DNA of 64,000 bases, taken from positions 3,162,001-3,226,000 of the forward strand of contig NZ_CP121682.1 in assembly GCF_029760955.1 (NCBI RefSeq). The letters are read 5' to 3'. The position numbers and the translations under genes are program-made. This document shows positions 1 to 64,000 of the stretch, piece after piece. The DNA is from Streptomyces cathayae. GTDB lineage: Bacteria; Actinomycetota; Actinomycetes; Streptomycetales; Streptomycetaceae. Numbering within the stretch: the first letter of the stretch is position 1; each line of letters opens with the position of its first letter. A model generated the notes under the pieces. That model ran no database searches. It was not told the origin of the DNA and saw only the letters and a list, made by a program, of their open reading frames with translations.

Positions 1-20
1 GAGGTCGTACGGCGTCGCAT
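1..20 (-). CDS. start of a third betaine-transporter gene (partial, probably substrate-binding protein)
   Basis: Only the first six codons lie in the window: ATG at 20-18, reading M-R-R-R-T-T. The permease gene stops at 24-22, so the two genes are separated by one base, and a GGGAG ribosome-binding site sits about seven bases before the ATG. A basic N-terminus directly after the ATPase and permease genes is what is expected of the secreted, lipid-anchored glycine betaine-binding protein of OpuA/ProU-type transporters. The identity is inferred from position only. Confidence 0.45.
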
Positions 21-21
21 G

Positions 22-1965
22 TCAGGCTCCCTTCTGCGCGCGGCGTTCGGTGGGCTGGGTCACCCGGTCGAGCATCAGGCCCAGGCAGACGATCGCGGCA
101 CCGGCGACCAGTCCGGTCGCCAGGTCGCCCTGGGCGAGGCCGAAGACGACGTCGTAGCCGAGTGCGCCGCCGCCGACCATGCCGCCGATGATGACGACGG
201 CGAGGACCAGGACCACGCCCTGGTTGACGGCGAGGAGCAGCGCCGGGCGGGCCAGCGGGAGCTGGACCTGGCGCAGCTGCTGGGTGCTGGTCGCGCCGAG
301 CGAGCGGGCCGACTCCAGGGTCGCCGGGTCGACCTGGCGCAGCCCCTGCGCGGTGATGCGGACGACGGCCGGCAGCGCGTAGACGACGGCCGCGGCGACG
401 GCGGGGGCGCGGCCGACGCCGAACAGGGCGACGACCGGGATCAGGTACACGAACTGCGGCATCGTCTGGAACACGTCCAGCACGGGCCGCAGCAGCCGGT
501 CGACGCGTTCGCTGCGTGCCGCGGCGATGCCCGTCGCGAAGCCGACGAGCAGGGTGACGGCGACGGCCGCGATGACCTGGGAGAGCGTGTCGAGGGACGG
601 TTCCCACACGCCGAGCACCCCGATGGCGGCCATGGCGAGGACGGCGGTGAGCGCGGTGCGCCAGGTGCCGATCAGCCAGGCCAGGGTGGCGACCACGAGC
701 AGCACCGACCACCAGGGCAGCCACTGCAGTCCGTCGCGGACCGGGTCGAGGACCCAGGTGGTGAAGCGGGCGGCCCAGTCGGCGGTGCCGCCGACGACGG
801 GGACGCCCGAGTACAGGTGGTCGGTCATCCAGCCGACGGCCCGGTTGACCGGTTCGACGAGGGGCACCACCCATCCGTCGGGCCATTCCAGGCGTGCCGT
901 CAGCCGTCCGGCGGCGGCCACGACCGCGGCGCCGGCCACGACGTACAGCCAGTGCGTGCGGGGCCTGGGCTCCTGGCCGAGGTTCGCCCCGGCCGCACCG
1001 GTCACCCGGTCCAGGACGACGGCGAGCAGCACGATCGGGATGCCGGCGGCGAGGGCCGCGCCCACGTCGACGGAGGCCAGCGCCTGGTAGACGCGGTCGC
1101 CGAGACCGCCCGCGCCGATCACCGAGGCGATGACGGCCATGGACAGCGCCATCATGATCGTCTGGTTGAGCCCCAGGAGGAGTTCCTTGCGGGCCAGCGG
1201 GATGCGGGCGGTCAGCAGGCGCTGGCGGGAGGTGGTGCCGAGCGACTCGACCGCCTCCAGCACCTCCTTGTCGGCGCCCCGCAGACCGAGCGCGGTCAGC
1301 CGGGCCATGGGCGGCGCGGCGTAGACGACCGTGGCGAGGACGGCGGCCGGGACGCCGATGCCGAAGATCAGCACGACCGGCAGGAGGTAGGCGAAGGCGG
1401 GGAGCACCTGCATGGTGTCCAGGACCGGGCGCAGGACGCGGTTCATCCGGTCGGAGAGCCCGGCGACGAGCCCGAGCAGCGCGCCGACGACGACGGAGGC
1501 GGTGACCGCGACCACCATCAGGGCGAGCGTCTGCATGGTGGGCACCCACATGCCGAGCAGTCCGCAGGTGAGGAACGCGACGGCGGTGCCGAGCGCGAGG
1601 CGGATGCCCGCGACGCGCCAGGCGACGAGCCCCGCGAGAGCGGTCGCCCCCGCCCATCCGACGGCGAGGAGGGCGAGGTAGACGGCCCGTACGGTGACGA
1701 CGACGACGTTGCTGACGTGGCCGAAGAAGTACAGGAAGAGGGGGTGGGAGTCCCGGTTGTCGATGATCCAGTCGCTGGCCCCGGCCAGCGGTCCGGAGAG
1801 GTCCACGGTCAGTGCCTCGGGCCAGCTGCCGCCGGCCCAGCGTGCGACGGCGAACGGGACGAGGACCGCTGCGGCCACAGTGAGCAGCAGGAGCTTGCGC
1901 ACGGCGAGGTGTCCGAGCAGACCGGCCCGCCCGGTCCGGGGGACGATCGCGGTGACGGTCGCCAT
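22..1965 (-). CDS. glycine betaine/proline ABC transporter permease, double-length
   Basis: A 647-residue integral membrane protein that forms the channel of a compatible-solute ABC importer. It contains two consecutive binding-protein-dependent permease domains rather than the usual one. The first EAA-type loop lies near residues 236-260 (LEAVESLGTTSRQ ... PLAR) and the second near 560-585 (LESARSLGATSTQQ ... PLAR). Each loop is flanked by hydrophobic helices, and a spacer with an extra extracytoplasmic segment lies near 330-420. The usual OpuAB/ProW permease is about 280-350 residues and works as a homodimer, so this looks like a fused dimer. Its ATG overlaps the stop of the upstream ATPase gene by one base (TGATG), implying translational coupling. 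It belongs to the bet/opu gene block and would import glycine betaine, choline or proline betaine; the substrate cannot be told from the sequence. Confidence 0.9.
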   Translation of the reverse strand: MATVTAIVPRTGRAGLLGHLAVRKLLLLTVAAAVLVPFAVARWAGGSWPEALTVDLSGPLAGASDWIIDNRDSHPLFLYFFGHVSNVVVVTVRAVYLALLAVGWAGATALAGLVAWRVAGIRLALGTAVAFLTCGLLGMWVPTMQTLALMVVAVTASVVVGALLGLVAGLSDRMNRVLRPVLDTMQVLPAFAYLLPVVLIFGIGVPAAVLATVVYAAPPMARLTALGLRGADKEVLEAVESLGTTSRQRLLTARIPLARKELLLGLNQTIMMALSMAVIASVIGAGGLGDRVYQALASVDVGAALAAGIPIVLLAVVLDRVTGAAGANLGQEPRPRTHWLYVVAGAAVVAAAGRLTARLEWPDGWVVPLVEPVNRAVGWMTDHLYSGVPVVGGTADWAARFTTWVLDPVRDGLQWLPWWSVLLVVATLAWLIGTWRTALTAVLAMAAIGVLGVWEPSLDTLSQVIAAVAVTLLVGFATGIAAARSERVDRLLRPVLDVFQTMPQFVYLIPVVALFGVGRAPAVAAAVVYALPAVVRITAQGLRQVDPATLESARSLGATSTQQLRQVQLPLARPALLLAVNQGVVLVLAVVIIGGMVGGGALGYDVVFGLAQGDLATGLVAGAAIVCLGLMLDRVTQPTERRAQKGA

Positions 1966-3098
1966 CAGACGGCCTCCCCGGACAGCTCCGTCCCGGCGGA
2001 CTGCTCCGTTCCCGCGGACCGTCCCGTCCCGGCGATCACCGACAGCAGCGCGTCGGAGTCGACGACGCCCAGGCAGCGGCCCTCGTCGAGGACCCGGGCC
2101 GGTCCGCCCGCGCGGGCGACGGCCTCGATGGCCTCGGACACCGTGGCGTCCGGGCGGACGGCGGGGCCGCTGCCGGCCGCTTCCACCGCGGAGGCGGGGC
2201 GCATGGCCGTACGGACGGTGAGGACCTGTTCGCGCGGGACGTCCCGGACGAAGTCACGGACGTAGTCGTCGGCGGGCGAGCCCACGATCTCCTCGGGGGT
2301 GCCCAGCTGGACCACCCGTCCGTCGCGCATGAGGGCGATGCGGTCGCCCAGTTTCAGGGCCTCGTTCAGGTCGTGCGTGATGAAGACCATCGTGCGGCGC
2401 TCCTCGCGGTGCAGCCGGATCACCTCCTCCTGCATGTCACGCCGGATGAGGGGGTCGAGCGCGCTGAACGGCTCGTCGAAGAGCAGCACTTCGGGGTCGA
2501 CGACGAGGGCGCGGGCGAGCCCGACGCGCTGGCGCTGACCACCGGAGAGCTGCGCGGGTCTGCGCTGCTCCATGCCCTCCAGGCCGACCTTGGCGACGAC
2601 CTCGGCGGCCTTGGCGCGCCGCTGCGCCTTGCCCATGCCCTGGATCTCCAGGCCGTAGGCCACGTTGTCGAGGACGGTGCGGTGCGGCAGCAGTCCGAAG
2701 TGCTGGAAGACCATGGCGGCGCGGTGCCGGCGCAGTTCGCGCAGCCGGGCCCTGTCCATGGCGCGGACGTCCTCGCCGTCGATGGCGATGGTGCCCGCGG
2801 TCGGCTCGATCAGCCGGGTCAGACAGCGCACCAGCGTGGACTTGCCGGAGCCGGACAGGCCCATGACGACGAAGACCTCGCCCTTGCGGACGTCGAAGGA
2901 GACGTCCCGGACGGCGGCCGTGCACCCGGTGCGGGCGCGCAGTCCGGCCGGGTCGAGCGCGGCGAGTTCGGGGTCGCCGGGCACGCGGTCGGCCTTCGGG
3001 CCGAAGACCTTCCACAGCCCGTCGACGGAGAAGACGGGTGAGCCGGCCTCCGAGCCGGCGGAGGCGGCGGGAGCTGCGGGAGTCGCGGCGGTACTCAT
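1965..3098 (-). CDS. glycine betaine ABC transporter ATP-binding protein (OpuAA/ProV type)
   Basis: Cytoplasmic ATPase of the betaine importer, 377 residues from the ATG at 3098 (a GTG one codon earlier is also possible). The Walker A motif GLSGSGKST lies near residues 80-88, the Q-loop in [10 protein letters not shown] near 130-140, the signature [15 protein letters not shown] near 185-200, and Walker B LLFDEP near 206-211. The N-terminus contains the insertion before the ABC core that is usual for the OpuAA/ProV subfamily. The C-terminal 90 residues resemble a CBS region, which in this family senses ionic strength; only part of a CBS pair can be recognised. The start overlaps the betA stop (TGATG), and the gene sits in betA-ATPase-permease order, so synthesis and uptake of betaine are co-expressed. 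Confidence 0.92.
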
Positions 3099-4633
3099 CA
3101 CGCATCACTCCCGATCAGGTCGACGGCCCGCTCGCCGACCATCAGCACGCCGATCATCGGGTTCACGGCGGTCATGGTCGGGAAGACGGAGGCGTCGGCG
3201 ATCCGGATGCCCTGCAGGCCGCGGATCCTCAACTCGGGGTCGACGACGGCTGTTTCGTCGTCCGCCGCACCCATCTTGCAGGTGCCCGCCGGGTGGTAGA
3301 CGGTGTGGGCGACCTTGCGGGCGTACTCGCTGAGCTCCTCGTCGCCCGTGACGTCCGGGCCGGGGGCCACCTCGCGCTTGAGCCAGTGGGCCAGCGGCTC
3401 GGTCTTCGCGATCTCGCGGGCGATGCGGATGCCGTCGACGAGGGTCCGGCCGTCGTAGTCGTCCTCGTCGGTGAAGTAGCGGAAGTCCAGCGCGGGCTTG
3501 ACCTCGGGGTCGGCGCTGGTCAGGTAGAGCCTGCCGCGGCTCTTCGGCTTGGGGATGTTCGGGGTCATGGAGACGCCGAACTCCGGCCGCTCATAGCCCA
3601 GTCGCTCCGGATTGTCCGTGAACGGGATCTGGTAGAAGTGGAACATCAGGTCGGGGCCCGCGTGTTCGGGGTCGCGGCGCACGAACAGGCCGGCGTCGGA
3701 GTCCATCGCGGAGTTGTCCGGGATGGGTCCGTCCGTCTCCCAGACGATCACCGACTCGGGGTGGTCGAGCAGGTTCTCGCCGACTCCGGGGAGGTCGTGC
3801 GCCACGGGTATGCCGAGCGCCTCCAGGTCGGCCTTCGGACCGATGCCGGAGTGCAGCAGCAGCCGGGGCGAGTCGACCGCGCCGGCGCACAGCAGGACCT
3901 CGCCCCGGGCCCGCACCAGGATCTCCTCGCCGTCCTTGGTGCGGACGTGGACGCCCTCGGCGCGGGTGCCGTTCAGCTCCAGCCGGTACGCCCAGGTCTC
4001 CAGCAGGATCGTCAGGTTGGGGCGTTCGTCCATCACCGGGTGCAGGTACGCGACCGACGCCGAGGAGCGCTTGTTGTTCTCCGGGTGGTAGGCGAGGTCG
4101 AAGAAGCCGACGCCGTCGTCGAACGGCTTCTTGTTGAAGCCCTCGACCCGCGGCACGCCCAGCGCGCCCTGGGCGGCGTCGACGAAGTCACGGGCGATGG
4201 CGTTGCGGTCCTTCTCGTCGACCGGGACGATGTTGTTCTCGAGCCGGGCGTAGTACGCCTCCATCTGCACCGCGCCCCAGCCCTCGGCGCCGGCCTGCTC
4301 CCACTCGTCCCAGTCGGACGGGAGCGGCTTGAAGGCGATCAGGGTGTTGTGCGAGGAGCATCCGCCGAGGACCCGGGCCCGGCTGTGCCGGATGTGCGAA
4401 TTGCCGCGTGGCTGCTCGGTGGTGGGGTAGTCGTAGTCCAGCTCGCCGCCGAGCAGGCCCATCCAGCGGCGCAGGGTCAGCACGTCGTCGCGGCCGACGT
4501 CGCTGGGACCGCCCTCGATGACGGCGACGGTGACGTCCGGGTTCTCGGTCAGCCGGGAGGCGATGACGGACCCTGCGGTACCGCCGCCGATGACAACGTA
4601 GTCGTACGTGTGCTCGTGGACGTGTTCCGGCAT
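3098..4633 (-). CDS. betA: choline dehydrogenase-type GMC oxidoreductase
   Basis: A flavoenzyme of 511 residues that oxidises choline to betaine aldehyde. The FAD dinucleotide-binding motif [10 protein letters not shown] lies near residues 13-23. The GMC signature regions and the C-terminal active-site segment with HPAGTCKMG and [16 protein letters not shown] are all present, giving the His/Asn pair expected of the family. The frame stays open upstream, but the ATG at 4633 is preferred because the FAD motif follows directly and AGGAG lies about ten bases before it. It sits between betB, upstream, and the transporter genes, which supports choline as substrate over the many other GMC alcohols. 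The strong hairpin at 4773-4806 lies between betB and this gene, so betA may have its own promoter or depend on read-through. Confidence 0.85.
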
Positions 4634-4772
4634 GGAGGCTGCTCCTACGGGGAGGGTCGGGGACAGGACGGGTGACAAAAGGTATCGAGGGGGGCGAGGG
4701 GCACCGGGCAAGGCCGGCGGGGCCTCGGGCGGCGCCCCTGGCCGGGGCGCCGTTCGAAGCGGTACGGCGTCA

Positions 4773-4806
4773 CGCGGTGCGTGCGGCCCTGGCCGCACGC
4801 ACCGCG
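4773..4806 (-). terminator. strong hairpin between betB and betA
   Basis: A perfect 16-bp stem with a two-base loop (arms 4773-4788 and 4791-4806), 32 bases after the betB stop and about 140 bases before betA. There is no T-run, which is usual for Streptomyces terminators. It would reduce transcription from betB into betA and the transporter genes. Confidence 0.7.
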
Positions 4807-4837
4807 TCCGCTCCGGGTGCCGCTCGGCGGTGGCGGC

Positions 4838-6358
4838 TCAGCCCGCGAACCAACGCACCGGCTTCGGCGCGAGGTTCTGGTAGACGTGCTTGGTCTCGCG
4901 GTACTCGGCGAGGCCGGCCGGGCCGAGTTCACGGCCCACTCCGCTCTTGCCGAAGCCGCCCCACTCCGCCTGCGGGAGGTAGGGGTGAAAGTCGTTGATC
5001 CACACGGTGCCGTGGCGCAGCCGTCCGGCCACCCGCCGGGCGCGGCCCGCGTCGGCGGTCCAGACGGCGCCGGCCAGCCCGTACTCGGTGTCGTTGGCGA
5101 GGGCCACGGCCTCGTCCTCGGTGCGGAAGGTCTCGACGGTGAGGACCGGTCCGAACACCTCCTCGCGCACGACCCGCATCTCGCGGTGGCAGTGGTCGAG
5201 GACGGTCGGCTCGTAGAAGTAGCCGGCCTCGGGCCGGTCGGCGGACGGCTCGGGCCGCTTGCCGCCGGAGCGCAGCACCGCCCCCTCCTTCAGCGCGGAG
5301 GCGACATACGCCTCGATCTTGTCGCGCTGCTGCTCGGAGACCAGCGGTCCGCACTCGACGCCGTCCGCGGTGCCCCGGCCGAGCCTGATCTTCTCGGCGC
5401 GGCGGGCGAGTTCGGTGACGAAGCGGTCGCGGACCGACTCCTCGACGATGAGCCGGGCACCCGCCGAGCAGACCTGGCCGCTGTGGATGAAGGCCGCGTT
5501 GAGGGCCTGGTCGACGGCGGTGTCGAAGCCGTCCCGGGTCGCGCAGGCGTCGGCGAAGACCACGTTGGGGTTCTTGCCGCCGAGTTCGAGGGCGACCTTC
5601 TTCACGCCCGGCGCGGCGGCCTCGGCGACCTTGGTGCCGCTGACCAGTCCGCCGGTGAAGGAGACCAGGTCGACGTCGGGGTGCTCGGCGAGCCGGGCGC
5701 CGACGGTGTGACCGGGCCCGGTGACGATGTTGGCGACCCCGGTGGGCAGCCCTGCCTCGATCAGCAGGTCGATGAGTGCCACGGTGGTCAGCGGGGTGAT
5801 CTCGCTGGGCTTGACGACGAAGGTGTTGCCGGCCGCGAGGGCGGGGGCGATCTTCCAACTGGCCTGGAGCAGTGGATAGTTCCAGGGCGTGATCATCGCG
5901 CAGACACCGACCGGCTCGTGCACGACGACGCTGTGGACGTCGGGGGAGCCCGCGTCGACGACCCGGCCGGGGGCCTCCCCGGCGACCAGGTCGGCGAAGT
6001 AGCGGAAGGCGTCGGCGACACAGTCGATGTCGACCCGCCCCTCCTCGACGGTCTTGCCCGCGTCCCGGCTCTCCAGCAGACCGAGCGTCTCCCGGTCCCG
6101 GACGAGGAGACCGGCGACGCGGCGCAGCAGCGCGGCCCGTTCGGCGACGGGGGTGTGCGGCCACGGGCCCTCGTCGAACGCCCGCCGGGCGGCGGCCACC
6201 GCCAGGTCGGTGTCCTTCTCGTCGCCCTCCGCGACCACGGCGAACGGCAGCGCGTCCGCGGGGTCGAGGATCTCGCGGGTGGCCCCCGAGAGGGCCGCCC
6301 GCCACTCGCCTCCCGCGTGGATCGAGGTGCGCACCTGAAGCTCTGTACTGTCCGCCAT
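4838..6358 (-). CDS. betB: betaine-aldehyde dehydrogenase
   Basis: An NAD-dependent aldehyde dehydrogenase of 506 residues, the usual ALDH length, that would convert betaine aldehyde to glycine betaine. The cofactor region includes TPWNYPL and FTGGLVSGTKV, the general-base segment is LELGGKNPNV, and the catalytic cysteine lies in SGQVCSAGARL. The C-terminus ends with the typical GRELGPAGLAEYRETKHV block. The ATG at 6358 is the first sensible start. The assignment to betaine aldehyde rests on its neighbours: betA and a betaine transporter follow on the same strand. In isolation it could equally be another amino-aldehyde dehydrogenase. Confidence 0.85.
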   Translation of the reverse strand: MADSTELQVRTSIHAGGEWRAALSGATREILDPADALPFAVVAEGDEKDTDLAVAAARRAFDEGPWPHTPVAERAALLRRVAGLLVRDRETLGLLESRDAGKTVEEGRVDIDCVADAFRYFADLVAGEAPGRVVDAGSPDVHSVVVHEPVGVCAMITPWNYPLLQASWKIAPALAAGNTFVVKPSEITPLTTVALIDLLIEAGLPTGVANIVTGPGHTVGARLAEHPDVDLVSFTGGLVSGTKVAEAAAPGVKKVALELGGKNPNVVFADACATRDGFDTAVDQALNAAFIHSGQVCSAGARLIVEESVRDRFVTELARRAEKIRLGRGTADGVECGPLVSEQQRDKIEAYVASALKEGAVLRSGGKRPEPSADRPEAGYFYEPTVLDHCHREMRVVREEVFGPVLTVETFRTEDEAVALANDTEYGLAGAVWTADAGRARRVAGRLRHGTVWINDFHPYLPQAEWGGFGKSGVGRELGPAGLAEYRETKHVYQNLAPKPVRWFAG

Positions 6359-6561
6359 GACCGCCTGCTGCCTTCCGTTCCTGTTCAGCGCCCGTGAATG
6401 ACACAGGTCCAGTGACCAGGTCGAGTCACACGGGCGTCATCCACGGAACGGGGTGGCGCCTTCCCCCTGGACCCGAATACATGCGTGATTCGCGGCCGGA
6501 GGTGTGCTACGTCACGGAAGAAGCGGCCATAAGGGCGAAAACCCCGCGCCCGGCAACGCGG

Positions 6562-6599
6562 AAGGGCCCCGTACCGGTGGAGACCGGTACGGGGCCCTT
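6562..6599 (-). terminator. mdh terminator
   Basis: A perfect 17-bp stem with a four-base loop (arms 6562-6578 and 6583-6599), about 70 bases after the mdh stop codon. The outer base pairs are A/T (AAGGG ... CCCTT), so the hairpin ends in a short T tract on either strand. It separates mdh from betB. The remaining 200 bases up to the betB start (6359-6561) hold its promoter region, where no clear operator was seen. Confidence 0.85.
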
Positions 6600-6667
6600 G
6601 ACCCGAAGCCCGTCGGACGGGGCGGACGGTTCCGGCGGATCGGACGGAGCCGGTGGAGCCGTCGGGA

Positions 6668-9189
<2,522 letters not shown>

Positions 9190-9660
9190 TACTTCCCCCT
9201 CTTCCCCCGGTCGTACTGGTATGTCCCTCGCGCGTGGTGGCCCTCTGCCGAGTCGCCGTTCCGGCTACCCACATGGATGCCGCCGGTCAGGATCTCAGTT
9301 CCCGGGGTGGGGGCGCACAGGAGCGCCAGGGCCGCGGGCATGCGCCGTCGCGCGCTCACCCGCTCGTGGCCCAGTCTCCCACCGGCAGCCCCCTCGGCCG
9401 ACCAGAACCGGGCATATCCCGGGAGGGTGGGGCGGATTGTCCGGGATCACCGGGATCGCCCCGCCGACCCCACCGGTCGTCCGAGGTGCCCGCCCTGGCG
9501 TGCACGGCGGCCCGTCCTCACCCCCGTGAAAGGGCGGGCCGCCGGAAACAACCTTCCTGCACGGCGAACCCGCTGTTCAACGGCTGTCCGGGCGCTGTGG
9601 CACGGAAGTGACCGTTCCGCTACGTCCCCCGGATTCCCCGGATCATCCCGGGACGGGCCC
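9190..9660. other. 471-base gene-free region
   Basis: Lies between the stop of the DUF3017 gene and the start of the HTH gene on the same strand. It contains the hairpin at 9506-9543 and the promoter of the HTH gene. I see no coding frame with actinobacterial codon bias and a start site. Confidence 0.5.
9506..9543 (-). terminator. hairpin downstream of folD-DUF3017
   Basis: Nine-base perfect arms (9506-9514 and 9535-9543) with a 20-base loop, about 120 bases after the DUF3017 stop. A moderate candidate for the operon terminator. Confidence 0.4.
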
Positions 9661-10275
9661 CTACCGCTGATCGCTGACCGTGAAGTGCAGGGTGTCCTCC
9701 AGGAACGGGATCTCCAGCCACGGCCTGGGCTGCATCATCAGCGCCAGCAGCACGATCGTCAGTCCCAGCGCGCCGTACGTGACGATGTCCGTGAAGCGGG
9801 AGCGCACGGCGAGCATGCCGACACCCGGCAGCGCCCAGCGGAGCACGCCACCCGCCAGCAGCGCCACGCCGATCAGCAGCGTGCCGACCCGGAACAGGTC
9901 GAACACGGTCAGCAGCAGGCCGAGCCCGGCCGTGAGCAGCACGGCGAGGATCGGCCACTGTCGGGCGGGCGCGGGGGCGTCGCCGGGGGCGGCCCGGCCG
10001 CCGCCCTCCGGGCGGGCGGTGTCCCTGGTGAACCGCGGGAAGCGGCGGGTGGTGCGCCGCGGCTTCCCCTCGGCGTCGGGCGCGCTGACGGGGTCGGGGG
10101 CCTTGGCGAGGTCGAGGGCCTCGGCCGGGTCGGGAGCCGTGGCCGGGTCGGGAGCCGTGCCGTTCTCGGCCTGCGCCGAGGCCGACTCCGGCTCCGACAA
10201 GGGCTCCGACGACGGCTCCGGCGCCGGCTTCGGCCCGGGTGCCCGCGCCTCGCGGGCCTCGCTGTCAGCCGACAC
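9661..10275 (-). CDS. DUF3017 membrane protein
   Basis: A 204-residue protein of unknown function that follows folD in many actinomycetes. The first 100 residues are acidic and Pro/Ala/Glu-rich with no fold. The C-terminal half has three hydrophobic segments ([39 protein letters not shown] and [15 protein letters not shown]), which is the DUF3017 core. The GTG start at 10275 lies inside the last codons of folD, an 11-base overlap that implies translational coupling. Coupling to folD might hint at a link to one-carbon metabolism, but nothing in the sequence shows it. Confidence 0.85.
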
Positions 10276-11119
10276 TGCGCTCCGCCGCCTCCACCACGTT
10301 GACCAGCAGCTGGGCCCGGGTCATCGGGCCGACACCGCCGGGGTTCGGGGAGACCCAGCCGGCCACCTCGGCCACGTCCGGGTGAACGTCACCCACAATC
10401 TTTCCCTCGGCGTTGCGGGAGACCCCGACGTCCAGGACGGCCGCACCGGGCTTGACGTCCTCCGCACGGACGAGATGGGCGGAACCGGCGGCGGCGACGA
10501 TGATGTCCGCGCGCTTCAGGTGCGCCGACAGGTCGCGGGTGCCGGTGTGGCACTGGGTCACGGTGGCGTTCTCACTGCGCCGGGTCAGCAGCAGCGGCAT
10601 CGGGCGGCCGATGGTCACTCCGCGGCCGACGACCACGACCTCGGCGCCCTTGATCTCCACGCCGTGGCGGCGCAGCAGGGTGAGGACGCCGTTGGGGGTG
10701 CAGGGCAGCGGAGCCGGCTCGTTCAGGACGAGACGGCCGAGGTTCATCGGGTGGAGGCCGTCGGCGTCCTTGTCCGGGTCCATGAGTTCCAGGATGCGGT
10801 TCTCGTCGATGCCCTTGGGCAGCGGCAGCTGGACGATGTATCCGGTGCAGGCCGGGTCCTCGTTCAGGTCGCGGACGACCGCCTCGATCTCCTCCTGCGT
10901 GGCCGTTTCGGGCAGCTCCCGCTGGATGGAGGCGATGCCGACCTGGGCGCAGTCGCGGTGCTTGCCCGCGACGTACTTCTGGCTGCCGGGATCGTTGCCG
11001 ACGAGGATCGTGCCGAGGCCGGGCGTGACGCCCTTCTCCTTCAGCGCCGCCACGCGGGCGGTCAGATCGGACTTGATCGCTGCTGCGGTGGCCTTGCCAT
11101 CGAGAATCTGGGCGGTCAT
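10265..11119 (-). CDS. folD: bifunctional methylenetetrahydrofolate dehydrogenase/cyclohydrolase
   Basis: The 284-residue length matches the FolD family. The enzyme interconverts 5,10-methylene-THF, 5,10-methenyl-THF and 10-formyl-THF in the cytosol and so supplies one-carbon units for purine synthesis (PurN and PurH are encoded nearby). The active-site lysine is in [12 protein letters not shown], the folate-binding segment [10 protein letters not shown] is intact, and the NADP-binding motif [16 protein letters not shown] is complete. The ATG at 11119 is the first start, and the protein begins with the usual [12 protein letters not shown]. Confidence 0.97.
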
Positions 11120-11518
11120 GGACCCATCCTCGCGGATGACCGGGCCCCGGTTCCAATCCGCACGCGTTCAGCCCGCACTCCGGGCGCGCTCGGCCCGTGC
11201 TTCAGCCGTGCTTCAGCCGTGTCTCCGGACGCGTCCCCGGCTCGCTCCGGGCGACCGCGGGGGTTCGCAATCCCGTATTTCACCTTCGGTCCACCTTCCA
11301 ACCAGCCATGTTTCACCTGTATCCGGCCAAGATCAGCAATGTTGCACTTGCACAACGCATACCGCCTGCGGCTGGACAACCGGCAGACCGGTCAAGAACG
11401 ATGAACGGCACGGTGCCGCGGGCAAGAACCGGGGGGACGGACCGCGTCTGCAGAACTTCCTCCGAACTGCGCCCCGCGTCGTCCCCGCACCCGCAGCGAC
11501 AACGGAGGAAGAAGCGCC
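11120..11518. other. 399-base divergent promoter region (folD / membrane protein)
   Basis: Contains the promoters of folD (minus) and of the 201-residue membrane protein (plus). A short direct repeat (GTGCTTCAGCC twice, near 11197-11220) and a TTGCAC-TTGCAC doublet near 11343-11354 are visible. No gene was recognised. Confidence 0.5.
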
Positions 11519-12124
11519 ATGAGTTTCGGCGACCCGAACAACCCCTACGGACAGCCGCCGCAGCAGCCCGGCCAGCCCGGCTACGGCTACCCCCAGCAGC
11601 AGCCCCCCGGTCAGCCCGGTTACGGCTACCCGACGCCGCCCGCGTTCCCCCAGCAGCCCTACGGTCAGCCGGGTCCCGTGGCGGTCATGCCCGGCAGTGT
11701 GAAGGCCGCGCGCGTGATGCTGTTCGTCCTCGGCGGCTTCCAGGCCCTCGGCGGCCTGCTGATGATGATCGCCAGCGCCTGGTTCGCCGAGATGTTCGAG
11801 GACGTCATCGCCGACGACCCGAGCATCTCCGCGGAGGACGCGGACACCGTCGCCGGCATCGGCGCGGGCGTCATGATCTTCTTCGGTGTGATCGTGCTGG
11901 CGTTCGCGTTCTGGGCGATCTTCACGGGCGTCAAGATGGCCACGGGCCGGGGCGGGGTGCGTGTCTCCGCGATCGTCTACGCCTCGTTCGTCACGCTGTT
12001 CAGCGTGCTCAACCTGGTCACCGGCAACCCCTTCGCCCTGTTCAGCCTGATCCTCGGCATCCTGATCATCGTGTTCTGCGCCAACAAGAACGGAAGCTAC
12101 TGGTTCAACCGGCCCACGTACTGA
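11519..12124 (+). CDS. small four-helix-type membrane protein with Gln/Pro/Gly-rich N-terminus
   Basis: A 201-residue protein. Residues 1-55 are low-complexity PYGQPPQQPG-like repeats, predicted to be cytosolic and disordered. The rest has four hydrophobic helices with a short acidic loop (EDVIADDPSISAEDADT). The arrangement is seen in many actinobacterial proteins annotated as DUF4064-like or as integral membrane proteins. The function is unknown. The start is well supported by GGAGGAAG nine bases upstream. It is convergent with purH and separated from it by hairpins at 12142-12202. Confidence 0.8.
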   Translation: MSFGDPNNPYGQPPQQPGQPGYGYPQQQPPGQPGYGYPTPPAFPQQPYGQPGPVAVMPGSVKAARVMLFVLGGFQALGGLLMMIASAWFAEMFEDVIADDPSISAEDADTVAGIGAGVMIFFGVIVLAFAFWAIFTGVKMATGRGGVRVSAIVYASFVTLFSVLNLVTGNPFALFSLILGILIIVFCANKNGSYWFNRPTY

Positions 12125-12141
12125 CTCCGTTCCGCCACGGC

Positions 12142-12202
12142 GCCTGTCGTGCGAGCTGCCCGACAGGCCGCGGGAAGGGGCCCCGGCCGACGCCGGAGCC
12201 CC
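12142..12202. terminator. two adjacent hairpins between convergent genes
   Basis: The first has eight-base arms (12142-12149 and 12161-12168). The second (12177-12202) has GGGGC/GCCCC and CCGGC/GCCGG arms with one mismatch. They lie between the membrane protein (plus) and purH (minus) stop codons and can act in both directions. Confidence 0.6.
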
Positions 12203-12211
12203 GCACTCCGC

Positions 12212-13774
12212 TCAGTGGAAGAAGTGCCGCGTCCCGGTGAAGTACATCGTGACGCCGGCCTTCTTCGCCGCCTCGACGACCTGCTCGTCACGGACCGAAC
12301 CGCCCGGCTGGACCACGGCCCTGACGCCCGCCTCGGTGAGGATCTCCAGGCCGTCCGGGAAGGGGAAGAAGGCGTCCGAGGCGGCGTAGGCCCCCTGGGC
12401 GCGCTCGGCTCCGGCCCGCTCCACCGCCAGCTTCGCGGAGTCGACGCGGTTGACCTGGCCCATGCCGACGCCGACCGAGGCGCCGTCCTTGGCGAGCAGG
12501 ATCGCGTTGGACTTCACGGCCCGGCAGGCCCGCCACGCGAAGGCCAGTTCGGCCAGCTCCGCCTCGGAGAGTGCCTCGCCGCTGGCCAGCGTCCAGGTGG
12601 CCGGGTCGTCGCCCTCGGCCTGGAGGCGGTCGGTGACCTGGAGCAGGGCGCCACCGTCGATCGGCTTCACCTCGACGGGGGCGGCCGGGGCCTCGGGGGC
12701 CCGCAGCACGCGGATGTTCTTCTTCTTGCCGAGGGCTTCGAGGGCGCCGTCCTCGTAGTCCGGCGCGACGATGACCTCGGTGAAGATCTCCGCGACCTGC
12801 TCGGCCATCTCCTTGGACACCGGCCGGTTGACCGCGATCACCCCGCCGAACGCGGACAGCGGGTCGCAGGCGTGCGCCTTGCGGTGCGCCTCGGCGACGT
12901 CCGCGCCGGTCGCGATGCCGCACGGGTTGGCGTGCTTGATGATCGCGACGGCCGGCTCGGCGTGGTCGTACGCGGCACGCAGCGCGGCGTCGGTGTCCGT
13001 GTAGTTGTTGTACGACATCTCCTTGCCGTGCAGCTGCTCGGCCTCGGCGAGGCCGCCCGTGCCGGAGACGTACAGGGCGGCGGGCTGGTGCGGGTTCTCG
13101 CCGTAGCGCAGGGTGTTCTTGCGCTCCCAGGTGGCGCCGAGGAAGTCGGGGAACTCCGACTCGTCGACGGGGGCGTAGTCGGAGGCGAACCAGGAGGCCA
13201 CCGCCACGTCGTACGCGGCCGTGTGCCGGAAGGCCTCCGCGGCCAGGCGCTTGCGGGTGGTGAGGTCGAAGCCGCCGTCACGGACGGCGGACAGGACGTC
13301 GGCGTACCGGGCGGGGTCGGTGACCACGGCGACGGACGGGTGGTTCTTGGCGGCGGCGCGGACCATGGAGGGGCCGCCGATGTCGATCTGCTCCACGCAC
13401 TCGTCGGGCGTCGCACCCGAGGCGACGGTCTCGCGGAACGGGTAGAGGTTGACCACGACCAGGTCGAACGGCTCCACGCCCAGCTCGCCGAGCTGCTGCC
13501 GGTGGCTGTCGAGGCGCAGGTCGGCGAGGATGCCGGCGTGCACCTTCGGGTGCAGGGTCTTGACCCGGCCGTCCAGGCACTCGGGGAAGCCGGTCAGCTC
13601 CTCGACCTTGGTGACGGGGACGCCCGCGGCGGAGATGCGGCCGGCCGTGGACCCGGTGGAGACGAGTTCGACGCCCGCCTCGTGCAGGCCACGGGCGAGC
13701 TCCTCGAGCCCGGTCTTGTCGTAGACGCTGACGAGCGCCCGTCGGATGGCCCGCTTGTTGCTCTCGGCGGTCAC
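12212..13774 (-). CDS. purH: bifunctional AICAR transformylase / IMP cyclohydrolase
   Basis: A 520-residue protein, normal for PurH, that carries out the last two steps of IMP synthesis. The N-terminal MGS-like cyclohydrolase domain (residues 1 to about 150) has [15 protein letters not shown] and [10 protein letters not shown]. The transformylase domain shows [13 protein letters not shown], the catalytic KHANPCG motif, and [12 protein letters not shown]. The GTG at 13774 is the start: it overlaps the purN stop (GTGA), and the MGS domain begins directly after it. The frame extends another 140 codons upstream, but only as a shadow of purN. Translational coupling to purN is clear, so both formyl-THF-dependent steps of the pathway are co-expressed. 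Confidence 0.97.
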
Positions 13775-14409
13775 TGGATAACTACCTTTCGTCCCTCGAT
13801 GCGATAGCCGTTGCGGGCGAGCCGCCCCACGACCTCGACGAGCAGCCTTCGCTCGACTTCCTTGATGCGCTCGTGCAGCGCGCTCTCGTCGTCCTCGTCC
13901 CGGACCTCCACCACGCCCTGCGCGATGATCGGCCCGGTGTCGACACCGTCGTCGACGAAGTGGACGGTGCAGCCGGTGACCCTGGCGCCGTACGCGAGCG
14001 CGTCCCGTACGCCGTGGGCTCCGGGGAAACTGGGCAGCAGGGCGGGGTGGGTGTTGACGAACCGCCCGCCGAAGCGCGCGAGGAACTCCTTGCCCACGAT
14101 CTTCATGAACCCGGCGGACACCACGAGGTCGGGTTCGTGGGCGGCGACCGCCTCGGCGAGCGCCGCGTCCCACTCCTGGCGGTCGGCGAAGTCCTTGACC
14201 CGGCACACGAAGGTCGGCAGCCCGGCGCGCTCGGCGCGGACGATCCCCTCGATGCCCTCACGGTCGGCGCCGACGGCCACGATCTCGGCTCCGTACGCCT
14301 CGGCGCCGGTGGCGGCGATCTCGTCGAGGAGCGCCTGCAGGTTGGTGCCGGATCCGGAGACCAGCACGACGAGGCGCCTGGGGCGCTCGGCCACGGGCTC
14401 GGCAGCCAC
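13771..14409 (-). CDS. purN: phosphoribosylglycinamide formyltransferase
   Basis: A 212-residue GAR transformylase that uses 10-formyl-THF in the third step of purine synthesis. The N-terminal strand and phosphate loop are [18 protein letters not shown], and the active-site Asn-His-Asp set lies in [17 protein letters not shown] and [18 protein letters not shown] chose the GTG at 14409, which gives [19 protein letters not shown] and a length close to the family; another GTG at 14451 would add 14 residues. It is followed by purH with a four-base overlap. Confidence 0.95.
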
Positions 14410-14463
14410 GGTGGGGCCCTTTCTCGGGAGCGCTCGTGCGGTCGGAGACACAGCGCTTTGTAT

Positions 14464-14475
14464 ATTCGTACGAAT
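14464..14475. promoter_or_regulatory. 12-bp palindrome in the purN promoter region
   Basis: ATTCGTACGAAT is a perfect palindrome 55-66 bases upstream of the purN start. On the minus strand it is followed at once by the AT-rich ATATACAAAG, a possible -10 region. A position just upstream of or overlapping a promoter suggests an operator; no regulator can be named. Confidence 0.4.
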
Positions 14476-14600
14476 GCTTCGCTCCCTCGGATACGGGGAA
14501 GCCTACGAAGCGGCCGACCGCCAGCAACGATACCGGCACAGGGGACGGCCCTCACGGGACGGGGGCGTGGCTGGAAGGTAGCGTCTGGGAAGAGCCGGTC

Positions 14601-14665
14601 CGGGAGTGTTCCCGAGCGTCCGGGAGTGTTCCCGAGCGTCCGGGAGCGCTCCCGGACGCTCGGGA
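14601..14665. repeat. tandem 20-bp repeat merging into a 36-bp perfect palindrome
   Basis: CGGGAGTGTTCCCGAGCGTC occurs twice in tandem (14601-14620 and 14621-14640) and is followed by an inverted copy, so that 14630-14665 is a perfect 36-bp palindrome centred at 14647/14648. The sub-motif CGGGAGTGTTCCCG is itself a hairpin, and a diverged copy (CGGGAGCACTCGGG) follows. It lies between two divergent genes. The role could be regulatory or structural, or it could be a slipped repeat. Confidence 0.7.
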
Positions 14666-14827
14666 GCACTCGGGTCGCCCGGGAACGCCTCCTGTGCGCC
14701 AGACGTTCCCAGGAGGGGCCCGGGGGCCGGAGAACGGACGGAACACTCCGACTCGGCCGTGGAAGTCGTCCGTGGCCAGCCGTACTCGATCAGTCGCACT
14801 TCGTTAAAAGGGGAAGACGCTCACTTG

Positions 14828-15625
14828 ATGCCGGACCGCAGCCCGCGATTCCTCACGTTCCCCCAGCCGTCGGCACAGGGAGGGGAGCGTGGCGCCGTGC
14901 TGCTGCGGGAGCGCCACCCCTCGCCGCCCGAGACGCCCCGGGACGGGGGCGGGGGCGGCGGCGAGCAGCGCCGTGGCTCCGAGGAGAACAACCCGTTCGC
15001 GCCGCCCCCGGAGGGGACCCCCGACCAGCCCTGGCAGCCCCGGCACCCGTCCGGTGACGAGGGCGGTGACGGTGGCGGCCGGGGAGACGGCGGACGCTCC
15101 CCGTGGGGCGGGCGGTGGAGCGACCGGCAGCCCGGCCGTTCCTCGGGTGGCTTCGGCGATCGCCCGCGCAGCCCGGAGGGACAGAGCGGCAAGAACGGCG
15201 GCCCCCAGGGCCCCGGACCGCGCTGGGACCCGACGGACCCGATCCAGCGCCGGGCGCGTTACTCCCTGCTGTCCGGCATGTGGGCCTTCTTCTTCGCCCT
15301 GTTCAGCTGGCCCTACGTCGCACTGCTGCTGGGCGCGCTCGCCCTGTACTGGGCGATCAGCGCCCTGCGCGCCAAGCCCCGCGCGGCCTCCGACCCCGAC
15401 ACCCCGGCACCGGCCCAGTCGGGTCGTCAGCAGACCACGGCCGCGGTGAGCGGGCTGGTCACGGCCTCCCTGGCGCTCGTCCTGGTCGCCGCCAGTTTCA
15501 CGGCACAGCTGGTCTACCGGGACTACTACACCTGTACGCAGGACGCCCTCACCCAGGAGGCCAGGCAGTCCTGCGACACCCTCCTGCCGGACGGACTCCG
15601 GAACTTCCTCGGGACGGCCGACTGA
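14828..15625 (+). CDS. actinobacterial membrane protein with disordered N-terminus
   Basis: A 265-residue protein. The first 140 residues are Pro/Gly/Arg-rich low complexity. Two hydrophobic segments follow ([21 protein letters not shown] and [18 protein letters not shown]), and a short extracytoplasmic tail has two cysteines ([17 protein letters not shown]). I do not recognise a functional family. The ATG at 14828 is chosen because GGGGAAG lies 11 bases upstream; the frame is open further up through the repeat region but lacks a ribosome-binding site there. It is convergent with the DUF6350 gene and shares a bidirectional terminator with it. Confidence 0.75.
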
Positions 15626-15649
15626 GAGACCTGCCGACAACCGCTCCCG

Positions 15650-15695
15650 CACACCCGAGCCGCCCCCTCACAGCGCAGGGGGCGGCTCGGGTGTG
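15650..15695. terminator. bidirectional terminator overlapping a stop codon
   Basis: A perfect 19-bp stem (15650-15668 with 15677-15695) with an eight-base loop, between two convergent genes. The TGA of the DUF6350 gene (15670-15668) lies in the loop-proximal part, so the right arm and loop are the last codons of that gene. Confidence 0.85.
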
Positions 15696-17386
15696 TCCGG
15701 GGGTCCGGGAGCGCGGGGCGCGGGGGGAACCGCGGGAGCGCGGGGGGTCGGGAGGGCAGCGGGGGTCGGGGGAGGAGCGGGGACCGGGAGAGGAGCGGGT
15801 CCGGCCGGGGTGGGATCCGTGGGCAGGAGGTCGTAGGGGCTGGAGGCGTCCGGGGGCCGTCGCGCGCCCGTCGTGTGCGCCTCGCCCTCCGCCGGGCCCC
15901 TGCGCGGCCTGCCGATGTCCGGGATCCTCAGCGTCCTCGGCGTCCTCGGCTTCCGCACCCATGCCCGCGCCCGCGCCCATGCCCTCGCCCTGGTGTCTGG
16001 TCCCGCCCCCGCCCCCGCCGGTGCCCGTTCCGCCGGTTCGTCCCGAGGCGTGCGGCACCGCCGTGCCCGTACCGCCAGGGCCGTCGCCGCGGCCACCGGC
16101 CCGATCCACGCCAGCGTCGCGCCTCCCGTCTGCCACCACACCGGACCGAAGCGGGAGAGCGCCGCGACCCCCATCGGCCCGCCCGCCAGTGCGGCGGCCG
16201 ACGCCAGCAGGGCCGCGCACAACACCGCCGCCGCCACGGCGGCGCCGACCGTCCGGCTCCGTGACCAGGCCGCGTCCGGCGCCCGCCCCGACCGCCGGCC
16301 CTCCCGTTCCGTCGGCGCCGGGCGCCCGGTCTCCGTGGCGCCCTTCCCGACGAACCACCCCGTCACCGCACCGGCCGCCAACGGCACCGCCCAGACCGCC
16401 CAGTTCACCGGCGTCCCCGGCCCCGCGTCCGGTACCGCCGCCAGCAGCGGGAAGGCGGGCAGCAGCGGCGCCGGGGCGGAGGCGAACGGGGTCACGGCGC
16501 TGCCGGACCCGAGGAGAAACCCGGGGCCCAGCGCGTAGGCCGCCGCCCACACCGCAGCGTTCGGCAGCAGCATGACGCCGAGCAGCAGCACCGCGGCCCG
16601 CCCCGACCATCCCTCCGTCAGCCGCAGAAAGGCCGCCTGGGTCTCCCCGCCATGCCACACCAGCGACACCGTCAGCAGCAGTGCCCCGCCGCCGACGAGC
16701 ACCGCGGCCCCGGCCGCCGCCGCGCGTGCCGCGACCCCGAGGCGTCCGTCCGGGCCGAGGAGCAGATGACGCGCCCCCCTCGGCAGCAGTGCCCCCACGG
16801 CCTGCTCCAGCGGCCCGCTGGGGCAGCCGTACGCCCGCCACACCCCCGCCCCCGCGGCCAGCACGGCGACCAGCGGAACGCACACGCCCGCCGACGCCCA
16901 CGCGGGCCGCAGCCCACCACCCGCGGCATAGAGCGCGGCGGGCGCACCGACGGCCAGGTAACCGAGGACGACGCCCGCCCATGCCGTCGGGCCGTCGACG
17001 AGCGGAGCGTCGTCCGACGCGTCCCCGTCCGTGGCGTCGCGGGCCGCCCGGTGCAGCAGCCACACCGGGACCGTGAGCAGCAGCAGCGGCGGAACGCCCA
17101 GGGGAGCCGGCACCCCGGAGAGCGTGTCGGTGCGGATCAGCTCGGTGCCGTGCGCCAGCAGCCACAGCGCCGCCGCGACGTGCAGCGCGCCGTCAGGTCC
17201 GTTGTCGGGGTAGGGCGAGCTGATCCACAGCAGGATCACGAGCATGGCGAACGCGGCGAGGCCGAGTCCCGCGGCGAGCGCGCCGGCGAGGAGACCGGAG
17301 GTCAGTCCGGGCCGGTGGTCACGCATCCGGGTGAGCAGCAGGGCCGGCGTCGGTCGGCGGGCAGTCGTCTGGATCACACCCGCCAT
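15668..17386 (-). CDS. DUF6350 (PerM-like) polytopic membrane protein
   Basis: A 572-residue protein with about ten hydrophobic segments between residues 30 and 440. The segments with [31 protein letters not shown] and [18 protein letters not shown] match the actinobacterial family annotated as DUF6350 or cell division protein PerM. The last 130 residues are a Pro/Ala/Arg-rich tail, probably cytosolic. The mycobacterial PerM protein is implicated in cell division and persistence; whether this one shares that role is inference. The ATG at 17386 is the first start, with GGGAGC before it. Its 3' end is built into a terminator hairpin. Confidence 0.8.
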
Positions 17387-17482
17387 GCTCCCAACGACAC
17401 GCGCTTTCCCGGCGTAACGGGCGAAGCACCGCTGTGTCGCTCAATATAACTTTATGTGCCTTCTTGCGCGAAGGGGCGTCCT

Positions 17483-18565
17483 GTGACACGGAGCCCCGCC
17501 ACCCCCCTCCCCTCGCCCGAGGAGCGGCGACGCCTGCGCGAGTCCCGCTCGCTGACGCAGGCTCAGCTCGCGCAGCGGATCGGCGTCAGCCGCGAGACGG
17601 TGCGTGCGTGGGAGTCCGGCCGCAGCACACCGCGCGGCCGGAAGCGGGAGACGTACGTGAAACTGCTGACGGCCACCCCGGCACCCGCGCCCACGGGGCG
17701 GCGGTCCGAGCGACCCGGTCGGCCCCTCGAACTCCCTGAACCCTCCGAATATCCCGAGTCGCCCTCCGTCCTGACGCCCACTCAGGCCTTCGACGCCCTG
17801 TACGCCTTCTGCGCCCCGGCGCTGGTACGGCAGGCGTATCTGCTGTCCGGCCGCCGCGGACTGGCACGCGAATCGGTCGAGCGGGCCTTCCAACTGGCCT
17901 GGGACCGCTGGCCCGAAGTGGCCCGCGACCGCGACCCGGCCGGTTGGGTGCGGGCGGCGGCGTACGAGTGGGCGCTGTCCCCGTGGCACCGGTTCCGGCC
18001 CCGCCACCGGCGTCCGGAACCGCCGCCCTCGGAGCCGTCCGAGCGGGAGCTGCTGGACGTCCTGCTGCACCTGCCACCGCCGTACCGCCGCACGCTCGTG
18101 CTCTACGACGGTGTCGGCCTCGACCTGCCGGAGACCGCGGCGGAGACGGAGGCCAGCACGCGGGCGGCCGCGAGCCGGCTGCTGCACGCGCACGAGATCG
18201 TCGCGGCCCGGCTGCCGGAGTTGTCGGATCCGCGGGTGCTGCACGAACGGCTGGCCGAACTGGCCTCCTCCGAGCACCTGCGGTCCGCCAAGCCGCCGGA
18301 GGTGCGGGACGGCAGCGAGCGCAGGGCCCGGTTCTGGACCCGGGCCGTCGTCGCCTTCACGGTCGCCCTGATCGGCGCCGTCGCGCTCACCCTGGCCACG
18401 GCGCCCACGCACTACGCCCCACCGCTGCCGCCCGGGGAGACCGTCCAGGGGGTGCCGCCGCAGATGGCCCCCGGGCCCCTCTCGAACAGGGAGCGGAAGC
18501 TGCGGAGCAAGCTCCGGGAGGAGCTGCAGCACGGCCCGCAGCGGCTGGCACCGCAGCCGCGGTGA
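17483..18565 (+). CDS. XRE helix-turn-helix fused to an ECF-sigma-like domain and a membrane helix
   Basis: A 360-residue protein with an unusual layout. Residues 10-65 are an XRE HTH (LTQAQLAQRIGVSRETVRAW). Residues 95-180 resemble sigma-70 region 2 (FDALYAFCAPALVRQAYLLSG ... AFQLAWDRWPEV), and about 190-240 resemble region 4 (LDVLLHLPPPYRRTLVLYDGVGL, given here only as a landmark). A membrane helix follows near 290-308 (VVAFTVALIGAVALTLA), then a basic tail. The GTG at 17483 is preferred over the one at 17456 because AAGGGG lies seven bases upstream. An AT-rich stretch TATAACTTTATG precedes the gene. It may be a membrane-tethered regulator. It is convergent with sucD. Confidence 0.7.
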   Translation: MTRSPATPLPSPEERRRLRESRSLTQAQLAQRIGVSRETVRAWESGRSTPRGRKRETYVKLLTATPAPAPTGRRSERPGRPLELPEPSEYPESPSVLTPTQAFDALYAFCAPALVRQAYLLSGRRGLARESVERAFQLAWDRWPEVARDRDPAGWVRAAAYEWALSPWHRFRPRHRRPEPPPSEPSERELLDVLLHLPPPYRRTLVLYDGVGLDLPETAAETEASTRAAASRLLHAHEIVAARLPELSDPRVLHERLAELASSEHLRSAKPPEVRDGSERRARFWTRAVVAFTVALIGAVALTLATAPTHYAPPLPPGETVQGVPPQMAPGPLSNRERKLRSKLREELQHGPQRLAPQPR

Positions 18566-18581
18566 CGGAGCCGGAGACGAC

Positions 18582-18615
18582 GGTGGGCCCGTCCCCCTGA
18601 AGGGACGGGCCCACC
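18582..18615. terminator. bidirectional terminator between the HTH gene and sucD
   Basis: A perfect 14-bp stem (18582-18595 and 18602-18615) with a six-base loop, in the 66-base gap between the convergent stop codons. Confidence 0.85.
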
Positions 18616-18631
18616 CGTGTGCTGCGGTCGC

Positions 18632-19516
18632 TCAGCCCGCGAGGAGTTCGCGCGCCAGCTTGGCCGTCTCGGTCGGCGTCTTGCCCACCTTGACGCCCGC
18701 GGCCTCGAGGGCCTCCTTCTTCGCCTGGGCGGTGCCGGACGAACCGGAGACGATGGCGCCGGCGTGGCCCATGGTCTTGCCCTCGGGCGCGGTGAAGCCC
18801 GCGACGTAGCCGACGACCGGCTTCTTCACGTTCTCCGCGATGTAGGCCGCGGCCCGCTCCTCGGCGTCGCCGCCGATCTCACCGATCATGACGATCAGGT
18901 CGGTGTCGGGGTCGGCCTCGAACGCGGCCAGCGCGTCGATGTGCGTCGTGCCGATGACCGGGTCGCCACCGATGCCGACGGCCGAGGAGAAGCCGATGTC
19001 CCGCAGCTCGTACATCATCTGGTACGTCAGCGTGCCGGACTTCGAGACCAGGCCGATCCGGCCCGGCTTGGTGATGTCGCCCGGGATGATGCCGGCGTTC
19101 GACTGACCGGGGCTGATCAGGCCCGGGCAGTTGGGGCCGATGATCCGGGTCTTGTCGCCCTTCTCCACGGCGTACGCGTAGAACGCGGCCGAGTCGTGGA
19201 CGGCGATGCCCTCGGTGATGACGACCGCGAGCGGGATCTCGGCGTCGATCGCCTCGACCACGGCGGACTTCGCGAAGGCCGGCGGTACGAAGAGGACGGA
19301 CACGTTCGCGCCCGTCTTCTCCATCGCCTCGGCGACCGTGCCGAAGACCGGGATCTCGTTGCCGTCGATGTCGACGGAGGTGCCCGCCTTGCGCGGGTTC
19401 ACACCGCCGACGACGTTCGTGCCGTCGGCCAGCATGAGCTTGGTGTGCTTCATGCCCGTGGCACCGGTCATGCCCTGGACGATGACCTTGGAGTCCTTGT
19501 TGAGGAAGATAGCCAT
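18632..19516 (-). CDS. sucD: succinyl-CoA synthetase alpha subunit
   Basis: A 294-residue ADP/GDP-forming subunit that binds CoA and carries the phosphohistidine of the citric acid cycle enzyme. The CoA-binding start [18 protein letters not shown] is complete, the Rossmann core contains [11 protein letters not shown], and the active-site histidine lies in [13 protein letters not shown] near residue 245. The ATG at 19516 follows the sucC stop by about 20 bases, so the two genes form an operon with sucC first. Confidence 0.97.
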
Positions 19517-19537
19517 GGCTGTTCTGTCCCTCGTCCC

Positions 19538-20716
19538 TTACTTCGCGGCCGCGAGCTCGGCGGCCTTGTCGGCCGCGCCGTCCATGGTGTCCACGCGCTG
19601 CACCAGCGGGTGGTTGGCGTCGGAGAGGATCCGGCGACCCAGTTCGGCGTTGTTGCCGTCCAGACGCACGACCAGCGGCTTGGTGACTTCCTCACCCCGG
19701 TCCGCGAGCAGCTGCAGCGCCTGCACGATGCCGTTGGCGACCTCGTCGCAGGCGGTGATGCCACCGAAGACGTTGACGAACACGGACTTGACGTCCGGGT
19801 CGCCGAGGATGATCTCCAGGCCGTTCGCCATGACGGCGGCGGAGGCGCCGCCACCGATGTCGAGGAAGTTGGCGGGCTTGACGCCGCCGTGTGCCTCACC
19901 GGCGTAGGCGACGACGTCCAGGGTGCTCATCACGAGCCCCGCGCCGTTGCCGATGATGCCGACCTCGCCGTCGAGCTTGACGTAGTTGAGGTTCTTCTCC
20001 TTGGCGGCGGCCTCGAGCGGGTTGGCCGCGGCCTTGTCGTGGAGCGCCTCGTGGTCGGGGTGACGGAACTCGGCGTTGTCGTCCAGGGTGACCTTGCCGT
20101 CGAGGGCGAGGACGTCACCGGAGGCGACCTTGGCCAGCGGGTTGACCTCGACGAGGAGCGCGTCCTCGGCGATGAAGGTCTTCCACAGGGTGACGAGGAC
20201 GTCGGCGACCTTGTCGGCCACCTCGGCCGGGAAGTTCGCGGCCTCGACGATCTCGCGCGCCTTCTCGGGGGTCACACCCTCGTTGGCGTCGATCGGCGTC
20301 TTGGCGACGGCCTCCGGACGGGTGGCCGCCACCTCCTCGATGTCCATGCCGCCCTCGACGGAGGCGATGGAGAGGAAGGTGCGGTTGGCACGGTCGAGGA
20401 GGAAGGAGACGTAGTACTCCTCGACGATCTCCGGAGCGGTCTCGGCGATCATCACCTTGTGGACCGTGTGGCCCTTGATGTCCATCCCGAGGATGTCCGT
20501 CGCACGGGCGACGGCCTCGTCCGGGGTGGCCGCCAGCTTCACGCCACCGGCCTTGCCGCGTCCACCGACCTTCACCTGGGCCTTGACGACGGACTTGCCG
20601 CCCAGACGCTCGGTGATCTCGCGCGCCGCCTCAGGCGTGTCGATGACTTCACCGGCCAGCACCGGTACATCGTGCTTGGCGAAGAGGTCCCTCGCCTGGT
20701 ACTCGAACAGGTCCAC
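19538..20716 (-). CDS. sucC: succinyl-CoA synthetase beta subunit
   Basis: A 392-residue ATP-grasp subunit, the usual length. It starts [15 protein letters not shown], and the nucleotide-binding segment [18 protein letters not shown] and the Mg-binding region near residue 200 ([11 protein letters not shown]) are conserved. The C-terminal CoA-ligase domain has [17 protein letters not shown] and [16 protein letters not shown]. The GTG at 20716 has GGAAG just before it. It is the first gene of the sucCD operon. Confidence 0.97.
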
Positions 20717-21266
20717 GCGCTTCCGTCCCTATCAGTGATTCGCGATTCGTTGGATGCGTGGGCGTGCCGCGAAGGGCAACGTGACTACGTCCGCAGTGTC
20801 ACAAGGGGAGCGCACACGGTGTCCGAGCGCGCGGCATGTCCGTCTCGCAGGTTATCCCCGGTTGCAAGGTGTCTCTAAATCGCAGGTCACATCTGAGCGG
20901 TGAGACCTGTCACATGATGCCGGAAACAGTGACACACCGTGCCATCCGCGGAGGGCCCCGCCGGTTCGGGACCGGCCCGGCGGGGCCTGCCCCGCACCCC
21001 GACGGGAGCCGATCACCCCGTCCGCGAGGTCACGGCCGGGCCCGACCCGACGGCGTTCGGCCGTCCGGATCCGGACAACCTCGCGAAGCTCTTGTCACTC
21101 GTGAGTCAGGTACCGCTTACGCGAGACACATGGGGCGCACAGGGCACATGGGGCCTTCGAGGTATATGGGGTGCACGGGGTGTACGAGACGTGCTCGCGC
21201 CCGGGCAGCCGGGTGAAGGCCTGCGCGGGTGCGCGGCCTGCCTCTCGGTCCGCTCCTCCGGGCTCC
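20717..21266. other. 550-base gene-free region upstream of sucC
   Basis: Holds the sucC promoter, paired GTGACA/TGTCAC half-sites around 20910-20936, the terminator of the vWA operon at 20954-20987, and a stretch with four copies of (C)ATGGGG at about 20-base spacing (21128-21172). No gene was recognised. Confidence 0.5.
20954..20987 (-). terminator. terminator of the AAA-DUF5682-vWA operon
   Basis: Eleven-base perfect arms (20954-20964 and 20977-20987) with a 12-base loop, about 280 bases downstream of the vWA stop codon. Confidence 0.55.
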
Positions 21267-22430
21267 TCACAGCGGATCCGGTATCGGCAGCGGCCGCTTC
21301 TCGATGGCCGCGGCCATCACCTCCGGGAACAGGTCGGGCGTGCAGGCGAACGCCGGCGCGCCCAGCGCGGCGAGGGCCGCCGCGTGCTCCCGGTCGTAGG
21401 CGGGCGCCCCCTCGTCGGACAGCGCCAGCAGCGTCACGAACTGCACCCCCGACGCCTTCATCGCCGCGACCCGCTTGAGCATCTCGTCGCGTATGCCCCC
21501 TTCGTAGAGGTCACTGATCAGTACGACCACCGTCTCCGCGGGCCGGGTGATCTGCGCCTGGCAGTACGCCAGCGCCCGGTTGATGTCCGTGCCCCCGCCG
21601 AGCCGGGTCCCGAAGATCACGTCGACGGGGTCGTCGAGTCGGTCCGTGAGGTCGGCCACCGCCGTGTCGAACACGACGAGCCGCGTGTCGACGGACCGCA
21701 TGGACGCGAGCACCGCCCCGAACACCGAGGCGTAGACGACGGACGCCGCCATCGACCCGGACTGGTCGACGCAGAGGACGACCTCCTTCTTCACGGACGG
21801 CGCGGCCCGCCCGTGGCCGATGAGCCGCTCGGGCACGACCGTCCGGTGCTCGGGGAGGTAGTGCTTGAGGTTGGCCGCGATGGTGCGGTTCCAGTCGATG
21901 TCGTGGTGGCGGGGCCGGCTGACCCGGGCGCTGCGGTCGAGGGCCCCGGTGAGGGTGGCCCGGGTGCGGGTGGCGAGCCGCTTCTCCAACTCGTCGACGA
22001 CCTTGCGGACGACGGCCCGCGCCGTCTCCTTCGTCGTGTCGGGCATCGCCTTGCCGAGCGACATCAGCGTGCCCACGAGATGGACGTCGGCCTCGACCGC
22101 CTCCAGCATCTCCGGTTCCAGCAGGAGGGTGGCGAGCCCCAGCCGGTCGATGGCGTCGCGCTGCATGACCTGGACGACGGCGGAGGGGAAGTAGGTCCGG
22201 ATGTCCCCGAGCCAGCGCGCCACCGACGGCGCGGACGCCCCCAGTCCCGCCGAGCGCTCCCGCCCCGTCCGCGGCTTGTCCCTCTTGCCGTAGAGCGCGG
22301 TGAGCGCTCCGTCCAGGGCGGCGTCCTGGCCGGACAGCGCGCATCCGGTGCCGTCCGCCGCGTCCCCGCCGAGCACCAGCCGCCACCGCCGCAGCCGTTC
22401 CCGCGCCGGGTCCGTCACCGCTGCCGCCAT
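21267..22430 (-). CDS. vWA-domain protein (CoxE/MoxR-partner type)
   Basis: A 387-residue cytosolic protein. The C-terminal half is a von Willebrand A domain with a complete MIDAS: VLCVDQSGSM (DxSxS), the threonine in RLGGGTDINRAL, and the aspartate in VLISDLYEGG. The N-terminal half is helical and rich in Arg and Leu. vWA proteins with an intact MIDAS next to MoxR-type ATPases usually bind the client that the ATPase remodels. The ATG at 22430 is chosen because GGAGGGGG precedes it; the longer frame is a shadow. It lies 61 bases after the DUF5682 gene and is the last gene of the three-gene operon. Confidence 0.88.
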   Translation of the reverse strand: MAAAVTDPARERLRRWRLVLGGDAADGTGCALSGQDAALDGALTALYGKRDKPRTGRERSAGLGASAPSVARWLGDIRTYFPSAVVQVMQRDAIDRLGLATLLLEPEMLEAVEADVHLVGTLMSLGKAMPDTTKETARAVVRKVVDELEKRLATRTRATLTGALDRSARVSRPRHHDIDWNRTIAANLKHYLPEHRTVVPERLIGHGRAAPSVKKEVVLCVDQSGSMAASVVYASVFGAVLASMRSVDTRLVVFDTAVADLTDRLDDPVDVIFGTRLGGGTDINRALAYCQAQITRPAETVVVLISDLYEGGIRDEMLKRVAAMKASGVQFVTLLALSDEGAPAYDREHAAALAALGAPAFACTPDLFPEVMAAAIEKRPLPIPDPL

Positions 22431-22491
22431 ACGTCCCCCTCCATCCCTTGCTCCTTCGCCCTTCGCCCCCTCGTCCGGTGGCCGGGGGCCG

Positions 22492-24912
22492 TCATCGTGC
22501 CGCTCCCACCAGGCCGGCGCCCGTGTCCTCGCCGCCCTCCTCCTTCTCGCCGCCCTCCCCGTCCCCGGCCGCCTGCTCCCCTCCCGGTCCCAGCCCCAGC
22601 AGCAGCCGCACCACAGGCAGGACCGCGTCCGCCCGGCCGGTGTCCGGGTTTGCCGCGAAGCCGGGTGTCCCACGACCGGCGCCCGCCGCGCCGCTCCGCG
22701 CCCCCGGTCCGCGCCGGACCAGCTCGCCGAGCGTGCGCCGCACCCCGGGCTCGTACGCCGAGAAGGTCCGCCGCAGCAGCGGGAGCACGTCCGTGAACGC
22801 CTCCGCGGGCACCCCCGTCAGCCACGCGTCGACCAGTGCGAGGAGCCGCTCGTCGTGGACGAGGAGCAGCCCGCCCCCCGAGCCGCCGACGAACCCCTCG
22901 ATCCACGCCGCCGCGTCCGCCGGGGACGTACCCGGTGACGACAGCACCAGCCCCATCTGCCGGGCCGCCTCGTCCTGCGCCAGCTCCCCGTCGTCCAGCA
23001 GCAGGCGGGCCGCCCGCCCCCGTACGACACCGGGCACGGTGTCCCGCGTCGCCAGCTTCCGCAGTGCCGACGCCCAGCGGGCGCGCAGGTTCCCGTGGCC
23101 CGGCGCGGGAACGTCGCCGAGGAGCCCCACCGCCCCGTGCACGGCGTCGAGATGGCGCCGCATCTCCTCGGCGGCGTCCGCGCCCAGTCCGGCGCAGGCC
23201 GGGGGCAGGCCGACCAGGACCCGCTCCGCCAGCCCGGCGGCGACCTCGGCCAGGGCAGCGGTGCCGGTGCCGCGCACATCGCCGTAGCGCAGCGAGCGGA
23301 CCAGGGCGGGCAGGGCCTGGGCGAGACGGCCGACGTCCGTGTCGAGGGCCGCGCGGTCGGCGAGTACCCGCATCACCGTGGGCAGCGCGTCGGGCAGTCC
23401 GGCCAGGAGGCAGTGCTCGGCGAGCCCGGTGACGGCGGCGAGGTCCCGCGCCGCGACGGCGTCCGCCTCGGCCCTGGCGGTCGCGGCGGCGAGTACGGTC
23501 GTCCCCCATATACCGGCCTCGGCGACCCGCACGGACAACTCCGGCTCCCAGCACAGCCGCCAGGTCTCCCGGAACGTGCCCGTACTCCCGTACGAGGCCG
23601 CCGGCTCCCCCCAGCCGATGCCGAGCAACCGCAGCCGGTGCAGCAGCCTGCTGCGCTGCCCGTCGGTCTCCTTGCGCAGGTCGAGTTCCAGTTCCCGCTC
23701 CGCGGCCTCGGGTTTCAGCCGCAGCCGGCGCTGGGTCCGGGTGAGGTCCAACTGCAGGGGCACCGCGGGAGCCGTCGCCGGCACCTCGCCGAGCACGTCA
23801 CCGACGATCAGCCGGTCGTGCACCAGCGCCAGCGGCACGTCGGAGCCCTCGCACATCACCGCCCGCACCGCGTCCGTCGTCTCGCCCAGTCCGGGCAGGG
23901 GCCGGCCGCGCAGCGCGGCGAGCGTCTCCGCCAGCCGTACCGACTCGATGACGTGGGCGGGGGACACGGTCCGGTCCTCGGCGCGCAGCAGCCCCGCCAC
24001 CTTCGTCATCCACCGCTCGACCGGCCGGTCCTCCGCGCCGAACAGATGCCCGTACCAGCCGGGCGAGTCGATGCCCGCGCCGTAGCCGCTGAACCGGGAC
24101 AGCCTGCGGTTCGTCCACGGCACCCACGTCAGGTCCGTCCTGACCTTCGGCAGACCTCTGAGCAGGGCCCGGTCGGCGGCGACGGTGGCCTTCCGCCGCA
24201 ACGCGGGCACGTGCCAGGCCCCGCAGACGACGGCCACACCGCTCCCGTACTCCCGCCGCGCCGCCCGGATCTGGAGCCGCATGTACGCCTCGCGCACGAG
24301 ATCCCGGTCGTGTCCCCCGCTGCCGTACACCTCCCGCAGCGCCGTCATGGCCTCCTCCAGCGCGGTGAACGGGGCGAGCGCGTCGCCCTCCTCCCCCACT
24401 CCGCGGTGCTCGACGACGTCCTCCCACCACCGCTCGGCGTCGTCGTACCCGGCGGCCTCGGCCAGCGCCCGGAGCGGATCGATCCGCACGTCGCCCTGCT
24501 GCCCGGTGTCCGGCTTCCCCCCGTCGTCCGGCTGTTCTCCGTCGTGCGCCTCGTCCCTCCCCCGGGCCAGGGTGTGGGTGGCCGGCAGGTCGATGAAGCG
24601 GGCCGGGGCGCCGTGCTCCAGCGCCCAGTGGATCGCGACCCACTCCGGGGAGAACGCGGCGAGCGGCCAGAACGCCGAGCGGCCGGGTTCGTCCACCGCA
24701 TGGGCGAGCAGGGCGACCGGCGGACGCATGCCGTCGTCCGCGGCGAGCGGAATCAGCTCGTTCGCCTCGGGCGGGCCCTCGATCAGGACGACTCCCGGAC
24801 GGGCCTCCTCCAGGGCCGCCCGCACCGCCCGCGCCGACCCCGGTCCGTGGTGCCGTACTCCGAGCAGCAGCGGCCCCGCTCCCCGGCCGCCGGGCTGCTC
24901 CGCCTCGCTCAC
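22492..24912 (-). CDS. DUF5682 protein with TraB/TIKI-like motifs
   Basis: An 806-residue protein of a family without a known function. The N-terminus reads LLLGVRHHGPGSARAV, then VVLIEGPPEANELIP, and further on VAVVCGAWHVPALRRK. This order (G-x-H near the start, a strand ending in E-G, and a later G-x-W-H-x-x-x-L) is the pattern of the TraB/PrgY and TIKI group of predicted metal-dependent hydrolases. The remaining 500 residues are Ala/Leu/Arg-rich helices. The GTG at 24912 overlaps the stop of the AAA gene (GTGA), so the two are translationally coupled. Residues that could bind metal are the paired histidines at the N-terminus, the glutamate and the later histidine. The TIKI relationship is my inference from motifs. 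Confidence 0.8.
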   Translation of the reverse strand: MSEAEQPGGRGAGPLLLGVRHHGPGSARAVRAALEEARPGVVLIEGPPEANELIPLAADDGMRPPVALLAHAVDEPGRSAFWPLAAFSPEWVAIHWALEHGAPARFIDLPATHTLARGRDEAHDGEQPDDGGKPDTGQQGDVRIDPLRALAEAAGYDDAERWWEDVVEHRGVGEEGDALAPFTALEEAMTALREVYGSGGHDRDLVREAYMRLQIRAARREYGSGVAVVCGAWHVPALRRKATVAADRALLRGLPKVRTDLTWVPWTNRRLSRFSGYGAGIDSPGWYGHLFGAEDRPVERWMTKVAGLLRAEDRTVSPAHVIESVRLAETLAALRGRPLPGLGETTDAVRAVMCEGSDVPLALVHDRLIVGDVLGEVPATAPAVPLQLDLTRTQRRLRLKPEAAERELELDLRKETDGQRSRLLHRLRLLGIGWGEPAASYGSTGTFRETWRLCWEPELSVRVAEAGIWGTTVLAAATARAEADAVAARDLAAVTGLAEHCLLAGLPDALPTVMRVLADRAALDTDVGRLAQALPALVRSLRYGDVRGTGTAALAEVAAGLAERVLVGLPPACAGLGADAAEEMRRHLDAVHGAVGLLGDVPAPGHGNLRARWASALRKLATRDTVPGVVRGRAARLLLDDGELAQDEAARQMGLVLSSPGTSPADAAAWIEGFVGGSGGGLLLVHDERLLALVDAWLTGVPAEAFTDVLPLLRRTFSAYEPGVRRTLGELVRRGPGARSGAAGAGRGTPGFAANPDTGRADAVLPVVRLLLGLGPGGEQAAGDGEGGEKEEGGEDTGAGLVGAAR

Positions 24913-26078
24913 GCGCCCGCCTCCCTGCAGGCCCGGTAGAAGTCCTTCCAGCCGTCGCGCTCGCGGACGACGGTCTCCAGGTACTCCTGCCAGATGACGC
25001 GGTCCGCCGCCGGGTCGCGGACGACCGCGCCGCGCATGCCCGCCGCGACGTCCCCGGCCCGCAGCACGCCGTCCCCGAAGTGGGCCGCCAGCGCCAGCCC
25101 GCCCATGACCACGGAGATCGCCTCGGCGGTCGACAGGGTGCCGCTGGGCGACTTCAGCTTCGTCCGGCCGTCGGTGGTGACCCCGTCGCGCAGCTCGCGG
25201 AAGACGGTGACGACACGGCGGATCTCGTCGATGCCGTCCGGCACGGCCGGCAGGTCGAGGGAGCGGCCGATCTGGTCCACCCGGCGCGAGACGATGTCCA
25301 CCTCCGCCTCGGGGGTCTCGGGCAGCGGCAGCACCACGGTGTTGAACCGGCGGCGCAGGGCGCTGGACAGGTCGTTGACCCCCCGGTCGCGGTCGTTGGC
25401 GGTGGCGATCAGGTTGAAGCCGCGGACCGCCTGTACCTCCTGGCCCAGTTCCGGTATCGGCAGCGTCTTCTCCGACAGGATCGTGATCAGTGTGTCCTGC
25501 ACATCGGCCGGGATCCGGGTCAGCTCCTCGACGCGGGCCGTCGCCCCCTCCGCCATCGCACGCATGACGGGACTGGGCACGAGGGCGTCGCGGCTGGGGC
25601 CGTGGGCGAGCAGCCGGGCGTAGTTCCAGCCGTAGCGGATGGCTTCCTCGGGGGTGCCGGCGGTGCCCTGGACCAGCAGGGTGGAGTCACCGCTGACCGC
25701 CGCGGCCAGGTGCTCGGACACCCAGGTCTTCGCGGTGCCCGGCACGCCGAGCAGCAGCAGGGCGCGGTCGGTGGCCAGGGTGGTGACGGCGACCTCGACG
25801 ATGCGGCGCGGGCCGACGTACTTCGGTGTGATCACGGTGCCGTCCGGCAGTGTGCCGCCGAGCAGGTAGGTGGCGACGGCCCACGGGGACAGCTTCCAGC
25901 GGGCCGGCCGCGGGCGGTCGTCCTGCGCGGCCAGCGCGGTGAGTTCGGCGGCGAAGGCGTCCTCGGCGTGCGCCCGCAGTACCTCGGCCGCGGGCACGGA
26001 GCCGTTCCGGCCCGGGTCGACGGATGCCGGGGCGACGGGCGTCGGTTCGACAGATGCCGGTTCGACAGACACGGACAT
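24909..26078 (-). CDS. MoxR-type AAA ATPase
   Basis: A 389-residue AAA+ ATPase. After a 30-residue Pro/Val-rich N-terminus and a helical segment, the core shows Walker A GVPGTAKTWVSEHLA, the strand with TLLVQGTAGTPEEAI, sensor-1 NLIATANDRDRGVNDLSSAL, and the arginine-finger region RRRFNTVVLPLP. The C-terminal lid follows. MoxR ATPases act as chaperones that activate or load cofactors into target complexes, usually with a vWA partner, which is encoded two genes downstream. The ATG at 26078 is selected because GGAGGGGG lies eight bases upstream; an upstream in-frame start lacks one. The first gene of a three-gene operon, it is transcribed from the divergent damage-type promoter region. Confidence 0.9.
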   Translation of the reverse strand: MSVSVEPASVEPTPVAPASVDPGRNGSVPAAEVLRAHAEDAFAAELTALAAQDDRPRPARWKLSPWAVATYLLGGTLPDGTVITPKYVGPRRIVEVAVTTLATDRALLLLGVPGTAKTWVSEHLAAAVSGDSTLLVQGTAGTPEEAIRYGWNYARLLAHGPSRDALVPSPVMRAMAEGATARVEELTRIPADVQDTLITILSEKTLPIPELGQEVQAVRGFNLIATANDRDRGVNDLSSALRRRFNTVVLPLPETPEAEVDIVSRRVDQIGRSLDLPAVPDGIDEIRRVVTVFRELRDGVTTDGRTKLKSPSGTLSTAEAISVVMGGLALAAHFGDGVLRAGDVAAGMRGAVVRDPAADRVIWQEYLETVVRERDGWKDFYRACREAGA

Positions 26079-26121
26079 GGCGGAGTCCCCCTCCAGCTCG
26101 GCCGGTTCGGATCTGGCACCC

Positions 26122-26203
26122 ACCGTGCACCACCCCACTGACAATCGCTGTGACCTGGGAAAACGAAGATGCGAGGCCGATTGTCAGTGGGGGGACCTAC
26201 CGT
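26122..26203. promoter_or_regulatory. divergent RecA-NDp (PafBC-type) promoter region with 15-bp inverted repeat
   Basis: On the plus strand TTGTCAGTG (26181-26189), eight bases and TACCGT (26198-26203) match the RecA-NDp consensus TTGTCRGTG-N8-TANNNT in every position. The expected transcription start is at or next to the ATG at 26211. On the minus strand TTGTCAGTG (26144-26136), eight bases and CACGGT (26127-26122) match the same pattern with one change in the -10 (C for T). The two -35 elements sit in a perfect 15-bp inverted repeat (26133-26147 and 26178-26192). In mycobacteria this promoter class is activated by PafBC after DNA damage. Confidence 0.85.
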
Positions 26204-26210
26204 CGACGAC

Positions 26211-27584
26211 ATGACTCAGCAGGGGGTGCGCTGGACCGCGGACCAGGTGCTGGCCTTGGCGCCTGACCTCGCGTCGCGCACGGCGGGAAGCAAGCTCGGC
26301 GCGGCCGGTCCGTGGTCCGAGGCCGGCAGTTCGGGCGAGGGGGCGGTGTGGGGGCTGTGCGAGGGCAGCGGCGGCAAGCCGTACCGGACGGTGGTCGACA
26401 TCGCGGACCCCTCCGGGCCCGCGTACCGGTGCAGTTGCCCGAGTCGCAAGTTCCCGTGCAAGCACGCCCTGGGTCTGCTGCTGCTCTGGGCGGGCGACGA
26501 GGGGGCGGTGCCGCGGGCGGAGGCGCCGGAGTGGGCCGGGCAGTGGATCACGGGCAGGCGCGGGGCCGTGGGACGGAACGGGGCCGCGGAACGGAACGGG
26601 GTCGCGGGCCCGTCGGGCTCCCCGTCCGGACCCGCCGATCCGGAGGCGGCCCGGCGCAGGGCGGAGCGCCGGGCCGAGCGGGTCACCGCGGGTGCGTCGG
26701 AGCTGGAGCAGCGGCTGACGGATCTGCTCCGCGGCGGACTGGCCACGGCGGAGCGGTCCGGGTACGGCCTGTGGGAGGAGACGGCGGCCCGCATGGTCGA
26801 CGCGCAGGCGCAGGGACTGGCCACCAGGGTCCGGGAGTTGGGGGCGCTTCCGGGCACGGGTCCGGGGTGGCCGGTGCGGCTGCTGGAGGAGTGCGCGCTG
26901 CTCCACCTCCTCGCTCAGGGCTGGCTGCGCCGTGATCGGCTGCCGGAGGGGCTGGCCGCCACCGTCCGCTCCCGCACCGGTCTGCCGGCCCCGGCGGACG
27001 GCCCGCCGGTGCGGGACCGCTGGCTGGTCCTCGCCCAGTACGACTCGGCGGACGCGCGCCTGACGACCCGCCGGATCTGGTTGTACGGCACGGACTCGCG
27101 GCGCACCGCGCTGCTCCTCTCCTACGGAGCCGCGGGGCGCGCTCCGGAACTGACGCTGCCGGTGGGGCTGATCCTGGACGCGGAGCTGTCCGCCCACCCG
27201 GGTACCGGGCAGGCACGGGCGGCGCTCGGTGAGCGGTTCGCGGCGCCCGCCCCCACGGCCGAGCGGCCCCCCGGGACGACGACGACCCGGGCCGCCGCCC
27301 GGTACGGCGACGCACTGCGCGACGACCCCTGGCTGGACTCCGTTCCGGTGACCCTGGACCGGGTGGTACCGGCCCCGGACGGCGGCTCCTGGCAGCTCGC
27401 GGACGCCGACGAGGACGCCGCCCTGCCGCTCACCGCGGCCGCGCGTTCCCGCCCCGGCCTGTGGCGTCTCGTCGCCCTCTCGGGCGGTGCGCCGGTCACG
27501 GTCTTCGGCGAGTGCGGCCACCAGGGGTTCACCCCGCTGGCGGCCTGGCCGGAGGGGCCCGGCGAGGTGGTGCCGCTGTGCTGA
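26211..27584 (+). CDS. SWIM zinc-finger protein
   Basis: A 457-residue protein with a SWIM motif near residues 70-90 (YRCSCPSRKFPCKHALGLLL, CxC-x6-CxH), a zinc finger reported to bind DNA or protein. The rest is Ala/Arg-rich and helical, with a beta-rich C-terminus (VTVFGECGHQGFTPLAAW). The ATG at 26211 is fixed by the RecA-NDp promoter: the -10 ends at 26203, so the transcript would start at or within a base or two of the ATG and be leaderless, and no Shine-Dalgarno sequence is seen. It is the first gene of the plus-strand half of the module and is followed by the DUF5691 gene after 67 bases. Confidence 0.88.
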   Translation: MTQQGVRWTADQVLALAPDLASRTAGSKLGAAGPWSEAGSSGEGAVWGLCEGSGGKPYRTVVDIADPSGPAYRCSCPSRKFPCKHALGLLLLWAGDEGAVPRAEAPEWAGQWITGRRGAVGRNGAAERNGVAGPSGSPSGPADPEAARRRAERRAERVTAGASELEQRLTDLLRGGLATAERSGYGLWEETAARMVDAQAQGLATRVRELGALPGTGPGWPVRLLEECALLHLLAQGWLRRDRLPEGLAATVRSRTGLPAPADGPPVRDRWLVLAQYDSADARLTTRRIWLYGTDSRRTALLLSYGAAGRAPELTLPVGLILDAELSAHPGTGQARAALGERFAAPAPTAERPPGTTTTRAAARYGDALRDDPWLDSVPVTLDRVVPAPDGGSWQLADADEDAALPLTAAARSRPGLWRLVALSGGAPVTVFGECGHQGFTPLAAWPEGPGEVVPLC

Positions 27585-27651
27585 GCCGCCCGCACCTCAC
27601 CGGCCCCGCCCACCCCCGGCCGCTCCCGGCCGTCCGACGGGAAGGAAGCCC

Positions 27652-29376
27652 ATGAGCAGGACCTCCGTACCGGCCGCCTCCTCGGCCGCGTCGGTGCCGC
27701 ACTCTGCGGACCCGTCCCTTCCGGGCGCCTGGGAGGACCTCGTCACCACGGCGCTGCTGGGGACGGACCGGCGTACCCCGGCCGGCGCCGCGCCCGGCGC
27801 GGACGCCCCGAAGACCCTGCTGGACGCGGCGGCCGTGGCGACCGTGCGGCGCCGTGCCGGACTGCGTCCCGCCAGGGCGGCGGAGCGCCCGCGACCAGCG
27901 CCCCGGGACCCGCGCCCCGCGCTGCCGCCCGCCGCCGCCCGCCGGCTCGCGATGCTGCTCGCCGACCGCCCCGGCACCTCCGGCGGCGGCCGCCGGGGTA
28001 CGGCACCGGACCTGATGGAGCTGCTGCCCCAGTGGCTGGCGGCGGCGAACGCGCACGGCTTCGCGGCACCCGCCCCGGTGCTCCCCGCGCTGCTCGACGC
28101 CGCGCGGGGACGTACGGACCTGCGGCCGGCGGCCCTGCGGTTCGCGGGGCCGCGCGCGCTGTGGCTGGCCCGCCTCAACCCGGACTGGCGGTTCGCCCTG
28201 CGCTCGGCCCAGGGAAGGGGCATATCACTGCCGGGGACCGTGAACCCCGGGGACTCCGGGGGCCCCGAGGGTTCCGGGGGCTCCGACGCTCCCGAGAACG
28301 CGGAGTCGCCCCTGCGGCTCTGGCAGGAGGGCCTCTTCGCGGAACGGGTCGCCCTGCTCGCCGCCCTCCGTTCCCGCCGGCCCGCCGCCGCGCGTGAACT
28401 CCTCGCGACGACCTGGGCGACGGAGCGGGCCGAGGACCGGCTGATGTTCCTCGACTCGTTGCGCACCCGCCTCTCCCCGGACGACGAGCCGTTCCTGGAA
28501 CTGGCGCTCGCCGACCGCAGCCGCACCGTACGGGCGACGGCCGCCGAGCTGCTGTCGGCGCTGCCCGGTTCGGCCTTCGCGGAGCGTATGGCGGTCCGGG
28601 CCGGGGTGTGCGTGGCCGTGGACCACACCCGGGACACGCCCACCCTCACCGTCGAGGCGCCGCACGAGTGCGACGCGGACATGGAGCGCGACGGGGTGAC
28701 GGCCAAGGCTCCCGCGGGCCGGGGCGAACGGTCGTGGTGGCTGGGGCAGCTGGTGGAGGCGGCCTCCCTGGGCACCTGGTCGCGGCGGCTCGGCGGACGG
28801 TCGCCCCGGCAGATCGTGGCCCTCCCCGTGGCGGACGACTGGCGGAGCGAACTGCACGCGGCATGGTGCCGCGCGGCGGTGCGCCAGCGGGACGCGGAGT
28901 GGTCGCGGGCGCTGCTCGGCGAGCCCGCCGCGGTGGAGGCGGGCGGCCCGGGAGCGGTGTCCCTGGCCGAACGGGCCAAGCTGCTCGGCGCGCTGGACGC
29001 GACCGAACGAGCCGAGTGGGTGGCGGGGTTCATCGGGACACACGGACTGCCGGACGCGTTCCAGCTGCTCGGCGTGTGCGCGGTGCCGTGGGCACCACCG
29101 CTCGGCCGGGCCGTGGTGGACGCGCTCGACATCGCCCGGGACGCGGGGAGTTATCCCTGGAGTTTCAGCGGTGTCATGGGTCTGGCCGAGCGCTGCCTCG
29201 ACCCCTCGGAGGCAGGCCACCTCGATGCGCTCCTGGCCGTACCGGACGAGCCGGAGGACGCCTCGCCGGGCTCCGGTGGCTACTGGTCGGAGGCGTTCCA
29301 GCGACTGGTCACCACACTGCGGTTGCGCGCCGCGATGCTGGCGGAGCTGACCCCGGCACCACCCGGCCGCTCCTGA
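27652..29376 (+). CDS. DUF5691 protein, HEAT-like helical
   Basis: A 574-residue protein of unknown function. It is rich in Ala, Leu, Arg and Trp and reads as repeated amphipathic helices, for example WEDLVTTALLGTDRRTPAG at the start, LLATTWATERAEDRLMFLDS, and LELALADRSRTVRATAAELL, the last very close to a HEAT-type repeat unit. No catalytic motif or membrane helix was seen. The ATG at 27652 has GGGAAGGAAG before it. Its placement after the SWIM gene and opposite the MoxR/vWA operon suggests a scaffold or adaptor role in one system; that is inference. A strong terminator follows at 29423. Confidence 0.82.
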   Translation: MSRTSVPAASSAASVPHSADPSLPGAWEDLVTTALLGTDRRTPAGAAPGADAPKTLLDAAAVATVRRRAGLRPARAAERPRPAPRDPRPALPPAAARRLAMLLADRPGTSGGGRRGTAPDLMELLPQWLAAANAHGFAAPAPVLPALLDAARGRTDLRPAALRFAGPRALWLARLNPDWRFALRSAQGRGISLPGTVNPGDSGGPEGSGGSDAPENAESPLRLWQEGLFAERVALLAALRSRRPAAARELLATTWATERAEDRLMFLDSLRTRLSPDDEPFLELALADRSRTVRATAAELLSALPGSAFAERMAVRAGVCVAVDHTRDTPTLTVEAPHECDADMERDGVTAKAPAGRGERSWWLGQLVEAASLGTWSRRLGGRSPRQIVALPVADDWRSELHAAWCRAAVRQRDAEWSRALLGEPAAVEAGGPGAVSLAERAKLLGALDATERAEWVAGFIGTHGLPDAFQLLGVCAVPWAPPLGRAVVDALDIARDAGSYPWSFSGVMGLAERCLDPSEAGHLDALLAVPDEPEDASPGSGGYWSEAFQRLVTTLRLRAAMLAELTPAPPGRS

Positions 29377-29422
29377 CCCCCCGGTTCCTTGATTCCCTGA
29401 TCCCCACCACGACCACCACGCA

Positions 29423-29450
29423 CCGTCCCCGCGGATGACCGCGGGGACGG
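29423..29450. terminator. bidirectional terminator downstream of DUF5691
   Basis: A perfect 12-bp stem with the loop ATGA (29423-29434 and 29439-29450), between the convergent DUF5691 and B12-binding genes. It marks the end of the plus-strand half of the module. Confidence 0.85.
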
Positions 29451-29575
29451 CCGCGCCGACCGTGCCCGGTGCGGCCCCGCGGTCCGCGTCGGAGCCGGAG
29501 CCGGAGCCCGGCACCACCGGTTCCGAACCGGAGCCCGCGCGGTCGACGGGGACCGCCCGGGCCGGGGTCTACGGT

Positions 29576-29992
<417 letters not shown>

Positions 29993-30449
29993 TACTGCCT
30001 CCTGAAGCGACTACATCCATCCGTACCGAGAAATACCGCACATACAAGCCATGCCGCACCCGTCACGTGCCGCACGCCTCCGCCGTCCACCGAATACGCC
30101 GCCAAGGTACAGACGTCCGGCCCGCACCGGACCGGAGAAGTGAGTGAACGGACGTTATCCCCAGCATCCCGCAACCGGCAGTTTCACGGTGCGGACCGAG
30201 GGGGAAATCACACAGAGGGACATGTTCACCGCGCACCGTCCCGGTGCCGCACGAGCCGGGCACCGCTGCCCGTGCGGCACACGGACAACAGTGGGAACAT
30301 GCGTATAAGGGATTCGCCACGAGGTCGTTCCCACCACCGCGACCAGCCACAGCTCCTGCCGGACGCGGCGTCGACCGCTTTTCGCAGCGAACCCCATGAG
30401 GGCACACGGGGGACAGAGCTGTCTTTCGCGTGCCGACAGGAGGTCGGCC
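29993..30449. other. 457-base divergent promoter region
   Basis: Contains the promoters of the B12-binding gene (minus) and the lipase gene (plus). A 10-bp perfect inverted repeat GTGCCGCACG / CGTGCGGCAC (30244-30253 and 30271-30280) lies about 170 bases before the lipase. A TATAAG hexamer sits at about 30304. No gene was recognised. Confidence 0.5.
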
Positions 30450-31316
30450 ATGAAGGTCACGGAGGCAGTACTCCCCTTTCTGCCGCTCTGTCGGCGCCTG
30501 ATGCCGAACCGGCTGGCAGGTCTGTCCACCGCCCTGCTGAAGGCCACCGCCCTGGAGCTCGCCATCCTGGTGGGCCACATGCTCCTCTATCCCGCCGGCA
30601 TCGTGCAGGAGCGGCGGGACACGACGCCCGAGCTCCCCCCGCCGGACGGCACCGCGAAGCTGCCGACGGAGTACCGACCCCCGGTCGTGCTGCTGCACGG
30701 CTTCATCGACAACCGCTCGGTGTTCCTGCTGCTGCGCCGCAGTCTCGCCCAGCACGGCAGGCAACAGGTCGAGTCGCTCAACTACTCCCCACTGACCTGC
30801 GACATCCGCGTCGCGGCCGAACTGCTGGGCCGGCACATAGAGGAAGTGTGCGAGCGCACCGGCAGCAGTCGCGTCGACATCGTCGGGCACAGTCTCGGAG
30901 GGCTGATCGCGCGGTACTACGCGCAGCGCCTGGGCGGCGACGCCCGCGTACGGACCCTCGTCACCCTCGGCACCCCGCATGCCGGCACACGCGTCGCACC
31001 GCTGGCCAACGCTCACCCCATCGTGCGTCAGATGCGTCCCGGTTCACCGGTGGTCGAGGAGCTCGCCCGCCCCGCGCCCGGCTGCCGCACCCGCTTCGTC
31101 GCCTTCTGGAGCGACCTCGACCACATCATGGACCCGCTGGAATCGGCCTGCATCGAGCACCAGGACCTGATCGCGCAGAACGTGCGGGTGGGCGGTGTCG
31201 GCCACCTCGCCCTGCCCGTGCACCCCGCCGTGGCGACCGGCATACGGGAGGTCCTGGACGCGGCACACCCCGGAGAACCGTCCACCGGCCACGCGGGCGG
31301 CCTGACGGTGGCGTGA
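30450..31316 (+). CDS. lipase/esterase of the alpha/beta-hydrolase fold
   Basis: A 288-residue hydrolase. The nucleophile elbow is VDIVGHSLGGLIARYYA (GHSLG), the oxyanion segment PPVVLLHGFIDNRSVF lies upstream, and LVTLGTPHAGTRVAPLA and the final VGHLALPVHP supply the catalytic acid and histidine regions. This is the class-2 lipase (LipB/EstA, PGAP1-like) pattern. The N-terminus has a hydrophobic helix (LAILVGHMLLYPAG), which may be a membrane anchor rather than a cleavable signal. The ATG at 30450 has a near-perfect GGAGG eight bases upstream. It is probably monocistronic, with a hairpin 19 bases after the stop. Confidence 0.88.
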   Translation: MKVTEAVLPFLPLCRRLMPNRLAGLSTALLKATALELAILVGHMLLYPAGIVQERRDTTPELPPPDGTAKLPTEYRPPVVLLHGFIDNRSVFLLLRRSLAQHGRQQVESLNYSPLTCDIRVAAELLGRHIEEVCERTGSSRVDIVGHSLGGLIARYYAQRLGGDARVRTLVTLGTPHAGTRVAPLANAHPIVRQMRPGSPVVEELARPAPGCRTRFVAFWSDLDHIMDPLESACIEHQDLIAQNVRVGGVGHLALPVHPAVATGIREVLDAAHPGEPSTGHAGGLTVA

Positions 31317-31620
31317 CGGTGGCGTGACGAAAAGCGGGCGACACGCCCGAAACGCATGCTCCTCGACGACTGCGGCGGCAGCACTGTCCCACCCGAACAA
31401 CAACCGCTCCGCCCGGCCGACTTGGCGACGTGAACGCACACACGTCTCGAACGAATTTCGAACACAAAGCCAAGACCGTGAATACCCGCCACCAAAACGC
31501 AACCGAATGCCCGTTTCCTGCGCGCGCGAAACCTGCGGAAGATTGTCGCGCCCGCGTACCGCCGGGTACAGTCGCCGCACTGCTCTGCCAGCCCCTGTTG
31601 TCGAGGCGAAAGAGAAGTTG
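31317..31620. other. 304-base intergenic region with hairpin and promoter
   Basis: Starts with a 12-bp direct repeat that duplicates the lipase stop region (TGACGGTGGCG twice, 31303-31325). It then has the hairpin CGGGCG-ACA-CGCCCG (31335-31349) and the promoter of the M23 gene. No gene was recognised. Confidence 0.5.
31543..31572 (+). promoter_or_regulatory. candidate promoter of the M23 peptidase gene
   Basis: TTGTCG (31543-31548), 18 bases, TACAGT (31567-31572) is close to the vegetative sigma consensus. The transcript would begin near 31579, leaving a 40-base leader with a GAAAGAGAAG ribosome-binding site. Confidence 0.5.
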
Positions 31621-33228
31621 GTGAACGACCGTCACCCGTCGGGGACAATGGCCCCGCCCCCGGCTTCCGACGCCGTCTCGGCGCACTACGCGCCCTACGG
31701 CACCCAGGAAGCCCCGTACGGCGACTTCACCCCGTACAGCGGCTACGACACCAATGGTTTCGACCCCACGGGCTCCGGAACCAGCGCCCCGGCCACCGCC
31801 GCCTTCGCCACCGACCCCCTCTTCGGGGACCTCTCGGGCAGCGGTCACGACCCGGCTGCGTACGCCACCGGGGACTGGTCCGCGGGCGGCCACGGCACCG
31901 CGCACCACGACGCGTACCCGGCTCAGCAGCAGGCCGCCGCCTATGACACGGGCGGCTACGACGCGACCGCCTGGACCACCGGGCAGCAGCAGCTGCCGAC
32001 GGTCCCGCCGCAGGCCACGGCACCCGACGCGAGCGGTCAGTGGGACGCCGGCGCCTGGCTCCAGCCCGACCAGGCCCAGAGCATCCCCGATCCGACCCAG
32101 CAGTGGCACTGGGGCACCCAGACCTTCGACACCGGTGCCTATGACGCCACGCAGTGGAACTCCGACGGCGGCGGCACGGCCACCCAGGTCTCCGAGTCCT
32201 ACGAGGCCCCCTCCCACGAACACCAGGCCGTGCCGTTCGACCAGCAGGCCACCGCCACATTCGAGCGGCACCCGGACCTGCGGTCCTCCACCTCCACCCC
32301 CTCCCCTGCCTTCGATTCCCAGGAATCCGAACAGCATCTCCATGAGGTCCACTACGAGGGCCCCTACGAGTCCGCGCACGACACGCCGGACGACGCCGGT
32401 GAGCCGCCCGCGGTGGCCCCGCTGCTCGACGAGCAGGAGGAGCCGACCCCGCTGCCCGCGCCGCGCGCGGCGTCACGCGGCGGGTCCCGTTCCCGCCGCC
32501 GCACGCCCGCCAAGCGCTCCGCGCTGCTGACGGTGGCCGTGCCCTCGGTGTGTGTGATGGGTGTCGCCGGTATCGCGGCGGCCTCGGTCGGCGATCTGGC
32601 CGAGGACGGCGGCAGCCCGGAGACCAGGACGACCGCGGCGGACCCGCCGCCGGTACAGCCCGCCACCGTCAACAACGAACTCAACACCCAGCTCGAGAGC
32701 CTCTCCGCCGGGGCCAACGACTTCGCCGACCGGGCCAGTCGCACCCAGGAACGCATCGACCTGGAGGTCCAGCAGGAGGCCGACCGCAGGGCGGCGGCGG
32801 AGGAGGCGGCCCGCAAGGAGCGGCTGCGCCCGAAGTTCGCGCTTCCCGTCGCGCAGCACGGCCTCAGCGCCTACTACGGCCAGTCCGGCATCAACTGGAT
32901 GTCCGTGCACAGCGGGATCGACTTCCCCGTCTCGTACGGCGCGCCGGTGATGGCCGCCACCGACGGCACAGTCCGCACCCAGTACAACAGCGCCTACGGC
33001 AACATGATGATCGTGACCGCGATGGACGGCACGGAGACGTGGTACTGCCACCTCTCCAGCTACCAGCTCCCCTCCGGTACGGCGGTGAAGGCCGGCCAGC
33101 CGATCGCGTTCTCCGGGAACTCGGGCAACTCCACCGGCCCGCACCTCCACTTCGAGGTCCGCCCGGGCGGCGGCTCGGCGATCGACCCGCTGGCGTGGTT
33201 CCGCAGCCACGGCCTCGACCCGACGTAG
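31621..33228 (+). CDS. M23 family metallopeptidase with long disordered N-terminus
   Basis: A 535-residue membrane-anchored peptidoglycan endopeptidase. Residues 1-260 are Gln/Tyr/Asp/Pro-rich and disordered, with repeated YGTQ/YDATQW-like patches. A basic stretch and a membrane helix follow near 297-322 (TVAVPSVCVMGVAGIAAAS). A short coiled coil (QTQER ... EEAARKE) precedes the M23 domain. That domain has the zinc-binding HSGIDF near 430 and the HLHFEVRPGG motif near 507, both intact, so it should be active. The GTG at 31621 is preferred over the ORF extension because GAAAGAGAAG lies just upstream. It is convergent with pcrA and shares its terminator. Confidence 0.9.
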   Translation: MNDRHPSGTMAPPPASDAVSAHYAPYGTQEAPYGDFTPYSGYDTNGFDPTGSGTSAPATAAFATDPLFGDLSGSGHDPAAYATGDWSAGGHGTAHHDAYPAQQQAAAYDTGGYDATAWTTGQQQLPTVPPQATAPDASGQWDAGAWLQPDQAQSIPDPTQQWHWGTQTFDTGAYDATQWNSDGGGTATQVSESYEAPSHEHQAVPFDQQATATFERHPDLRSSTSTPSPAFDSQESEQHLHEVHYEGPYESAHDTPDDAGEPPAVAPLLDEQEEPTPLPAPRAASRGGSRSRRRTPAKRSALLTVAVPSVCVMGVAGIAAASVGDLAEDGGSPETRTTAADPPPVQPATVNNELNTQLESLSAGANDFADRASRTQERIDLEVQQEADRRAAAEEAARKERLRPKFALPVAQHGLSAYYGQSGINWMSVHSGIDFPVSYGAPVMAATDGTVRTQYNSAYGNMMIVTAMDGTETWYCHLSSYQLPSGTAVKAGQPIAFSGNSGNSTGPHLHFEVRPGGGSAIDPLAWFRSHGLDPT

Positions 33229-33267
33229 CCCGTCTCCGCCCCACCGCCCGGCGGCAGCGAAGGCTCA

Positions 33268-33293
33268 CCGTCCGGCATCCGGATGCCGGACGG
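33268..33293. terminator. bidirectional terminator between M23 gene and pcrA
   Basis: A 26-bp perfect palindrome (13-bp arms meeting at 33280/33281) in the 101-base gap between convergent stop codons. Confidence 0.75.
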
Positions 33294-33329
33294 CCCTCAC
33301 CCCGGGAACCGGGCGCCCCCGGCCCCCGG

Positions 33330-35813
33330 CTACAGCTTCTCGACCGGCGCGTACCGCAGCAGCAGCCGCTTCGGCTTGGTGTCCCCGAAGTCGATCGTCG
33401 CCTCGGCGTTGCCGCCCGTGCCCTTCACCGCGACGACGGTGCCGAGCCCGAACTGGTCGTGCGTGACCCGGTCCCCGGCCGCCAGCGACACCGTCGGCTT
33501 CTCGGCGGCCCGGCGCGTGGCGAAGCCGGACGCGCCCGACGCCGCCGAGCGGGAGCGGGACGACGACAGCGAGGCCGCCACCCCGGACACCGGCCCGGAG
33601 GACACCGGGGAACTCGCCCCCGTCCGCTTCCACTCCAGATGGGTGGCCGGGATCTCCTCCAGGAAACGCGAGGGCGGGTTGTACGAGGGCTGCCCCCAGG
33701 CGCTGCGCAGCGTCGACCGGGTGAGGTACAGCCGCTCACGCGCGCGCGTGATGCCGACGTACGCCAGGCGCCGCTCCTCCTCCAGCTCCTTGGTCTCCCC
33801 CAGGGCCCGCATGTGCGGGAAGACGCCGTCCTCCATGCCGGTCAGGAAGACGACGGGGAACTCCAGGCCCTTGGCGGTGTGCAGGGTCATCAGGGTGATG
33901 ACGCCGGAGCCGTCCTCGTCCTCGTCGGGGATCTGGTCGGAGTCGGCGACCAGGGCGACCTGCTCCAGGAAGTCGGACAGCGCGACCGACTCGCCCTCAC
34001 CCCGCTCCTGCTCGAACTCCAGGGCGACGGCGGCGAGTTCCTGGAGGTTCTCGATCCGGGTCTCGTCCTGCGGGTCGGTGGAGGCCTGCAACTCGGCGAG
34101 GTAGCCGGTGCGTTCGAGGACCGCCTCCAGGACGGTCGCCGGGCCCGCGCCGGACTCGACGATCGTACGGAGGTCCTCCATCAGCGTGTTGAACCGCTTG
34201 ACCGCGTTGGTGGAGCGCGCGGCCATGCCGTACGCCTCGTCGACGCGCCTCAGTGCCTGCGGGAAGCTGATCTTCTCGCGCTGGGAGAGCGCGTCGATCA
34301 TGGCCTCCGCGCGGTCACCGATGCCCCGCTTGGGGACGTTGAGGATGCGGCGCAGCGGCACCGAGTCCTCGGGGTTGGCGAGCACCCGCAGGTAGGCCAG
34401 GACGTCCCGGACCTCCTTGCGCTCGTAGAAGCGGACGCCTCCGACGACCTTGTAGGGCAGGCCGACCCGGATGAAGATCTCTTCGAAGACCCGGGACTGG
34501 GCGTTGGTGCGGTAGAAGACGGCGACGTCCCCGGCCTTGGCCTCGCCCGCGTCCGTGAGGCGGTCTATCTCGTCGGAGACGAACTGCGCCTCGTCGTGCT
34601 CGGTGTCGGCGACGTATCCGGTGATCTGCGCGCCGGTACCCGCGTTGGTCCACAGGTTCTTGGGTCGGCGGGACTCGTTGCGCTCGATGACGGCGTTGGC
34701 GGCGCTGAGGATCGTCTGCGTGGAGCGGTAGTTCTGCTCGAGCAGGATCGTCGTCGCGCTCGGGTAGTCCTCCTCGAACTGGAGGATGTTGCGGATCGTC
34801 GCGCCGCGGAAGGCGTAGATCGACTGGTCGGCGTCGCCCACCACGCACAGTTCGGCGGGCGGCAGCTCGTGCGCGCCCGGCTGGACGTCACCGGGGGACG
34901 CAGAGCTGCCGACCAGCTCGCGCACGAGTGCGTACTGGGCGTGGTTGGTGTCCTGGTACTCGTCCACCATGACGTGCCGGAAACGGCGGCGGTAGTGCTC
35001 GGCGACGTCCGGGAAGGCGCGCAGCAGATTGACCGTCGTCATGATCAGGTCGTCGAAGTCCAGCGCGTTCGCCTCGCGCAGCCGCGACTGGTAGAGCGCG
35101 TAGGCCTGGGCGAGCGTCTTCTCGAAGCCGTCGGCCGCCTGCGCGGCGAAGTCCTCCTCGTCGATCAGCTCGTTCTTCAGATTGCTGATCTTGGCGCTGA
35201 AGGACTTGGGCGGGAAGCGCTTCGGGTCGAGGTCCAGGTCACGGCAGACCAGGGCCATCAGGCGCTTGGAGTCGGCCGCGTCGTAGATGGAGAACGACGA
35301 CGTGAAGCCGAGCTTCTTGCTCTCGCGGCGCAGGATGCGCACACAGGCACTGTGGAACGTCATGACCCACATCGCGTGCGCGCGCGGGCCGACGAGCTGC
35401 TCGACCCGCTCCTTCATCTCGCCGGCGGCCTTGTTGGTGAAGGTGATCGCGAGGATCTGGCCCGGGTGGACGCCCCGCGCGGCGAGCAGGTGCGCGATGC
35501 GGTGTGTGAGCACCCGGGTCTTGCCGGAGCCGGCGCCGGCCACGATGAGCAGCGGGGAACCGGAGTGCGTGACGGCGGCCCGCTGGTTCTCGTTCAGCCC
35601 TTCCAGGAGGGCGGCGGGGTCCAGCACCGGGCGCGGGGCGCCGTCGCGGTAGTGGGTGTCCCGGTCCGGCGGCACGTCGAACTTCCCGCCGAACAGATCG
35701 TCCGGAACCTCCTCCGGCGCATGATCGTCCTCGGGCGGCGGCGGGGGTTCGCCCCCGGGGCCCCGCTGGGCCTGGAGGTCCGCCAGGAAGCTGTCGTCAA
35801 AGAGGCTGCTCAT
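33330..35813 (-). CDS. pcrA: ATP-dependent DNA helicase PcrA/UvrD
   Basis: An 827-residue superfamily 1A 3'-5' helicase used in nucleotide excision and recombination repair. The helicase motifs appear in order: I GAGSGKTRVLTHRIAHLL, Ia, II VDEYQDTNHAQY, III VVGDADQSIYAFRGA, IV LEQNYRSTQTIL, V TLHTAKGLEFPVVF, VI YVGITRARERLYL. The C-terminal 100 residues carry a Tudor-like domain (GDRVTHDQFGLGTVVAVKGTG) that in related proteins contacts RNA polymerase. The ATG at 35813 is fixed by a RecA-NDp promoter whose -10 ends nine bases upstream. It is encoded singly on the minus strand. Confidence 0.96.
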   Translation of the reverse strand: MSSLFDDSFLADLQAQRGPGGEPPPPPEDDHAPEEVPDDLFGGKFDVPPDRDTHYRDGAPRPVLDPAALLEGLNENQRAAVTHSGSPLLIVAGAGSGKTRVLTHRIAHLLAARGVHPGQILAITFTNKAAGEMKERVEQLVGPRAHAMWVMTFHSACVRILRRESKKLGFTSSFSIYDAADSKRLMALVCRDLDLDPKRFPPKSFSAKISNLKNELIDEEDFAAQAADGFEKTLAQAYALYQSRLREANALDFDDLIMTTVNLLRAFPDVAEHYRRRFRHVMVDEYQDTNHAQYALVRELVGSSASPGDVQPGAHELPPAELCVVGDADQSIYAFRGATIRNILQFEEDYPSATTILLEQNYRSTQTILSAANAVIERNESRRPKNLWTNAGTGAQITGYVADTEHDEAQFVSDEIDRLTDAGEAKAGDVAVFYRTNAQSRVFEEIFIRVGLPYKVVGGVRFYERKEVRDVLAYLRVLANPEDSVPLRRILNVPKRGIGDRAEAMIDALSQREKISFPQALRRVDEAYGMAARSTNAVKRFNTLMEDLRTIVESGAGPATVLEAVLERTGYLAELQASTDPQDETRIENLQELAAVALEFEQERGEGESVALSDFLEQVALVADSDQIPDEDEDGSGVITLMTLHTAKGLEFPVVFLTGMEDGVFPHMRALGETKELEEERRLAYVGITRARERLYLTRSTLRSAWGQPSYNPPSRFLEEIPATHLEWKRTGASSPVSSGPVSGVAASLSSSRSRSAASGASGFATRRAAEKPTVSLAAGDRVTHDQFGLGTVVAVKGTGGNAEATIDFGDTKPKRLLLRYAPVEKL

Positions 35814-35822
35814 CGCTCTCCG

Positions 35823-35845
35823 AGTCTAGGCCGCCCCACCGACAA
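35823..35845 (-). promoter_or_regulatory. RecA-NDp (PafBC-type) promoter of pcrA
   Basis: On the minus strand TTGTCGGTG (35845-35837), eight bases, TAGACT (35828-35823) matches TTGTCRGTG-N8-TANNNT perfectly. The expected start lies about three bases before the ATG. It has the same promoter class as the divergent module at 26 kb, and a DNA-repair helicase is a fitting target. Confidence 0.85.
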
Positions 35846-35989
35846 GCCGTGGCCACCCCGGCAACATCGCCCCGCACCGCACCCCCCACCCTCCAGCATC
35901 ACGGTCTCACCCTGCGTGACGTGACGAAGAAGGTCACGAAAACGTATCGGGCATATCACCCATCAACCTTCACACGAGCCACATGAGTT

Positions 35990-36160
35990 GGCTACGGTTC
36001 GGGCTGGCCGTGCGTCCCCCACCGGCGAACCCCGCCGGGCCGAGCGGCCTCCGCCGAGTCCGTCACCGCCGTCGCGGCAGCCGGTCCCTGGCCCTCCCCG
36101 GAGCGATGACGGCCTGGAAGTCCGCCTGCCGCCGCCCCGCAGGCGGAATGTTGGAAGGAG
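35990..36160 (+). ncRNA. structured 5' leader, possible cyclic-di-AMP (ydaO) riboswitch
   Basis: The roughly 170-base GC-rich leader before the NlpC/P60 gene contains several complementary blocks. One is a perfect 9-bp hairpin TCCGCCTGC / GCAGGCGGA (36121-36129 and 36139-36147) directly before the ribosome-binding site. The 3' end (CCCCGCAGGCGGAATG, then GGAAGGAG) resembles the end of ydaO elements that precede cell-wall hydrolase genes in Streptomyces. I could not identify the 5' core motif with GGGGGACCCA, so the class is uncertain. Confidence 0.4.
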
Positions 36161-36169
36161 TCGCCTCCC

Positions 36170-37408
36170 TTGGCGTCGCACCGCAAGTCGCGCACCCCCG
36201 GTACGCGCGTGGCCGGCAAACGGACCCCGGCCATCGCCACGGCGGCCCTGACCTCCGTCGCCCTGCTGTCCCAGACCGCCGACGCCGCCCCCTCGGACGA
36301 CGGCCGGCCGAGTCTGGAGGAGGTCGAGAAGAAGGTCGACGACCTGTACCGCCAGGCGGAGTCGGCGACCGAGAAGTACAACGCGGCCAAGGAGAGGACC
36401 ACCAAGCAGCGCAAGCGCGTCGACGCCCTCCTCGACGACGTGGCCCAGCGCACCGAGACGCTCAACGAGGCGCGGGAGGAACTGGGCTCCCTCGCCGCCG
36501 CCCAGTACCGGACCGGCGCGGGCGTCCCGGACACGGCGACCTTCCTGCTCGCGGACTCCCCGCAGGACTTCTTCGACCAGAGCCGGCTGATGGACCGGAT
36601 GACCGGCCGCCAGAAGGAAGCGGTCGACGACTACGTCACCCAGCAGTCCGAGACGATGGAGAAGCGGCAGGAGGCCGCCGAGAGCCTCGAGACGCTCACC
36701 GAGCCGCAGAACGATCTGAAGACCGCGAAGGCCACCGTCCAGAAGAAGCTCAGCACCGCGCGCGAGCTGCTGTCGAAGCTGGACGCCGAGGAGAGGGCGC
36801 GGCTCGCGGCGGCCGAGGAGAAGAAGCAGGAAGAGGCCGCCCGCAAGGCCGCCGAGCTCGCCCGGCAGCAGGCGGAACAGCAGCAGGCCGAGGAGAAGGC
36901 CCGGCAGGAGAGCGGCACGTCCGACGCCTCCGGCTCTTCCGGCTCTTCCGGCTCTTCCGGCTCGACGACCGCCCCGTCGACCCCGCCGTCGACATCGACG
37001 CCGCCCTCGACCTCGACGCCTCCCTCGACCTCGACGGACTCCTCCTACGCCGCCAAGGCCGAGAAGGCCCTCGCCTTCGCCCGCACGCAGATCGGCAAGC
37101 CCTACGTCTGGGGTGCCACCGGCCCCGGCTCCTACGACTGCTCCGGCCTCACCCAAGCCGCCTGGAAGGCCGCCGGCGTCACCCTTCCCCGCACCACCTA
37201 CGACCAGGTGGACGCCGGAACCACGGTCCCGCTGTCCCAGGCCCAGCCCGGCGACCTCGTCTTCTTCTACGACGACCTCACGCATGTGGGCGTCTACGTC
37301 GGCAACGGCATGATGATCCACGCGCCGAAGCCCGGCACCTACGTCCGCGAGGAGTCGGTCTTCTACGACGGCGAGTCGTCGATCCACAGCGTGGTCCGCC
37401 CGGCCTGA
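36170..37408 (+). CDS. secreted NlpC/P60 peptidoglycan hydrolase (RipA-like)
   Basis: A 412-residue secreted enzyme. It has a signal peptide (hydrophobic AIATAALTSVALLSQTADA, cleavage near residue 40), then a long coiled coil (about 48-240, SLEEVEKKVDDLYRQAE through AEEKARQES), then a Ser/Pro/Thr linker of 9-bp and PPSTST repeats (about 250-290), then the NlpC/P60 domain. The catalytic cysteine is in YDCSGLTQAAW, and the histidine in DDLTHVGVYVGNG. This is the RipA/CwlO layout, in which the coiled coil autoinhibits and docks on FtsEX-type activators. Start: TTG at 36170, nine bases after GGAAGGAG; no ATG fits. The leader may be a riboswitch. Confidence 0.93.
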   Translation: MASHRKSRTPGTRVAGKRTPAIATAALTSVALLSQTADAAPSDDGRPSLEEVEKKVDDLYRQAESATEKYNAAKERTTKQRKRVDALLDDVAQRTETLNEAREELGSLAAAQYRTGAGVPDTATFLLADSPQDFFDQSRLMDRMTGRQKEAVDDYVTQQSETMEKRQEAAESLETLTEPQNDLKTAKATVQKKLSTARELLSKLDAEERARLAAAEEKKQEEAARKAAELARQQAEQQQAEEKARQESGTSDASGSSGSSGSSGSTTAPSTPPSTSTPPSTSTPPSTSTDSSYAAKAEKALAFARTQIGKPYVWGATGPGSYDCSGLTQAAWKAAGVTLPRTTYDQVDAGTTVPLSQAQPGDLVFFYDDLTHVGVYVGNGMMIHAPKPGTYVREESVFYDGESSIHSVVRPA

Positions 37409-37482
37409 CCCAGGACCGCCCCGTGCTCCGACCCGCGGCCTGGCGCGCCCTCGTACGCGACGGGTTCTTCTAACATCGCCCC

Positions 37483-38496
37483 ATGCCCGCCTCCACCCCC
37501 TCACCCTCCTCCTTCCACGCCTGGTGGGCGCAGCGTTCCCCGGCGGCCGGTTCCGCCGTGATGGCGACGGGCGTCGTGTCCGTGGCCCTGCAGCTGGCGG
37601 GGTGGGAGGTCCTCTCCCTGGTCTTCCTCGTGGTCGCCTGCGCCGCCTGGCTGGGACTGGCGGCGGAGTTCGTCCTGCGGTTGCTGCGGGAACGGGAGCG
37701 GTGGGTCTCGGAGGCGGAGAGCCCGAGTTCGCTCACCGCGGTCGCCGCGACGGCCGTACTCGGCACGCGGATGTCCGCGCTCGGCCACGACGCCCTGGCC
37801 GGGGCGCTGCTCGCGCTGGCCACCGTGCTCTGGCCGGTGCTGCTCGTCCTCGTCGTACGACGCTGGCGTCCGCGCATGCCCGGCTCCGTGTTCCTGGCCT
37901 GTGTGGCCACGCAGGGGCTCGCCGTCCTGAGCTCCACGCTCGCCGGCGCCGAGTCGACGGCCTGGCTCGCGCGGGTGGCGCTGGTGCTGTTCTGGTCCGG
38001 GCTGGTGCTCTACGGGCTCGCCCTGTTCCGCTTCGACCCGCGGCAGGTGCTCGAGGGGGCCGGGGACCACTGGGTCGCGGGCGGCGCCATCTCCATCTCG
38101 TCGCTCGCCGGGGCCGGGCTGCTCACCGCCGACAGCTCCCGGCTGTATCTGTGGAACGACGACGACCTCGGTGTCCTGCGCCTGACGACCCTCGTCCTGC
38201 TGGTGCTCGACCTGGCCTGGTACGCGGTACTGCTGACCGCCGAGGCCGTCCGGCCGCGGCCGGCCTACGACACACGGCGCTGGGCGACCGTGTTCCCCGT
38301 CGGCATGACGGCGGCGGCGACGCTCTCCGCGTCCGCCGCCCTCGGTGTCCCATGGCTCGACGGCCTGGGGCGTGTGCTGCTGTGGGTCTCGGTGGCCGTG
38401 TGGCTGGCGGTCGCCGTCGGCGCGGTGGCCTCCGCGCGGGCCGCGATCACGTCCGGTCCACGATCGGCCTTTGTCAGGTCCAGAGCACGGCGATGA
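37483..38496 (+). CDS. TDT-family (tellurite resistance/dicarboxylate transporter-like) membrane protein
   Basis: A 337-residue protein with about ten hydrophobic helices, matching the SLAC1/TehA and C4-dicarboxylate transporter (TDT) group. Examples of helices are SAVMATGVVSVALQLAGW, VFLVVACAAWLGLAAEFVL, VALVLFWSGLVLYGLALF and ATVFPVGMTAAATLSASAAL; the FPVGM segment is characteristic of the family. The substrate is not known. The ATG at 37483 is 74 bases after the NlpC/P60 stop, so read-through from that gene is possible. Its last 23 bases overlap the 3' end of the convergent gene at 38474. Confidence 0.8.
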   Translation: MPASTPSPSSFHAWWAQRSPAAGSAVMATGVVSVALQLAGWEVLSLVFLVVACAAWLGLAAEFVLRLLRERERWVSEAESPSSLTAVAATAVLGTRMSALGHDALAGALLALATVLWPVLLVLVVRRWRPRMPGSVFLACVATQGLAVLSSTLAGAESTAWLARVALVLFWSGLVLYGLALFRFDPRQVLEGAGDHWVAGGAISISSLAGAGLLTADSSRLYLWNDDDLGVLRLTTLVLLVLDLAWYAVLLTAEAVRPRPAYDTRRWATVFPVGMTAAATLSASAALGVPWLDGLGRVLLWVSVAVWLAVAVGAVASARAAITSGPRSAFVRSRARR

Positions 38497-38827
38497 AGAT
38501 GTTCGCCGTGGTCAGGAGACCGACCAGCCCGAACAGGCCCTTGTCCACCTTCTCGTCGTCCCGCTTCACATAGACCAGGCCGAGGATCACGATCAGCAGG
38601 GCCAGCTTGACGCCGATCTTGATGTGGTCGACGGAATAGCTCTGCGCCTCGTTGAGCCCGACCAGAGCGATACCGGTGACCAGCATCGTCAGCGCGCCGT
38701 GCAGCATCGCGGGCACGAAGCGGGCGGTCCCCTGCCCCATGGCCTTCATCTGGGTGAGGAACCCACCGAGCAGCGACGCGATACCGATGATGTGCAGTCC
38801 GACAAATATGTGGATGAGTACGTCCAT
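38474..38827 (-). CDS. small four-helix membrane protein
   Basis: A 117-residue, almost wholly hydrophobic protein with about four helices (LIHIFVGLHIIGIASLLGGF, AMLHGALTMLVTGIALVGL, IGVKLALLIVILGLVYV, LFGLVGLLTTANIFIAVLW). It is highly conserved in Streptomyces and the function is unknown. The ATG at 38827 starts at the first helix. The stop codon lies inside the end of the convergent TDT gene, a 23-base tail-to-tail overlap, with no terminator between them. Confidence 0.8.
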   Translation of the reverse strand: MDVLIHIFVGLHIIGIASLLGGFLTQMKAMGQGTARFVPAMLHGALTMLVTGIALVGLNEAQSYSVDHIKIGVKLALLIVILGLVYVKRDDEKVDKGLFGLVGLLTTANIFIAVLWT

Positions 38828-38896
38828 GAGCCGGAGCCTAACCACCCCCCACCCCACACCCGACACCGGCCCGATACGACGGCTACGGCCGTGGGG

Positions 38897-39124
38897 CTAC
38901 GCCCTGACGTAAAGCCCCCGCCCCTCGAAGCTCAGGCTTCCGGTACGCGCATACGCGACGAAGGCGGCCCAGGCACCTCCGGCAACGGCGAACCGTGGGC
39001 TCCGGGGGCCGAGCTTCGAGTCCCGGACGTGGATGGTGTGGGGGGAGGGGGCAACTTCGAGGCAGGCACCGCCCTGACTGAGGCATTTCCAACCTGGCTG
39101 AACAGCGCGGCCGGCATTGCCCAT
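38897..39124 (-). CDS. DUF397 protein (orphan)
   Basis: A 75-residue protein with the DUF397 pattern: Trp-Lys near the start, then CLSQGGACLEVAP, the HVRDSK motif, and a final FAVAGGAWAAFVAYAR. DUF397 proteins usually lie next to an XRE regulator and are thought to bind or antagonise it; none lies beside this one. The ATG at 39124 has GGGGAAG about ten bases upstream. The gene follows the GNAT gene by 40 bases on the same strand and may be co-transcribed. Confidence 0.8.
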   Translation of the reverse strand: MGNAGRAVQPGWKCLSQGGACLEVAPSPHTIHVRDSKLGPRSPRFAVAGGAWAAFVAYARTGSLSFEGRGLYVRA

Positions 39125-39164
39125 CCCCGTACGCTTCCCCTCCGACGCGTTGTCGGGTACGAGT

Positions 39165-39713
39165 TCAACCGGACGGCGTGACCGGGGACCGCACGCCGAA
39201 CCACTGCTCGGCGCCGAACTCCTCGAACCGCTCCACCTCGGTGAACCCCAGCTTCGCCGCGAGGCGCATCGAACGGTCGTTGGCGGTCTGGGTGCAGAGC
39301 ACCACCGGCTCGCCGGGAAGCGCGTCGGCGAACCAGTCGAGTGCCGCCGCGCACGCCTCGGCGGCGTACCCACGTCCCCATGCCTCCGGCAGGAACAGGT
39401 AGCCGAGTTCGGCCTCCCCGGCATCCGGACGGAGGTGTCCCGGACGCTCCGCGTCGCGCCGGTCGAGCGTGACCGTGCCGATCACCGCCCCGTCGAGCTC
39501 GATCACGAAGAGACCGGGGCGCCGCCCCGGTCTCTCAGGCACCGCGCGCTCGAGCTCCTCACGCGGTCGAGGACCGCCGAGGTAGGTGCGCACCTCCGGC
39601 GAAGCGAACAGTTCGATGAACGCCGCACGGTCCCGGGCCTCGGACTCGCGGAGCACGAGCCGCTCGGTCCTGATCGGGGCAGGCGGCCAGGCGACGGGTC
39701 CGAGCTCGGCCAT
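39165..39713 (-). CDS. GNAT family N-acetyltransferase
   Basis: A 182-residue acetyltransferase of the RimJ/RimL type. It starts with IRTERLVLRESEARD, the usual first strand and helix. The acetyl-CoA-binding segment AELGYLFLPEAWGRGYAAEA (Q/R-x-x-G-x-G/A pattern) is near residue 110, and the family's asparagine segment is TANDRSMRLAAKLGF. The substrate is not predictable from sequence; ribosomal protein, aminoglycoside or small-molecule acetylation are all possible. The ATG at 39713 is the start; a TTG nine bases earlier is less likely. Confidence 0.88.
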   Translation of the reverse strand: MAELGPVAWPPAPIRTERLVLRESEARDRAAFIELFASPEVRTYLGGPRPREELERAVPERPGRRPGLFVIELDGAVIGTVTLDRRDAERPGHLRPDAGEAELGYLFLPEAWGRGYAAEACAAALDWFADALPGEPVVLCTQTANDRSMRLAAKLGFTEVERFEEFGAEQWFGVRSPVTPSG

Positions 39714-40229
39714 GGCGGGCAACCTATCCCACGCCCACCGGGCAGGAGCCTCAAAGTAGCCAGCCGGTTTGCACCCCCTCTACATATGCCACTGGATGAC
39801 GTAAGGATCTTCGCGGTCCCGACGCTGCGGGGCCGAAGACGGACACCCTGCTGAAAAGCGTGAGCAGTCGGCAGGAAAGTGTCAGGTGAACGCTCAAACG
39901 AGCGGCATGAGGACAGTTGCAGCCGAAGTGCTCACACTTTTGTCAGACGGTGTGCCACGCCCGGGGCACGATTGCCCGTTCCGACACCGCACACGCCGAG
40001 GCCATGTCCCCCACGGGCTGTCGCAAACGACCGGCCCCGTGCGGAACGGGCCAGTGCGCCTCAGGAGTCGCACCGCGGGCGAAGTCGGCGACGGCTGTCG
40101 ACACGGCAGCCGAAGTGCCGACCCTCACCCATGTGCGGACCGTATCCCGACCGCCCACCCTTCGGCGCCGCGCACTCCAGGACCGGCGTCACCGGACCTG
40201 GAGTGGTCGCGTGGGTGCCTACCGGGCGG
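39714..40229. other. 516-base region without a confident gene
   Basis: Between the GNAT start and the response-regulator stop. Several overlapping open frames cross it on both strands, none with a clear ribosome-binding site, domain or codon bias. The base composition is lower in GC at 39740-39960 than the neighbouring genes. It could hold the GNAT promoter, a gene remnant or a small RNA. I see no tRNA signature. Confidence 0.5.
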
Positions 40230-40952
40230 TCAGACCAGGCGCCGGGCCGTCGCCCAGCGGGTGAGTTCGTGGCGGTTGGAGAGCTGGAGTTTGCGCAGGA
40301 CCGCCGAGACGTGGGACTCGACCGTCTTCACGGAGATGAAGAGCTGCTTGGCGATCTCCTTGTACGCATAGCCGCGGGCGATCAGCCGCAGCACTTCGCG
40401 TTCGCGCTGGGTGAGGCGGTCGAGGTCCTCGTCGACCGGCGGGGCGTCGGTCGAGGCGAAGGCGTCGAGGACGAAGCCGGCCAGGCGGGGGGAGAAGACG
40501 GCGTCGCCCTCCTGGACCCGGAAGATCGAGTCGATCAGGTCGGTCCCGGTGATCGTCTTGGTCACGTATCCGCGGGCACCGCCCCGGATCACGCCGATCA
40601 CGTCGTCCGCCGCGTCCGAGACCGAGAGCGCGAGGAAGCGGACCGGCTGCTCGGTGTCACCCATCAGCGGCGCGCAGCGACGGAGCACTTCCACGCCTCC
40701 CCCACCGGGCAGGTGCACGTCAAGGAGGACGACCTCGGGCCGGGTCGCGGTGATGACCGTGACCGCCTGGTCGACGTCGGCGGCCTCGCCGATCACCTCC
40801 ACGCCGGTCTGGTCGGTCTGTCCGATCTCGGCCTGGACGCCCGTGCGGAACATGCGGTGGTCGTCGACGAGGACGACACGCACATGGCGTCCGGCGCCGT
40901 CGGCCGGTCCCGCCGTTCCGTTCGTCCCGGTCGGCTCGGTGGGCTCGCTCAT
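40230..40952 (-). CDS. LuxR/NarL-type response regulator
   Basis: A 240-residue two-component regulator. The receiver domain (residues about 25-150) has the acidic pair in VVLVDDHRMF, the phosphorylated aspartate in VVLLDVHLPG, and the lysine in GYVTKTITG. The C-terminal helix-turn-helix is of the LuxR type (LTQREREVLRLIARGYAYKE then IAKQLFISVKTVESHV). The ATG overlaps the kinase stop (ATGA), so it is translationally coupled to the PspC-domain kinase. It probably controls the divergent PspC/LiaF-like gene 1.5 kb away and possibly itself. Confidence 0.95.
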   Translation of the reverse strand: MSEPTEPTGTNGTAGPADGAGRHVRVVLVDDHRMFRTGVQAEIGQTDQTGVEVIGEAADVDQAVTVITATRPEVVLLDVHLPGGGGVEVLRRCAPLMGDTEQPVRFLALSVSDAADDVIGVIRGGARGYVTKTITGTDLIDSIFRVQEGDAVFSPRLAGFVLDAFASTDAPPVDEDLDRLTQREREVLRLIARGYAYKEIAKQLFISVKTVESHVSAVLRKLQLSNRHELTRWATARRLV

Positions 40953-42256
40953 GTCGTGTTCTCCGCCCTCTCCATCTCCAGCTCGACCTCCGTGCCGCCG
41001 TCCGGCACCGCGCGCAGCCGCGCCGTGCCGCCGTTGCGCTCCATGCGGCCGATGATCGATTCTCTGACACCCATACGGTCGGCGGGTATCGAGTCGAGGT
41101 CGAAGCCTGGGCCGCGGTCCCGGACGGACACGAAGACCGTCCTTCCCTCGACTTCGGCGTAGACCTGTACGGCACCCCCCTCGCCACCGTACTTGGCCGC
41201 GTTCACCATGGCTTCGCGTGCGGCCTGCATCTGCGGGCCGGTCTTCTCGTCCAGCGGGCAGTCGCCGACGACGACGACCTCGATGGGGACGCCGTGCTTG
41301 TCCTCCACCTCGGCGGCGTTGCGCCGCACGGCGTCGGCGAGGGTGGTGGGCTCCTCCTCCTCGTCCTTGCCGGTGCCCTCGGGCTTGTAGAGCCAGGTGC
41401 GCAGGTCGCGCTCCTGGGCGCGGGCCAGGCGGCGCACCTCCCCCGGGCTCTCGGCGTTGCGCTGGATCAGGGTGAGGGTGTGCAGCACCGAGTCGTGGAC
41501 GTGGGCGGCGACCTCGGCGCGCTCCTGGGCGCGGATGCGCATCAGCCGTTCCTCGGAGAGGTCCTGGGTCATGCGCACGAGGTAGGGGCCGGCGAGGAGG
41601 GTGATCCCGACGAGGACCGCGAGGGCCGCCTGGAGCACCGACGCGAGGTGCGTACCGGAGCCCCGCAGGACGAAGATGCCCGACACGCCCGCCGTGACCA
41701 GCAGGACGCCGGCGCCGCCCCGCAGCAGGGTGACCGTACGGCGGCGGCTGCCGACCTCGACCCAGCGGGCCCGGCGTGCGTTGTCGGCCTGCCGCCAGAC
41801 CAGGGCGACGCCCGCGCCGACCAGCACGGTCGGCCAAAGGTAGGCCTTGGCGCCGTTGGACGTGTCCACACTGCCGACGAAGCCCATGGCCACGACGACC
41901 ATGAGGAGCAGGGCGACGATCTGGCCCTTGTCCGGTCTGCGGGTGACGAGTCTGCGCCGGCCGTCCGGCGAGGTCTCGGTCCCGACCAGCGGGGGCGGCT
42001 TCTGCGCGTCCACCCCGCCGACGCCGAGCGGTACGAAGAACCAGAACGCGGCGTACAGCAGCGCGCCGAGTCCGTCGGCCATGAACAGGCCGACGAACAC
42101 GAGCCGTACCCAGATCACGGGCAGCCCGAGGTGTCCGGCGAGCCCCCGCGCCACACCACCGAGCCAGCGTCCATCACCGCTGCGGTAGAGCTTGCGCGGC
42201 GGCCGCGGCTCGACGAGTGGCGCTGCTGCGGCTTCCGACATGTCAATGATGGTCAC
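40949..42256 (-). CDS. sensor histidine kinase with N-terminal PspC domain
   Basis: A 435-residue membrane kinase. A PspC domain occupies residues 20-80 (LYRSGDGRWLGGVARGLAGH then LGLPVIWVRLVFV), with several membrane helices to about 205. A HisKA_3-type helix contains the phosphorylated histidine (AAHVHDSVLHTLTLIQ), and the ATPase domain shows NAAKYGGEGGAVQV and VSVRDRGPGFD. The layout matches actinobacterial envelope-stress kinases related to LiaS/VraS. The GTG at 42256 is used; an ATG at 42241 is the alternative. It is coupled to the response regulator and faces a second PspC-domain gene across a 162-base divergent promoter. Confidence 0.92.
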   Translation of the reverse strand: MTIIDMSEAAAAPLVEPRPPRKLYRSGDGRWLGGVARGLAGHLGLPVIWVRLVFVGLFMADGLGALLYAAFWFFVPLGVGGVDAQKPPPLVGTETSPDGRRRLVTRRPDKGQIVALLLMVVVAMGFVGSVDTSNGAKAYLWPTVLVGAGVALVWRQADNARRARWVEVGSRRRTVTLLRGGAGVLLVTAGVSGIFVLRGSGTHLASVLQAALAVLVGITLLAGPYLVRMTQDLSEERLMRIRAQERAEVAAHVHDSVLHTLTLIQRNAESPGEVRRLARAQERDLRTWLYKPEGTGKDEEEEPTTLADAVRRNAAEVEDKHGVPIEVVVVGDCPLDEKTGPQMQAAREAMVNAAKYGGEGGAVQVYAEVEGRTVFVSVRDRGPGFDLDSIPADRMGVRESIIGRMERNGGTARLRAVPDGGTEVELEMERAENTT

Positions 42257-42418
42257 ACGGTCCCCGGTTCCGGGGCATCAGGGTCGGTCCCGGAGACTCC
42301 CCTGATCTCCGGTTCCGGGTCCTCGCGCGGCCCCCGGGCACCCCTCAGGGCCGATATCAGGGTCCGGCCAGGGTCGTCCCGACTGCCGTCGCGGCGGCTC
42401 GCCCGTCACCATGGAGCC

Positions 42419-43801
42419 ATGACAGATCACCAGCACGCCGCGCCGGGCCCGGGGTCCGGCTCCGGCGCGGTCGGAGAGGCCGCTTCCGGCGGAGCCCCGC
42501 AGCCGCCCGGTGAGGCGGGCGTGCCCGAGCCTCCGCACCATTTCCGGCGCGACCGCCGACACCAGATGATCGGTGGCGTGTGCTCCGGGCTCGGCCGGCA
42601 GTGCGACATGGATCCGGTGATCTTCCGCATCACACTGGCGGTGCTCTCCGCCACCGGCGGCGTCGGCCTCATCTTCTACGGCTTCGCCTGGCTCATCGTG
42701 CCGTACGAGGGCGAGGAGGAGAACGAGATCCGCAGGCTGCTGACCGGCCGGGTCGGCGGCCACACCCTGGCGGCGATACTTTTCGCGCTGGTCGGCTGCG
42801 GCGCCTTCCTCACCATGCTGAACAACGGCGGGGTGCTGAGCTTCGCCGTGATGCTCTCCCTGCTGCTCGCCGGTGCCGGGTACTGGTCCCGGCAGCGCGG
42901 TACCCCCAGCCCCGACCCCCTCGCCGCCCAGGCCGCCGCCGACGCTCCGCCGGAGCCCCAGGCGCCGCCGGTTCCCGCCGCCTACTCCTCCTGGTGGCGC
43001 GATCCCATCGTCAAGGACGGCACGCACATCGGCGGTACGGGCTATCTGTGGGGCCCGGGGAACTCCCGCGACCTGGACATCGCCGCAGTGGTCGACGTCC
43101 GCCTCGACCCCCACGGCTCCGGCCACGGCGCCGCGCGTCCCCCGCACCCCCGGCCGGCCAAGCCGCGAGGGCCCCGTGGGATCGGCGGCTGGGTCTTCCT
43201 GCTCGCCCTGCTCGCGGCCGGTCTGGGCACGGGCCTGACATGGCAGGAGCATCCGCTCGGCACCAGCCTGCAGACCGGTCTCGCGTGTGCGCTCGCCGTC
43301 TTCGGCCTCGGTGTGGCGGTCAGCGCGTTCCTGGGCCGTACCGGGGCGGGGTCGATCCTCCTGGCGGTCATCACCGCGGGACTGCTGGCCGCCTCCACGG
43401 CCGTGCCCAAGGACATCGGCACCGAGTGGATGCGCACCAACTGGGAGCCCGCCTCGGTCGCACAGATACGCCCGGTGTACAACCTGGGCACGGGGAGCGG
43501 CACCCTCGATCTGTCCAAGGTGCGGGTGGCCGAGGGGCAGACCGTGTCGACACGGGCCGACGTCGGCCTGGGCCGCATCCACGTGATCGTGCCCGAGAAC
43601 GTGACCGTGCGGCTGAACGTCCAGGTCGGACTGGGCGACATCCAGTTGCCGGGCGACCTGCGGAAGGACGTGGACGTGGCACCCGACAAGCGCGAGGAGA
43701 CCACCCTGGCTCCGCCCGCGGGCGTCAAGAAGGCGGGCACACTCGAGCTGGACCTCCAGGTCGGCGCCGGACAGGCGGAGGTGAGCCGTGCTACGTCATG
43801 A
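42419..43801 (+). CDS. PspC-domain, LiaF-like membrane protein
   Basis: A 460-residue protein. After a Pro/Gly-rich N-terminus, a PspC domain (residues about 40-100) has RRHQMIGGVCSGLGRQCDM and FAWLIVPYEGEE. Further membrane helices follow (LAAILFALVGCGAFLTML, GWVFLLALLAAGLG, AVITAGLLAASTAV). The C-terminal 110 residues form a beta-rich domain (LSKVRVAEGQTVSTRADVGL), as in LiaF/DUF2154 proteins that inhibit LiaS-like kinases. The ATG at 42419 has GGAG six bases before it. It is divergent from the PspC kinase and response regulator, and is probably the accessory sensor of the same system. Confidence 0.88.
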   Translation: MTDHQHAAPGPGSGSGAVGEAASGGAPQPPGEAGVPEPPHHFRRDRRHQMIGGVCSGLGRQCDMDPVIFRITLAVLSATGGVGLIFYGFAWLIVPYEGEEENEIRRLLTGRVGGHTLAAILFALVGCGAFLTMLNNGGVLSFAVMLSLLLAGAGYWSRQRGTPSPDPLAAQAAADAPPEPQAPPVPAAYSSWWRDPIVKDGTHIGGTGYLWGPGNSRDLDIAAVVDVRLDPHGSGHGAARPPHPRPAKPRGPRGIGGWVFLLALLAAGLGTGLTWQEHPLGTSLQTGLACALAVFGLGVAVSAFLGRTGAGSILLAVITAGLLAASTAVPKDIGTEWMRTNWEPASVAQIRPVYNLGTGSGTLDLSKVRVAEGQTVSTRADVGLGRIHVIVPENVTVRLNVQVGLGDIQLPGDLRKDVDVAPDKREETTLAPPAGVKKAGTLELDLQVGAGQAEVSRATS

Positions 43802-44021
43802 GTTCCAGCCCGGCAGGCTGGTCGCCGGCGCCTTCCTCACTCTCGCCGGCGTGCTCTACGCCGGAGACGCGGGCGGCGCCTGGGACACCCCGTGGTTCGC
43901 CGTGTTCCCCGTCGTCGCGGGCGGCCTGTGCCTGGCCGCAGCGGTGGGCAGCGTGACGGGCCTGATACGCCGGAACAGACGGTCCGGCGACCGGGAGAGC
44001 CACGCGAAGTCACCGACCTGA
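43788..44021 (+). CDS. small two-helix membrane protein
   Basis: A 77-residue protein with two hydrophobic helices (LVAGAFLTLAGVLYAG and FAVFPVVAGGLCLAAAVGS) and a basic tail. The GTG at 43788 overlaps the end of the PspC/LiaF-like gene by 14 bases, so it is translationally coupled. Its function is unknown; its association with the PspC operon suggests an envelope-stress accessory. Confidence 0.75.
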   Translation: MLRHEFQPGRLVAGAFLTLAGVLYAGDAGGAWDTPWFAVFPVVAGGLCLAAAVGSVTGLIRRNRRSGDRESHAKSPT

Positions 44022-44066
44022 CGAAGGCGGCCGGCGGCCGGGCCGGCCCGCGGGTGGGGGGGAGCC

Positions 44067-44597
44067 CTATCGGTAGTCGCTCACCCGCCGTCGGCGGCGC
44101 CCCCGGAGGGCGGCGTCCACGGAGAGCAGGGGTGCACCTGCCAGCACCAGCGGAATCCAGCCCATGAGGTAGGGGAGGTCGTTTCCGTAGTAGTACGGTT
44201 CGGCGGCCCAGCTCACCGTCAGCCACAGGCTGAGGGAGATCAGCGCACCGCCAAGGGCGGCCGGCCGGGCGAGCAGACCGATGAGGGTTCCGATACCGAC
44301 GGCCAACTCGCCGAAGGCGATGGCGTAACCGAAGGCGACGGGATTCTGCAGGGACATGTCGACCAGCGCGGGAATGGCCGAGGAGTCGCGGGCGGCACGC
44401 ATCATGTCGCCGATCGACCCGGCCCCGGCGTCCTTCATGAACGCGCTGTCGGTGAGTTTGTCCAGTCCGGCATAGATGAAGGTGACGCCCAGGAAGATCC
44501 GCAGAGGGAGGAGTGCGTACCGCGTGGCGGTGTCCCGCCAGTTCCTGCCGCCATCGAAGTGAGGGCTGTACGCATCCGTGCGCATACCGTGAATCAT
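44067..44597 (-). CDS. DoxX family membrane protein
   Basis: A 176-residue protein with four hydrophobic helices matching the DoxX fold: FLGVTFIYAGLDKLTDSAFM in the first, AFGYAIAFGELAVGIGTLIG in the second and third, and a final helix before a basic tail. DoxX-like proteins are linked to thiol/redox and quinone chemistry at the membrane, but the exact role varies. The ATG at 44597 is used. It is convergent with the small PspC-operon protein, and the gene upstream ends 142 bases away on the same strand. Confidence 0.88.
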   Translation of the reverse strand: MIHGMRTDAYSPHFDGGRNWRDTATRYALLPLRIFLGVTFIYAGLDKLTDSAFMKDAGAGSIGDMMRAARDSSAIPALVDMSLQNPVAFGYAIAFGELAVGIGTLIGLLARPAALGGALISLSLWLTVSWAAEPYYYGNDLPYLMGWIPLVLAGAPLLSVDAALRGRRRRRVSDYR

Positions 44598-44739
44598 CGC
44601 CGTCTGTCGCCTCTCGCCGCCGCCGTACCGAGACCTCCTCGACAGACCATATGTACGACAACCAAGGCCGGATCAATCCATTACCGCCCCGATTTTTCGG
44701 AACGTCACCTCGCCCACTCGGCCGCGCCCACCGGTCCGG

Positions 44740-46032
44740 CTAGTCCGTCACGTCGATCGCGTACCGGTTCGTCTCCACCCCGGCTGCCGTGACGACCTGT
44801 ACCTCCACCCGCCCCGGTTCCACCTCCACCGGGACCGGAACGGTCAGCAGGGCGTCCGTCGGGTTATCGAAACCGCCCTTCACCGGCACCAGCGGCACAT
44901 GGACGTGCACCGCTCCCACCCGGACCACCATCCGGGCCAGCCGGTCGGCTCCCTGCGCGCCCATCGGAACGAAGCCGGTGCCCCGGATCTCGATGTCGTC
45001 GCCGGTCCGGATCGGCGCGTCCAGGTCCCCGGCCTCCCGCGCCCGCACCACCGACAGGATGACCGGCCGGCCGCCCTCCGCGTACTTGCCCGCGAGATAG
45101 GTCGCCGCCGACACCAGCACGACCACCGCGAGCCCCCACGGCAGATCGGGCAGCTGGTCCGGCCGCCGCGCCAGTCGTACCGCCGCGAACGCCAGCGCGA
45201 CGGCGCTGATCACGACGTACTGGATGTCGGCGAAGCAGCCCCGTCCCGCGTCGTCGGTCAGCAGATCGGCCGCCCGGGGCCGGTCCGCGCGCACCTTCTG
45301 CAGCCGCTGCCCCTGCACCCGCAGTCCGACCACCCGCCGCACCACCACGGCGATCCCGCACACCACGGCGAGTACGGTCACCACGCCCGCACCGCGAGCC
45401 AGTTCCAGCCCCGCGATCAGCGCGTCGCGTTCCCGGTGCTCGGAGGCGACCGCCAGTTGCCCCGCCAGGACCAGCACCGCGTACGCCAGGAGCAGCACCC
45501 AGGAGGCCGCCACCGCGCGGGACGTGGAAAGACGGTTGTCCTCCCCGATCACCGGCGCCAGCACCCCGCCCCGCGCCCGGTGGAACCACGAAGCGGCGGT
45601 CAGCGCGCCGGCCACCACCAGCGCGGCCAGCAACCCGGCCGTGCGCGCGGCGCTCCAGCCCGAGCCGATCGCCGTGAACGCCTGGCCCAGAAGCAGCAGT
45701 ACGACCGCCGCCCACACCACGACCGCCGTCCGACGCCACAGGCGCGTCAGCCAGGCCGCACCCTCGGCCCGGCCGCGCGCGGCCACGAGCTCCGCGGCCT
45801 GTGCCAGTTCCTCCGAGACCCACTGGCGGGAGGCGGACGCCGAGTGGGCGACCGCCGCGGGCAGCCCCTGCCCCGCCGCGAACTCCTCCCGCTTCAGCAG
45901 GAACGCGGCGACCGCGCGCCGGTGCCCCTCACGCACCCCGTGCGGACAGTCCCCGCAGGCACAGCCGCCCTCGTGGGCGCCCACGTCCGCGCCATACCTC
46001 GTCCCGGTAGGGTCCGCCTCCTGCACCGCCAC
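44740..46032 (-). CDS. polytopic membrane protein with Cys-rich N-terminus and IPT/TIG-like C-terminus
   Basis: A 430-residue protein of unknown function. Near the N-terminus the motif CACGDCPHG (three Cys and one His) could bind a metal or form disulfides. Then come about seven hydrophobic segments (around residues 110-300). The C-terminal 100 residues are beta-rich, with DDIEIRGTGFVPMGAQGADR and VEVQVVTAAGVETNRY resembling an IPT/TIG immunoglobulin-like domain. The combination suggests a surface-exposed domain on a membrane anchor. The GTG at 46032 is the likely start. No neighbour explains it. Confidence 0.7.
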   Translation of the reverse strand: MAVQEADPTGTRYGADVGAHEGGCACGDCPHGVREGHRRAVAAFLLKREEFAAGQGLPAAVAHSASASRQWVSEELAQAAELVAARGRAEGAAWLTRLWRRTAVVVWAAVVLLLLGQAFTAIGSGWSAARTAGLLAALVVAGALTAASWFHRARGGVLAPVIGEDNRLSTSRAVAASWVLLLAYAVLVLAGQLAVASEHRERDALIAGLELARGAGVVTVLAVVCGIAVVVRRVVGLRVQGQRLQKVRADRPRAADLLTDDAGRGCFADIQYVVISAVALAFAAVRLARRPDQLPDLPWGLAVVVLVSAATYLAGKYAEGGRPVILSVVRAREAGDLDAPIRTGDDIEIRGTGFVPMGAQGADRLARMVVRVGAVHVHVPLVPVKGGFDNPTDALLTVPVPVEVEPGRVEVQVVTAAGVETNRYAIDVTD

Positions 46033-46307
46033 GCCCGAAGCCCGCCTTTCCCATGTCCGCGCACACGTTGAAGATCACCATCGGTGCACGCAACTCCCCG
46101 GCAACGAATGCGAATTGTGCCCTACGTCCGACCCTCCCCACCCGGCAGGTCCGGTCAGTGGATGAAGTTCGAGGCGTCATGTTGACCCGGCCGTGAAATC
46201 CCCCGTGGCCGGCCGTGACCGACCGCCGTGCGCCGCCTGCTGCTCCATCCGGAGGACACCGCGGATACCCGACACACGGTGTCCGCTATCCGCGCCACAC
46301 TCGGCCC

Positions 46308-46796
46308 ATGGACACGAACCCCGTGAACACGAACTGGGACGCCTTCACCTCCGCCGAACCCGAGCTCGCGAAGACCGTGGAGGAGCGCTTCGGCGCGCAC
46401 ACCCACCACGTCCTCGCGACCCTGCGCAAGGACGGGTCGCCGCGCACCACCGGCCTGGAGGTGCGCTTCCTGAACGGTGAGCTGTGGCTCGGCATGATGC
46501 CGGACTCGCTCAAGGCACTCGACCTGCGCCGCGACCCGCGCTTCGCGCTCCAGGCGAACCCGGGGGCGGGCACGGGCATGGGCGGCGGGGACGTCCGGAT
46601 CAGCGGGCGCGCGTTCGAGGTCGACGACGCGGACACCAGGAGCGAGTACGCCGAAGAGGTGGAACCGCCGGAGCCGTTCCACCTCTTCCGCACCGAGTTG
46701 ACGGAGGTCGTACGGACCTACGTGGAGGACGAGACGTATCTCGTCCTCCAGGTCTGGAAGCCCGGTGAGCCGGTGCGCACGCTCAAACGGACGTGA
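46308..46796 (+). CDS. pyridoxamine 5'-phosphate oxidase-fold protein
   Basis: A 162-residue split-beta-barrel protein, probably binding FMN or F420. The sequence has HHVLATLRKDGSPRTTGLEV, the usual start of this fold, then LWLGMMPDSLKALDLRRDP and ALQANPGAG. The C-terminal segment LTEVVRTYVEDETYLVLQVW is conserved. Actinobacterial members are often F420-dependent reductases; cofactor and substrate cannot be determined here. No good Shine-Dalgarno sequence precedes the ATG at 46308. It is convergent with guaA, with a tandem repeat in the 63-base gap. Confidence 0.82.
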   Translation: MDTNPVNTNWDAFTSAEPELAKTVEERFGAHTHHVLATLRKDGSPRTTGLEVRFLNGELWLGMMPDSLKALDLRRDPRFALQANPGAGTGMGGGDVRISGRAFEVDDADTRSEYAEEVEPPEPFHLFRTELTEVVRTYVEDETYLVLQVWKPGEPVRTLKRT

Positions 46797-46803
46797 GCCC
46801 CCT

Positions 46804-46863
46804 CCGAACGGGGACCACCCCGACAGGGACCACCCGAACAGGGGCCACCCGAACGGGGACTAC
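46804..46863. repeat. four imperfect 14-16 bp tandem repeats
   Basis: Four copies of the unit CCGAACGGGGACCAC (46804-46818, 46820-46833, 46834-46848, 46849-46863) with single changes. The last copy runs into the guaA stop codon. Such short tandem repeats often vary in copy number between strains. Confidence 0.8.
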
Positions 46864-48440
46864 TCCCACTCGATGGTCCCCGGCGGCTTGGAGGTCACGT
46901 CGAGGACGACGCGGTTGACGTCCCGCACCTCGTTGGTGATGCGGGTCGAGATCTTGCCGAGGACGTCGTACGGCAGCCGCGACCAGTCGGCGGTCATCGC
47001 GTCCTCGGAGGACACCGGGCGCAGGACGACGGGGTGGCCGTAGGTGCGGCCGTCGCCCTGGACACCGACGCTGCGGACGTCCGCGAGCAGCACCACGGGG
47101 CACTGCCAGATGTCCCGGTCGAGTCCGGCCGCGGTGAGCTCCTCGCGGGCGATGGCGTCGGCCTCGCGCAGCAGGTCGAGCCGCTCCCTGGTCACCTCGC
47201 CGACGATGCGGATGCCGAGTCCCGGGCCGGGGAACGGCTGCCGCTGGACGATCTCCTCGGGCAGGCCGAGTTCCTGGCCGACCATCCGGACCTCGTCCTT
47301 GAACAGCTGGCGCAGCGGCTCGATCAGCTTGAACTCGAGGTCCTCGGGCAGGCCGCCCACGTTGTGGTGGGACTTGATGTTGGCGGTGCCGGTGCCCCCG
47401 CCGGACTCCACGACGTCCGGGTAGAGGGTGCCCTGGACCAGGAACTCCACGGCCGGGCCCGCGTCGGCGACGATCTCGGCCTGGGCCTGCTCGAAGACCC
47501 GGATGAACTCGCGGCCGATGATCTTCCGCTTCTCCTCGGGGTCCGAGACACCCTTGAGCGCGGCCAGGAACCGCTCCGACGCGTCCACGACCTTCAGCTG
47601 CACGCCGGTCGCGGCGACGAAGTCCTTCTCGACCTGCTCGGTCTCACCCTTGCGCATCAGGCCGTGGTCGACGTACACGCAGGTCAGCTGCGCACCGATG
47701 GCCTTCTGGACGAGGGCCGCGGCGACGGCGGAGTCCACCCCGCCGGACAGACCGCAGATGGCGCGCCGGTCACCGACCTGCTCGCGGATGACGGCGACCT
47801 GATCCTCGATGACGCTGCCGGTGGTCCAGCTCGGGCTCAGGCCCGCGCCCCGGTACAGGAAGTGCTCCAGCACCTGCTGCCCGTGCGTGGAGTGCATCAC
47901 CTCGGGGTGGTACTGGACGCCGTAGAGCTTCTTCTCGTCGTTCTCGAAGGCGGCGACCGGGACGACGTCCGTGGAGGCCGTGACCGCGAAGCCCTCGGGG
48001 GCGGCGGAGCAGGCGTCGCCGTGCGACATCCACACGGCCTGCTCGTCCGGGGTGCCCTCGAAGAGAGTGGAGGACGACTTGGAGACGTGCAGGTCCGTAC
48101 GGCCGTACTCACGCGCACCGGTGTTGTCCACCTGGCCGCCCAGGGTCCGCGCCATGAGCTGGAAGCCGTAGCACATGCCGAAGACCGGGACGCCGGCCTC
48201 GAAGAGCGCGCGATCGACGGTGGGGGCGCCCTCCTCGTACACCGACGAGGGGCCGCCGGAAAGAATGATCGCCGCCGGGTTCTTGGCGAGGATCTCCGCG
48301 ACCGGCATGGTGCTCGGCACGATCTCGCTGTAGACCCGCGCCTCGCGGACGCGACGGGCGATGAGCTGGGCGTACTGCGCGCCGAAGTCGACGACCAGGA
48401 CGGTGTCGGGCGCGTTGGCAGCGGAAGTCGCTGATGACAC
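46860..48440 (-). CDS. guaA: GMP synthase (glutamine-hydrolysing)
   Basis: A 526-residue enzyme, the normal length. The N-terminal glutamine amidotransferase has its catalytic cysteine in [17 protein letters not shown] and the His/Glu pair near residue 180 ([12 protein letters not shown]). The ATP pyrophosphatase domain has the P-loop [17 protein letters not shown], and the C-terminal dimerisation domain is complete, ending [11 protein letters not shown]. It amidates XMP to GMP in the cytosol. The GTG at 48440 is the start. The stop is TAG, which lies in the tandem repeat. Confidence 0.98.
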
Positions 48441-48563
48441 GAGGTGCCTTCCGGCGGTGGGCGGGTCTGGTGTCTTCCGATTCTAGCCGGTGGGCATGCG
48501 GCCCTCCCCGGGCTCCCGCAGCCGCGCACGGCAGGGGCCCGTCTCACCATGCGACCACCCGTG

Positions 48564-48592
48564 TTGGACGGCCGGGGCGAGCGCGGCATACT
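48564..48592 (+). promoter_or_regulatory. promoter of the leader peptide/chorismate mutase transcript
   Basis: TTGGAC (48564-48569), 17 bases, CATACT (48587-48592) is close to the vegetative consensus with ideal spacing. A start seven bases downstream of the -10 falls on the A of the leader peptide ATG (48599), so the leader would be translated from a leaderless mRNA. Confidence 0.6.
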
Positions 48593-48598
48593 GGAACC

Positions 48599-48679
48599 AT
48601 GCTCACGCACACGGCCTTCTCGGCTTTCTCCTTTACCTATGGCAACCGGCCCACCGGCTGCCATGGTCGTGCTGCTTGA
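48599..48679 (+). CDS. Phe/Tyr-rich leader peptide (26 aa) of an attenuator
   Basis: The frame ATG to TGA encodes M-L-T-H-T-A-F-S-A-F-S-F-T-Y and then twelve more residues ending R-A-A. Four aromatic codons (three Phe and one Tyr) within eight positions are what an amino-acid-sensing attenuator would need, and Phe and Tyr are exactly the products of chorismate mutase's pathway. It is followed after 19 bases by the terminator hairpin at 48699. It is too short for normal gene finders and no Shine-Dalgarno sequence is visible; translation probably starts from the 5' end of the mRNA. Confidence 0.7.
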   Translation: MLTHTAFSAFSFTYGNRPTGCHGRAA

Positions 48680-48698
48680 GCAACTGACAAGCGACTTC

Positions 48699-48741
48699 CC
48701 AGGCGCCCCGGGCCGACAAGGTCCGGGGCGCCTGGCGTTTT
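48699..48741 (+). terminator. attenuator terminator upstream of chorismate mutase
   Basis: A perfect 12-bp GC-rich stem (48699-48710 with 48724-48735), a 13-base loop, then CGTTTT. It sits between the aromatic leader peptide and the chorismate mutase gene, 51 bases before its ATG. The T-run is unusual in this genome and indicates a real intrinsic terminator. A weak GCTTG/CAAGC hairpin (48674-48691) just before it could be part of an alternative fold. Confidence 0.75.
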
Positions 48742-48792
48742 CGGACCCGGTCGATCCGGGGGCACCCCACACATCCAGCGAGGAGCCCCGCC

Positions 48793-49122
48793 ATGACCAC
48801 CCCCACCGACATCACCACCGCCGACATCACGGCCGCAGACGGCACGACCGCCGAGAAAACCGGCGCCCGCACCGCCGAGGCCGCCGATGTGATCACCGGT
48901 GCCCGCGAGCGGATCGACGCCCTGGACGACCGGATCATCGGTCTGGTCCAGGAACGGATGGCCGTGTCGGCCGTCATCCAGCGGGAACGGATCACCTCCG
49001 GCGGACGGCGTGTGAGTCTCTCCCGCGAGATGGAGATCCTCAGCCACTACAGGGAGGCCCTGGGCAAGCCGGGCACCACGCTCGCGATGACCCTGCTGGA
49101 GCTGAGCCGCGGCAAGATCTGA
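48793..49122 (+). CDS. chorismate mutase
   Basis: A 109-residue AroQ-type enzyme that rearranges chorismate to prephenate, the branch toward Phe and Tyr. The first 30 residues are Thr/Ala-rich and disordered. The helical core has the family's RERIDALDDRIIGLVQERM, VSAVIQRERI and RRVSLSREMEILSHYREALG, which match the pattern of active-site Arg and Lys-type residues in AroQ enzymes. The start ATG at 48793 has AGGAG nine bases upstream. The upstream aromatic leader peptide and attenuator suggest repression when Phe-tRNA or Tyr-tRNA are charged. Confidence 0.9.
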   Translation: MTTPTDITTADITAADGTTAEKTGARTAEAADVITGARERIDALDDRIIGLVQERMAVSAVIQRERITSGGRRVSLSREMEILSHYREALGKPGTTLAMTLLELSRGKI

Positions 49123-49491
49123 AGCGACCGGACACCGGGACCGGGCATCGGGGTCGGCCCCTAGGCCGGCCACCGGCGACCGGATCCGCGTTCCGGGCAC
49201 ACACGTACGCATCCCTCCTCACCCGTACGGCGCGTGACCGGAGCCGTGGTCGCGCCGTTGGTACGGGTGTCCGTGTCAGCCAGGGGCGGACTCGAAAGAA
49301 CCACGCGTGGCTCGCCGGAGCGATGAGACGTACGGATCGTGCCGTGCGTCGTGGGACCTCGTTCCGGACAAGGTGACCGGACGGCAGGGGACAGCAGCCC
49401 GGTCACCCGGGAGAACGGCCGGCTCCGGGGACGCCCGGGGCCGACCGGCGGGACCCTTCCCTCGCGACCGGCTCCCGTGCGGGGCACGGTG
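49123..49491. other. 369-base gene-free region
   Basis: Between the convergent chorismate mutase and the 418-residue membrane protein genes. A short hairpin CGGCC-CCTA-GGCCG lies 33 bases after the chorismate mutase stop (49155-49168). The rest shows no gene with a start site and no clear repeat. Confidence 0.5.
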
Positions 49492-50748
49492 TCAGGTGCG
49501 GGTCACGACGCCGCATTCCTCGGTGGCCCCGTCCAGGCCCCGGCTCCGGTCGTACGGATCCCGCTCCTCCCCCGTCGGCATGGGACTGTTCTCCAGGTCG
49601 GCGAGGAACTGCGGACGGATCACCCCGTCGCCCTCGCGGCAGTCGTCGTTGCCGATCTCGCTGTTGATGTCGGCGAGCCAGACGTGTCCGTCGGTCGCCT
49701 GGAATTTGGCGGGGTCCACCGCCTCCACCTCGATCACCCGGCGCACGATCACCCGGGTCACCTCGCTCCCACCCTGGCGGGCAAGCGCGTACACGAAGGT
49801 GTAGTCACCCTTGGCCACGGCCCTTCCGGCGGTTCCACGCACGGGCTCGACCGTCAGACGGCCGCGAACCCTCACCTCGTCCACCAGCTCGACCTCGTCG
49901 GGGTCGAACCGGGTGAAGATCCACACCGGGTCGTTCTTCACCGTGGGCTTGCGCAGCCCGGCGCGCAGCTCGGCGAGGTGGTCCCCCATCAACGGGTCGA
50001 GGAGGGCCAGCGCCTTCTTCGGCTCGGCCCCCATGATCACCTCACGGTCGAGGTTCGAGGCGATCAGGAAGTCCCTCGTCCCTTCCAGAGCCGCCTCGAC
50101 GGAGGCTGCGGAGACTCCGTTGACGGCCTTCGCCTTCCCTTCCGGCAACCTGATCGCCTCCGCTCCCGACTCCCACCGCGCGGCCGGAGAGCCGGCGAAC
50201 GGCCGCTCCCGGGTGGGCATATCGGCGGGGGCCGCGGAGGGGGCGCCCGTGGGGCGGGCGGTCTCGGGGGTCAGCGGCGCAGCGGATGCGCCGTTCACCC
50301 CGTTCACCCCGTCCGCCCCGTTCGACGCGCCCGGACCGTCACCGAGGCCGCCGGGCAGCCAGGAGAGAGCGCCGGACGGGTGGACGGCGACCACGGCCAC
50401 CGCCACGGCCACCAGCACGCCGACGACGCTCCAGCCCGTACGCCGCCGTGTGGTGCGGCCGTTCATCTCCTGCCAGGCGGGCCCGGTGCGCCACCCCTCG
50501 GGCCGAGCGGGCGGGGCGGCGGGCTTGCTCCGGCCCCAACGACGCTTCCCACCGGCGCCGTTCGACCTGGCCTGTGCCTCGTCCATGGCGCGCAGCCGCT
50601 CGGTCACCATCCGTGCCCGCGCGGACGGTTCCTTCGGGGCGGTGGCGCGGATGTCGCGCTCACCGTCCTCGAAGAATTTTTCCCACACATCGCCAGGCGG
50701 GTTGGAGGACCCCGGTCTTGTGGGTTCTTCGGACGACTTCTCGGGCAC
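49492..50748 (-). CDS. membrane-anchored protein of unknown function
   Basis: A 418-residue protein. The cytosolic N-terminus (about 1-105) starts with a conserved-looking DVWEKFFEDGERDIRATAPK. A single membrane helix lies near 106-122 (WSVVGVLVAVAVAVVAV), and an Asn/Gly/Ala-rich linker follows. The extracytoplasmic domain of about 240 residues contains RDFLIASNLDREVIMGAEPK, KNDPVWIFTRFDPDEVELVD and two cysteines at the end. I do not recognise the family. The gene is divergent from the LAETG protein across a 250-base region with two palindromes, and the two could be co-regulated. Confidence 0.72.
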   Translation of the reverse strand: MPEKSSEEPTRPGSSNPPGDVWEKFFEDGERDIRATAPKEPSARARMVTERLRAMDEAQARSNGAGGKRRWGRSKPAAPPARPEGWRTGPAWQEMNGRTTRRRTGWSVVGVLVAVAVAVVAVHPSGALSWLPGGLGDGPGASNGADGVNGVNGASAAPLTPETARPTGAPSAAPADMPTRERPFAGSPAARWESGAEAIRLPEGKAKAVNGVSAASVEAALEGTRDFLIASNLDREVIMGAEPKKALALLDPLMGDHLAELRAGLRKPTVKNDPVWIFTRFDPDEVELVDEVRVRGRLTVEPVRGTAGRAVAKGDYTFVYALARQGGSEVTRVIVRRVIEVEAVDPAKFQATDGHVWLADINSEIGNDDCREGDGVIRPQFLADLENSPMPTGEERDPYDRSRGLDGATEECGVVTRT

Positions 50749-50821
50749 GGGGTGACGCGCTTTCTGTCAAGGGGGGCGGATTCCGTCAACGCGGATCGAG
50801 GGGTGAGCGTACGCCCCCGCC

Positions 50822-50842
50822 GATCACTCCACAGGAGTGATC
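50822..50842. promoter_or_regulatory. palindromic operator-like site in a divergent promoter
   Basis: GATCACTCC-ACA-GGAGTGATC is a perfect 9-bp inverted repeat with a three-base centre. It lies between the divergent membrane-protein and LAETG genes and is followed by the AT-rich CATAAAATTTC. Its symmetry and spacing suit a dimeric repressor or a short hairpin; the regulator is unknown. Confidence 0.5.
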
Positions 50843-50958
50843 CACCTCACATAAAATTTCTGTCAGAGCCAGGACAACCATTTACAGGGTTCGGTGATCA
50901 AACCATCAGAACCACGGGCCACACCCCGCGCCCCACCGCGGAGGCCTCCCCCTGACGC

Positions 50959-50977
50959 GTACCGCAACCGGCGGTAC
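50959..50977. promoter_or_regulatory. second inverted repeat upstream of the LAETG gene
   Basis: GTACCGC-AACCG-GCGGTAC, seven-base perfect arms with a five-base centre, ends 21 bases before the ATG of the surface protein. It could be an operator or a 5'-leader hairpin close to the ribosome-binding site (GAGG). Confidence 0.4.
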
Positions 50978-50998
50978 ACCTGACTTCCCGAGGTCTTC

Positions 50999-52036
50999 AT
51001 GAAGCTCCGCCGCGCCATGGCTGTTGCGGCCGCAACAGCAGTGATCGCCCCGGCTGCGCTCCTCGCGGCTCCGGCCGCGTACGCCACCGACGAGACGACC
51101 CCGTCGCCGATCGCCTCCGAGTCGACTCCCGGAGAGACCGAGCCGACGAAGACGGACGACCCGGCTCCCGAGACGACCGCCCCCGAGGCGACCGACGACA
51201 CGGACAACCCCGGCGAGCCCAAGCCCGAGGAGACCGACGAGCCCAAGCCCGAGGAGACCGACGAGCCCGAGCCCGGCGAGACCGACGAGCCCGAGCCCGG
51301 CGAGACCGAGACCGACGAGCCCGAGCCCAGCGAGACGGAGCCGGAGGAGTCCGAGACTCCGGACCCCGAGCCGTCCATATGCGAGGACACCAAGGTCGAC
51401 GTCGGCTTCTCCGGCCTGCCCGGCAAGATCGCGGTGGGCAGCGGCTGGCACAAGTTCTCGCTGGACGTGGTGAACAACTCCGACTCCACCCTCGAGGACC
51501 TCGACTACTTCGCCGGGGCCTCCCCCGACAAGTACGGGGAGGACATGTTCCGGAGCAAGCACGTCCAGCTCCAGGTCTGGGACCCGGAGGACGAGATCTG
51601 GGCCGACCTCAACGACGGCGGCTACGCGGTCGGTTACATCGGCTACAGCACCGAGCTCGAAGCCGGCTACCAGGTCAACATCCCGATGCGGATCAATGTG
51701 AAGGCCTCCGCCCCGGTCGGCGCCGGCTTCTCGCTCGGCGCGACGATCTACGGCGACAGCGACGGCGAGTGCACCGGCTACGGCGAGGTGTCGTACAAGT
51801 TCCAGATCGTGTCCGCCGGTACGGACACGGACGGCACCAAGCCGCAGGTGGGCGGCAAGGCCCCCGTCACGGACAAGAAGCCGGCCGCCGACACCCCGAA
51901 GGTCACCGGCAGCCTGGCCGAGACCGGTGCCGGCTCCGCGCTTCCGATGATCGGCCTCCTCGGCGGTGCCGCCGTCGCGGCCGGTGCGGGTGCGGTGTTC
52001 GTGGTGCGTCGCCGCAAGGCCGGCGCGGTCGCGTAA
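50999..52036 (+). CDS. LAETG-anchored surface protein (sortase substrate)
   Basis: A 345-residue secreted protein. The signal peptide (MKLRRAMAVAAATAVIAPAA, cleavage near residue 28) is followed by an acidic Glu/Pro/Thr repeat region (about 30-125, units like EPKPEETD and EPEPGETD), then a beta-rich domain (about 130-270) with two cysteines. At the C-terminus is LAETGAGSALPMIGLLGG, then a hydrophobic helix and a basic tail (VVRRRKAGAVA). LAxTG is the motif for class E sortases in Streptomyces. It starts at ATG 50999 with GAGG upstream. No sortase gene is adjacent, so it must be anchored by an enzyme encoded elsewhere. Confidence 0.9.
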   Translation: MKLRRAMAVAAATAVIAPAALLAAPAAYATDETTPSPIASESTPGETEPTKTDDPAPETTAPEATDDTDNPGEPKPEETDEPKPEETDEPEPGETDEPEPGETETDEPEPSETEPEESETPDPEPSICEDTKVDVGFSGLPGKIAVGSGWHKFSLDVVNNSDSTLEDLDYFAGASPDKYGEDMFRSKHVQLQVWDPEDEIWADLNDGGYAVGYIGYSTELEAGYQVNIPMRINVKASAPVGAGFSLGATIYGDSDGECTGYGEVSYKFQIVSAGTDTDGTKPQVGGKAPVTDKKPAADTPKVTGSLAETGAGSALPMIGLLGGAAVAAGAGAVFVVRRRKAGAVA

Positions 52037-52081
52037 GCACACCGTGAGCAAGGTGGCGTGAACACGCCGCAGACATAGGGA

Positions 52082-52119
52082 AGAGGACCTGCGCTCGGAG
52101 GGGGGCGCAGGTCCTCTTT
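52082..52119. terminator. bidirectional terminator between LAETG gene and GMC oxidoreductase
   Basis: A perfect 14-bp stem (52082-52095 and 52106-52119) with a 10-base loop; on the plus strand it is followed by TCCTTTC. It lies between two convergent stop codons. Confidence 0.85.
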
Positions 52120-52130
52120 CCTTTCTCGGC

Positions 52131-54002
52131 TCACCCGGCTGTCGGCGGCTGCTTCTTCGGCGGCACCGTCGGCATCCCCAGGAACGGCAGCCTCAGCGCG
52201 CCGAACGCGTCCGCCGGGACCGCCGGCGCCTTCGGCTCGACCGGCCGGAGCCGTTCGTAGGCCGCCCCCTGCCGCGGACGGGGGTCGGGTTCTCCCTTGT
52301 TGGGCCAGTACGACATGGCCCGCTCGGCCTGTGCCGTGATCGTCAGGGACGGGTTCACGCCCAGGTTCGCCGAGACCGCCGCCCCGTCCACGACCGAGAT
52401 GCCGGGGTGGCCGTAGAGGCGGTGGTACGGGTCGACCACGCCGGTGTCCCGGGTGGCGCCGATGGGGCAGCCGCCCAGGAAGTGGGCGGTGAGCGGCATG
52501 CCCGACAGCTCGCCGATGTTGGAACCGGCGAACCCGTTGATCTCGGCCGCCAGGGCGGACGCCCCCTCCGTGGCCGCCTTGATCTGCTTGGGGTTGGCGG
52601 CGCCGTGGCCCTGCCGCGCGGTGAGCAGCCCGCGGCCCGCCCCGGACGGTTTCAGGTACGTCGTCAGGGAGTTGTCCAACGACTGCATCACCAGGCCGAT
52701 GATGGTCCGCTCCGACCAGCGCCGGTTGGAGAGCGAACGCATCATCAGCCAGGGGTGCCTCGCCGCGTTGCCCAGCCAGCCCAGCACCCTGGCCGCGCCC
52801 GGACCCCCGCCCGCGTACGGGACCTGGAGGATCGACAGGCCGCCCATCGAGTTGGAGCCGCGACCGTAACGGACCGGTTCGATATGGGTGTTCTCGTCGG
52901 GGTGGATCGACGAGGTGATGGCCACACCGCGGGTGAAGTCGACCTTGGGTGCCCCCGTCGCCTTGCGATAGTGGCGGTCGTCGGTCTGCGCCCCGACCAG
53001 CGCCTCGGAGTTGGTGCGGGTCAGCTCGCCCAGCCGGTCCGAGAGGTGCGGGAGCTGACCGTTGGCCTTCATCCGGTGCAGCAGTGTCTGGGTGCCGTAG
53101 GTGCCGGCGGCCAGCACGACGCGGCGGGCCCGGAAGGTCCGCCCGCCGCCCTTGCGGCGGTTGTCGGTGGGGAGCGTGGCGACGGCGAATCCGCCCTGTG
53201 AGTCCTCCGTCACCGCCACGGCCGTCGTCATGGGGTGGACGACCGCGCCCGCCTTCTCGGCGAGGTGGAGGTAGTTCTCGTTGAGGGTGTTCTTCGCGCC
53301 GTGCCGGCAACCGGTCATGCACTCGCCGCATTCGGTGCAGGCCCGGCGCGAGGGCCCCGCCCCGCCGAAGTACGGGTCGGCCGCCTCCCGCCCCGGCTTC
53401 GCCTTCACCGTGCCGTCGGCGTCCTCGCCGTCACCGAAGAAGACGCCGACCGGGGCCATGTGGAAGGTGTCGCCCACTCCCATCCGCTCGGCCGCCGCCT
53501 TCAGGTGCACGTCGGACGGGGTCGTCGTCGGGTTGAGCCGTACGCCCAGCATGCGCCGCGCCTGGTCGTAGTACGGCCTCAGCTCGTCCTGCCAGTCGGT
53601 GATGTCGCGCCACTGCGGGTCGTCGAAGAAGGGCCCGGGCGGTACGTAGAGGGTGTTGGCGTAGTTGAGGGAGCCGCCGCCGACGCCCGCGCCGGCCAGG
53701 ACCATGACGTTGCCCAGCAGATGGATGCGCTGGATGCCGTACATGCCGAGCCTGGGGGCCCACAGGTAGTTCCGCAGGTCCCAGGAGTTCTTCGGCAGGG
53801 AGTCGCGGGTGAAGCGGCGGCCCGCTTCCAGTACGCCGACGCGGTAGCCCTTCTCGGTCAGGCGCAGGGCCGTGACGGAACCGCCGAAACCCGATCCGAC
53901 GACGAGGACGTCGTAGTCGTACACGGCGTCGGACACGGCGTCGTGCAGCGTTTCGTCCTCGCGTTCGTCGTTCCGGTCCTGGGCGGAGTTCTCCTGTGAC
54001 AC
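52131..54002 (-). CDS. GMC oxidoreductase, cholesterol-oxidase-like
   Basis: A 623-residue flavoprotein. The FAD motif VLVVGSGFGGSVTALRLTEK lies near residue 32, and the GMC segments GAGVGGGSLNYANT and VVDPYHRLYGHPGISVVDGA appear in order. A cysteine cluster CTECGECMTGCRHG (CxxCxxCxxxC) lies near residue 220, as in the ChoD-like, ferredoxin-motif branch of the family, and it could bind an iron-sulfur cluster. Substrates would be hydrophobic alcohols such as sterols; this is inference from the family. The GTG at 54002 is the start, after GGAG. The gene follows the SSADH gene by 61 bases and is likely in one operon with it. Confidence 0.85.
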   Translation of the reverse strand: MSQENSAQDRNDEREDETLHDAVSDAVYDYDVLVVGSGFGGSVTALRLTEKGYRVGVLEAGRRFTRDSLPKNSWDLRNYLWAPRLGMYGIQRIHLLGNVMVLAGAGVGGGSLNYANTLYVPPGPFFDDPQWRDITDWQDELRPYYDQARRMLGVRLNPTTTPSDVHLKAAAERMGVGDTFHMAPVGVFFGDGEDADGTVKAKPGREAADPYFGGAGPSRRACTECGECMTGCRHGAKNTLNENYLHLAEKAGAVVHPMTTAVAVTEDSQGGFAVATLPTDNRRKGGGRTFRARRVVLAAGTYGTQTLLHRMKANGQLPHLSDRLGELTRTNSEALVGAQTDDRHYRKATGAPKVDFTRGVAITSSIHPDENTHIEPVRYGRGSNSMGGLSILQVPYAGGGPGAARVLGWLGNAARHPWLMMRSLSNRRWSERTIIGLVMQSLDNSLTTYLKPSGAGRGLLTARQGHGAANPKQIKAATEGASALAAEINGFAGSNIGELSGMPLTAHFLGGCPIGATRDTGVVDPYHRLYGHPGISVVDGAAVSANLGVNPSLTITAQAERAMSYWPNKGEPDPRPRQGAAYERLRPVEPKAPAVPADAFGALRLPFLGMPTVPPKKQPPTAG

Positions 54003-54063
54003 GTGCTCTCCTCGTCGAAAGCCACGGTGCCGGCTCGGCCCGGGCGGGGCGGGGCGGGGCGGG

Positions 54064-55680
54064 CTAGCGGAAACGGAATGCCTTCATCAGGCGCAGGCTC
54101 CGGCTCATCAACTCCGCGTACCGCTCGTCGTCCAGGCCGAGGGAGGGGGCCATCGGCAGCAGCCGCTGGTGCGCGACGGTCTGGGCCTCCGTGTACTTGA
54201 GGATGCCCTCGGAGCCGTGCCGGCGGCCGAGGCCGGAGTCCTTCATGCCGCCCATCGGCGACTGGGCGCTGCCGTAGGCGGGCGCGTACCCCTCGTTGAT
54301 GTTGACCGTGCCGGTGCGCAGCCGGGAGGCCACCGCGCGGCCGCGCCGGGCGTCCTTCGTCCAGACCGAGGCGTTCAGGCCGTACGGGGTGGAGTTGGCG
54401 CGTTCGACGGCCTCGTCGTCGGAGCCGAAGCGGTAGAGCGAGACGACCGGGCCGAAGGTCTCCTCCGCGCAGACGGTCATGGACTCCTCGACGCCGTCGA
54501 GGATGGTCGGCTCGTAGAAGTACGGACCGACGTCCGGACGGGCCGTACCGCCCGCGATCACCTTCGCGCCCTTGGCGACGGCGTCCGCCACGTGCCGGGT
54601 GACGGCCTCCAGCTGGCGTTCGCCGACCAGGGAGCCCATGTCGGCGCCGTAGCTCAGGGAGGTGCCGAGGCGGATCGCGCGGGTCCGGGCGGCGAAGCGC
54701 TCCAGGAAGGCGTCGGCGACCGACTCGTGGACGTACAGCCGCTCGATGGAGATGCAGAGCTGGCCCGCGGAGGAGAAGCAGGCGCGGACGGCACCGGCGG
54801 CGGCCTTGTCCAGGTCGGCGTCCTCCAGGACCAGCATGGCGTTCTTGCCGCCGAGTTCGAGGGAGACGCCGACCAGGCGGGCGGCGGCGCTCCGGGCGAC
54901 CTCGCGGCCGGTGCGGGTGGAGCCGGTGAAGGAGACGTAGTCGGCGTGCCGGACGACCTCCGGACCGACGACCGGCCCCTCGCCGAGCACGACCTGGAAG
55001 ACGTCGGCGGGCAGCCCGGCCTCGATCAGCAGGTCACGGGCCCAGAGCGCGGTGAGGCAGGTCTCCGTGTCGGGCTTCATCACGACCGCGTTGCCCGCGA
55101 CGAACGCCGGGAGCGCGTCGCCGACGGACAGCTCCAGCGGGTAGTTCCAGGGCGCGATCTGGCCGACGACACCGCGCGGGTGGCGCAGTTCGGTGACCTT
55201 CGTGAGGGCCGGCATGGCGCCCGCGTGACGCTTGGGCCGCAGATACGCGGCGGCCCGGCGGCCGTAGTGGCGGGCGGCGATGGCGACGGCCTGGACCTCC
55301 TCGTGGGCGTGCAGGCGGGCCTTGCCGGTCTCCAGCTGGATCAGGTCGAGCACCTCGGCCTGGCGCTCCAGCACCAGGTCGTGGAACCGGAGCAGGACGG
55401 CGGCGCGCCGCCGTACCGGGATCTGCGCCCACACGGCCTGGGCGGTGCGGGCCGCCGCGAAGGCCCGCTCCACGTCCTCGGGGGTCGACTCGGGGAGGTC
55501 CGCCAGCTTCTCGCCGGTGAAGGGCGTGTGGTTGGCGGTCCGCCCGGAACCGGCGACTCCCTTGGTGAGCTGGGCGACCAGTTCGGGAGTGACCACGTCG
55601 GCCGCGGTGCGGGCGCCCGCCGGGGCGGGGGCGAGGGGGTTGGTACCGGTGGTGTCCCGGCTGGTCTGCACGTCCGTCAT
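54064..55680 (-). CDS. gabD2: succinate-semialdehyde dehydrogenase (NADP)
   Basis: A 538-residue aldehyde dehydrogenase of the actinobacterial GabD2 type, longer than betB because of an N-terminal extension of about 50 residues. The cofactor-binding region contains APWNYPLELSVGDALPAF and FTGSTRTGREVA, the general-base segment LELGGKNAMLVLEDADLD, and the catalytic cysteine in SSAGQLCISIERLYV. Upstream of the ATG at 55680 the frame is open for only a few codons. The enzyme would feed succinate into the citric acid cycle. It is the first gene of a two-gene operon with the GMC oxidoreductase. Confidence 0.9.
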   Translation of the reverse strand: MTDVQTSRDTTGTNPLAPAPAGARTAADVVTPELVAQLTKGVAGSGRTANHTPFTGEKLADLPESTPEDVERAFAAARTAQAVWAQIPVRRRAAVLLRFHDLVLERQAEVLDLIQLETGKARLHAHEEVQAVAIAARHYGRRAAAYLRPKRHAGAMPALTKVTELRHPRGVVGQIAPWNYPLELSVGDALPAFVAGNAVVMKPDTETCLTALWARDLLIEAGLPADVFQVVLGEGPVVGPEVVRHADYVSFTGSTRTGREVARSAAARLVGVSLELGGKNAMLVLEDADLDKAAAGAVRACFSSAGQLCISIERLYVHESVADAFLERFAARTRAIRLGTSLSYGADMGSLVGERQLEAVTRHVADAVAKGAKVIAGGTARPDVGPYFYEPTILDGVEESMTVCAEETFGPVVSLYRFGSDDEAVERANSTPYGLNASVWTKDARRGRAVASRLRTGTVNINEGYAPAYGSAQSPMGGMKDSGLGRRHGSEGILKYTEAQTVAHQRLLPMAPSLGLDDERYAELMSRSLRLMKAFRFR

Positions 55681-55753
55681 GAGCGGCAGGGTATGCCCAC
55701 GCGGACACTTTGTGTACCCGCCGGTAACAGATTCACGGACCGCTCACACACCC

Positions 55754-55771
55754 TGCCAGTGAACGCTGGCA
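55754..55771. promoter_or_regulatory. inverted repeat between kinase gene and gabD2
   Basis: TGCCAG-TGAACG-CTGGCA (55754-55771) lies 30 bases after the kinase stop and about 75 bases before the gabD2 start, on the same strand. It may act as a weak terminator for the kinase gene or as an operator for gabD2. Confidence 0.35.
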
Positions 55772-55801
55772 ACAAACCCGCTGATCAGGGCGTTGATCGG
55801 T

Positions 55802-57604
55802 TCAGGGTGCGTCGACCGGCTCCTCGGCGGACTCCTTGGCGGATCCCTCGGCGGACTCCTCGATGTCCAGGTTGTCGATCACGGTCCGGGCCACCTCACG
55901 CCCGCGCTCCGTGAAGTCGCCCTTGCCCGGGTAGCTGATGGTGAGCTTGTACATGTCCTCGGCGGAGGTCCTGTAGTAGAAGATCCGCATCTCGCGCGGA
56001 CGGGGGTTCTGGCTGTCGTCCGTGGTGTAGACGACGGTGTTCTCCGCGGCCTTCCTCCCCTTGTGGGTGAGGTTGGGCTTCGGGTGGGTCTTCGGGTTCG
56101 CCGGCATGTCGAGGGAGTAGTTGCCGGTCTCCTTGAAGCGCTTGTCGTCGTCGTACATCTCGGCGTCGGCGGAGCCCTCGATGGTGTTGCCGGTGTCCTC
56201 GGCCTTCCGATCGAGTGTCAGGCCGACCCAGATGCTGCCGCTGTGGTCCGTGTACCTGACCCAGTGGTCCTTGTCCTTCTCCCGGTCGGGCACGGTTCGC
56301 TGATAGCCCTTCGGCACCGGCACGGACGCCGCGACGTCCTTCTCCTCGTGGATCTCCCAGCCGTCCGGCAGCGGCCCCGCGAAGGGGTCCGCGATCACCA
56401 GGTACGCGGCCACCGCTCCGGCGACGACCGCCGCCCCCAGACCGGCCAGCGTCCGGTAACCGATGCGGACACCACCCTTGCCGCCGGGCCCGGAACCGAC
56501 CCCGGACCCGTCGCCGAGTCCCGGGGAGTGGACGACCTGCGTGGGCGGCGGCGCGGGCGGGTTGGCGACGGTTTCCAGCAGCGCCCGGACCTGCGCGGCG
56601 TTCGGGCGGTGCACCGGGTCCTTCTGCAGCAGTCCGGTGATGACCTCGGCCAGCGGCCCCTGCGCTACGGCCGGCGGCGCGGGCGCGGCATGCAGGATGG
56701 ACTGGAGGGTCGCGGGCGTGTTGCTGCGCCGGAACGGCGAGACCCCCTCCGTGGCCGCGTACAGCACGACACCGAGGGACCACAGGTCGGAGGCGGGGCC
56801 GGGGCGCTGGCCCAGCACCCGCTCCGGCGCGATGTACTCGGGCGAACCGACGAAGCCGCCGGTGTCGGTCAGGTTGGTCTCGCCCTCGATCTGGGCGATG
56901 CCGAAGTCGGTGAGGACGACCCGGTCGTGCCGGCCGAGCAGCACGTTGTCCGGTTTCACGTCCCGGTGCAGGATGCCGGCCGCGTGCGCGGCCTCCAGCG
57001 CGCCGAGCACCTCCAGGCCGACCCTGGCCGCCTCGCGCGCGGAGAGGGTGCCCTCCTCCTGCAGTACGGCGCCCAGCGAGCGGCCCTGGACCAGTTCCAT
57101 CACGATCCACGGCTGTCCGTCCACGACCGCGACGTCATGGACGTTGACCACCGCCGGGTGGTCGAGCCGGGCCGCGGCCCGGGCCTCGCGGCGCATTCGT
57201 TCGAAGGCGTTGGCGCGTTCGCGTTCGGGAAGGTGGTCCGGGACGCGGGGCTCCTTGACGGCGACCTCGCGGTCCACCGTCTCGTCCGCGGCCCGCCACA
57301 CCGTGCCCATGCCGCCGTGCCCGAGCTTGGAGAGCAGCCGGTAACGACCGGCGATGAGCCGACCGACGCCGGGCTCCCGCGACGGCTGCGAGGAGGGCGG
57401 CGGTGAGTGGGGCGGCTGCGGCGGTTCCCGTCGGGTGTGCGCCTGCGGCGGCACCATCTGTGTGGGGGACGCGTACGGGTTGCCGGGATGCGGCATGGGC
57501 GCGGCCGGGTTCGGAACCCGGTCCGGGTGCGGGGTCGGCGGTTGCAGATCAAAACTCGTCGGCTCGTCTACCCCACCCTGGCGGGCTCCCCCGTGGCTGC
57601 TCAT
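55802..57604 (-). CDS. Ser/Thr protein kinase, membrane-anchored
   Basis: A 600-residue Hanks-type kinase. After an N-terminal Pro-rich segment, the kinase domain (about 80-345) has the glycine loop KLGHGGMGTVW, the lysine in REVAVKEP, the catalytic loop ILHRDVKPDNVLL, DFG in VVLTDFGIAQIEG and an APE equivalent in SPEYIAPERVLG. A single membrane helix lies near 381-405 (GLGAAVVAGAVAAYLVIA), followed by a 200-residue extracytoplasmic domain with no PASTA repeats. All catalytic residues are present, so it should be active. The ATG at 57604 is supported by GGATGGAG. It is the furthest downstream gene in the run of kinase genes. Confidence 0.93.
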   Translation of the reverse strand: MSSHGGARQGGVDEPTSFDLQPPTPHPDRVPNPAAPMPHPGNPYASPTQMVPPQAHTRREPPQPPHSPPPSSQPSREPGVGRLIAGRYRLLSKLGHGGMGTVWRAADETVDREVAVKEPRVPDHLPERERANAFERMRREARAAARLDHPAVVNVHDVAVVDGQPWIVMELVQGRSLGAVLQEEGTLSAREAARVGLEVLGALEAAHAAGILHRDVKPDNVLLGRHDRVVLTDFGIAQIEGETNLTDTGGFVGSPEYIAPERVLGQRPGPASDLWSLGVVLYAATEGVSPFRRSNTPATLQSILHAAPAPPAVAQGPLAEVITGLLQKDPVHRPNAAQVRALLETVANPPAPPPTQVVHSPGLGDGSGVGSGPGGKGGVRIGYRTLAGLGAAVVAGAVAAYLVIADPFAGPLPDGWEIHEEKDVAASVPVPKGYQRTVPDREKDKDHWVRYTDHSGSIWVGLTLDRKAEDTGNTIEGSADAEMYDDDKRFKETGNYSLDMPANPKTHPKPNLTHKGRKAAENTVVYTTDDSQNPRPREMRIFYYRTSAEDMYKLTISYPGKGDFTERGREVARTVIDNLDIEESAEGSAKESAEEPVDAP

Positions 57605-57703
57605 GCTCCATCCATATCGCGCCAACCCCTCACGGAGCCACTTCGAACAGCGTCCGGTCACAGACCCGTGACCCTGCCGGCGGCTTATCTCCGGTTTACG
57701 CCG

Positions 57704-59089
57704 CTATGCGGCCGGTGACGTCGCGCCGGACGTCACACCGGAGGGCGTGTCGGGCGGTATGTCGGACGGCGTGCCGGACGTGACGGACGCGCCGGGAGCC
57801 GTGGGGGCGGTCGTGGGAGGCACCGCTGTGGGAGACGGCGTGGCCGACGGGCGACCCGTGCGGGACGGGCGTGGTGTATCGGACGGCCGGGGCTCCGGAG
57901 ACTGGCTCGCGGGTGTCCGCGGTCCCGTGCTGGACGGCGTACCGCCGCCTCCGCTTCCGCCCCCGTCACCGTCATGGTCCAGGAGCAGCGCCGCCGCGGA
58001 CACCCCGGCGCCCGCCATCGCGGCGACGGCCAGCGCGGCCACGAGCACGCTCCGCGTGGGCTGCCGGGCCGGGTGTTCCCCGGCGAGGCCGTCGGCCGGG
58101 CGCCACCGCCCGACTCCTCCTCCGACAGCCCCTCTCCCGGCCCCGCTTCCTCCGGCCGTCCCCGCCCTGCCGGCCGCCCGTCCCTCGGTCTCCGTCGCCA
58201 CGGCGTATCCGAGGGGCGGGTACTCCGGTGTGCGGCCCGTCTCACGGAAGGCCCGCAGCATCCGCTCGGCCCGGTCCACGTCCAGCCGCCGGTCGGGGTC
58301 GCGCTCCAGCAGGCCCCGTACGACGGGCAGGATCGGCCCGGCCTGCGCGGGCGGCCGTATCTCGTCGGTCACGACCGCGTGCACGACCCCGCCGATCGAG
58401 TCCCGGCGGAACGGCGACTCACCGCTGAGCACCGTGCACAGCAGGGCGCCGAGCGACCACAGGTCGGACTCGGGGCCGGTCCTGGCCCCGGACATCCGCT
58501 CGGGGGCGGTGTACTCGGGCGAGCCGACGAAGGAACCGGACTCGGTGAGCGTGGTGGCCCCCGCCACCTGCGCGATCCCGAAGTCGGTGAGGACGACCCG
58601 GTCGGTGCCGCGCTCCAGCAGCACGTTCGCGGGTTTGAGGTCGCGGTGCAGGACACCCGCCGCGTGGGCGCCGCGCAGCGCGCCGAGCAGATCGATGCCG
58701 ATGCGCGCGGCCTCCGCGGCATCGACCGGGCCCCGCGTGGCGATACGGTCGGCCAGCGATCCGCCGTCGATCAACTCCAGGACGATGTACGGGCGTTCGT
58801 CGTCCTCGACGACGTCGTGGACGATGATGATGTGCGGGTGGCTCAACTGGGCGAGCGCGCGTGCCTCACGGAGCGTACGGTCCCGCTGCCGCCGGGCCTC
58901 CGCCGCGGAGAGCGTCTCGTCGAGGGGGAGTTCCTTGACGGCGACGTCACGCCCGAGTAACTGGTCGGTCGCCCGCCACACCACGCTCATGCCGCCGCGG
59001 CCGAGCCTCTCCGCCAGCCGGTAACGGCCCGCTATGACACGGGCGTTGTTCCGTGCCGCCCCGTCTCCGGGCTCCCCCTCGGTCCCCAT
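57704..59089 (-). CDS. Ser/Thr protein kinase with disordered C-terminus
   Basis: A 461-residue Hanks kinase with a short N-terminus. The glycine loop is RLGRGGMSVVW, the lysine is in DVAVKELP, the catalytic loop is VLHRDLKPANVLL, DFG is in VVLTDFGIAQVAG, and the APE site is in SPEYTAPERMSG. A membrane helix (residues about 346-370, VLVAALAVAAMAGAGVSAAA) is followed only by a Pro/Ser/Thr-rich tail of about 90 residues. No folded ligand-binding domain is seen, unlike its neighbours. The start at 59089 is uncertain: a GTG at 59107 has a better-spaced GGAGGGG. All catalytic residues are intact. Confidence 0.9.
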   Translation of the reverse strand: MGTEGEPGDGAARNNARVIAGRYRLAERLGRGGMSVVWRATDQLLGRDVAVKELPLDETLSAAEARRQRDRTLREARALAQLSHPHIIIVHDVVEDDERPYIVLELIDGGSLADRIATRGPVDAAEAARIGIDLLGALRGAHAAGVLHRDLKPANVLLERGTDRVVLTDFGIAQVAGATTLTESGSFVGSPEYTAPERMSGARTGPESDLWSLGALLCTVLSGESPFRRDSIGGVVHAVVTDEIRPPAQAGPILPVVRGLLERDPDRRLDVDRAERMLRAFRETGRTPEYPPLGYAVATETEGRAAGRAGTAGGSGAGRGAVGGGVGRWRPADGLAGEHPARQPTRSVLVAALAVAAMAGAGVSAAALLLDHDGDGGGSGGGGTPSSTGPRTPASQSPEPRPSDTPRPSRTGRPSATPSPTAVPPTTAPTAPGASVTSGTPSDIPPDTPSGVTSGATSPAA

Positions 59090-59151
59090 GGGCCCATCAT
59101 GCCCCACCGGATGTGTCCCCTCCGGTGGGTCTATTCGGCCAAGCCTGCCCG

Positions 59152-60861
59152 CTACTGAGGTTCGCGCCATCCCTGCAGGATCGTTTCGAACTGCTTGCTC
59201 GTGGTGGCCCAGTCCTCGGCCGGGGCCGCCATGTAGAGCGCGTACTCGACCCCGCCGCGCGAGAGGTACATCTGGTCGACGGCCCGGTACGGCCCCGGGA
59301 ACTTCGTGTCCTTGGGCAGCGCGGTCCAGATGTACTCGAGTCGCGCGCTCTTGCGGTCGCGGTAGACGCGGCGCTCCAGACCCACCTGCCGGTAGTCGAC
59401 CAGCCGCTGCCCTATCTGCTGGTCCAGGTCTCTCAGGTGCTCGTACGGGTCGTCGAAGTCGGGGGAGTCGTCGGCGGCGATGCGGATGAAGTGCTTGCCG
59501 CCGTCGGGCGTGTAGTCGACCTGGCGGGTCTCCTCGTCGAAGACGACCCGCTCCCAGTCCTCACCGGGCAGGACGACGCTGAAGCCGAAGGGATCGGTGC
59601 GGCGCACCCAGCCCTCCGGCAGGTCGTCCGTCTGCTCGTCCCTCTGCCGTCCCGTCTGCTCGGTGTCGTCACCCGTGCCACCGGTCGTGTCGGGGGCGGG
59701 CTTGGGTCTGGTCGTGTCGAAAGGTGCCGCCGAGGTACCGCCACCGCCCCGTGCGTCGCCCTCGCCCTCACCCTCGCCCTCGTGGAGCAGCGCCGCGGCG
59801 CTCCCGCCGACGAGTGCGGCCAGGACCACGACCAGGGCGATCAGGCGCGAGCGTCCGCGCCGCCCGGTCCCGGCGGCCACGTCCGCGGAAGGCGGTTGAA
59901 CGGCCGTGGCACCCACACCGACCCCGGGCCCGTACGGCGAGGGCGACGGCGTCGGCACAGGGGCGGGAGCGGGAGCGGATACGGGCGCGGGTACGTCGAC
60001 GACCTGCGTCGGCACGTACATCTGCGCCGAGTTCGGCCGACGCCCCTCCGCGGCCTCGGCGAGCATCTGCTCGGTCTCCGCCGCGTCGGGCCGCATGGCC
60101 GGATCCTTGCGCAGGAGCGCGCTGATGACGGGCGCGAGCGGGCCGGCGTACCGAGGTTCACCGGCCTCCTCCTCGACGACCGCCTGCATGGTGGTCAGCG
60201 GGGATGTCCGGCGGAACGGCGATCTGCCCTCCACCGCCGTGTACAGCGTGGCACCGAGCGCCCAGAGGTCGGAGGAGGGGCCGGGATCCTGGCCGCGGAT
60301 GCGCTCGGGTGCGAGATAGTCGACCGAGCCGACGACCTCTCCGGTCCGGGTGATCGCCGTGTCACCCTCTATCTGCGCGATGCCGAAGTCGGTGAGCAGC
60401 ACGCGCCCGTCGCCGCCGAGGAGCACGTTGCCGGGCTTGACGTCACGGTGCACCACACCGGCGGCGTGCGCGGCCCGCAGGGCGCGCAGCACCCACAGAC
60501 CGATCCGTGCCGCCTCGCGGGGCTCGACACGCTCCCGTTCGTTGACGGCGTCGGCGAGCGAGTGGCCTTCGACCAGCTCCATGACGATCCAGGGGCGGCC
60601 GTCGTGCTCCAGTACGTCGTGCACCGTGACGACCGCGGAGTGGTTGATCCGTGCCGCCGCGCGCGCCTCGGCGCGGGTGCGCGCCAGCAGCCTGGCCTGC
60701 TCGCTCTCGGGGACGTAGAGAGCGGCGGTCAGCTCCTTGACCGCGACGGATCGGTGCAGCACCTCGTCATGCGCGTGCCACACCCGGCCCATGCCACCGC
60801 TGCCGATGGCTTCACCCAGCCGGTAGCGGCCCGCGACGAGCTGCCCCTGTATCTCATTCAC
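59152..60861 (-). CDS. Ser/Thr protein kinase with extracytoplasmic domain
   Basis: A 569-residue Hanks kinase. Its N-terminus runs straight into the domain (MNEIQGQLVAGRYRLGEAIG from the GTG start). Motifs are intact: SGGMGRVW in the glycine loop, SVAVKELT, VVHRDVKPGNVLL, LLTDFGIAQIEG and SVDYLAPERIRG. A membrane helix lies near residues 337-357 (LIALVVVLAALVGGSAAALL), then an EGEGEG linker and a 170-residue extracytoplasmic domain (DDLPEGWVRRTDPFGFSVVL near its start, YALYMAAPAEDWATTSKQFE near its end). That domain resembles those of the first kinase and the pseudokinase. The GTG at 60861 is preferred over upstream starts because the kinase fold begins there. Confidence 0.92.
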   Translation of the reverse strand: MNEIQGQLVAGRYRLGEAIGSGGMGRVWHAHDEVLHRSVAVKELTAALYVPESEQARLLARTRAEARAAARINHSAVVTVHDVLEHDGRPWIVMELVEGHSLADAVNERERVEPREAARIGLWVLRALRAAHAAGVVHRDVKPGNVLLGGDGRVLLTDFGIAQIEGDTAITRTGEVVGSVDYLAPERIRGQDPGPSSDLWALGATLYTAVEGRSPFRRTSPLTTMQAVVEEEAGEPRYAGPLAPVISALLRKDPAMRPDAAETEQMLAEAAEGRRPNSAQMYVPTQVVDVPAPVSAPAPAPVPTPSPSPYGPGVGVGATAVQPPSADVAAGTGRRGRSRLIALVVVLAALVGGSAAALLHEGEGEGEGDARGGGGTSAAPFDTTRPKPAPDTTGGTGDDTEQTGRQRDEQTDDLPEGWVRRTDPFGFSVVLPGEDWERVVFDEETRQVDYTPDGGKHFIRIAADDSPDFDDPYEHLRDLDQQIGQRLVDYRQVGLERRVYRDRKSARLEYIWTALPKDTKFPGPYRAVDQMYLSRGGVEYALYMAAPAEDWATTSKQFETILQGWREPQ

Positions 60862-61077
60862 CTTGCCCCGCAATGGTCTTGACAACCTCAGGGTAGGTAC
60901 CCGGGTCGGCCCTGGGAACCGAAGAGGGGCCATGGAGACCGCACTGTGATGGTTGTCGCTGTACGGGACGGAAAGCAACCAAAGTGCCTGCGGAGGCGTA
61001 CGCCCCTCGGGCTCCTCCCTTCCGCTTCCCCGCCGCTTCCCTTCCGCTTCCCTTCCGCTTCCCCGCCGCTTCTCCGG
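60862..61077. other. 216-base gap between kinase genes with tandem repeats
   Basis: Contains the ribosome-binding region of the previous kinase gene and the pyrimidine-rich repeat listed next. No gene was recognised. Confidence 0.5.
61018..61073. repeat. purine-strand tandem repeat (CCGCTTCCC units)
   Basis: About five or six copies of an 11-bp unit around CCGCTTCCC(T/C) in tandem (such as TTCCGCTTCCC and GCCGCTTCCC), all pyrimidine plus G on the plus strand. On the minus strand, where the kinases are read, it is a run of GGGAAGCGG units directly after the pseudokinase stop codon. Confidence 0.75.
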
Positions 61078-63678
61078 TCAGCCGGTGAACCGGTATGTCG
61101 TCGACGCCTGCTCGAACAGCCGGCTCACCTCGTCCCGTTCGCCCTCCGGGCCCCGCACCTGCACGACGTGGTACCGGCCGTCGATCAACGCCGCGAGGTT
61201 ACGGACGTACAGCTCGCCCCCGTCGCCGCCGGTCCAGGTGAACTGTCCCTCGGCCATGCTCCGTCCGCCCACCTCGATGGTCTTCAGCCCGGTGGACGTG
61301 GCCCAGCTGGAGTCGCGGTACGGCTGGAGCTCACGCTCGTCGTCCCGCTGGTAGGCCATCGGGTCGTCGCCGTACTGCGAGGCACTGTCCCGGCCCGGTA
61401 CGACGATCAGCTCGAAGTCGCCGCTGGAGTAGACGACCTGGCCGCTGCCGTTCTTCCCGGTGCGCTGCCAGCCCTCGGCGACGGCGACCCGGAAGCCCTC
61501 CGGATCCTTGCGCAGGGTGAAGCCCTTGGCGGCGTCGGGGCCGGTGGTCTGCGTCTCGTTCGACCCGGCCGACTCCTCGGCGCCGCCCTCCGGGCTCTTC
61601 GGGCTCTTCGGGTCGTCCGGTTTCGCCGAGGAGTCGTCGGCGCCCGGCGCTCCCCCGGCCTCCCGCGACGGAGACGCCCCGCCGACCTCTCCGGCGGCAC
61701 CGGTACGGTCGGCCGCGCCCCCGGTCCCCTCTCCGGCCTTCGGCATGAACAGGACGGCGTACGCGATCGCCGCGGCCATGGCGAACAGCACCAGCAGGAG
61801 CAGGGTGCGGCCCAGCCGGCGCGGGGACCCCGACTCCTGTTTGGCCCGCTTGTGCCGTCCGTGGTGCGCGGGCAGCGCGGCGCGGCGTCTGCGCACCAGC
61901 TCGCCCCGGCGGCGCACGACGGGCAGCCGGCTGGTGTCGACCGGCGGTGCCGCTATGACGTGTACGCCGGCCTCCGGCTCGGGCGCCGACCGCACCAGTG
62001 AGCGCAGCCAGCCGCGCAACTCCTCGAAGTCCAGCCGCTCGGTGGGGTCCTGACGCAGCAGCGACTCCACGACCGGCCTGAGCGGTCCGCACTCCTCGGC
62101 GAACGCGGGGGGTTCGGCGCACACCATCTGCACCAGTTCGGCCGTCGACTCCTCCGGGTAGGGCGCGTGGCCCTGCACGGCCCGGAACAGGAGCGCGCCC
62201 AGCGCCCACAGATCGGTCGCGGGGCCGATGGGCGCGGCCAGCTGCCAGTTCTCGTGCACGGGCCCGGCCTGCTCCGGCGCCCACCGCTCCGTCACGGGGC
62301 CGACGACGGCCATCCGCGCCTGCCGTGCCCGCTCGGCGGCCAGCGCGGTGGTGGGGGCCCGGCGCGCGGGCGCGTGGGCCGCCGGATCGTCCCAGCGGGC
62401 GGGCGGGGCGGCCCCGCCGGACGGGGCGAAGCCTCCCGAATCCGCCGCATCGGTCGCGGGGGCGGTCGCCGGGCCGGTCGCCGGGCTGAGCGCGGGTGCT
62501 GACGTGGAACCGCCGGGCGGCAACGCGGCTGGGGGTCCCCCCTGCTCGAAGAGCTTGGGGGAGGGCCTGCCGGTGGTTCCCACGCCGTAGGGGTCGGCTA
62601 TCTGCCCCGGCGGGACCGCACCGGTCTGCTGTGCCTCCTGCACCCGGGCGGCGGCGCGGGTGCCCGCCCGGTACGCGGCGATCGCCCCCGCGCGTGCGGC
62701 CCTGACCTCCCCGGCGCTGTCGACGGGCCGTGGGGCCGCCGCGGCGGAGGTGCCGTTGGCCGGGTTCGCCGTCCCGTCACCGGGCAATCGGCCGGCCCGC
62801 GCCTCGATGGCGGCCCGCCGTGCGGCGTCGGGGTTCGGGTCCGGCTCGGCCGTGAAGCCGGGGGGCCACGACGGGGTGCGCTGCGGAGCCGAAGCGCCCC
62901 TGCCCGTGCCTGTACCCGTGGGCGCCACCGGTCCCAGCTCCCCGGGCTCCCCCGCCCCCGGCACCCCGGCGTTCGGAACGACGGCATCCGGAACCTCCGT
63001 GCCCGAAACGGGAGCACCCGAAGCGGGAGGGGACGCGACGAGGGGATCCTCGGCAGGCACCGGGTCGTACCCGCACAGCGCCTCCTCCGCCGCGCCGACG
63101 GCGAGACCGGTGAGCATCACCCGGCCGTCGTCGCAGACCAGCACCGTGCGCGGGGTGATGTTCCGGTGCACCCAGCCGTGGGCGTGCAGGACCCGCACCG
63201 CCATCAGGACGTCCGAGGCGACCTCGGCCGCCCGGTACGGAGTCAGCGGCTGCTCGGCCAGCAGCGCCGCCAACGGTCGGGCGGACACCAGTTCGCTGAC
63301 GATCCACAGGGAACCGCCCTCCGCGAACACGTCGAAGACCTGGTCCAGCCGCGGATGGTCGGGGATGGCCGCCGCGGCCTGCGCGGCCTCGACCGCGCGC
63401 CGCGCCACGGGGTCGGTGGGCCGCCGCACACCCGCGCGGTCGCCGGTACGTCCGGCGGCCCGCCGGACGCTTCCGTCACGCGCCGTGAAACCGTCGGGCA
63501 GCCCCTCCGCGTCGAGCACCTCGGCCTCGACGACCTCCGGCAACGGCACCTGCCTGACCAGGACTTCCTGCCCGCTGTAGGTGTCGAAGGCGCGGGTCTC
63601 GGTCAGTTCGTACTCGTCGGAGGGAGGCAGCGGCAGGCGGTAGCGATCGGCGAGAACTCGTCCCGCGTATTCGTCCAC
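61078..63678 (-). CDS. kinase-like protein with degenerate catalytic site (pseudokinase), membrane-anchored
   Basis: An 866-residue protein of the same layout as its neighbours. The kinase-like domain (about 1-550) lacks essential residues: no glycine loop (YRLPLPPSDEYELTETRAFD replaces it), VLVRQVP in place of VAVK (lysine replaced by arginine), HRNITPRTVLV in place of HRD, and LTGLAVG in place of DFG. An insertion of about 200 Ala/Gly/Pro-rich residues separates the N-lobe part from the C-lobe helices (ATDLWALGALLFRAVQGHAP). A membrane helix lies near residue 623-645 (LLLLVLFAMAAAIAYAVLF), then a 200-residue extracytoplasmic domain. The GTG at 63678 is chosen since GGGGGAGG precedes it. It is probably catalytically dead and may regulate or scaffold neighbouring kinases. 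Confidence 0.88.
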   Translation of the reverse strand: MDEYAGRVLADRYRLPLPPSDEYELTETRAFDTYSGQEVLVRQVPLPEVVEAEVLDAEGLPDGFTARDGSVRRAAGRTGDRAGVRRPTDPVARRAVEAAQAAAAIPDHPRLDQVFDVFAEGGSLWIVSELVSARPLAALLAEQPLTPYRAAEVASDVLMAVRVLHAHGWVHRNITPRTVLVCDDGRVMLTGLAVGAAEEALCGYDPVPAEDPLVASPPASGAPVSGTEVPDAVVPNAGVPGAGEPGELGPVAPTGTGTGRGASAPQRTPSWPPGFTAEPDPNPDAARRAAIEARAGRLPGDGTANPANGTSAAAAPRPVDSAGEVRAARAGAIAAYRAGTRAAARVQEAQQTGAVPPGQIADPYGVGTTGRPSPKLFEQGGPPAALPPGGSTSAPALSPATGPATAPATDAADSGGFAPSGGAAPPARWDDPAAHAPARRAPTTALAAERARQARMAVVGPVTERWAPEQAGPVHENWQLAAPIGPATDLWALGALLFRAVQGHAPYPEESTAELVQMVCAEPPAFAEECGPLRPVVESLLRQDPTERLDFEELRGWLRSLVRSAPEPEAGVHVIAAPPVDTSRLPVVRRRGELVRRRRAALPAHHGRHKRAKQESGSPRRLGRTLLLLVLFAMAAAIAYAVLFMPKAGEGTGGAADRTGAAGEVGGASPSREAGGAPGADDSSAKPDDPKSPKSPEGGAEESAGSNETQTTGPDAAKGFTLRKDPEGFRVAVAEGWQRTGKNGSGQVVYSSGDFELIVVPGRDSASQYGDDPMAYQRDDERELQPYRDSSWATSTGLKTIEVGGRSMAEGQFTWTGGDGGELYVRNLAALIDGRYHVVQVRGPEGERDEVSRLFEQASTTYRFTG

Positions 63679-63831
63679 TGTGCCTCCCCCGGCGATATGG
63701 TCGGTCGGTTCCGCTCGCCCGGCGGCCCGTTCCGGCTGCGTACGGTCTGCGAACACTCACGATACGTGCCGGAGGCAACCCGCAGTGAGGGGATGCCAGA
63801 TCTCACTCCCCAATCAAGCGGCCGTCCATGC

Positions 63832-64000
63832 TCAGGACTTGGGCTCGAAGGACTGCGTCAGCACCTGCCACGTCCCCTTGCGCTGCTCACCGTCCCACTC
63901 GGCGGCCTTCGCCGAGTACATCAGCGCGTACCCGTACCGGCCGTCGACGACGAAGCCCCGGTCTATGGTCCGGTACTTCGTCCCCCCGTCCATGGAGGTG
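63832..64000 (-). CDS. 3' end of another kinase-cluster gene (partial)
   Basis: The last 55 or so codons of a gene that continues past the window edge, ending with TGA at 63834-63832. The readable end is TSMDGGTKYRTIDRGFVVDG then RYGYALMYSAKAAEWDGEQR and KGTWQVLTQSFEPKS. The stretch resembles the C-terminal extracytoplasmic domains of the neighbouring kinases, so it is probably the fifth kinase-like gene of the run. Nothing of the catalytic domain is visible. Confidence 0.6.
   Translation of the reverse strand, partial: TSMDGGTKYRTIDRGFVVDGRYGYALMYSAKAAEWDGEQRKGTWQVLTQSFEPKS

Follow-up and report, generated by a model that had tools for sequence, protein, structure and literature searches.

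The window, that is, the whole stretch of 64,000 nucleotides analysed here, spans positions 3,162,001-3,226,000 of contig 1 in a 7.6-Mb genome of Streptomyces and harbours five genes of different families in two divergent operons. On the reverse strand lie the genes for a CoxE-type vWA protein related to YehP of E. coli (21267..22430; 387 aa), a DUF5682 protein related to YehM (22492..24912; 806 aa) and a MoxR-type AAA+ ATPase related to YehL (24909..26078; 389 aa). On the forward strand lie those for a SWIM zinc-finger protein (26211..27584; 457 aa) and a DUF5691 protein, predicted to form HEAT/ARM-like helical repeats (27652..29376; 574 aa). All five matched Pfam models above cut-off (VWA_CoxE 204 bits, DUF5682 991, AAA_5 129, SWIM 27 and DUF5691 582), and the signature motifs were intact: Walker A of the ATPase (GVPGTAKT), the MIDAS of the vWA protein (DQSGS...GGGTD...ISD) and the SWIM finger (CSCPSRKFPCKH). 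The AAA and DUF5682 genes overlap by the letters GTGA, 61 bases separate vWA from DUF5682 and 67 separate SWIM from DUF5691, and the two operons share a divergent region of 132 bases (26079-26210). The initial annotation had described this back-to-back arrangement, and every coordinate in it was correct upon checking.

Of 565 relatives, the best 80 were used to assess conservation; almost all are from Streptomyces, and as close kin they are not independent loci. All five genes were found in 69 of the 80, with identical divergent order and strands in every one of the 69. The other 11 were without one to three of the genes, 10 of them being cut by a contig end; in locus L037 there was room for the vWA gene yet no match to it. 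Among 149 Actinomycetota genomes, DUF5682 and DUF5691 were each found in 10 (for DUF5691, one of them, G049, below cut-off), and nine genomes carried both within a few kb; the sole genome with DUF5682 but without DUF5691 (G124) harbours a DUF4132-type module. The scan of relatives retained actinomycete loci only and other phyla were taken from plasmid-collection records (16 of 37 matching records examined; a second copy in G107 left out), thus the taxonomic spread is a sample rather than a census.

Two module layouts are present among the loci examined: (i) the SWIM/DUF5691 type of the window, which is co-directional in Nonomuraea, Nocardia, Methylobacterium, Deinococcus, two Rhizobium and Methylosinus and likewise in Hymenobacter, where a single ORF covers SWIM and DUF5691; (ii) a DUF4132 type, in which DUF5691 was not found, in E. 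coli, Iodobacter, Sinorhizobium, Agrobacterium, Proteus and one Streptomyces locus (L132) whose DUF4132 protein bears a WGR domain. DUF5691 was likewise not found in L129, L103 and L109. No homology between DUF5691 and DUF4132 was detectable (hhalign E 0.54).

Judged by homology, the core of the module is of the E. coli yehLMP kind, with identities of 38% (AAA to YehL), 28% (DUF5682 to YehM) and 37% (vWA to YehP). In E. coli K-12, yehL, yehM and yehP stand side by side, with the SWIM gene yehQ after them; before yehL lie yehK, yehI (DUF4132), the pseudogene yehH and yehF, which encodes a WGR (PF05406) protein. This uncharacterised set thus resembles the window in its adjacent AAA, DUF5682 and vWA genes and neighbouring SWIM protein, but differs in the presence of DUF4132 (YehI), in having no DUF5691 match and in a LexA-like box before yehF. 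Both YehQ and the SWIM protein of the window contain the finger, beyond which BLASTP found no similarity between them. The initial annotation had stated that no function was published for this exact set; none was found here either, although the core has E. coli counterparts that it had left unnamed. No paper naming DUF5682 or DUF5691 was found, while supplementary regulon tables, which lay outside the search, may list the genes. The E. coli operon, the promoter motifs and a second, fused copy in the same genome were all absent from the initial annotation.

The divergent region contains a perfect 15-bp inverted repeat, read from the sequence (26133..26192; arms 26133-26147 and 26178-26192), the arms of which contain TTGTCAGTG, so that two promoter-like motifs stand back to back. 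Facing SWIM-DUF5691 is TTGTCAGTG-N8-TACCGT (26181..26203, forward strand), which is separated by 7 nt from the SWIM ATG downstream and is of the leaderless type. Facing AAA-DUF5682-vWA is TTGTCAGTG-N8-CACGGT (26122..26144, reverse strand), a copy with a weaker −10 half in which TA is replaced by CA. An alternative, longer SWIM ORF opens at 26169, and its start would lie upstream of the forward motif. The motifs were assigned to the RecA-NDp (PafBC) type by the letters that we take to be its consensus. RecA-NDp promoters are the form reported at actinobacterial damage genes, as the target motif of PafBC (PMC6789036, PMC8223512), and S. coelicolor SCO6735, a gene with such a promoter, is described as UV-inducible (PMC5087735).

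Promoters were counted in 78 loci, namely the window plus 77 of the 80 (L011, L022 and L064, in which AAA or SWIM is missing, were omitted), with a spacing that was set after viewing the sequences of the loci, an earlier spacing having matched 0 of 78. The full motif faces SWIM-DUF5691 in 71 and the CA variant faces AAA-DUF5682-vWA in 77 of these 78 closely related loci, while one match to the full form and 52 to the looser CA form were found in the remainder of these loci, which amounts to 2.97 Mb over both strands. Genome-wide, the full pattern occurred at 13 sites and its reversed control at none. Behind these sites are recA, a radA-like gene, uvrA, uvrB, a DEAD helicase and an SNF2-helicase (DUF3670) protein, together with genes for HAD, SUKH-4 and Cas5 proteins, the module itself and three ORFs that match no Pfam family. 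Both motif and spacing resemble those of the PafBC regulon, and the 7-nt distance to the start is as at recA of this genome. Damage control of both operons, each with a RecA-NDp-type motif upstream, therefore gains support from sequence, and the earlier description of the module as damage-induced is borne out at the level of motifs. In S. venezuelae, an initial motif search reported the M. smegmatis PafBC motif as not conserved (PMC9380542), which left the point open; the sites found here add sequence evidence that this promoter type may operate in Streptomyces. The PafBC literature, in the portions searched and with regulon tables outside the search, contained no mention of the module.

Beyond these loci, the motif was found upstream of three of five other Streptomyces modules (L132, L134 and L107): in L132 it lies 55 nt before the WGR-DUF4132 gene and in L107 some 6 kb upstream of the AAA gene, and the candidate first ORFs are two without Pfam match in L107 and a VWA_CoxE gene in L134. 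The fused copies L005 (in the same genome) and L133 have no RecA-NDp motif upstream. Among eight Actinomycetota modules outside Streptomyces, four showed only 9-of-11 matches (shuffle fraction 0.01-0.03), and none of nine upstream regions outside Actinomycetota carried a convincing RecA-NDp motif. LexA boxes (alpha, gamma and Gram-positive) and the RDRM were rejected as module promoters, as none was seen in 16 upstream regions apart from a single GAAC-N7-GAAC close to where the AAA gene of L107 begins.

Hints of damage control from other phyla concern neighbouring or kindred genes. In E. coli, a sequence resembling the LexA box (13 of 20 letters as in the consensus) precedes yehF, not yehL, with 7 nt between its end and the gene, and another 13-of-20 site occurs elsewhere within the same 20 kb. 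We take yehF to be the gene called molR. A molR gene of E. coli is listed as a LexA regulon member (PMC11039860, PMC4576408). In D. radiodurans, DdrO depletion is reported to raise strongly the DRA0165-DRA0166 operon, of which DRA0166 carries DUF4132, and the WGR gene DR2173 (PMC8533742); the comparison is by DUF4132/WGR kinship. The module of Deinococcus taeanensis has no RDRM within 500 bases.

The DUF5682 protein comprises an N-terminal domain at about residues 10-250 and a helical C-terminal part. Across 88 of 88 DUF5682 sequences GxRH, E, RExxM and GxxH are invariant; two GxxH, a conserved E and an R-x-x-M-like helix hence occur in the order of what is presumably the TraB/GumN/TIKI superfamily motif set, as compared with YbaP and five plasmid TraB/GumN proteins. 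The likeness to TraB/PrgY/GumN (TIKI) lies in motif order and perhaps also in the predicted fold of the N-terminal part, whereas approximately 500 extra, mostly helical residues and an invariant D108 set DUF5682 apart. Profile comparison with TraB gave a probability of 20% and E 0.0012 (hhalign); by the same method TraB was not linked to erythromycin esterases either (E 0.33), and that esterase family, at E 0.031, was not supported as a DUF5682 relative. Six N-terminal pieces of DUF5682 searched against Pfam at E 10 matched neither PF01963 nor PF05139, and PDB sequence searches found no relative of DUF5682 (best E 0.063) or of the vWA protein. When the whole model was compared with the PDB by Foldseek, the 50 matches listed were mostly helical-repeat proteins, with a best E of 0.013 and none below 0.001, and a second Tetrahymena complex IV entry (7w5z_E) at rank 46; alignment with VIA-align indicated that residues 460-721 had filled this list and that a single-domain search is advisable. 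TM-scores were low, viral TraB reaching 0.40 when normalised by target length, with an rmsd of 12.1, and two unrelated designed helical proteins were equal in Z (10.3 and 10.2), on the helical part. The matches to TraB in structure and profile, weak but concordant, together with the invariant motifs make the N-terminal domain look like a distant TraB/GumN (TIKI-type) enzyme. The TraB likeness is new here, and provides DUF5682 with a testable predicted fold and the candidate catalytic residues H21, E45 and H234.

In the second copy of the module in the same genome (L005), DUF5682 (residues 316-1328) and vWA (1357-1578) form one ORF of 1583 aa that adjoins an AAA gene. Such a fusion beside an AAA gene points to DUF5682 as the client or partner of the pair, and activation of DUF5682 by the MoxR/vWA machine is the most likely course. 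The model of DUF5691 is a HEAT/ARM-like solenoid (pLDDT 78), with many ARM/HEAT matches in the structure search, none below E 0.001. Given this predicted shape, and the reported recognition of DNA breaks by the WGR domain of PARP2 (PMC13061835), the helper proteins plausibly direct the enzyme to DNA.

Taken as a whole, the five genes probably encode an ATP-driven machine that activates a hydrolase-like enzyme after DNA damage, and the reading of the module as a DNA-damage-controlled MoxR/vWA chaperone system of the E. coli YehLMP(Q) kind is given a probability of roughly 0.6. Upon damage, PafBC would become active and fire the two back-to-back promoters, so that all five proteins would be made alongside RecA, UvrA and UvrB. 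The MoxR ring and the vWA protein would act as a remodelling pair, as known for these families, on DUF5682 as a dedicated client, the TraB/TIKI-like domain of which is probably a metal-dependent hydrolase. The pair may activate this client by opening it for metal, as NorQ/NorD would do on NO reductase. Remodelling of clients is the work of MoxR/vWA pairs in general, and they are able to insert metals, as in the model put forward for NorQD (PMC13036017). SWIM and the HEAT-like DUF5691 would then carry the enzyme to its target, either DNA or a DNA-bound protein, and in the sister module a WGR-DUF4132 protein would take their place. The remodelling or hydrolase-activating machine proposed in the initial annotation thus survives as an inference from MoxR/vWA homology, the DUF5682-vWA fusion and the TraB/TIKI-like motifs.

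A different role, rather improbable, would be maturation of a cofactor for a metal enzyme elsewhere, as by CoxD/CoxE or NorQ/NorD, with damage control secondary and reflecting oxidative damage to metal centres. The vWA protein is CoxE-type by Pfam, the nearest solved relatives of the ATPase (PDB, by sequence) are midasin and NorQ, and kin genes are called molR for molybdate use (PMC8533742). Yet no recurrent metalloenzyme gene was seen in the annotated flanks of nine annotated records viewed by eye, and moeA and moeB are given as unchanged in the D. radiodurans DdrO-depletion study (PMC8533742). The ring and MIDAS partner are common to NorQ/NorD, CoxD/CoxE and the window, which unlike them adds DUF5682 as a conserved third component (vWA-fused in one copy), SWIM/DUF5691 and a damage-type promoter. 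That the genes are unrelated neighbours behind a chance motif is very unlikely: fused copies without the motif (L005, L133) would fit it, but conservation in 69 of 80 loci, co-occurrence of DUF5682 and DUF5691 in nine genomes, linkage across several phyla and the motif statistics reject it, and the linkage on which the initial annotation had relied is upheld.

Unlikely, though less so than cofactor maturation, is a conflict (anti-phage or suicide) system in which the damage promoter would drive a MoxR/vWA switch that frees a harmful DUF5682 hydrolase. It is modelled on the MoxR-vWA ternary systems proposed by Kaur et al. 2020 (PMC7159879), of which such pairs form the core, and which the window resembles in combining MoxR, vWA and a constant third protein. 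Such pairs are also described in some CRISPR-linked loci (PMC10910872), the same motif precedes a Cas5 and a SUKH-4 gene in this genome, and DUF5682 occurs in 36 plasmid-collection records, some of them chromosome-sized. However, the third protein here is DUF5682 and Pfam reveals no variable effectors; the vWA domain (residues 152-371 of 387) is followed by the end of the protein rather than by an effector domain. Nor did VMAP, iSTAND, FtsH or beta-propeller models, for families with Pfam models, score above cut-off, and bpMoxR reached 23.5 bits on the ATPase against a cut-off of 27. The arrangement is kept, not diversified, in all 69 complete loci, and the promoter motif is common to core repair genes. 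None of the five proteins matched PADLOC at E 0.001, by which a known defence system is rejected and the earlier suggestion that the module could serve defence obtains no positive evidence.

Returning to the damage-controlled chaperone system, a broader version across phyla is tentative and rather doubtful: a MoxR/vWA motor would switch on a TraB/TIKI-superfamily hydrolase (DUF5682/YehM) at lesions, with interchangeable adaptors and independently acquired control. The adaptors may be SWIM plus HEAT-like DUF5691, or WGR-DUF4132; the regulators may be PafBC in actinomycetes, LexA in E. coli (via molR/yehF) and DdrO in Deinococcus (via DUF4132/WGR kin). By the main reading, two DUF families and four as yet uncharacterised genes of E. 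coli would be tied to the DNA damage response, with DUF5682 as the predicted MoxR/vWA client, and the adjacent yeh genes of E. coli K-12 offer a quick route to checking this prediction.

The S. cathayae genome carries a second module (G000:C1:7,373,086-7,376,124; 9241-16165 of locus L005), in which the AAA gene is followed by a DUF5682-vWA fusion, encoded as a single 1583-aa ORF. The ORF after the fusion (591 aa) gives a weak SWIM-like hit (E 0.61). The RecA-NDp motif was not found at this second module.

Elsewhere in the genome, ORFs of 291 aa (locus L112), 421 aa (L115) and 208 aa (L121) lie immediately downstream of RecA-NDp motifs; none of the three has a Pfam match, and they are candidate new damage-response genes. 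At locus L120 a Cas5-type gene is preceded, at a distance of 39 nt, by the motif (G000:C1:5,180,035-5,180,057), an arrangement that might place this Streptomyces CRISPR-Cas operon under DNA-damage control. Within the window, a further full RecA-NDp-like match, the second such match (TTGTCGGTG...TAGACT; 35823-35845, minus strand), falls within a long-ORF region. Downstream of the module, a 630-aa ORF with no Pfam match precedes the gene of a 634-aa M23 peptidase protein (31324-33228, plus strand).

Module genes were also encountered in other records. The unverified 'Bacteriophage sp.' contig MT835988.1 (L109) encodes AAA, DUF5682 and vWA, and is possibly bacterial rather than phage DNA. In Methylosinus trichosporium, the vWA gene (L102 9217-10310) is without annotation in the record, and its match is split into four pieces, as if broken. 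The chromosomal yehI-yehLMPQ-yehR-btsRS stretch is present on an E. coli plasmid record (L111, NZ_CP103756.1; 181 kb, typed conjugative).
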